NCBI GenBank assembly: GCA_005223085.1 | Contig: NJBP01000029.1 | Span: 1-26,278, forward strand | From: Candidatus Aerophobetes bacterium Ae_b3b | GTDB taxonomy: Bacteria > Aerophobota > Aerophobia > Aerophobales > AE-B3A | Reading direction: 5' to 3' | DNA: 26,278 bases | Shown here: positions 1 through 26,278 of the stretch, piece by piece | Layout: each line of letters opens with the position of its first letter | Numbering within the stretch: the first letter of the stretch is position 1 | Program-made: the position numbers and the translations under genes | The notes under the pieces: generated by a model | Seen by the model: only the letters and a program-made list of their open reading frames with translations | Databases searched by the model: none | What the model was told of the DNA's origin: nothing

Positions 1-301
1 GCGTCATCAGAGCCACGATGTAAGGCTGAGAAATGGTCTGCCCCAAGCCAATGGGTAAAGGTCTATCCTCATAAGCAGAGTTTATAAGATCTTCTGAGAC
101 GAACTTGTGGCGAGGAACAGTCCCCATGGCCAAAAGGACTTTTTCATCCTTGACTCCTCTAGCCACAATCTGATCTGCCACCATTTTCTCCCTTCGCAGC
201 CTGTAAACATCTTCTTTGCTTTTTTCTGCTGAGCAAATAGTAACCCTCGAGAGGGACATAACTAAACCTACCATTATCGCATAAATTAAATATTTCCTCA
301 T
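1..301 (-). CDS. pcm: Protein-L-isoaspartate O-methyltransferase, exported, partial
   Basis: The visible 100 codons are the N-terminal part of a protein that repairs isoaspartyl residues by S-adenosylmethionine-dependent methylation. The gene runs off the left edge. The family signature is clear: [11 protein letters not shown] near residues 41-51, then VPRHKFV, and [19 protein letters not shown] at the end, the start of the methyltransferase fold. Residues 1-25 form a hydrophobic stretch ending in an Ala-rich site, which looks like a signal peptide; classic Pcm is cytoplasmic, so this copy is probably periplasmic or membrane-tethered. The start ATG follows GGTGGGAGAA. It lies 41 bp after the stop of the upstream isomerase gene, so it may be the last gene of the operon, although its role has no obvious link to sugar use. 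The family call is firm; the location is inferred. Confidence 0.88.
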
Positions 302-342
302 TTCTCCCACCTTTTTAACTTGACCAAATAGAGAATTTAAAC

Positions 343-1338
343 TCAACTTTGGCTCCAGGAAAGAATGCTCGTCCTCAGAATCCCAGATGCTTGAGTGGCG
401 TCTCCTTCTTCTATTATCTTTTCTATCCTCTGATAATCAATCCTATTCAGAAGCTCATAGAGACCCTTGATCCAGGCGATGCTTTCTTCCACTGCTCTCA
501 CGCCATCCTCCCGATAGGGGAATATATCCAGGGTATGCCATCCTTTATAGCCAGTCCTTTTCAACCAGTAAAGTAGCTCAAGGTACTGCGGAAGGTGAAC
601 CGAGCCAACCATCATATCGTCATCCCAGGTGGCATAATTGTCATTGAAGTGAAGGTAAAAAAGCTTCTTGCTTCTAGAGAGGAGAGCAATGGATTCAGCC
701 GGATTCTCTCCGGCGGCCAAGGCGTGACCCACATCCACCAGAACTCCGACGTTGTTCCTATTGACCTCTTTAGCCAAAAGAAGAGCTTTACCCGCCGTCC
801 CTACGAAAATGTGCGTCCTCGGCTCTTTAATTTTGTACTCAAGGCAGACCTTTACCTCGGGTCGATAATCGGCACATTCTCTAGTTGCCTCTACTAGCCT
901 ATCCCAGGCTTCCACATAATTAGCCTGGAATAAATAATCGTATCCATCTTGACCAAACCAGAGATCTATAGCATCACAATCGAGTTCAATGGCCCAATCC
1001 ATGGAGGCCTTCACATCTCCTATTGCCTCCTTCCGTATCTTTTCCTCTCTGGAGGTAAATCCCCCCTTTCCCCACTTACCTCTAGCCCACATATCAGGCG
1101 TCACCATACAGATCTTAAGACCGACGTCCTCCACCACCTTTTTTATTTCTCTAATGTTATTATCGCTTAGGTGCCAGGTCCCTACCAATTCTATTCCCGA
1201 TAAGCTTTTAACCTTGCCAGCCCTTTTAATCATCTCTACGGGAGTTCTTTTTACACCGCTGTAACCTGATAATACAAATCTATCTGCACAGTCACCGAAT
1301 GGTGGCAGGCAGGAGCCAAACAAAATATCTTTCTCCAT
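343..1338 (-). CDS. Sugar isomerase/epimerase, xylose-isomerase-like TIM barrel (paralog 1)
   Basis: This 331-residue protein belongs to the AP-endonuclease-2/xylose-isomerase-like TIM-barrel superfamily and probably interconverts an aldose and a ketose, or epimerises a ketose, in the cytoplasm. The expected metal ligands are visible: E167 in CLEYK, D202 in VDVGH, H230 in YLHFND and D271 in [10 protein letters not shown]. Their spacing resembles that of Pseudomonas-type L-rhamnose isomerase and ketose 3-epimerases. It is clearly paralogous to the protein at 7307-8296, sharing the LVGTWH, TSR, GYKG/KYNG and PYRED blocks. The ATG follows a strong AGGAGG site. It is separated from the RLP gene by a 173-bp spacer holding a palindromic repeat. 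The substrate cannot be told from sequence; the neighbouring rhamnulokinase-type kinase favours a deoxyhexose or related sugar. Confidence 0.85.
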
Positions 1339-1355
1339 CTTAACCTCCTAAAATT

Positions 1356-1370
1356 CCCGGTTCAACCGGG
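1356..1370 (-). promoter_or_regulatory. Short perfect hairpin before isomerase gene
   Basis: CCCGGTT-C-AACCGGG is a perfect 7-bp inverted repeat about 7 bp upstream of the AGGAGG site of the isomerase gene at 343-1338. In RNA it would fold as a 5-bp GC stem with a TTCAA loop. Only AATTTTA follows it on the minus strand, so it is at best a weak terminator. It could equally be a regulator site or a processing stem that sets the level of the last two genes. Confidence 0.4.
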
Positions 1371-1409
1371 GTAAGTATTCAGTGAACCCCGTCATTTTTG
1401 GTAGTCGCC

Positions 1410-1480
1410 GGTAGCCGCAGGCTTCAGCCTGCGCAAAATCCTAGCCTGCGTTTATGCGCACCCTAAAGGGTGCGGCTACC
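1410..1480. repeat. 71-bp palindromic dispersed repeat, copy 1
   Basis: The element is bounded by the inverted repeat GGTAGCCGCA / TGCGGCTACC and contains two inner hairpins, GCAGGCT-TC-AGCCTGC and GCACCCT-AA-AGGGTGC. The whole could fold as a multi-armed junction. A second copy at 15354-15424 differs at one base. Homology continues to the left to about 1379 (TCAGTGAACCCCG and TTGGTAGTCGCC). It sits in the spacer between the RLP gene and an isomerase gene, as REP or MITE-like intergenic repeats usually do. Confidence 0.85.
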
Positions 1481-1511
1481 CTGAAAATTCAATGTGACGC
1501 ACGGCTTAGTG

Positions 1512-2849
1512 TTAGCTGTTGGTCTTCTCTGGCTTAGGATGATATTGAGGGCCGGCTCGCAGCCACAGAGTCTCAGGACGCTGGATAGTCCCCCACTTCT
1601 CTAAAGCCGCTTTCAACTCTGGCTTATTCTTTGCCGCTTGCTCCAGGGGAAGTTCATCCATAGTAGCTTCAATGGCCTGTTGCCAGGCCCTGGCCCCGGC
1701 TGTATAACCCATAGGATGACCTAACATACCGCCTCCGGCAGGAACCACAATATCGCAGCCATATTCTCTTACCAGAATAGGAGTCAGCCCGGGATACATC
1801 CCCGCTGCCGGCATAGGCCAGGTTCTCTTTATATGATAGAAAGGAGCAAGTTTTACCTGAGCGGTGCGGATTCCCTCCTCCAGAGAAACCATGGGAATGG
1901 TTGACCAATATGTTGGAGTGAGCATTAAATCGGCTCCGCAGAGCCGGCACATCCTGGCCATCACTGGCCAGCTTATTCTGGGAGTCATCGAGATCATATG
2001 AGAAGGATGAAGAAGAATAGGTACGTTAATTTCTGGATCCTCAGCTAGCACTCTTAATACCGAGAGTCCTGCTGAATAAGCGAGTAGAAGACCGTTTGCT
2101 CCTAATTTTATGGCACGCCTGGCCTTATCCAATACCCTATTTACCTCATCGGTAATGCTGACAAAGTAAATTACCTCCTGGTGAGTTTTATTCTTAGCCC
2201 GGTTTAAAGCATCTAAAACGGCTTTGAGTCGCGGCTCAAATTTTGAGTTATAAACCTCGCTGATCATCTCATCGTCCTTTACCATATCCACTCCACCCAG
2301 AGCTGTTTTATAAACCTGCTCTGCCGTTTGTTCTGGCGTCATTCCCATCTTAGGCTTAATGATATGAAGCGATAGGGGTCTTTTGGGGATCCCCAATAGC
2401 TTTCTAATCCCGCTTACCCCAAACTTCGGTCCCTTAAAGGTCTTAACTAAATCCTCAGGAAAGAATACGTCTAGAAGTCTCATCCGGGGAGAATAGGCAA
2501 AACAATTGCCTGAGATGGAAAGGAGAATCATAGGAATGTTGACCTGCCAGGCATCGATAGAAAAGGCAAGCTGTATTACTGCTTTCTTCACATTTTTTTC
2601 TGAAGGGACGGGATAATAACCGACCATCTTGCCGGAAAGACGTTCTCTTACTTCCTCAGAGTCTTCCTCCACCTTCTCCCAGGTTCCGGTTGATCCCTCC
2701 AGGGCCATACTTTGAATCAAGCCAAAGTGATCGAGAAATTCCTCCCCCGGAACCCCATCTTCCACATAATAGGTGGCCACTATATGCCTGGACAGATTTA
2801 TTCCATCCAGAGTCTGATTAAAAATCAAAGGATCGTAATACCTTTCCAT
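1512..2849 (-). CDS. RuBisCO-like protein (form IV RLP)
   Basis: This 445-residue protein has the RuBisCO large-chain fold but cannot be a normal CO2-fixing enzyme. Retained, in spinach numbering: E60 and T65 (STGTW, here E51/T56), N123 (SGN, N115), K175 and K177 (KPK, 165/167), the carbamylated lysine and metal ligands K201/D203/E204 (GGVDMVKDDE, here K191/D193/E194) and the C-terminal phosphate-binding GGG (372-374, GGGMLGHPMG). Lost or changed: the HxHRAxH segment reads HPSHMIS (281-287), loop 6 with K334 is replaced by TPTYWST (311-317), and SGG-379 reads AGM. Keeping the enolising core while losing carboxylation residues is typical of RLPs that enolise, isomerise or decarboxylate sugar phosphates (MtnW and the apionate-pathway enzymes are known examples). 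The ATG follows AAGGAGG. It lies 11 bp after the E1 beta gene, in an operon with a sugar kinase, so its substrate is probably a ketose phosphate. Confidence 0.93.
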   Translation of the reverse strand: MERYYDPLIFNQTLDGINLSRHIVATYYVEDGVPGEEFLDHFGLIQSMALEGSTGTWEKVEEDSEEVRERLSGKMVGYYPVPSEKNVKKAVIQLAFSIDAWQVNIPMILLSISGNCFAYSPRMRLLDVFFPEDLVKTFKGPKFGVSGIRKLLGIPKRPLSLHIIKPKMGMTPEQTAEQVYKTALGGVDMVKDDEMISEVYNSKFEPRLKAVLDALNRAKNKTHQEVIYFVSITDEVNRVLDKARRAIKLGANGLLLAYSAGLSVLRVLAEDPEINVPILLHPSHMISMTPRISWPVMARMCRLCGADLMLTPTYWSTIPMVSLEEGIRTAQVKLAPFYHIKRTWPMPAAGMYPGLTPILVREYGCDIVVPAGGGMLGHPMGYTAGARAWQQAIEATMDELPLEQAAKNKPELKAALEKWGTIQRPETLWLRAGPQYHPKPEKTNS

Positions 2850-2860
2850 TATTAGCCTCC

Positions 2861-3871
2861 TTATCCACCCATAACTTCTCTAACTGCTCTTATTACATCG
2901 GCCTCGCCTGGCACCCAATAGTTTTCCATAACCGGAGCAAAGGGAACCGGCGTATCCGGAGCACATACCCTTTTAAGAGGTGCATCTAGATAATCAAAGG
3001 CCTCACTGGAGATAAAAGCCGCCATCTCCGCTCCCCATCCGCCAGTCAGATTATCCTCATGAACAATGACTGCATGGTTGGTCTTCCGGACAGATTTTAA
3101 AATAGTATCCTTATCTAAAGGAATCAACGTCCTGGGGTCTATAATTTCAACGCTTATTCCTTCATCTTTTAGTTTTTCCGCCGCCGAGACCACCGTGTAA
3201 ACCATCCTTAAGGTTGCGATTATGGTTACATGGCTGCCTCTTCTTTTGATATCAGCTACGCCAAAGGGGATCAGATACTCCTCCTGGGGAACTTCCGCCC
3301 GAGCATCGACGTTCTCTCTTCTTCCTTTAGCCCCATAGAGAAGCTTGTGTTCGAAAAACATTACCGGATTATCATCTCTTATAGCAGTCTTTAGAAGTCC
3401 TTTGGCATCATAGGCATTAGAAGGACAGACAACTTTAAGTCCAGGGACGTGAATAAAATAAGATTCAACCGATTGGGCATGTTGAGCTCCCCTACCTGAG
3501 GCTCCCACTGGAATTCGCATAACCATAGGAACCTTTAACTTTCCTGCCGACATGTACCGGAGTTTAGCTGCGTTATTTATAAGCTGATCCATAGCCAGGA
3601 AAATAAAATCTCCGTATTCCACATCAGCTATGGGTCGCATACCCATAAGAGCTGCCCCTACAGCAACTCCAGCTATACCGAGTTCGGAAATAGGAGTATC
3701 GAGGATTCGTAGATGGCCAAATTCCTCTGACAATCCTAAGCTAACGGTGAAAGCACCTCCCCATCCTCCTTTGATACCTATATCCTCACCAATACAGAAA
3801 ACGGTGGAGTCGCGCCTCATCTCCTCTCTTATTGCTTCCCTCAAAGCCTCAGCTACAGTTAATCTCCTCAT
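2861..3871 (-). CDS. 2-oxoacid/acetoin dehydrogenase E1 component, beta subunit
   Basis: This 336-residue protein is the beta subunit of a ThDP-dependent alpha2beta2 E1 dehydrogenase (pyruvate, branched-chain 2-oxoacid or acetoin type). The N-terminal half is a transketolase pyrimidine-binding domain with the conserved ThDP glutamate in CIGEDIG; the C-terminal half is the transketolase C domain, ending in PVPFAPVMENYWVPGEADV. I chose the ATG at 3871, which follows AGGAAAAGAG and begins MRRLTVAEALREAI as in homologues. The open frame runs 25 codons further upstream into the E1 alpha gene, but those residues are not family sequence. It sits 16 bp after the alpha gene. No E2 acyltransferase or E3 gene is in the window, so the complex must borrow these or the pair acts alone. 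Substrate is unassigned. Confidence 0.93.
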   Translation of the reverse strand: MRRLTVAEALREAIREEMRRDSTVFCIGEDIGIKGGWGGAFTVSLGLSEEFGHLRILDTPISELGIAGVAVGAALMGMRPIADVEYGDFIFLAMDQLINNAAKLRYMSAGKLKVPMVMRIPVGASGRGAQHAQSVESYFIHVPGLKVVCPSNAYDAKGLLKTAIRDDNPVMFFEHKLLYGAKGRRENVDARAEVPQEEYLIPFGVADIKRRGSHVTIIATLRMVYTVVSAAEKLKDEGISVEIIDPRTLIPLDKDTILKSVRKTNHAVIVHEDNLTGGWGAEMAAFISSEAFDYLDAPLKRVCAPDTPVPFAPVMENYWVPGEADVIRAVREVMGG

Positions 3872-3887
3872 ACTCTTTTCCTGGTGG

Positions 3888-4871
3888 TTAGGCAAATACA
3901 TCCTTAAAAACATCTTCCGGCTTGGGAGAGGGACTCTTTTGAGCAAATTCTATGGCCTCATCAATCCGAGCCTTCACCTCATTTTCTATTCCTTTACCCT
4001 TTTCCTCGGTTAAAATGCCCATCTTGATCAGGTTCTTATGCATCCTTGAAATTGGATCTTTTGCCAGCCAGATCCCTTCCTCTTTTTTATCCCTGTATTG
4101 TCCCGGATCGGAGCGAGAGTGACCACCGCGTCGATAGGTTTTGCATTCAATCAAAGTTGGCCCTTCTCCTTTTCTTGCCCTCTCTATAGCTTCTTTTGCC
4201 GCCTTGTATACAGATATCACATCATTCCCATCTACTACTATCCCTGGTATCCCGTAAGAGGAAGCTCGCTCGGCAATATCCTTTAATTTCATTACTTTGC
4301 TAACATGAGTGGAGGCTCCATACAAATTATTCTCACAAACATAGATGAGAGGCAAATCCCAGATACTACCCATATTTATAGCCTCATGAAAGGCCCCCTC
4401 ATTGGAGGCTCCATCTCCAAAGAAGGAAACGGCCACCCGATCCAGCCTTTTCATCTTAAACGCCAGTGCCATACCGGTAGCCACTGGAATTCCTCCTCCC
4501 ACTATCGCTATAGCCGGAACCATCCCTACTTCAATGTCTCCCATATGCATGCTGCCACCTTTTCCTTTGCAGCAACCAGTTGTTTTGGCAAAAAGCTCTG
4601 CCATTATCGATTTTACAGGGACTCCTTTGGCGATGGCGTGACCGTGGGGTCGGTGGGTGCTGGTAATCACATCCTCTTTTCTCAGATTGGCACACACTCC
4701 CACTGCCACTGCCTCCTGTCCCTGGTATAGATGGATCGTACCGGGCATCTCACCACTGAGAAACAATCGGTGGACCCTATCCTCAAAATTTCTGATCAAT
4801 ATCATTTTCCGGTACATTTTGATTAACTTATCTCCTGGTATTCCCATTTCATTCTCTTTTAGCTTTCCCAT
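3888..4871 (-). CDS. 2-oxoacid/acetoin dehydrogenase E1 component, alpha subunit
   Basis: This is the 327-residue alpha subunit partner of the adjacent beta subunit. It carries the ThDP/Mg motif GDG at 152-154 with NN at 181-182, the THRPHGH block (73-79) that lines the active-site channel, and the C-terminal loop RRGGHSRSDPGQYR (247-260), which in the family carries the regulatory serines. Heterotetrameric E1 enzymes attack the carbonyl of a 2-oxoacid or acyloin and transfer the acyl unit to lipoyl-E2. An AcuC-like gene 4 bp upstream favours an acetoin-type assignment, but AcuC-like proteins are widespread. The ATG at 4871 lies after AGGGGATAGGGG; a second ATG eight codons in, behind AAAGAG, is also possible. 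Coupling with the beta gene is tight. Confidence 0.93.
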   Translation of the reverse strand: MGKLKENEMGIPGDKLIKMYRKMILIRNFEDRVHRLFLSGEMPGTIHLYQGQEAVAVGVCANLRKEDVITSTHRPHGHAIAKGVPVKSIMAELFAKTTGCCKGKGGSMHMGDIEVGMVPAIAIVGGGIPVATGMALAFKMKRLDRVAVSFFGDGASNEGAFHEAINMGSIWDLPLIYVCENNLYGASTHVSKVMKLKDIAERASSYGIPGIVVDGNDVISVYKAAKEAIERARKGEGPTLIECKTYRRGGHSRSDPGQYRDKKEEGIWLAKDPISRMHKNLIKMGILTEEKGKGIENEVKARIDEAIEFAQKSPSPKPEDVFKDVFA

Positions 4872-4875
4872 TTTT

Positions 4876-5721
4876 CTATTTTACCCCTATCCCCTGGAGG
4901 AATTGATAAACACAGAGGGGAAGGTCACTGCTGTAGCCTCCTTCCAGGATAGCAAAGCAAGGTCTACCCAAATCTTTTATAGATCTGCCAATATCATAAT
5001 AGGTTTTGACCTCCAGTTCCAGACTGAGAAGCCTATCTCCCTTGTATCCATCAAACCCAGCCGAGACCCCGATTAAGGCCGGATCAAATGTTTCAACCTT
5101 CTCCAGACCTTCTGAGAAAATCTGAAGATACCTTTCCTCTCCCGTCCCAGGTGAGAGAGGATAGTTAAGACAATTCTTTTGAGAAGCTTCGCCGGTCCCG
5201 GGATAGGCAGGATATTGATGTAAGGAAAGATAAGTAACTCGGCGGTGGCCCAGGAAAATATCCTCGGTTCCATTCCCATGATGCCCATCAAAATCGATAA
5301 TAGCTACTCTCTCAACCTTCTCTAAAGCCTTGATCACAGCTATGGCCATATTGTTAACGTAACAGAATCCGCCGAGATAATCTTTTCCGGCATGATGGCC
5401 TGGAGGCCTTAATAAGGAAAAACTTGGCTCTTCCTCCAAAGTCTTCTTCATTGCCTCAACAGCCCCACCTACCGAGACAATAGCATAATCATAGATGCGA
5501 TCAATATTGGGAGTATCCGCATCAAAAAATTGATTCTCTTTTACCTTCTTCAGAAAAGATCTGGTGTGAACTAACAGAAGATCATCCCCACTGCAGACTT
5601 GAGCCTGCTGAAAAGAAAATCCTTTTTCCTTTAGATAATCGTAGGTCATCTTCACTCTTTCTGGTGATTCCGGATGACCCTGGGCCTGGTATTCCAGGCA
5701 CATTTCAGAAAAAAATATCAT
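4876..5721 (-). CDS. Histone deacetylase superfamily hydrolase, AcuC/acetylpolyamine-deacetylase-like
   Basis: This 281-residue zinc hydrolase of the arginase/HDAC fold removes acetyl groups from acyl-lysine, acetylpolyamine or another N-acyl substrate. Seen in order: GHPESPERV near the N terminus, RPPGHHA with the catalytic His pair 109-110, FCYVNN, IDFDGHHGNGT with zinc ligands D145 and H147, SAGFD with ligand D224, and EGGY with transition-state tyrosine Y263. All catalytic residues are present. Bacterial AcuC proteins often accompany acetoin dehydrogenase or acetyl-CoA synthetase genes, which fits the E1 genes next door; it may control acetylation of an enzyme of this pathway or act on an acetylated sugar or amine. 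A 77-bp copy of its 5' end lies at 15021-15097. Confidence 0.92.
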   Translation of the reverse strand: MIFFSEMCLEYQAQGHPESPERVKMTYDYLKEKGFSFQQAQVCSGDDLLLVHTRSFLKKVKENQFFDADTPNIDRIYDYAIVSVGGAVEAMKKTLEEEPSFSLLRPPGHHAGKDYLGGFCYVNNMAIAVIKALEKVERVAIIDFDGHHGNGTEDIFLGHRRVTYLSLHQYPAYPGTGEASQKNCLNYPLSPGTGEERYLQIFSEGLEKVETFDPALIGVSAGFDGYKGDRLLSLELEVKTYYDIGRSIKDLGRPCFAILEGGYSSDLPLCVYQFLQGIGVK

Positions 5722-5753
5722 TTCTCTTCTTTATATGCAAATTCGAAACTTGC

Positions 5754-7268
5754 TCAAATCTGAGGTAAATTTTGTGTGAGTAAGGAGGAGGTTGCAATAT
5801 CCACAAATTTTTCAAAGGTTTCATCCCAGCGTTTCTTCTGTTTTAAGTTTGGCTCAAAAGTATCTACATCAAAGGAGTTTCCTATAACTTCCCTGCAGTC
5901 CTTGGAATTAGCAATTGCCTTATCTGCCATGGCCTGGACGAGAATATTTCCTATAGCAGTTGCCTCTACGGGTCCAGCTACCACCGGTTTCTGCAAACAG
6001 TCAGCCGTCATCTGAGATAAAAGCCGATTTTTGGAACCGCCGCCAACGATATTTAATCCCTTAACAGATTTACCCTTTATTTCACTCAGCATATTGAAAA
6101 CGCGCCTATAAACTAATGCCAATCCTTCAAGAGCAATACGGGCAATTTCCCCTTTAGTTTCAGGTATTTCTTGACCTGTTTTTTCACAGAAATTGATAAT
6201 TGCCTCTGACATATTAATAGGATTATAAAAAGACATATCATCAGGATTAATAACAGCCTTAAATGGTTTTGCTTTAGAAGCCATTTCGGTGATCTCATCA
6301 TAGCTATAGCAATCTCCGTTTTTCTCCCAATCTCTTTTTAAGCGTTGGATAAGCCAGAGACCCATGATATTTTTGAGAAAGCGAACAGACCGATTCAGAC
6401 CACCCTCATTAGTAAAATTATACAAATATGATTGTTCAGTGATTATTGGTCTTTTTTCGATGGATCCCATAACTGACCAAGTGCCAGAACTACAACAGGC
6501 CCAATCTTTTTCAACCATGGGAACAGCGAAAATTGCACTGCCGGTATCGTGAGTCAAAGGAGCTATAATTTTAGCGGACTTTATGCCAGTTTCATCTTTT
6601 ACATCATTTAAAAGCTCACCGATAACTGTTCCTGGGTCAATAACCTCCGGAGCTATGGTAAAGGGAATTTCAAAGCTATCAAAGATATCCTTAGACCACT
6701 GGTATTTATTGTTATCATACAACTGAGATCCGCTAGCTACTGAAAATTCAGCTTTCTTAATACCTGTAAGAAAATAATTAAAAATGTCAGCCATAAAGAG
6801 AAAAATTGCCGCTGAGTCCAGAGCAGCAGAGTTCATCAAACGGAGAGCCAACATTTGAAAGGAAGTGTTAAAGGGAAGAAACTGAATTCCCGTAATTTGG
6901 TAAATTTTCCTCCTGGGCATTCTTCTAAACCCTTCTTCAAACATATTATTATTTTTAGGATCGCGATAGGCATAAGGAAATCCCAGTAGTTCACCATTTT
7001 TATCCAGAAGCCCAAAGTCCACTGCCCAGTTGTCTATCCCCAGTCCGTCTAAGTGATCTGTATATTGCTTAGCACAAATAGACATAGTCTTTTTAATCTC
7101 TCTATATAAATAAAGAACATCCCAATAATAGTGGCCATGTACCTTCACCATACTGTTTGGATAGCGGTAAATCTGCTGTATAGTCAAATGATTACCATCA
7201 AACTTGCCAAGCATCCCTCGCCCACTCTCTGCTCCCTGATCAATAGCTAAGTATGTTTTTACCGCCAT
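5754..7268 (-). CDS. rhaB: Rhamnulokinase-type FGGY carbohydrate kinase
   Basis: This 504-residue kinase of the FGGY family most closely resembles rhamnulokinase, which makes L-rhamnulose 1-phosphate from L-rhamnulose and ATP. Seen: the N-terminal phosphate motif AIDQGAESGRGM, NWAVDFGLLD, the sugar-site block AYRDP, the ATPase-fold segment CCSSGTWSVMG, the C-terminal NIVGGGSKNRLLSQMTAD nucleotide-binding motif and GPVEATAIGN. Length matches the family. The ATG follows AGAGGAAAGG. No RhaD aldolase or RhaA-type isomerase is nearby; instead there are two TIM-barrel isomerases and an RLP. The natural substrate could therefore be another 6-deoxyketose or ketopentose phosphorylated at C1. The family is certain, the substrate is inferred. 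Confidence 0.9.
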   Translation of the reverse strand: MAVKTYLAIDQGAESGRGMLGKFDGNHLTIQQIYRYPNSMVKVHGHYYWDVLYLYREIKKTMSICAKQYTDHLDGLGIDNWAVDFGLLDKNGELLGFPYAYRDPKNNNMFEEGFRRMPRRKIYQITGIQFLPFNTSFQMLALRLMNSAALDSAAIFLFMADIFNYFLTGIKKAEFSVASGSQLYDNNKYQWSKDIFDSFEIPFTIAPEVIDPGTVIGELLNDVKDETGIKSAKIIAPLTHDTGSAIFAVPMVEKDWACCSSGTWSVMGSIEKRPIITEQSYLYNFTNEGGLNRSVRFLKNIMGLWLIQRLKRDWEKNGDCYSYDEITEMASKAKPFKAVINPDDMSFYNPINMSEAIINFCEKTGQEIPETKGEIARIALEGLALVYRRVFNMLSEIKGKSVKGLNIVGGGSKNRLLSQMTADCLQKPVVAGPVEATAIGNILVQAMADKAIANSKDCREVIGNSFDVDTFEPNLKQKKRWDETFEKFVDIATSSLLTQNLPQI

Positions 7269-7306
7269 TTAAACCTTTCCTCTAAAAATTAAGAGTTTCC
7301 TTATAT

Positions 7307-8296
7307 TTAAGGCAGCATCATCTGTCGTATGAGAGAGGTAACGGCAACATGATTCTCTTTCTCCATCTTCTGGGCAATGGTCTCATATCCGATTTTGTCC
7401 AGAACACGCCTTAAGCCTAGAATCCAAGCAAAACTCTCCCGTACTACCTGAACACTATCTTCTCGATACGGATTGATATCCAGCGAGTAATAACCATTAT
7501 ACTTCATTTTCTCCAGCCAGTACAACAACTCAAGGTACTCGATGGTATGCACTGAGGCAGGGTACATATCATCGTCCCAAAAACGGTAGTTGTCGTTAAG
7601 GTGAAGGTGAAAAAGCTTACCAGCACGGTGAGCAAGTACGGCAGACATAGCCATATTCTCGTAAGCATACAGGGCATGTCCTACATCGAGGACCATTCCC
7701 AGATCGGAACTATTCACCTCATTGATCAAAAGGAGAGTTTTGCCAATAGTAGCAACAAATGAATATTTGCGAGGTTCCTTTACTTTTGGCTCGATTCCCA
7801 CTTTGACCTTTTTTACCTTTTTTTGATATTCCATTACTTCAGATAAAGTCTCGATTAAGTTATCCCACACTTCATCATAACTAGCACTAAATGGATAGTC
7901 AAAACCATCTTGTGCTGGCCATATATTAATTAGAGGACAGTCAAGCTCAGCTGCCCAATCAATGTTCTTTTTAATCTCGGTAACAGCCTCTTTTCTAAGT
8001 TTGGAATCACGGGAAGTAAGAGCTCCTCGACTCCATTTAGCGGTACTCCAGATATCGACAACAATATCAATAATCTTTATCCCAGTATATCTGGATAGCT
8101 GCTTGACCTCATCAATATTCTCATTATTAACATGCCAGGTACCGACCAGTTCCACTCCTTCCAGACCTTCAATTGTTTTAGCAATGGCGAACATCTCTGG
8201 TACCCCACGTTTTTCTCCATATCCATCGGGTACAAAACGGTCACCCCCTGCACTAAAAGTCGGTAGAGCAGCGGCTAATTTAATTTTTTCTGACAA
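7307..8296 (-). CDS. Sugar isomerase/epimerase, xylose-isomerase-like TIM barrel (paralog 2)
   Basis: This 329-residue paralog of the product of 343-1338 keeps the same metal-site residues: E169 (GIEPK), D204 (LDVGH), H232 (LHLND) and D273 (SLDINPYRED). It should be a cytoplasmic divalent-metal aldose-ketose isomerase or epimerase. The start is TTG, preceded by a good GGAGG site with 8-nt spacing; no ATG fits better. It lies directly upstream of the kinase gene, consistent with supplying the ketose that the kinase phosphorylates, in the manner of rhamnose isomerase followed by rhamnulokinase. The two paralogs may act on successive or epimeric sugars, or form one heteromeric enzyme. Confidence 0.85.
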   Translation of the reverse strand: MSEKIKLAAALPTFSAGGDRFVPDGYGEKRGVPEMFAIAKTIEGLEGVELVGTWHVNNENIDEVKQLSRYTGIKIIDIVVDIWSTAKWSRGALTSRDSKLRKEAVTEIKKNIDWAAELDCPLINIWPAQDGFDYPFSASYDEVWDNLIETLSEVMEYQKKVKKVKVGIEPKVKEPRKYSFVATIGKTLLLINEVNSSDLGMVLDVGHALYAYENMAMSAVLAHRAGKLFHLHLNDNYRFWDDDMYPASVHTIEYLELLYWLEKMKYNGYYSLDINPYREDSVQVVRESFAWILGLRRVLDKIGYETIAQKMEKENHVAVTSLIRQMMLP

Positions 8297-8322
8297 TTAT
8301 AACACCTCCAAGCGCCTCATTT

Positions 8323-9363
8323 TTATTCATTTTCTAATTTGATTGGATAAACTCCATACTTCTGGATGCTATCAAGCATTACTTGATACAACTCCGGCTT
8401 TACTCCAGCATGAAGGGAATTACTGGAGGATATAATATAACCTCCTCCTGGCGCAGCTTTTTTGATGCACTCTTTTACCTCTTTCTTCACTTCTTGAGGT
8501 GTTCCATTCTGAAGAGTAGTAACGCAATTGATATTTCCTTTAATGGCTATCCTATCACCGTATTTCTGTTTTATAAAACCGATGTCCATTCCTGCCAGAG
8601 GATCTATTGGATCAAGACAATCCACCCCTGTTTCAATAATCATATCTATAATTGGCATAAGATTACCATCACTGTGTTTTATGACATAAAATCCAAGATT
8701 TTTGTAAGCCTTAACTACGCGCTTCATTTCAGGATAAAGAAATTGGCGAAACATCTCAGGGGAAACGAAGGGGCCCTTATTATCAGCAAAATCATCACCT
8801 ATACCTATGATTTCAGCACCATGTTTTTTTGCCAGGCGAGCAAGCTCAATATTGTAATCCACTGAAAAACCCACCATCTCACGAACAAGCTCTGGGCAAA
8901 GAATAAAATCCCTCAGTAGTGCTTCCAAACCTCTAAGGTCTCGAGGAAAAGAGAGAACATCATGAAGATTAACAAGAATTGCCTTATTTCCCTTAAAGCG
9001 CTTGACAGCGGTATCTATTTTCTTAAATCGTAAGTTAGATTCCAAAGGAGGAGGTTCATAGCTCTTCATATCGGAAAGAGACTTAATAGGATGGACGATG
9101 GCTACTGAGTATTTATCCGGACCAGTGAGGTGACGGGTAATCCCGAATTCGTCAATAAAAGTATCCTCATCGATACATTTTATTTTTTTATAAACAGGAG
9201 CTGTGCAAACAACATCATGTTCTGTCTTTTCCACAAAATCAAAGTAATCACCACCCGGGACAAAGGCTTCTATAAGATTTGGAGCAACTTTCCATTCAAA
9301 ATTTGGTACAATATCGGGTTCTTTCCCCTCCAGGACAGAAAAAACTCTTTCTACAGATGTCGT
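8323..9363 (-). CDS. Uroporphyrinogen-decarboxylase-family methyltransferase, probable ACG start
   Basis: The 346-residue product belongs to the UroD/MtaA superfamily. Beside a corrinoid protein it most likely transfers a methyl group to or from the cobamide rather than decarboxylating a porphyrin. Family blocks seen: SVERVFSVLEGKEPDIVP near the N terminus, NLHDVLSFPRDLRG, VIKHSDGNLMPIID, LDPIDPLAGMDI, GNINCVTTLQNGTPQEV and PGGGYIISSSNSL. The MtaA-type zinc Cys motifs are not obvious. Family homology extends some 43 residues upstream of the first GTG (9234), back to a point where the expected initiator is ACG (9361-9363), reading ACG ACA TCT GTA. It follows the stop of the mttB-like gene by one base (TAATACG, where TAATATG would be usual). 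Either ACG initiates weakly or the gene has lost its start codon. Confidence 0.8.
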   Translation of the reverse strand, partial: TTSVERVFSVLEGKEPDIVPNFEWKVAPNLIEAFVPGGDYFDFVEKTEHDVVCTAPVYKKIKCIDEDTFIDEFGITRHLTGPDKYSVAIVHPIKSLSDMKSYEPPPLESNLRFKKIDTAVKRFKGNKAILVNLHDVLSFPRDLRGLEALLRDFILCPELVREMVGFSVDYNIELARLAKKHGAEIIGIGDDFADNKGPFVSPEMFRQFLYPEMKRVVKAYKNLGFYVIKHSDGNLMPIIDMIIETGVDCLDPIDPLAGMDIGFIKQKYGDRIAIKGNINCVTTLQNGTPQEVKKEVKECIKKAAPGGGYIISSSNSLHAGVKPELYQVMLDSIQKYGVYPIKLENE

Positions 9364-9364
9364 A

Positions 9365-10816
9365 TTAAAGCATCCCTTTGTCTTTATAATATTTTCTAGC
9401 CTCTTTAAGTATTCTATCTATATCTTTATCTTGCCCTGCAGCAAGTGGTGTTGGTTCATGTGTTGCTAAAATTTCCTCCATCCGTTTTCTGGCATAATCA
9501 ATGGCAGATTTTTTACCATGGGAAAAAAAGCTTCCGCATACCCAAAACCTGCATTAATTGCATCCTCAGAATATGAAAGAGGCGAAGCTGCTTCCATATT
9601 ACCAATCAAGATATGTTCCCGGAATCGGCCCAACTTCTTTTATTAGTTCAATGGCCATAGATTCGCTATCAACTACAATGCCCTCAATGTGTCTACCAAT
9701 AATGGCAGCTAAATCATCATCAAGAATTGCCATGAGCGGATTATATGCAAGTTCAGCACTTACTCCGCCATGCAAAAGTATACTATTTGCACCTGAATAG
9801 GCTGAGGTCATTGCGCAGTGGGTTTTTTCATATCCTGATTGGAGATCAAATAATTTAGAATTTGGGAATCCAGCAGCACAATTATTGGTAGGAATTCTAT
9901 AAAACTGCGTCCAGATTTGATTAAATGCTGCCTCATGCAAACTAATTCCCAGTGAACCAAAGGCAGGACTTCCACTTCTCATATTCATAGGATATTCAAT
10001 ATCATTAGCAATTATGCCCACTCCTGGTTTGATGAGCTGGAAGAACACCAGAGCAGCGAGAAGTTCAGCATTATTACTAATGGTAGCACCAGCAATTGTT
10101 ACCGGTGCGGTTCCCCCCATAACTCCACCTCCTGCAATATATATGGGAAAAAGAGCTTCCGCATACCCAAAACCTGCATTAATTGCATCCTCAGAATATG
10201 AAAGAGGCGAAGCTGCTTCCATATTACCAAGAAGTTGTGCTCCACATGCTTGTGCCATTTGTATTTCCCAAATATAAGTATCTACACTCTGAGCCCCTCT
10301 TGAAACTTTAGAAGAATATCGAAGCCTCATGGCGCAGGAAGTTGGACAAAGCATTACAGGTTCCACACCCTCTACTTCAAAATAAGGTGTATAGGAAGGG
10401 AAATAATCCAAGTTTTCCAAAGCATCTGAAATCAAAATGGCTTCATTATTCTCCTTCATTGTGGCCACTCTGGTTTCTCCAGTTTCAGGATCTGATATTC
10501 TTGCTCCCGCTGAGCACATGAAATATAATGTATTACCTCCAAATCTTAAATTATTTTTAAGGTCTCTTGCCTTTACTAAAAAGCTACTCGGGGTTCTCCT
10601 GATACATTCTTCAACCAGATAACTGGGAAACCTTACCCGATTATTTTCAAAATCTACTATACATTCATTTTTTTTAAACATTCTTAAAGCTCTTTGGCTT
10701 TCAAACCTAACCCCTGTTTCCTCAAGTACATCAAGTGTTCCTCTATGGATTGCTTCCACTTGAGTATCGGTTAAGATTTTAAGAGGTTCTATATTTCTGA
10801 TATAGCCTCTTCGCAT
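9365..10816 (-). pseudogene. MttB-family (COG5598) corrinoid methyltransferase, interrupted
   Basis: The gene encodes a non-pyrrolysine member of the trimethylamine methyltransferase family, which moves a methyl group from a quaternary amine or other donor to a cognate corrinoid protein. Residues 1-405 are good family sequence, starting MRRGYIRNIEPLKILT and including GGGVMGGTAPVTIAG and VGPIPGTYLDW. The frame then meets TAA, and two more stops follow in 28 codons. That stretch is an 88-bp copy of the gene's own 10143-10230 segment. In the same frame, normal C-terminal sequence resumes at 9517 (GKKSAIDYARKRMEEILATH) and ends KDKGML at 9365. The total of 484 codons is the usual family length. 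The corrinoid gene ends 2 bp upstream and the UroD-like gene starts 1 bp downstream. As read, the product lacks about 80 residues. Confidence 0.88.
9518..9605 (-). repeat. 88-bp misplaced copy of an internal mttB-like segment
   Basis: This stretch is identical to 10143-10230 except at one base and has the same orientation. At the source it encodes GNMEAASPLSYSE through AEALFPI. Here it is read in another phase and brings in stop codons TAA, TGA and TAA. Family sequence on both sides is in one frame, so the copy seems to replace, not split, about 28 missing codons. Confidence 0.92.
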
Positions 10817-10818
10817 CT

Positions 10819-11475
10819 CTATCCCCCCGAATCTAAGCCTAAAAGTTTGTTAACTAAAGTTACTGCTAGCGGTGCAGTTGGTGCATACCCATCTGCTCCT
10901 ATGCTATCTGCAAATTCCTGGTTTATTGGCGCTCCTCCGACTATGATTTTCACCTTATCTCGCATGCCTTTGGAAATAAGATCCTTTATTATATTTTTTT
11001 GCTCATAAGCAGTTGTTGTAAGCAGAGCCGACATGGCAAGAATATCAGAGTTATATTTCTTAACAGCTTCGACGAAAACACTGCTTTTTACATTAACTCC
11101 TAAATCAATTACCTCGTAGCTTGAAGACAAAAGTAATGTTGCAACCATCTGCTTACCTATACTATGTATGTCTCCAAAAACAGTTCCAATGACTACTTTC
11201 CCTCTAGTATGAGTCTTTTTGCCCTGTCTTTTAATTTCAGCCCGGATAACTGGCAAAGCTCTTTGTAAAACCTTGGAAGCTAGCACAAGATCAGGAAGAA
11301 AAAGATCCCCTTTAGCAAATCCTTCTCCGATTTCTCTTATCGCCTTAGTTAAAGCTTCAGCACTTTGAAGAGGATCTATTCCTTCTTCAATAGATTTTTT
11401 TGCCAGATCTTCAGCATCCTCAAAATTTAAATCCAGGACTACTCTGTATAGACCATCTAAAATATCTGAACTCAT
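10819..11475 (-). CDS. Corrinoid (methyltransferase cognate) protein, MtbC/MtgC-like
   Basis: This 218-residue protein carries the methyl group between methyltransferases on a bound cobamide. An N-terminal helical cap (about 1-90, GIDPLQSAEALTKAI, FAKGDLFLPDLVLAS) is followed by a Rossmann-like B12-binding domain with the cobalt-ligating motif D102-I-H104-S-I-G107, the SALLTTT segment (SxL) and the GGAP loop that contact the nucleotide tail. All three binding elements are intact. The gene ends 2 bp before the mttB-like start, whose ribosome site GGGGGA overlaps its end, so the two are translationally coupled. Together with the UroD-like gene they form a three-part corrinoid methyl-transfer module. 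An activase (RamA-like) gene is not in the window. Confidence 0.93.
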   Translation of the reverse strand: MSSDILDGLYRVVLDLNFEDAEDLAKKSIEEGIDPLQSAEALTKAIREIGEGFAKGDLFLPDLVLASKVLQRALPVIRAEIKRQGKKTHTRGKVVIGTVFGDIHSIGKQMVATLLLSSSYEVIDLGVNVKSSVFVEAVKKYNSDILAMSALLTTTAYEQKNIIKDLISKGMRDKVKIIVGGAPINQEFADSIGADGYAPTAPLAVTLVNKLLGLDSGG

Positions 11476-11523
11476 AAACCATGTTTCCTGGTAAAAGATT
11501 TTTAGGTTAGAAAACTGGGAGAG

Positions 11524-11550
11524 CCGGGGAGAGATAAATCCTCTCCCCGG
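11524..11550 (-). promoter_or_regulatory. Intercistronic 10-bp stem-loop
   Basis: A perfect 10-bp GC-rich inverted repeat (CCGGGGAGAG / CTCTCCCCGG, loop 7) lies just after the solute-binding-protein gene. No T-run follows directly, so it is unlikely to be a strict terminator. Stems in this place commonly protect the 3' end of the binding-protein mRNA and give it higher abundance than the genes downstream. Confidence 0.7.
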
Positions 11551-11560
11551 AATAGTTAAC

Positions 11561-12952
11561 CTAATCCTTCCACTCCTTATAGACTATACCCAGTGCCTTC
11601 ATTGCATCATACTGTCCGTTCCAGAGTTTCTTCTGAGTTTCCCGATCCAGATTATCGGTAATTTCGTTCCAGGCTTTTGCTGCATCATCCAGTGCTTTCT
11701 TGGCATCTTTGGTTCCGGCTAGAACCTGGGTTATCTCATAGGTAAGGGCATTCATGTACTCGGCTGTTCCGGGAATTAACAGATCTGGAAATCCCTTATC
11801 CAGATTGGCATTAATGGCATCCAGATAGTCACCGGCTGTAGGCCAGAGAGCCCGGAATACAGGAGAGGTGTAGTGAGAGAGACGGTAGGGATCCAGGGAA
11901 GTGTTAGGATCCATCACTATTTGTAGACTGATATCGGGTCTGGTAATGAAGTGCAGGAAAGTTATAGCCGCCCCTTTCTTTTTAGAATCCTTAGGAATAG
12001 TCAGGTCCCATCCACCGGCGATCATAGGACGATAATAGATTTCTCCATCCCATTGCGCTCCGGGGACTAAGGCATAATTCATCTTACCCACAACTTTGGA
12101 CTCCTCAGGATTTTCGGCTGCTTTTCCCACACAGGTCCACTGCTTTCCCATAGCCGCATCTCCCTTGACCAGAGCTGTTCTCACTTCCATATAAGACCAG
12201 CTCAGAGAGCCAGGAGGCATATAGGGAAGACACTCAACCATATTCTTGAGAGCCATCATTCCCGATTTGGTATTAACCAGGGGATTCATATCCTCATCAA
12301 AATAAACTCCCCCGTAAGAAGCAAAACGATCCAGGAACCACCAATACATCCGGTCTTTTTTTAAATATTCAGTACAGCCATATTCAATTTCTCCGTCATC
12401 ATCCCAGTCCCATCCGTTGAGAAAAGAAGCAGTATCCCGATATTCTTTCCAGGTTTTGGGAACCTCTATTCCTAGCTTGTCAAATATGTCCTTGCGGTAA
12501 TATAATAGGTGCACATCCCCATCCCAGGGCATCCCATACCAGACACCCAGCCAGGAACAGTAAAGGTCACGGAATTTGGGAACCAGGTCATCCAGCTTAA
12601 AATCCAGACCCTCTTTATCGGCCAGTGGTTTCAAAGGAGCAAGATAGGGTGAGGTGTCAGCCAACCACTGAGGGTTCATCTGAACCACATCATAGGCCCC
12701 GGTTCCTCCGATAAACTCAGTCATGTATTTCTCATACATCACATCGGCGGTCATTTCAATAACTTTCACTTTAATTCCAGTCTCTTTAAGAAACTGATCC
12801 TGGAAGTTGTAAACAGCGGTGGCATGAGGAACAGCGTGAACAGCTACCGTGATAGTTTCTCCGGCATAGGGGGACTGAGCAAAGACTCCGGCTGTCCCGG
12901 CTAAAATCAGCACTGCCATAAGACAGAGAACAATTTTTATCCTACCTCTCAT
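11561..12952 (-). CDS. Sugar ABC transporter, extracellular solute-binding protein (family 1)
   Basis: This 463-residue exported protein captures the sugar and delivers it to the adjacent permeases. The first 25 residues are a signal peptide (RGRIKIVLCLMAVLILAGTA, then VFA before QSPYAG); no lipobox cysteine is seen, so it is probably a free or otherwise anchored periplasmic protein. The mature part matches the family-1 (maltose/multiple-sugar type) fold: ETGIKVKVIEM early, YYRKDIFDKLGI, PKTWKEY, the tryptophan-rich GWDWDDDGEIEYG and the late AGGWDLTIPKDSKKK-GAAITFLHF block. The ATG follows GGGAGG. It lies downstream of both permease genes, an uncommon order. The ligand cannot be named; the many Trp and Asp residues suit a carbohydrate. 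Confidence 0.93.
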   Translation of the reverse strand: MRGRIKIVLCLMAVLILAGTAGVFAQSPYAGETITVAVHAVPHATAVYNFQDQFLKETGIKVKVIEMTADVMYEKYMTEFIGGTGAYDVVQMNPQWLADTSPYLAPLKPLADKEGLDFKLDDLVPKFRDLYCSWLGVWYGMPWDGDVHLLYYRKDIFDKLGIEVPKTWKEYRDTASFLNGWDWDDDGEIEYGCTEYLKKDRMYWWFLDRFASYGGVYFDEDMNPLVNTKSGMMALKNMVECLPYMPPGSLSWSYMEVRTALVKGDAAMGKQWTCVGKAAENPEESKVVGKMNYALVPGAQWDGEIYYRPMIAGGWDLTIPKDSKKKGAAITFLHFITRPDISLQIVMDPNTSLDPYRLSHYTSPVFRALWPTAGDYLDAINANLDKGFPDLLIPGTAEYMNALTYEITQVLAGTKDAKKALDDAAKAWNEITDNLDRETQKKLWNGQYDAMKALGIVYKEWKD

Positions 12953-13061
12953 CTTTTTCCTCCCTTATTTGAAGATTTTCAGGGCAAATTAATGAGATTA
13001 TTCCTGCTCCCACCTCCTTTCCTCTCTCTTTGCCCTTGATTCATCGTATAGTCTAAAAAAG

Positions 13062-13916
13062 CTAGCCCTTTACTGCCCCAAAGGCTAGCCCTTTTACCAG
13101 ATATCGCTGGATAAATACCACAATTACGAGAATAGGAATGATGGTAATAAGTGATAAAGCCGACATCTCTCCCCAGAGAATCTTGGTAGGCGTTCTGAAT
13201 TGAGATAGTTGCAGAGTAACTGTTTTAGCTGCTTCTCTAGTTAGAATCAAAGCAAACAAAAACTCATTCCAGGAAAAAATGAAGCAAAAAAGTCCGGTTA
13301 CTACAATTCCAGGAGCGATTACGGGAATAACCACTCTGAGGACAGCACCAATCCGGGAACATCCGTCTATAACAGCTGCCTCCTCAATTTCAGCAGGAAA
13401 TGATTCAAAAAAACCAATAAGAAGCCATACAGCAAAAGCAATATTAAAAGTACAATATACCAAAATCAGGCCCAAATGTTTGTCTAAGAGAGTTATCTGC
13501 CTATCAAAAAGCTGAAAACCTCTAAAGAGAAGAAAAAAAGGTATGATAGTGGCAACCGGAGGCAACATCCGTTGAGATAAAATCCAGAAAGAAAGATTCT
13601 CACCTCCCACCCGGAAACGGGCAATACCGTAAGCAGCCGGGATACTCACTCCGAGAACTAATAATAAATTAAGTGAGGCAATAATGAGACTATTTCGAAG
13701 ATAATCCAGGCCAGCCGTGGAAATAATGTAAGTATAGTTGGCTATAGTTGGATTTTTGGGAATCCACACTGGAGGATAAGTATAGTATTCCCCGACACTT
13801 TTGAACGATGTGGAGACAGTCCAGGCAATAGGGAAAACGGCCAGACTAACAGCCATAACCAAAATCACATATACAGCAATATTTTCTATTTTTAATAATG
13901 CGCGCCTGGAAAACAC
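13062..13916 (-). CDS. Sugar ABC transporter permease, MalG-type (CUT1)
   Basis: This inner-membrane permease has about six membrane segments; the first is near residues 14-33 (VYVILVMAVSLAVFPIAWTV). The cytoplasmic EAA loop that docks on the ATPase reads EEAAVIDGCSRIGAVLRVVIP at about 178-198, a clear CUT1 motif. A TTG at 13925 would overlap the upstream gene, but GGGAGG touches it directly. The GTG at 13916 lies 9 bases beyond the same GGGAGG and is the better start, giving 284 residues. No ATP-binding subunit is encoded nearby, so a shared MsmK/UgpC-like ATPase elsewhere is implied. Confidence 0.92.
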   Translation of the reverse strand: MFSRRALLKIENIAVYVILVMAVSLAVFPIAWTVSTSFKSVGEYYTYPPVWIPKNPTIANYTYIISTAGLDYLRNSLIIASLNLLLVLGVSIPAAYGIARFRVGGENLSFWILSQRMLPPVATIIPFFLLFRGFQLFDRQITLLDKHLGLILVYCTFNIAFAVWLLIGFFESFPAEIEEAAVIDGCSRIGAVLRVVIPVIAPGIVVTGLFCFIFSWNEFLFALILTREAAKTVTLQLSQFRTPTKILWGEMSALSLITIIPILVIVVFIQRYLVKGLAFGAVKG

Positions 13917-13917
13917 C

Positions 13918-14799
13918 TCACCCAACCTCCCTTCTTCGCAAGATTCTCAAGAATCCCAGAGCTATTACTACCACAATAGCCAGCAGCAGATAGGAAAGAG
14001 AAGCTGCGTATCCGACTCTAAAAAAACGAAATCCCACCAGGTAAACATAATAACTAACTGTTTCTGTAGAGCTCCCCGGACCACCTGACGTTAAAATAAA
14101 AACCGTATCAAAGAGCTTTATTACATCTACCAGCCTAATCAGAAGAGCAGCAATAATGGAAAGTTTAAGCATAGGTAGGGTAATATGCCAAAATACCTGA
14201 GGCCGGGAAGCTCCATCTACTAGTGCTGATTCATGCGGTTCTATCGGAATAGACTGAAGGCCAGCCAAGAGAATCATCATAAAAAGAGGAGTCCATTGCC
14301 AGGCATCTACCAGAACAACAGAAAAGGGTGCCAGGTGCGGACTACCCAGCCAGCTTGGACCAGTGCCAAACCCTAACAACCGCAGAATAGCATTAATAGC
14401 CCCGTATTTCTCATGATAGAGCATCCTCCACATCAGAGCGGCTACCACCGGGGAAATCATCACTGGCATTACTAAGAGAGTAGTTAAAATTCTTTTACCT
14501 ACCAGCTTTCTGCTTAGCAAAAGAGCCAGTCCCAGGCCCAATAAGAATTCCAGAAGGACAGCACTTACTCCAATAATGCCCGTGGTTATCAAAGAACGAT
14601 GAAATCTATGATCACTGAAAAGAGCTCTGGCATAATTACTAAACCCAGCAAACCTCCAGCCTAGCGGTCGACGCAAATCCCAATGGAAAAAACTAAGAGT
14701 CAAGGAATAAACCAGGGGAAATATAGTAATAACAATTAATAAAATAACTGCTGGTAAAACAAAAGAATAACGTTTTAGTTTTTTTCTGCCACTTTTCAT
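13918..14799 (-). CDS. Sugar ABC transporter permease, MalF/UgpA-type (CUT1)
   Basis: This 293-residue permease is first in the operon. Membrane segments are visible at about 11-34, 72-96, 105-125, 157-180, 212-232 and 262-284. The EAA loop reads HESALVDGASRPQVFWHITLP at about 189-209, typical of CUT1 importers of oligosaccharides and glycerol phosphate. The ribosome site before the ATG is weak (TTCTTTAAG). Its stop almost touches the start of the second permease, so the two are translationally coupled and should form the heterodimeric channel. Expression should come from the consensus promoter 100 bp upstream. Confidence 0.92.
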   Translation of the reverse strand: MKSGRKKLKRYSFVLPAVILLIVITIFPLVYSLTLSFFHWDLRRPLGWRFAGFSNYARALFSDHRFHRSLITTGIIGVSAVLLEFLLGLGLALLLSRKLVGKRILTTLLVMPVMISPVVAALMWRMLYHEKYGAINAILRLLGFGTGPSWLGSPHLAPFSVVLVDAWQWTPLFMMILLAGLQSIPIEPHESALVDGASRPQVFWHITLPMLKLSIIAALLIRLVDVIKLFDTVFILTSGGPGSSTETVSYYVYLVGFRFFRVGYAASLSYLLLAIVVVIALGFLRILRRREVG

Positions 14800-14899
14800 C
14801 TTAAAGAAGTATGGTCAAACCGATTCAGATAAAAAGCCCAAATTCTAGGAAAAGAAAAATATGGTAGCCTACTCTATCTGCTAAACTCCTTGCAGTTTC

Positions 14900-14928
14900 A
14901 TTATAACCCATAAAACCCTTCTTGTCAA
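14900..14928 (-). promoter_or_regulatory. Perfect sigma-70 promoter of the sugar operon
   Basis: On the minus strand TTGACA (14923-14928) and TATAAT (14900-14905) are separated by exactly 17 bp, a full consensus match. Transcription would start near 14893, about 95 bp before the first permease gene. The segment just downstream holds CTGC-10-GCAG, a small inverted repeat that could be an operator; a perfect promoter in a catabolic operon normally needs a repressor. No regulator gene is seen in the window. Confidence 0.85.
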
Positions 14929-15339
14929 TTAAAACCATCTCCAGTTTCCTGAAAAATCCTCTTCACCTGCTGCCCTTCTCTCAGCTAGGGCTCTAGTGAT
15001 AACTTTTACTGCCATATTAGCATCTTCACTCTTTCTGGTGATTCCGGATGACCTTGGGCCTGGTATTCTAGGCACATTTCAGAAAAAAATATCATTTTCT
15101 CCATTATATCCAAGTTTATTAAAAGGAGAACTGCAACCACAAAAATAGAACTCTCCCATGACTACCCACTTTTCTGCTACCAGAGTAATTTTATCATCAA
15201 TTTTTTGAAATGTAAAATAGACCTTGTGACCCTCAACTATTTCTGACTTAATAAATGAGGCTCCATTTGACATAACAAGACAATTAAGTAAGATAGAGAG
15301 TAGATACTCAGTGAACCCCGCCATTGCGAAGCGAAGCAA
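14929..15339 (-). pseudogene. Broken reading frame of unknown function
   Basis: Two pieces in one frame look like parts of a single gene. The upstream piece (15339 down to about 15098) contains SNGASFIKSEIVEGHKVYFTFQK, which faintly resembles small DUF5659-like proteins. The downstream piece (15024 to 14929) reads DANMAVKVITRALAERRAAG and ends GNWRWF, stop. Between them lies the 77-bp copy of the AcuC-like 5' end. The first residues come from the dispersed repeat, so the true N terminus is also missing. I do not recognise the family with confidence and treat the whole as a pseudogene. Confidence 0.4.
15021..15097 (-). repeat. 77-bp copy of the start of the AcuC-like gene
   Basis: This stretch matches 5647-5723 at 75 of 77 positions, same orientation. 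It includes the ATG and the first 24 or so codons (MIFFSEMCLEYQAQGHPESP) and then runs out of frame into a stop. Both differences (CTG/CTA and CAG/CAA) are synonymous in the source gene. It carries its own GGAGAAA site before the ATG, so a 29-residue peptide could be made, but nothing suggests function. Confidence 0.9.
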
Positions 15340-15353
15340 TCTTGGTAGTCGCC

Positions 15354-15424
15354 GGTAGCCGCAGGCTTCAGCCTGCGCAAAATCCTAGCCTGCGTTTATA
15401 CGCACCCTAAAGGGTGCGGCTACC
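15354..15424. repeat. 71-bp palindromic dispersed repeat, copy 2
   Basis: This is the partner of 1410-1480 with a single base difference and the same terminal and internal inverted repeats. Homology extends left to about 15308 (TCAGTGAACCCCG), but here an extra short palindrome, ATTGC-GAAGCGAA-GCAAT, is present before the TTGGTAGTCGCC block. It lies just upstream of the MntA/HepT pair and supplies a spurious in-frame GTG start at 15414. Confidence 0.85.
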
Positions 15425-15500
15425 CGCGCTGCTCTTTGCAGTCAACAACATGGAACGTCCTTCACTGAATATTTACGATAGAGAAAAGAGGCAAAGTCGA

Positions 15501-15935
15501 ATGCCAATAAGAAAAGAGTTGAAACGATACGATCTGCAGTTTGTCAGGGAAAAGCTTTCTCCCTTTTTCACAAAATCAAGGGTCATCTTAGCTTATCTAT
15601 TTGGTTCTCAAGTTAAAGGAGAAATTGGACCAATGAGCGACATAGATATAGCGGTCTTATGGAACAAAGACGAGAAAGAAAAACTAAAAAAGAGTCTTCT
15701 TTTGCAAAGTCAAATAAAAGAGAGGCTCTGTGCTGAATACATCGAGGTAGGATCTCTTAATGACCAGACTTTGAGTTTTTGTTACAATGTAATTAAAGAC
15801 GGCATCTGTATTTTCGGAAAAGAAAAGGATCGAGTAGAATACGAAACCTCTATCCTCAATGAATATTTGGACTTTTCATACTTAGCCGAGGAATATAATC
15901 GAGCCTTCAGCCAAGCCATACGCAAGGAAAAGTGA
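15501..15935 (+). CDS. mntA: MntA-like nucleotidyltransferase antitoxin
   Basis: This 144-residue minimal nucleotidyltransferase carries the canonical GSX10DXD active site: G35-S36, then ten residues, then D47-I-D49 (LFGSQVKGEIGPMSDIDIAV). MntA proteins neutralise their partner HepT by adding AMP to a tyrosine near its RNase site. The open frame extends back to 15414, but those codons lie inside the dispersed repeat; the ATG at 15501 has AGAGG nine bases upstream and starts at the family boundary. An ATG at 15450 is less well supported. It is followed after one base by the hepT start, a typical two-gene operon. Confidence 0.88.
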   Translation: MPIRKELKRYDLQFVREKLSPFFTKSRVILAYLFGSQVKGEIGPMSDIDIAVLWNKDEKEKLKKSLLLQSQIKERLCAEYIEVGSLNDQTLSFCYNVIKDGICIFGKEKDRVEYETSILNEYLDFSYLAEEYNRAFSQAIRKEK

Positions 15936-15936
15936 T

Positions 15937-16350
15937 TTGGTAAACAAAGAAGAAATCTTTCACCGTTTAAATGAGATAAAACAGGCTACTGATTATCTTA
16001 GAAAAATAAAACTTGGAGATCTGGATAACAGGGAGAAATTTCTTTTATCCCGCTATCATCTTCAGATAATTTTAGAGGCAATGTTCACTATAGGTAACCA
16101 GATCATTGCCAATAAGGTTTTTCGAAAGCCTGCTAGCTATAAAGATATCCTCACCGTCCTTTACGAAAATAAGATATTGAAAAAAGAACTATACTCTAGG
16201 CTAATTCCTCTTGTTGATTTGCGAAATCGGCTGGTTCATACCTACTGGAAAATTCCTAAAGAAGAACTAATAGAAATAGTGAGAAATGAACTAATATACT
16301 TTGAGAAATTCGTTAGAACTATATTGGAATGCTTAGACCACGAAGCGTAG
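15937..16350 (+). CDS. hepT: HepT-like RNase toxin (DUF86)
   Basis: This 137-residue all-helical protein has the HEPN signature RX4HXY at R96-NRLV-H101-T-Y103 (LRNRLVHTYW), which gives the RNase site and the tyrosine that MntA modifies. The start is TTG, one base after the mntA stop (TGATTTG), so translation is coupled. The pair can act in stress response, plasmid or island stability, or phage defence. Its place next to a dispersed repeat, between two unrelated operons, fits insertion of a mobile module. Confidence 0.9.
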   Translation: MVNKEEIFHRLNEIKQATDYLRKIKLGDLDNREKFLLSRYHLQIILEAMFTIGNQIIANKVFRKPASYKDILTVLYENKILKKELYSRLIPLVDLRNRLVHTYWKIPKEELIEIVRNELIYFEKFVRTILECLDHEA

Positions 16351-16426
16351 AAAGTTCCTTCCCTGAATCCCTAGTTAAGCAAACAATTGCTCTCTTTCTT
16401 ATAAGATGCCTGGGAGGATGAAGCCG

Positions 16427-19084
16427 TTGGAAAAAATGAAGAAAAGATATGAACCTCAAGAAATAGAAAAAAAATGGGGAGATTGGTGGGAAAAAAATAA
16501 CTATTTTTCTCCCCATCCGGGTAAAAAGAAAACCACCTTCTCCATGGTAATGCCTCCTCCCAATATCACTGGCGCCCTACATATGGGTCATGCTTTCAAC
16601 AACACCCTGCAAGATATTGTGGCTCGCTTCAAGAGAATGCAGGGATACGAGGTACTATGGGTTCCAGGCATTGACCACGCCGGGATTGCTACCCAGAATG
16701 TGGTGGAAAAAAGTCTTGCTGAAGAAGGACTAAGTCGACAAACATTAGGCAGAGAAAAATTTCTACAGCGGGTTTGGCAATGGAAGGAGAAATATGGAGA
16801 AAGAATTTTCTCCCAGCTTAGAAAATTAGGTGTCTCTTGCAGTTGGGAGGATAAGTCCTTCACCATGGATAAATCCCATTGCCAGGCGGTAGAGGAGGTA
16901 TTCGTTCGTCTCTATAAAGAAGGATATATTTATAGGGGTGATTATATCATTAACTGGTGTCCTCGCTGCGAGACAGCCCTCTCAGACATCGAAGTAGAAT
17001 ATGAAGAAAAGCAAGGAAAACTCTACTATATAAGATATCCCTTTAAAAATAAACCAGATGCAAAAAAGACTCATCTGGTCGTTGCCACCACCAGGCCCGA
17101 GACTATGCTAGGAGATACTGCTGTGGCGGCGAATCCGAAAGATCAAAGATATAAAAATCTTAAAGGGACGAGACTCCGCCTTCCGCTTTTAGGCCGTGAG
17201 CTCCCTCTCGTGTATGACCAATATGTTGACCCTGAGTTTGGCACCGGCATTCTTAAGGTTACCCCTGCTCATGATCCCAACGACTTTCTCATCGGTAAAA
17301 GACATAATCTTGCTGTTATTAATGTTTTAAATAAAGACGGTACCATAAATAAAAATGGAGACTCCTACCAGGGCTTAGATAGATTCGAGTGTCGCAGAAA
17401 AATTCTAGAGGACCTCAAGAGAAGAGGATGCCTGGAAAAAATCGAGGACTACCCCTACCGAGTGGGCCACTGCTATCGCTGCAGGACAGAAGTTGAACCT
17501 TATCTTTCTCCTCAATGGTTTGTAAAGATGGAAAAATTGGCCAGGGAGGCAGTGAAAGCAGTTAAGGAAAAAAAGATTGAATTCATCCCTTCTTTTTGGA
17601 AAAAGGGCTACTTTCAGTGGCTGGAAAACATTCATGACTGGTGCGTATCTCGTCAGATTTGGTGGGGACACCGACTTCCAGTCTGGTGCTGCCAGAGCTG
17701 TGGAAAGATGATAGTAGCCACAAGAAAGCCAATCCAATGTGATGGTTGCGGCTCAAGGGACCTGGAACAAGACCCAGATGTCCTTGATACCTGGTTTTCC
17801 TCGAGTCTCTGGCCATTTTCTACTCTGGGCTGGCCCGAAAAGAAAGAGAAACTGAAGAGGTTCTATCCCACCTGCTTTCTCTGTACAGCCTGGGACATTC
17901 TATTTTTCTGGGTCTCTCGTATGGTGATGATGGGTCTAAAATTTACTCATCAGATCCCCTTTCGCCAGGTTTACATCCATCCTCTAATCGGCGATGAGAA
18001 GGGAGAAAAAATGAGTAAATCTAAGGGAAATGTGGTGGACCCTTTGCGGATGATGGAAAAATATGGAACCGATGCCTTTAGATTCTCCCTGGTAGCCCCA
18101 AAGACAGATTCTCCTTATCTTCGCTTCTCTGAAAATAGGCTGCGAGGGTACCGAAACTTCGCCAACAAGATCTGGAATGCCTCCAGATTTACCCTGATGA
18201 ATCTTACCGATTTTAGGCCTGGAGGAACAGTAGATGATCTTAAAATGCTAGAGCTTTGCGATAGATGGATTCTGGGCCGTTTCTTTTCTCTGGTTAACTG
18301 CATGACCCAACATTTGGACCATTATAGATTTTCCGAGGCGGCGAACTCTCTTTATCAGTTTCTCTGGGGAGAATTCTGCGATTGGTACATAGAGCTGGTA
18401 AAGCCCCGTTTATTGGGGAAAGAAGGGGAATCTTCCCGCTACACAGCCCAGTGGATCCTCCATTATGTCCTGGAGGGAACCTTGAAACTGCTCCATCCCT
18501 TTATGCCTTTTATCACTGAGGACATTTATCAGCAGCTTCCCATTCACGAGGAGAGTATTATGATATCTAACTGGCCAGTGGCTAAAAGAAAAGCTGAGCC
18601 AGAGGTAGAGGAAAAAATGAACCTTTTAATGCAGGCTATCCAGGAGGCACGTACTGTGAGGTCAGAGATGGGAGTTGCTCCTGAAAAAAGAATAGATCTT
18701 TACCTTAAATCACCCCATAAAGAAAAACTGAACCTCCTGCGTGAAAATAGATCCTATATCGCCAATTTGGTAAGAACAGAGAAGCTGATAATAGGCGAGA
18801 AAATAGCCAAACCAACTGGTTCTATTTCCTCTTTAGTGGATGATATAGATATGTTTATTCCCCTAAAATCACAGAGGGGCTTTGATAAGGAAAGAAAGAG
18901 GCTGAAGGAAAACTTAGAAACAATAGAAAAAGAATTAAAGAACCTGGAAAAGAAACTCTTAAGCAAAGATTTTATAAGAAAAGCTCCCTCAGAGATTGTA
19001 AGAAAGGAAAAAGAGAAAAGTAGTAGTCTTCGGTCGAGAGCCGGGAAACTAAAAAGGATGTTGAGAGAGATCCAGAAGATATGA
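16427..19084 (+). CDS. valS: Valine--tRNA ligase
   Basis: The product (about 885 residues) charges tRNA-Val in the cytoplasm. Class I signatures are intact: the HIGH-type PPPNITGALHMGH near the N terminus and KMSKS at about codon 536 counted from 16406. The editing domain has the ATTRPETMLGDTAVAA block. A Cys cluster (CCQSCG ... CDGCG) lies before DVLDTWFSSSLWP. The last 65 residues form the Lys/Glu-rich tRNA-binding coiled coil. Start choice: ATGs at 16406 and 16418 precede or touch the GGGAGG at 16412-16417. TTG at 16427 has ideal 9-nt spacing, and ATG at 16436 is also possible. No T-box leader is visible in the 55-bp space after hepT. Confidence 0.95.
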   Translation: MEKMKKRYEPQEIEKKWGDWWEKNNYFSPHPGKKKTTFSMVMPPPNITGALHMGHAFNNTLQDIVARFKRMQGYEVLWVPGIDHAGIATQNVVEKSLAEEGLSRQTLGREKFLQRVWQWKEKYGERIFSQLRKLGVSCSWEDKSFTMDKSHCQAVEEVFVRLYKEGYIYRGDYIINWCPRCETALSDIEVEYEEKQGKLYYIRYPFKNKPDAKKTHLVVATTRPETMLGDTAVAANPKDQRYKNLKGTRLRLPLLGRELPLVYDQYVDPEFGTGILKVTPAHDPNDFLIGKRHNLAVINVLNKDGTINKNGDSYQGLDRFECRRKILEDLKRRGCLEKIEDYPYRVGHCYRCRTEVEPYLSPQWFVKMEKLAREAVKAVKEKKIEFIPSFWKKGYFQWLENIHDWCVSRQIWWGHRLPVWCCQSCGKMIVATRKPIQCDGCGSRDLEQDPDVLDTWFSSSLWPFSTLGWPEKKEKLKRFYPTCFLCTAWDILFFWVSRMVMMGLKFTHQIPFRQVYIHPLIGDEKGEKMSKSKGNVVDPLRMMEKYGTDAFRFSLVAPKTDSPYLRFSENRLRGYRNFANKIWNASRFTLMNLTDFRPGGTVDDLKMLELCDRWILGRFFSLVNCMTQHLDHYRFSEAANSLYQFLWGEFCDWYIELVKPRLLGKEGESSRYTAQWILHYVLEGTLKLLHPFMPFITEDIYQQLPIHEESIMISNWPVAKRKAEPEVEEKMNLLMQAIQEARTVRSEMGVAPEKRIDLYLKSPHKEKLNLLRENRSYIANLVRTEKLIIGEKIAKPTGSISSLVDDIDMFIPLKSQRGFDKERKRLKENLETIEKELKNLEKKLLSKDFIRKAPSEIVRKEKEKSSSLRSRAGKLKRMLREIQKI

Positions 19085-19584
19085 GAAAGTTAATAGGTGT
19101 CTGCGGGAGTGATAGTACTGATAAGGAACTCTCTTCAGCCACATTAAAAACTGCCGAGGAAGTAGGATACTATATTGCCCAAAGGGATGGAGTTTTAATT
19201 TGTGGAGGAAAGGGTGGAGTTATGGAACAAGCAGCAAAGGGAGCAAAAAAGGGGAACGGACTGACCATCGGAATTCTTCCTGGGGCCAAGGAGAAGGCCA
19301 ATAGATTTATCGATATTGCCATCGCCACCCACCTCGGTTATGCCAGAAACTATATCCTCATAAATAGCGCTGATGCGGTAATTGGAATAGCGGGGAGGTG
19401 GGGTACCCTTAACGAGATATCCTACTCCTTAAATATTGGCAAGCCAACCATCCTCATAAAAGGAAGTGGAGGCTGGATGGATATCCTGAGCGACGAAACT
19501 CTATTAAAGAATCTTGACGTAAGACCTCACATTGCTGACTCGCCAAAAGAGGCAGTGGATTTAGCCTTCAAACTAAGCCAATAA
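19081..19584 (+). CDS. TIGR00725/LOG-like Rossmann-fold protein
   Basis: This 167-residue protein has the fold of lysine-decarboxylase-like (LOG) proteins. GGKGGVM at 42-48 and GRWGTLNE at 105-112 are versions of the phosphate-binding and PGGxGTxxE motifs. The altered second motif (GRWGT) fits the TIGR00725 subgroup, whose activity is unknown, better than true LOG phosphoribohydrolases, which release cytokinin bases or nucleotide-derived ribose 5-phosphate. It overlaps the valS stop by 4 bp (ATGA), so it is translationally coupled to valS. It is followed by a tRNA remnant. Confidence 0.85.
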   Translation: MRKLIGVCGSDSTDKELSSATLKTAEEVGYYIAQRDGVLICGGKGGVMEQAAKGAKKGNGLTIGILPGAKEKANRFIDIAIATHLGYARNYILINSADAVIGIAGRWGTLNEISYSLNIGKPTILIKGSGGWMDILSDETLLKNLDVRPHIADSPKEAVDLAFKLSQ

Positions 19585-19589
19585 ATCTT

Positions 19590-19648
19590 GCCGGAGTGGC
19601 GGAATCGGTAGACGCGCTGGACTCAAAATCAAAAGTAGCCCTTCTCCG
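19590..19648 (+). pseudogene. tRNA-Leu (CAA) remnant
   Basis: The first 41 bases are a normal bacterial tRNA-Leu 5' half: acceptor GCCGGAG, D arm GCGGAATCGGTAGACGC, and anticodon arm CTGGA-CTCAAAA-TC with anticodon CAA. After two bases of the 3' anticodon stem the sequence departs (AAAAG, where CCAG is needed). The variable arm and T arm are missing. CCCTTCTCCG at 19639-19648 resembles the end of the T stem and the acceptor 3' strand, so an internal deletion is likely. It cannot fold as a working tRNA. Confidence 0.75.
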
Positions 19649-19925
19649 AAAGCTTCTCCGAGAGCTGAAGAACGAATCCTAACAAAGTATTCACCGTATT
19701 TCTTTCCCCACCAATTTGCCTGAATTTGCCTCATTCTAGCCCTCTTATGGACACTATATGGACACCAAACCTAGCCGTCCTGCCCAATCGATGAAATCGT
19801 TCAAAGTCGCATTCCCTAAGGAGGCATGGAACATAGCCGAGGGGGAGCAGTGCCACTCGGATGACAAAATCATCTATAAACCTCACTAACACGATACAAC
19901 ATATTTTCAAAACTCGGAGAGTAAT

Positions 19926-20210
19926 TGACCTGCCCCCCTAGAATCGGTCCAGTTATTATTATGTTAGACTAATGATCGAAGGAAAAGAGGATTGAAATGA
20001 TGAGAAGAAGCTACAGACCTGATGAGATTATCAATAAGCTAAGAGAAGCAGAAGTCCTTCTCAAGGTAAGGATCCACTGTGGGTGAAGCGACGAGGAAGA
20101 TAGGGGTAACCGAGCAGACCTACTACCGCTGGCGTAGAAGCGAACCTGGTACAATAGGGGGCTACAAACAGAGGGTGGAATTCGCCATCAAAAAAGCATT
20201 AGTCCGTTAA
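19926..20210 (+). mobile_element. IS3-family insertion sequence remnant with frameshifted orfA
   Basis: TGACCTGCCCCC at 19926 resembles an IS3-family left terminal repeat, and the orfA ATG follows at 19997 behind AGAGG. The frame reads MMRRSYRPDEIINKLREAEV, then shifts near 20065 and continues as STVGEATRKIGVTEQTYYRW (helix-turn-helix transposase, IS3 OrfA/HTH_Tnp_1 type) to a stop at 20208-20210. The leucine-zipper part is altered and orfB, the DDE integrase, is absent. The element is therefore dead and truncated at its right side. Confidence 0.8.
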
Positions 20211-21153
20211 CACAAAACCTACCAAAACAGAAACTAGGCTAGTCAGCCCAAATCTCAGCACTTGTCAATCTAATTTAGGGGTATGCTGTTGAGGCAATCA
20301 TCAAGACCAAAAGAATCTCTTAAATTTGACAAACTCTTTATTTATGCTATATATACAACGTTAGAAAGGTTTTCTTAGATTGGCAGTATGCTACAATGGA
20401 GTAGCCTATGGGCAATCAATGTGATACCTTCATTCCTTCCAGGTTAGAACATATCACTTTACTTCCCCATCAAACTAACAATTCCAAATTCAAATCAATA
20501 ATAGAGTTTAATACCTTTTTTGTAATAGTGCAACAAATTATCTTTGAGTTAATATAACGTATCTTTTCGTGGTAAAGAAATAGGAACAGTGTTAAGCGCA
20601 AAATTAGCCATAATTAACGGCGCTAATCTATTCAATGAGGAAATCCTTATCATTGATGGATTTTGGGCTTTTCTTTCGGCTTTTCTTTGCCTCTAAAGCA
20701 CTAATTTATAAGGGCGCTGAGATGAGAAGAGGTGAGAGAAGATAAGAAATTCGACAAAATGAAATGGGAGCTTGCGTTGTGGTTGACCGAAGCTCCACAA
20801 AAAAGCTCTCCCAACCTACACCGACTGGAGTGGGGCCAGCTACGCTAGCGGGAAGGTAAATCATGGGACAATTACCAGCGATGCTGAGATGTTCTGGGCA
20901 AGGCGGACCGCTGATCGCTGAATCATGTGCTTCGTCAAAGGAAGTGGTATTGAAATTAAAGAGAAAAAGAAGCCAATCGGTATTCGTTTGAATGAGCTTT
21001 CTCTGACCGAGGGAAATGATTGGAGTTATACTTCTGGCTTGGTGGCAATAAAATCACCTCCATCTCACGGAACCATCGAAATCCTGAGGCAAACCGGTTC
21101 CATGGGTAAGGCTTAGTAACGATTGATAGGGAAGAAAAATTGAGGAGGAAGAT
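20211..21153. other. Gene-poor region with remnants
   Basis: No convincing intact gene is seen. The first half is AT-rich and without long frames. A 44-codon plus-strand stretch (20787-20921, containing TDWSGASYASGKVNHG and AEMFWARRTADR) and a 63-codon frame from 20925 to 21116 read like protein but match nothing I recognise and are in different phases; they may be pieces of one decayed gene. A bulged hairpin spans 20766-20812 (GGGAGCTT and TTGTGG pairing with CCACAA and AAGCTCTCCC). Confidence 0.5.
20326..20353 (+). promoter_or_regulatory. Sigma-70-like promoter
   Basis: TTGACA at 20326 and TATATA at 20348 are 16 bp apart on the plus strand. It points towards the region before the large exported protein. 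No start codon with a frame follows closely, so it may be a relic or drive a long leader. Confidence 0.45.
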
Positions 21154-24033
21154 ATGTATTCGAGATCAGAAATACTAAAGGCTAATCATGGTAAGATGAT
21201 AAAATCCTGCTCAGAAAGAGAAAGGAGTAGAGGAAAAATTTTGATGCTAATATTTACTTGGTTGCTTTTTTTATATTTAAGCTCACCTGAGGTTCTGTCA
21301 GAAGAAATAGCTGAATCACCACCAATTGTTCCATTCGTTACTATTAAGGTATTAGCACAGCGTGCACCTAAAGGATGGCTCAGCTTTCTTGGGGTTCCCA
21401 TTCATTTTGTAAAATCAGACAACCTATCAGGTTATCATCTATCAGGTCCACAGTCAGTTACTTATGACAAAACTCTGGGAGATATAGCTCTTCTCAAGCA
21501 GTACGATGTGGTCATTGTCAATAGACCAGCGGTAACTGATCTAGAAGCAATTGCTCTCCAGCGATTTGTTAAAGAAGGAGGAATTATGGTGAGCTTAGGA
21601 CACTGGGGAACGGGCTATCTTAATGAGACTAGTAGAATTCCGTGGGTGTTCGATCCTCCTTTAGCTGAATTTACCGGAATTACCCGAAGAAGTTTCATTT
21701 ATCCACCGAAGAATTGGAGCATAAGGACGAGGGATGGAACCTTGCTTTTTAAGCTAGGAGGAACAGCAGGAAGGATTACCAGTAAGCTATATGCGGGTGG
21801 CAGTCACCATAAAAAACTTACCGATGGTGAAGATACCACTGGATGGAAATTAGAGGGATTTTCTTCCCTGACTGTAGATTCTGTTGATTTCAAAAGTGGT
21901 GAGGGGAGCCTCAAAATTAGTGGCCAGATTGCCGGAGGAAACATTGCTACGGCAAACTATACCTTTCTCTCACTAGATTTTACTGCTAGTGGTTGGCTTC
22001 ACTTTTACTTTAAATATGACTCCGATATCAGCCTGGATGAAGAGGTGGCAGTTCGATTGTACGATGAGAATGGAAACTGGGGAGAATATAAACTTCGTGA
22101 TCAGAAAGTCACTAGGGTGAAACAGGGCCGATGGTATAAGGTCTTGATTCCTTTCGACCACCCCTTCGATGCTGCATCTTCCCTGCCGATAGACATGAAA
22201 AAGGTGCAGAGTATAACTTTCAGGGTAAAGGATAGTTCTTCTCATCGGACTACCCTGCATATCGACGATCTCAGATTGATCGGGGGGGCACAAGTTCTGG
22301 CAAAATGGTATGATGAGCAGGGGCAGGATCAGGGTGTGGCAGTGGCCAGGAAAAGGGTGGGTCGTGGAGTAATATATACGGTGGAAATGGCTACTCCCGT
22401 TGAAATGTGGTATGCTCATGGATGGGGTTACTGGTCAACTTTTAGGTGGATCGAAAGTCTTATTTATCGAGAGCTGTCAATAAGAGGAAACTTTATCAGT
22501 GCTGCCTTATGTCCTGGCGGCAAGTTAGCGGCTACGGCTATAACTACCGACAACGGTTATCCCTGGAGGAAGATGTTCCAGTTTATCAGTTCTCTAGGGG
22601 TTCCTCTGACATTTTACTGGAGTCTACGTGAACTGGTGAAAAAACCTGACTATGATTATCTGGATAGCCTTATTGACGCGGGATTGTTGGAAATAGCCGA
22701 TCACGGCTCGAGCCATGCTCCTTGGACTGGTTATTCTTATGAGGAACTTTACGATAACATAGTGGGCCAGGCTTTGGCTATTTCCAAACATACATCTCAG
22801 GGAGATTGCTGGACTATGAAACCTCCTGGATATGTTGACAATTGGAGGGTACTTAAATTCATAGCCGCCAAAATCTCCAAGGACACCAACCTCAGAGTGT
22901 TTACCACTGGTCGTAACATGGGATACACGCGCGGTCATGGTTATCTGGGCGATAGTTCGATCTTCATATCTACCACTTTGCATGTTCCCGATCCCAAATA
23001 TCGAAAAATCAAACCCAGTAGCTACGTAGGGGATGACTGGAAAACAATGATGGCCTACGCCCAAAAAATAAAAGCTATCCATGGATATAATGAGTGGCTG
23101 ACCCATAGTGAGTCGGCTGACTTTCCTCAATTCAGCGACGTAGAAAAGTTTGTTAAGGCTGCTAAAGAGGATATATGGTTCACCACTCCCCATGAATTTT
23201 TTAGCTACCGCAGCAAATTGGAAAAAGTAAAAATTAAAAACATAAGCTATGTGGGAAGCGAACTTGAGATAGGAATTTACTCTGCCGAAGATGTGAAAGA
23301 CTTGACCTTCATGGTTCAGCTTCCCTATAGTTATGATGTTGTCAGCACCTCTGGGGGATACTTCGCCCGAGAAGAAATGGACGACCTATGGGGAAGAGTT
23401 GGCTATTTTGTTATTCCCGCGAGGTTTCAGGGTGACTATTCTCTAAGAGCGAAATTATCTTGGGTCACCAAAAGCTTTTGGGGTGCTAGAGCGACTGAGC
23501 CCGCAGTTCCCGTGATTCAGACTCCAATTGAGGGGTATCGAATGGCTAAGTGGGGAATGTCACCGGAAGAAGTGAGAAAAACTTTTCCCACTGAGCAGTT
23601 TTCTGATTTAAAGCATCCCCTGGTCGATTTTTGGACCCGGACTACCGATGAACTGCTAGATTATTTTTACTTTAAAGATGTGGTCGGGAGACAAAGCGTG
23701 ACCATCAATTTCTATTTGTTTGATAATCAACTCTTTCAAGTCAAGATGCACTTCTATAGTGGAGGCCTGCTCGAATACGAATTATTTAAGAACTCATTGC
23801 AGCAAAAATACGGGAGCCCTCTGGAGGAGAGTGTGGCTGCGGATAGAAAATCTGGCAGTACTCAATGGAAAGACGGAGACTCTAATTCAATTAAACTATC
23901 TTTTGGTTCAAAATCTCTCCTTTGGCCTGGATTGACTATCTCCTATGCTAGTTTTCTATTGACAGAGCGGTTGAGAACATTTCGGGAGGCCCGAACAACA
24001 GAGGAGCAGAAAAGGGTGCAAAAAAAACTATAA
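21154..24033 (+). CDS. Large exported protein with variant polysaccharide-deacetylase core
   Basis: The 959-residue product starts behind a strong AGGAGG. Residues 28-49 (KILMLIFTWLLFLYLSS) are a signal peptide or anchor. About 60-220 resembles a ThuA/glutamine-amidotransferase-like fold (LLKQYDVVIVNRPAV, FVKEGGIMVSLGHWG). About 225-380 is a beta-rich carbohydrate-binding-like module (DGEDTTGWKLEGFSS to LHIDDLRLIGG). About 455-600 looks like a NodB/CE4 polysaccharide deacetylase: D466 in TTDNG (canonical TFDDG) and H517xxxH521 in HGSSH give the metal triad, and KPPGY follows. About 794-945 is a separate C-terminal domain beginning YRMAKWGMSPEEVRK, a WGMS-type domain common in bacterial envelope proteins. 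It probably acts on cell-surface or external polysaccharide. The second Asp of the deacetylase motif is Asn, so activity is uncertain. Confidence 0.8.
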   Translation: MYSRSEILKANHGKMIKSCSERERSRGKILMLIFTWLLFLYLSSPEVLSEEIAESPPIVPFVTIKVLAQRAPKGWLSFLGVPIHFVKSDNLSGYHLSGPQSVTYDKTLGDIALLKQYDVVIVNRPAVTDLEAIALQRFVKEGGIMVSLGHWGTGYLNETSRIPWVFDPPLAEFTGITRRSFIYPPKNWSIRTRDGTLLFKLGGTAGRITSKLYAGGSHHKKLTDGEDTTGWKLEGFSSLTVDSVDFKSGEGSLKISGQIAGGNIATANYTFLSLDFTASGWLHFYFKYDSDISLDEEVAVRLYDENGNWGEYKLRDQKVTRVKQGRWYKVLIPFDHPFDAASSLPIDMKKVQSITFRVKDSSSHRTTLHIDDLRLIGGAQVLAKWYDEQGQDQGVAVARKRVGRGVIYTVEMATPVEMWYAHGWGYWSTFRWIESLIYRELSIRGNFISAALCPGGKLAATAITTDNGYPWRKMFQFISSLGVPLTFYWSLRELVKKPDYDYLDSLIDAGLLEIADHGSSHAPWTGYSYEELYDNIVGQALAISKHTSQGDCWTMKPPGYVDNWRVLKFIAAKISKDTNLRVFTTGRNMGYTRGHGYLGDSSIFISTTLHVPDPKYRKIKPSSYVGDDWKTMMAYAQKIKAIHGYNEWLTHSESADFPQFSDVEKFVKAAKEDIWFTTPHEFFSYRSKLEKVKIKNISYVGSELEIGIYSAEDVKDLTFMVQLPYSYDVVSTSGGYFAREEMDDLWGRVGYFVIPARFQGDYSLRAKLSWVTKSFWGARATEPAVPVIQTPIEGYRMAKWGMSPEEVRKTFPTEQFSDLKHPLVDFWTRTTDELLDYFYFKDVVGRQSVTINFYLFDNQLFQVKMHFYSGGLLEYELFKNSLQQKYGSPLEESVAADRKSGSTQWKDGDSNSIKLSFGSKSLLWPGLTISYASFLLTERLRTFREARTTEEQKRVQKKL

Positions 24034-24304
24034 CCGTGGAGAGAGGCTCAATGGGCTATCATTTGGTTGGAGCAGGGTAGTAGTACACACTCTCTTAGTT
24101 AAATCTACCTAATATCTCTGTGCCTCACAGGCTAGATTTATAAGAGGGCTGAGATCGGGAAAAAGCCTAACTAATATGTAGTTTTGATCTTAAAGCGAAA
24201 TGAGGTCTATGTTCCCTGATTAGAGAGGGTTCCAATAAAAAAGTGAGACTGCTAGGTATATTAGACTGATTATTTATGATATTTCTCTTACCAAAGGAGA
24301 AGAA

Positions 24305-24583
24305 ATGAAGGTAAATTGGGGAGCACTAAGCATAACTATTGGCCTCATATTGGTAGCAGCTTCAATCTTAGCTGTGGGATTGATGGCAGAGAAAAGGATA
24401 TCGGAGCTTAGAGTTAAACTTACCACACTAGAGAAGCAGATACCTATTATAAAAGCCGATATTGAGCGAAAGATCATTGCTCAGGAGTACACCTTCAGTA
24501 AAGCCTATTCTGAAAACAGAGCCATTACCCTTGAGGATTTAAAAGAGGGACATACACTAGCTGATAAATTTATGAAACGATAG
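24305..24583 (+). CDS. Small membrane protein with coiled coil
   Basis: This 92-residue protein starts behind AAAGGAGAAGA. Residues 5-27 (WGALSITIGLILVAASILAV) form one membrane span, followed by a charged helix with heptad pattern (RISELRVKLTTLEKQIPIIK) and a basic tail. I do not recognise a family. The layout, short N terminus, single span and coiled coil, resembles small envelope or division-associated proteins. It sits alone, 271 bp after the large exported protein. Confidence 0.6.
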   Translation: MKVNWGALSITIGLILVAASILAVGLMAEKRISELRVKLTTLEKQIPIIKADIERKIIAQEYTFSKAYSENRAITLEDLKEGHTLADKFMKR

Positions 24584-24665
24584 CATTAGGTTAGCCGATC
24601 TGCGCTAGTGCGATAAGAGGAGCGGAAGAGATAAGAAGGGAGAGACACAAAATTAGGGGTAAGCA

Positions 24666-24881
24666 ATGAAAGTAAAACAGACTGAACAAAAAGAGATAGA
24701 AAGGATCAAGCTAGGAGATACTCAAGACCTTGTTGTTTCTATCGTAGATGATGAGAAGGTAGATCTAAGGATCTTTCTGAATACGGATAGTTATAAAGGA
24801 CCTGACCTGCCCCCATTAATAGATTTCCTAAGATATGCAAGTCCTTTTGCCCAGACTAAACATCAAGCTTATCGAATATAG
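24666..24881 (+). pseudogene. PC4-like transcriptional coactivator protein, truncated
   Basis: Residues 1-45 (IERIKLGDTQDLVVSIVDDE, LRIFLNTDSYKGP) resemble the beta-sheet of bacterial PC4/p15-like single-strand-DNA-binding proteins. In that family the sequence then continues with a GFTKKG-type turn and a helix. Here, right after SYKGP, the DNA becomes TGACCTGCCCCC and the remaining 26 residues have no family character. The gene was evidently cut at its 3' side. The start has AGGGG upstream. A product of 71 residues could be made, without the dimerisation helix. Confidence 0.55.
24803..24814 (+). mobile_element. IS3-type terminal sequence fragment
   Basis: TGACCTGCCCCC is identical to the start of the IS3 remnant at 19926 and has the same orientation. 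It falls exactly where the PC4-like frame loses similarity. No transposase follows before the IS110 element, so only an end, or a solo scar, remains. Confidence 0.5.
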
Positions 24882-25000
24882 ATCTTTGTTAAATCAGTGA
24901 CCAAAGAATGAAAGATCTAATTCTTTACCTAAAAGTAAACTATGATATACTCTTCAGGAAAATCTTTCTGTATTTCTTTATCAACAGGCATTAGAAAGAT
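24880..25000. other. Two hairpins in the 3' flank of the IS110 transposase gene
   Basis: AGATCTTT (24880-24887) pairs with AAAGATCT (24911-24918), and ATCTTTCT (24962-24969) pairs with AGAAAGAT (24993-25000). Both stems are 8 bp with 23-nt loops and share the AAAGAT core. They lie in the 160-bp non-coding space after the transposase stop, where IS1111-type members of the IS110 family encode their guide RNA or carry subterminal repeats. Confidence 0.5.
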
Positions 25001-25041
25001 CGTACGTGTTTGACAAATCCTGGAGATTAGTTAAAGTGTAT

Positions 25042-26278
25042 TTAGCTTAAACTCAAGACGGTTCTACGGGAAGAGTCGACTCTAATCTGAGGAGCTTTGC
25101 TGCCTCTTACACATTGGGGTTTGGTTCTTCCCTTTTTGTTTAGAGGCATTCGCTTCCTGTTAGAAAGTCTTTGACGTACCTCCTCAGGCACAAAGAACTG
25201 TTCTTTGACTATTTTTCTTCCCTCCTTTTTAGAGATAGGATTTCCTTCTAGATCGCAGATTACGTAGTCTCGATCCTCCTTCATTGTCCTAAGTATTCTG
25301 GAAATCAAAGCTCTTCCCACTCGGCAAACTGCCTTAGTATGAGGATTTCCATGCACTACCATCTGCTCATAGTAGATTTTGCCCATTTGCGGATCAATAA
25401 GACGAGCTGTATCGCCTATTAGATATAAGGATCCCTTAGCCATGTTTGGTCCAGCCTTGGTCATGCGTAGCCCTTTCTTTGAGGAAAGACCGGAGCTGTT
25501 TTCCTTCGGATAGTAGCCTAAATAACCTACCGCTGCTCTGGCAGAGGGAAACCTGTCAGGATCTCCAATGGTTGAGGCAATAACTGCACCAGAAACATCA
25601 GCTATACCAGGAATACTGTTGAGTCTTTTCTTGGGAAAACAGATTTCATAAAGGTCTTGCACTTTTTTGGTTACTTTATCTACCTCTTTTTGTAAGCTCT
25701 TAAAGATTCTAAACTCTGAGCGTATACGATCTTGAAGATCATCATAATCTATAATGCTCTCTTCATCACCAAAGAGAATACAGGCTTCCTTGGCCCTCTG
25801 GTAGATATTTTCTGCTAAGGTAGAGACATCCTTGCGAAATCCCAATTTGATGAGGAGCCTTAAGAGCTTTTCTTTTCCTAAGCGTTTTACTTTAAAAGGA
25901 TTAGCATATCTCTCGCAGAAACGGATAAAGGGAGTAGTGAACTTAGAAGAGAAGCAACCTACAAGACGAGGGAAACCAAGTTCTATCTGATCGCATATGG
26001 AGTTTTTTTTGGCAGTAGCCTCTTTCACTAGCTTTGCTCTTTGTTTACACCTGGTGTGCAGGGCAAGGATCTTCTTTGGGCGAATGTATGCCTCCTGCAA
26101 GGAATCAGAATCTACTACAGGCATTTTAGCTAAAGTCTGAGCATCTAAAGCGTCGGTCTTGGTATGCTTTCGGTAAAATTTCCTCAAGTCTTGAGCTTTC
26201 TCAGATTTGACCCGGTAAATTGACACCTGCGGATATTTCCTTCTAAGATAAACGGCTGCTCCAAACCAAGCTACGTTA
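25042..26278 (-). CDS. IS110-family transposase, partial at window edge
   Basis: The frame is open to the right end of the window, so the N terminus is missing; 411 residues are visible (the first GTG at 26226 is internal, since NVAWFGAAVYLRR before it is family sequence). The RuvC-like DEDD domain shows its last two acidic residues in KTDALDAQ. A helical linker follows, then the Transposase_20 domain: SIPGIADVSGAVIASTIGD, FPSARAAVGYLGY, KAGPNMAKGSLYLIG with the probable catalytic serine, and HTKAVCRVGRALISRIL. A basic tail ends RTVLSLS. IS110 enzymes act with a guide (bridge/seek) RNA and cut target and donor DNA without classic terminal repeats. The visible frame has no stop, so the element may be active. 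Confidence 0.92.
   Translation of the reverse strand, partial: NVAWFGAAVYLRRKYPQVSIYRVKSEKAQDLRKFYRKHTKTDALDAQTLAKMPVVDSDSLQEAYIRPKKILALHTRCKQRAKLVKEATAKKNSICDQIELGFPRLVGCFSSKFTTPFIRFCERYANPFKVKRLGKEKLLRLLIKLGFRKDVSTLAENIYQRAKEACILFGDEESIIDYDDLQDRIRSEFRIFKSLQKEVDKVTKKVQDLYEICFPKKRLNSIPGIADVSGAVIASTIGDPDRFPSARAAVGYLGYYPKENSSGLSSKKGLRMTKAGPNMAKGSLYLIGDTARLIDPQMGKIYYEQMVVHGNPHTKAVCRVGRALISRILRTMKEDRDYVICDLEGNPISKKEGRKIVKEQFFVPEEVRQRLSNRKRMPLNKKGRTKPQCVRGSKAPQIRVDSSRRTVLSLS

Follow-up and report, generated by a model that had tools for sequence, protein, structure and literature searches.

A clade of RuBisCO-like proteins linked to acetoin dehydrogenase-type E1 subunits: a candidate aldolase-free route for deoxy sugars in Aerophobetes and other phyla

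To our knowledge, most clades of RuBisCO-like proteins (RLPs) are without a known reaction; the few clades with known reactions have reshaped ideas on the origin of RuBisCO. What, then, is the role of an RLP that is encoded together with a sugar kinase, isomerase-like proteins and both subunits of a ThDP-dependent E1? The question is raised by a stretch of 26,278 nucleotides of Candidatus Aerophobetes bacterium Ae_b3b (hereafter, the window), in which the genes from 1512 to 8296 are closely packed, all on the minus strand. The relevant features are:

343..1338, minus strand: iso1, xylose-isomerase-like TIM barrel (PF01261, 105 bits)
1512..2849, minus strand: RLP (PF00016, 136 bits; PF02788)
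2861..3871, minus strand: E1 beta, ThDP-dependent, of the acetoin/2-oxoacid dehydrogenase type (PF02779, PF02780; NF006667, 378 bits, above cut-off)
3888..4871, minus strand: E1 alpha, ThDP-dependent (PF00676, 313 bits)
4876..5721, minus strand: histone deacetylase/AcuC-family deacetylase (PF00850, 227 bits)
5754..7268, minus strand: FGGY ketose kinase, rhamnulokinase/fuculokinase-like (TIGR02627, 447 bits, cut-off 528)
7307..8296, minus strand: iso2, xylose-isomerase-like TIM barrel, proposed sugar isomerase or epimerase (PF01261, 104 bits)
8323..9234, minus strand: UROD/MtaA-family protein, at the head of this compact run of genes (PF01208, 101 bits)
11561..14799, minus strand: sugar ABC transporter (PF01547, PF00528), overall span
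11561-12952, minus strand: binding protein of this transporter
13062-13925 and 13918-14799, minus strand: its two permeases

The gene positions of a preliminary description of this DNA were all correct, and both isomerase-like genes that it reported are present, iso1 lying just beyond the interval that it covered. The start given for E1 beta is a likely internal ATG at about 3871, picked from the translation of an ORF that reaches 3946 via an upstream TTG. The histone deacetylase/AcuC-type gene had not been named in that description; it found no match in the sister loci by tblastn and is not conserved there. The UROD/MtaA-family gene lies 26 bases before iso2, and UROD-family genes are also close to four other RLP loci (L019, L021, L027 and L043). 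The ABC transporter is a probable importer, tied to the pathway by position alone.

Regarding the RLP itself, its two Pfam domains (PF00016 and PF02788), its structural matches to RLPs and RuBisCO and its substituted catalytic residues define it as a form IV protein. In RuBisCO numbering it keeps E60, T65, W66, N123, K175, K177, K201, D203, E204, H294, G381, G403 and G404, while R295 is replaced by P282, H327 by L310, K334 by T317 and S379 by A348. The active-site map thus bears out K191, D193 and E194 of the protein, the conserved phosphate-1 glycines and the loss of the loop-6 lysine and of the HxHRAxH arginine, as previously described. The catalytic K334, R295 and H327 of RuBisCO forms I-III are missing not just here, but in nearly all members of its clade. 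The retention of K201, D203, E204, K175, K177, N123, E60 and the phosphate-1 glycines, together with the loss of K334 and of R295 and H327 (the second phosphate site), fits the enolisation of a mono-phosphate without carboxylation, and the absence of K334 and R295 argues against any RuBisCO-like carboxylation.

Could the protein nonetheless be a RuBisCO or an enolase of the MtnW type (2,3-diketo-5-methylthiopentyl-1-phosphate enolase), in an operon for CO2 fixation or for a variant of methionine salvage? The closest HMMs are those of MtnW, as are the nearest solved structures (2oek and 2zvi; TM 0.84/0.90 for 2oek) to the AlphaFold model (pLDDT 84.7), and both proteins share the fold, the carbamylated lysine, the metal ligands and the loss of K334 and R295. 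Nevertheless, the RLP shows only 32% identity to MtnW and scores 243.8 bits against the MtnW profile TIGR03332, far under its cut-off of 513.6; E60, N123 and K177 are absent from MtnW, and the window holds no mtnB/mtnX-type genes. In the tree, the RLP belongs to a single clade (support 100/100, members 50-76% identical) that falls outside MtnW with full support, whereas MtnW, represented by only two sequences, clusters with Shinella-type RLPs. The loss of K334 and R295 speaks in turn against RuBisCO, and this whole explanation is highly improbable. The window RLP also lies outside the Shinella-type clade (in a tree without the R. rubrum sequence), which, from the short N-terminus and the MtnA neighbours, we take to be DeepYkr. 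OiaX is likewise a separate clade, and its profile NF042437 gives 140.5 bits against a cut-off of 700. On profile scores, tree and residues, the MtnW, RuBisCO and OiaX identities were therefore rejected.

The neighbourhood search proposed in the preliminary description showed that the gene grouping is real and widespread, and not confined to this contig. The pathway idea had been said to fail if the neighbourhood were unique, or if the RLP fell firmly inside the MtnW clade with methionine-salvage genes near its homologues; as the grouping is widespread and the RLP lies outside MtnW, neither applies. The window clade occurs in about nine phyla besides Aerophobetes, and its linkage to E1/E2 was observed in Aerophobetes, Armatimonadota, Omnitrophota, Spirochaetes, Planctomycetes, Kiritimatiellae, Chloroflexota and others; no relatives were found on viral contigs. 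M. thermoacetica is listed with the close matches in the Hakubella paper (PMC7325909) and may offer a cultured relative. Among the 14 loci with enough flank, E1 alpha/beta adjoin the RLP in 13, a lipoyl E2 is near in 12 and an iso1 homologue also in 12. If each locus is generously granted a 5% chance of having an E1 gene no more than 10 kb away, the 13 E1 cases have a binomial probability of about 2e-16, a value to be read with the mutual relatedness of the loci in mind. The distances of RLP and E1 alpha are correlated (r = 0.68), a value reached by none of 5000 permutations. There are exceptions: no E1 lies near the RLP at L019 and L035, and none adjoins a C23-type RLP in a genome of the same family.

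The E1 pair had been described as acetoin-type, and the E1 tree is consistent with this: it groups with acetoin and sugar-operon E1s and apart from PDH and BCKDH (one sequence of each), with support 100/97. The RLP-linked E1s form one clade of their own beside these two types, and the window E1 alpha is about 51% identical to one whose annotated operon also contains E2, E3 and 2,3-butanediol dehydrogenase. Neither a lipoyl E2 acyltransferase nor an E3 is encoded in the window, and the host genome (88.6% complete) carries a single E2 on another contig (C37) and a strong E3 match elsewhere. Given these genes and the E2 of most sister operons, the E1 would be able to finish as an acyl-CoA-forming complex. 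Since E1 is linked to the RLP in sister loci, E2 is present in sister operons, E2 and E3 are found in the genome and further RLP-E1 pairs exist, the RLP very probably feeds a complex of the acetoin dehydrogenase type, as far as gene content can tell.

These enzymes might also not act in series, with the RLP being an epimerase or isomerase of a sugar phosphate and E1/E2 a pyruvate or acetoin dehydrogenase for the end product, as downstream genes are often gathered in sugar operons. The aldolases are relevant here. Domain and family profile searches of the window ORFs found no aldolase gene, as had been claimed, and the sole class II aldolase of the host genome adjoins an AraB-like ribulokinase. 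As a general rule, the claim that the RLP and E1 replace the aldolase is not supported, though it is valid for this genome: four Chloroflexota operons (L036, L037, L038 and L046) also encode a class II aldolase, which gives the kinase product another exit there and thus a possible onward route without the RLP. On the other hand, the host genome contains three RLPs of three clades (that of the window included), each adjoining its own E1 alpha/beta pair, and yet only one E2 was found. Its four POR-gamma-type genes imply that the E1 is not required for pyruvate, and an E1 serving pyruvate is made less likely by these genes, by the position of the E1 away from PDH and by the three RLP-E1 pairs. 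In Shinella and Chloroflexota, moreover, an RLP of another clade is encoded with another ThDP enzyme, a split transketolase, and with MtnA, in some cases also with MtnK; judging by their genes, these operons are a parallel RLP and ThDP-enzyme pairing. Taken as a whole, independent action of the two enzymes is distinctly unlikely.

If the enzymes do act in series, which substrate would they share? The kinase had been described as of the rhamnulokinase type. RhaB (TIGR02627) is by far its best family, although its 446.8 bits remain below the cut-off of 527.95, and its nearest solved structures, about equally close, are an L-fuculose kinase (4c23) and the E. coli L-rhamnulose kinase (2cgj). It is thus rhamnulokinase/fuculokinase-like, and is proposed to form a ketose 1-phosphate. 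Similar kinases occur in 17 sister loci, a xylulokinase-like one taking their place in the close relatives L016 and L062. The two isomerase-like proteins, previously described as aldose-ketose isomerases, are putative ones, as they match known enzymes at superfamily level only (3ktc is the nearest solved structure to iso1), and score 91.5 (iso1) and 54 bits (iso2) against the Gram-positive type L-rhamnose isomerase profile TIGR02635 (cut-off 531). The L-rhamnose isomerase RhaA is, in turn, encoded in L038 and L043, the latter also with a GH78 rhamnosidase-like gene, while L036 has a microcompartment shell gene, a CoA-acylating aldehyde dehydrogenase and a FucA-like aldolase. The rhamnulokinase-like kinases, RhaA and GH78 point to 6-deoxyhexoses.

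Strong as the linkage of these genes is, we infer both the chemistry and the sugar. The reading that we favour, at a probability of roughly 55%, is that the operon serves the catabolism of a deoxy sugar, most probably a 6-deoxyhexose such as L-rhamnose or L-fucose, via the RLP and then E1/E2/E3. A xylose-isomerase-like enzyme would form the ketose, which the kinase, by its family, would phosphorylate at C1 to a 6-deoxyketose 1-phosphate. The RLP, with its carbamylated lysine and Mg2+, would take the C3 proton to give an enediolate, as in RuBisCO, and would shift the carbonyl along the chain without carboxylating, in the manner of the DeepYkr RLP, a 1,3-isomerase of methylthioribulose 1-phosphate (PMC5893883). 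The resulting sugar phosphate with an in-chain ketone would be an acyloin, whose carbonyl could be attacked by the ThDP of E1 alpha/beta, with cleavage of the bond to the adjacent carbinol, transfer of the acyl unit to the lipoyl E2 and reoxidation of the lipoyl group by E3. By analogy, the formation of 1-deoxyketoses by pyruvate and acetoin dehydrogenases (PMC3424233) and of DXP by a mutant PDH (as referred to in PMC3424233, its ref. 39) may be seen as this acyloin reaction in reverse, and hence as its precedent. A 6-deoxyhexulose 1-phosphate would yield lactoyl-CoA, glyceraldehyde 3-phosphate and NADH.

The same logic may apply to a 5-deoxypentose, the RLP turning a 5-deoxypentulose 1-phosphate into a DXP-like 1-deoxyketopentose 5-phosphate, from which E1/E2 would give acetyl-CoA and glyceraldehyde 3-phosphate, in a salvage of 5-deoxyribose or a related sugar. 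Such a product is of the type made by the DeepYkr RLP and agrees with the 1-deoxyketose chemistry of pyruvate and acetoin dehydrogenases. In addition, no gene for handling lactoyl-CoA recurs in the operons, so that acetyl-CoA, which requires no further enzyme, fits better. (Genes of 208-219 aa were considered as PduL-like candidates and discarded: that of L036 encodes an unassigned protein with no Pfam match, that of L038 a truncated RhaA and that of L041, from its translation only, an incomplete alcohol dehydrogenase-like protein.) Against the pentose stand the rhamnulokinase-like kinases, RhaA and GH78 of the sister operons, as well as the importers and glycosidases, which suggest an external sugar instead of an internal by-product. 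It is therefore a doubtful substrate, albeit one to be kept in mind.

Compared with known systems, the proposed 6-deoxyhexose route resembles the MTA-isoprenoid shunt of R. rubrum and R. palustris in being oxygen-independent and in placing an RLP (DeepYkr) on a ketose 1-phosphate that comes from an isomerase step and, by a proposed 1,3 shift of the carbonyl, becomes a 1-substituted ketose 5-phosphate. Unlike it, the window has an RLP probably of a different clade, an unphosphorylated-sugar isomerase and an FGGY kinase instead of MtnP/MtnA, and an E1/E2 complex where the shunt continues through a cupin methylsulfurylase to DXP. With the acetoin dehydrogenase complex (AcoA/AcoB/AcoC/AcoL) it shares a related E1 alpha and, as proposed here, acyloin cleavage to acyl-CoA, and differs in its own E1 clade, in the putative sugar-phosphate substrate and in lacking E2/E3 in the window. 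The aldolase pathways of L-rhamnose and L-fucose (RhaA-RhaB-RhaD and FucI-FucK-FucA) also comprise an isomerase followed by a ketose 1-kinase, with a rhamnulokinase-like kinase in common and RhaA in two sister loci, but end in aldolase cleavage, for which this genome would use the RLP and E1/E2, releasing acyl-CoA rather than free lactaldehyde. OiaX and related apionate-pathway RLPs likewise act in sugar catabolism beside a kinase; they, however, belong to another clade, keep HR and the K334 equivalent, and are partnered by a four-carbon acid sugar kinase; those of their loci that were examined contain no E1.

In the open-access literature searched, no paper brings RLPs together with transketolase and methylthioribulose, with an FGGY kinase or with rhamnulokinase, and no earlier account of this gene set came to light; two papers do mention rubisco-like along with rhamnose and catabolism. 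We give even odds to an undescribed, anaerobe-friendly 6-deoxyhexose catabolic pathway in about ten phyla, in which a new RLP clade makes an acyloin from a ketose 1-phosphate and a dedicated acetoin dehydrogenase-type complex cleaves it oxidatively, releasing glyceraldehyde 3-phosphate together with lactoyl-CoA or else acetyl-CoA. A whole RLP clade thereby gains from its gene context a specific proposed role, that of an acyloin-making isomerase for a ThDP/lipoyl complex. If true, this would be a new function for form IV RuBisCO and a new deoxy-sugar cleavage with neither an aldolase nor a free toxic aldehyde (lactaldehyde), the carbon being saved as a CoA ester, and the pairing of RLPs with ThDP enzymes, the split-transketolase operons included, would be a general theme. 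For metagenome annotation, it would mean that such “form IV RuBisCO” genes do not indicate CO2 fixation, nor such “pyruvate dehydrogenase E1” genes pyruvate oxidation.

The RuBisCO-like protein (RLP) of the window, which belongs to a bacterial assembly of 2.04 Mb (88.6% complete), is encoded in a tight run of genes whose intergenic gaps from 9234 to 1512 are only 4-38 bases:

8323-9234, minus strand, UROD/MtaA-like gene
7307-8296, minus strand, iso2, isomerase-like
5754-7268, minus strand, FGGY kinase
4876-5721, minus strand, HDAC/AcuC-like gene
3888-4871, minus strand, E1 alpha
2861-about 3871, minus strand, E1 beta
1512-2849, minus strand, RLP
343-1338, minus strand, iso1, last in the run, beyond the RLP

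The gene map and the active-site map confirm the operon coordinates and RLP residues named in the preliminary description, and its grouping of RLP, kinase, isomerases and E1 pair in one operon also recurs in sister loci (those with an RLP of the same clade). Upstream, at 8323-11475, lie an MttB-family methyltransferase, a corrinoid protein and the MtaA/UROD-like protein, which may demethylate some substrate; the MttB-like protein scores 241, far below the trimethylamine equivalog cut-off of 525. Elsewhere, a nucleotidyltransferase and a HepT-like protein (15414-16350) form a pair of the MNT/HepT toxin-antitoxin type.

The RLP keeps (RuBisCO numbering in brackets) K165 (K175), K167 (K177), K191 (K201), D193, E194, H281 (H294), E51 (E60), T56/W57 (T65/W66), N115 (N123) and the first-phosphate-binding glycines, and lacks R295, H327, K334 and S379 of RuBisCO; neither the metal site nor H281 varies among 23 aligned clade members. 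Judged by the RuBisCO mechanism, this residue set would suit an enediolate-forming, non-carboxylating enzyme for a mono-phosphate sugar. Its AlphaFold model (pLDDT 84.7) comes closest to structures of MtnW, the methionine-salvage RLP, with other RLPs and RuBisCOs ranked lower. An identity as MtnW itself is ruled out, since in a 79-sequence tree the RLP falls in a separate clade (support 100/100), whose sister group comprises MtnW together with Shinella-type RLPs and a second RLP type from Aerophobetes.

The neighbourhood, on whose recurrence the pathway proposed earlier depended, is conserved rather than unique to this contig. A single scan across species genomes recovered 31 members of the clade (51-76% identity), besides two distant archaeal RLPs; the clade is hosted by Aerophobetes, Hakubella (Actinomycetota), Armatimonadota, Omnitrophota, Latescibacterota, Spirochaetes, Planctomycetes, Kiritimatiellae, Chloroflexota and a 'Vermiphilus' MAG. 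Of 14 loci flanked by 4 kb or more on both sides of the RLP, 13 have E1 alpha and 13 have E1 beta no further than 10 kb away. Within the same distance, 12 of them encode a lipoyl E2 (called in sister loci from an acyltransferase domain accompanied by lipoyl and E3-binding domains), 12 an iso1-type isomerase and 11 an FGGY kinase; nearly all of these genes share the strand of the RLP. E1 is absent near the RLP in L035 and L019. Moreover, the E1 alphas of these operons form a single clade (100/99), and their distances correlate with those of the RLPs (r=0.68, with 0/5000 permutations as high). A functional linkage between the RLP and E1/E2 is thus very likely.

The E1 alpha of the window is about 51% identical to its counterpart in an Enterococcus acetoin dehydrogenase operon, which also encodes E2, E3 and 2,3-butanediol dehydrogenase, 51-52% to E1s in glucitol-PTS operons of Rhizobium and Priestia, and about 48% to a Clostridioides plasmid E1 near glycoside hydrolases and a sugar-binding regulator, but only 32-35% to one Bacillus PDH and one Rhizobium BCKDH, which suggests a group of E1/E2 complexes that act on sugar-derived acyloins. 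The acetoin-type E1/E2 of the glucitol-PTS operons (L145, L146) and beside GH43/cellulase genes on the Clostridioides plasmid (L163) are candidates for further sugar-linked acyloin dehydrogenases.

The window's genome encodes three RLPs from three clades (contigs C10, the window, C33 and C23), each adjoined by an E1 alpha/beta pair, together with a single E2 (C37), a strong E3 match (C29) and four POR-gamma-type genes. Beside the second RLP type (C33:34000-52000) lie E1 alpha/beta and two FGGY kinases, along with an ABC sugar transporter and a 2-hydroxyacid dehydrogenase-like gene; an RLP with E1 is present in L099 and L112 too. The third (C23:4000-22000), with a degenerate last glycine motif, has E1 alpha/beta and an FGGY kinase as neighbours, as well as a bicupin and two zinc alcohol dehydrogenases; a genome of the same family (L131) retains this RLP, the dehydrogenases and the kinase, without E1. 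A fourth, fused E1 (787 aa; C22:8000-20000) has no RLP beside it; its neighbours are an FGGY kinase, a zinc alcohol dehydrogenase, a cupin, a homologue of iso1 (50%) and an ABC transporter of the ribose type (domains named from the translations unless a blast match is given). This may be an RLP-free version of the system.

Regarding the sugar, L-rhamnose or a related 6-deoxyhexose leads the candidates, at roughly even odds, given the rhamnulokinase-like kinases (33-47% identity to that of the window in 17 sister loci) and the RhaA, GH78 and FucA-like genes of sister loci: L038 has part of RhaA, the L-rhamnose isomerase, and a class II aldolase immediately following the kinase; L043 has RhaA and a GH78 rhamnosidase-like gene; and L036 (Chloroflexi) has, at 11208-15999 and directly after its RLP-E1-E2-kinase operon, genes for a microcompartment shell protein, an enzyme resembling CoA-acylating aldehyde dehydrogenase, and a class II aldolase of FucA-like type with an additional C-terminal tail. 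The kinase of L016 and L062 is of another, xylulokinase-like kind. In the four loci bearing aldolases (L036, L037, L038 and L046), the RLP route is an addition to the aldolase and not its replacement. The core of the pathway proposed earlier, an RLP feeding an acyloin-cleaving complex, is supported, while replacement of the aldolase does not hold as a rule. No RhaD/FucA-like gene was seen in the window's 88.6% complete assembly, whose sole class II aldolase-family gene adjoins an AraB-like ribulokinase and so is probably an L-ribulose-5-phosphate epimerase.

We propose that isomerase and kinase would yield a ketose 1-phosphate, whose carbonyl the RLP would shift from C2 towards C4, on the model of the DeepYkr RLP, which converts 5-methylthioribulose 1-phosphate to 1-methylthioxylulose 5-phosphate (PMC5893883). 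The new acyloin would then be split by the E1/E2/E3 complex, a 6-deoxyhexulose 1-phosphate being expected to give lactoyl-CoA and glyceraldehyde 3-phosphate, and a 5-deoxypentulose 1-phosphate acetyl-CoA and glyceraldehyde 3-phosphate. Each reaction step is a proposal, and we put the probability of carbonyl shift plus acyloin cleavage at about 0.55. The idea of an RLP feeding a cleavage complex is supported by an independent pairing with a C-C-cleaving ThDP enzyme: in Shinella and several Chloroflexota (L141:491-5915; L110, L113, L115, L118), another RLP clade is accompanied by MtnA and a transketolase split into N and C halves, with MtnK added in L141 and L110, a candidate pathway cleaving a 1-methylthio/1-deoxyketose. 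Neither pairing was found described in the open-access literature searched. In aldol cleavage equilibria the ketose phosphate is strongly favoured (about 1e-4; PMC6079011). The gain over an aldolase may therefore be that aldol cleavage is unfavourable and frees an aldehyde, whereas oxidative acyl transfer to CoA would run downhill and free none.
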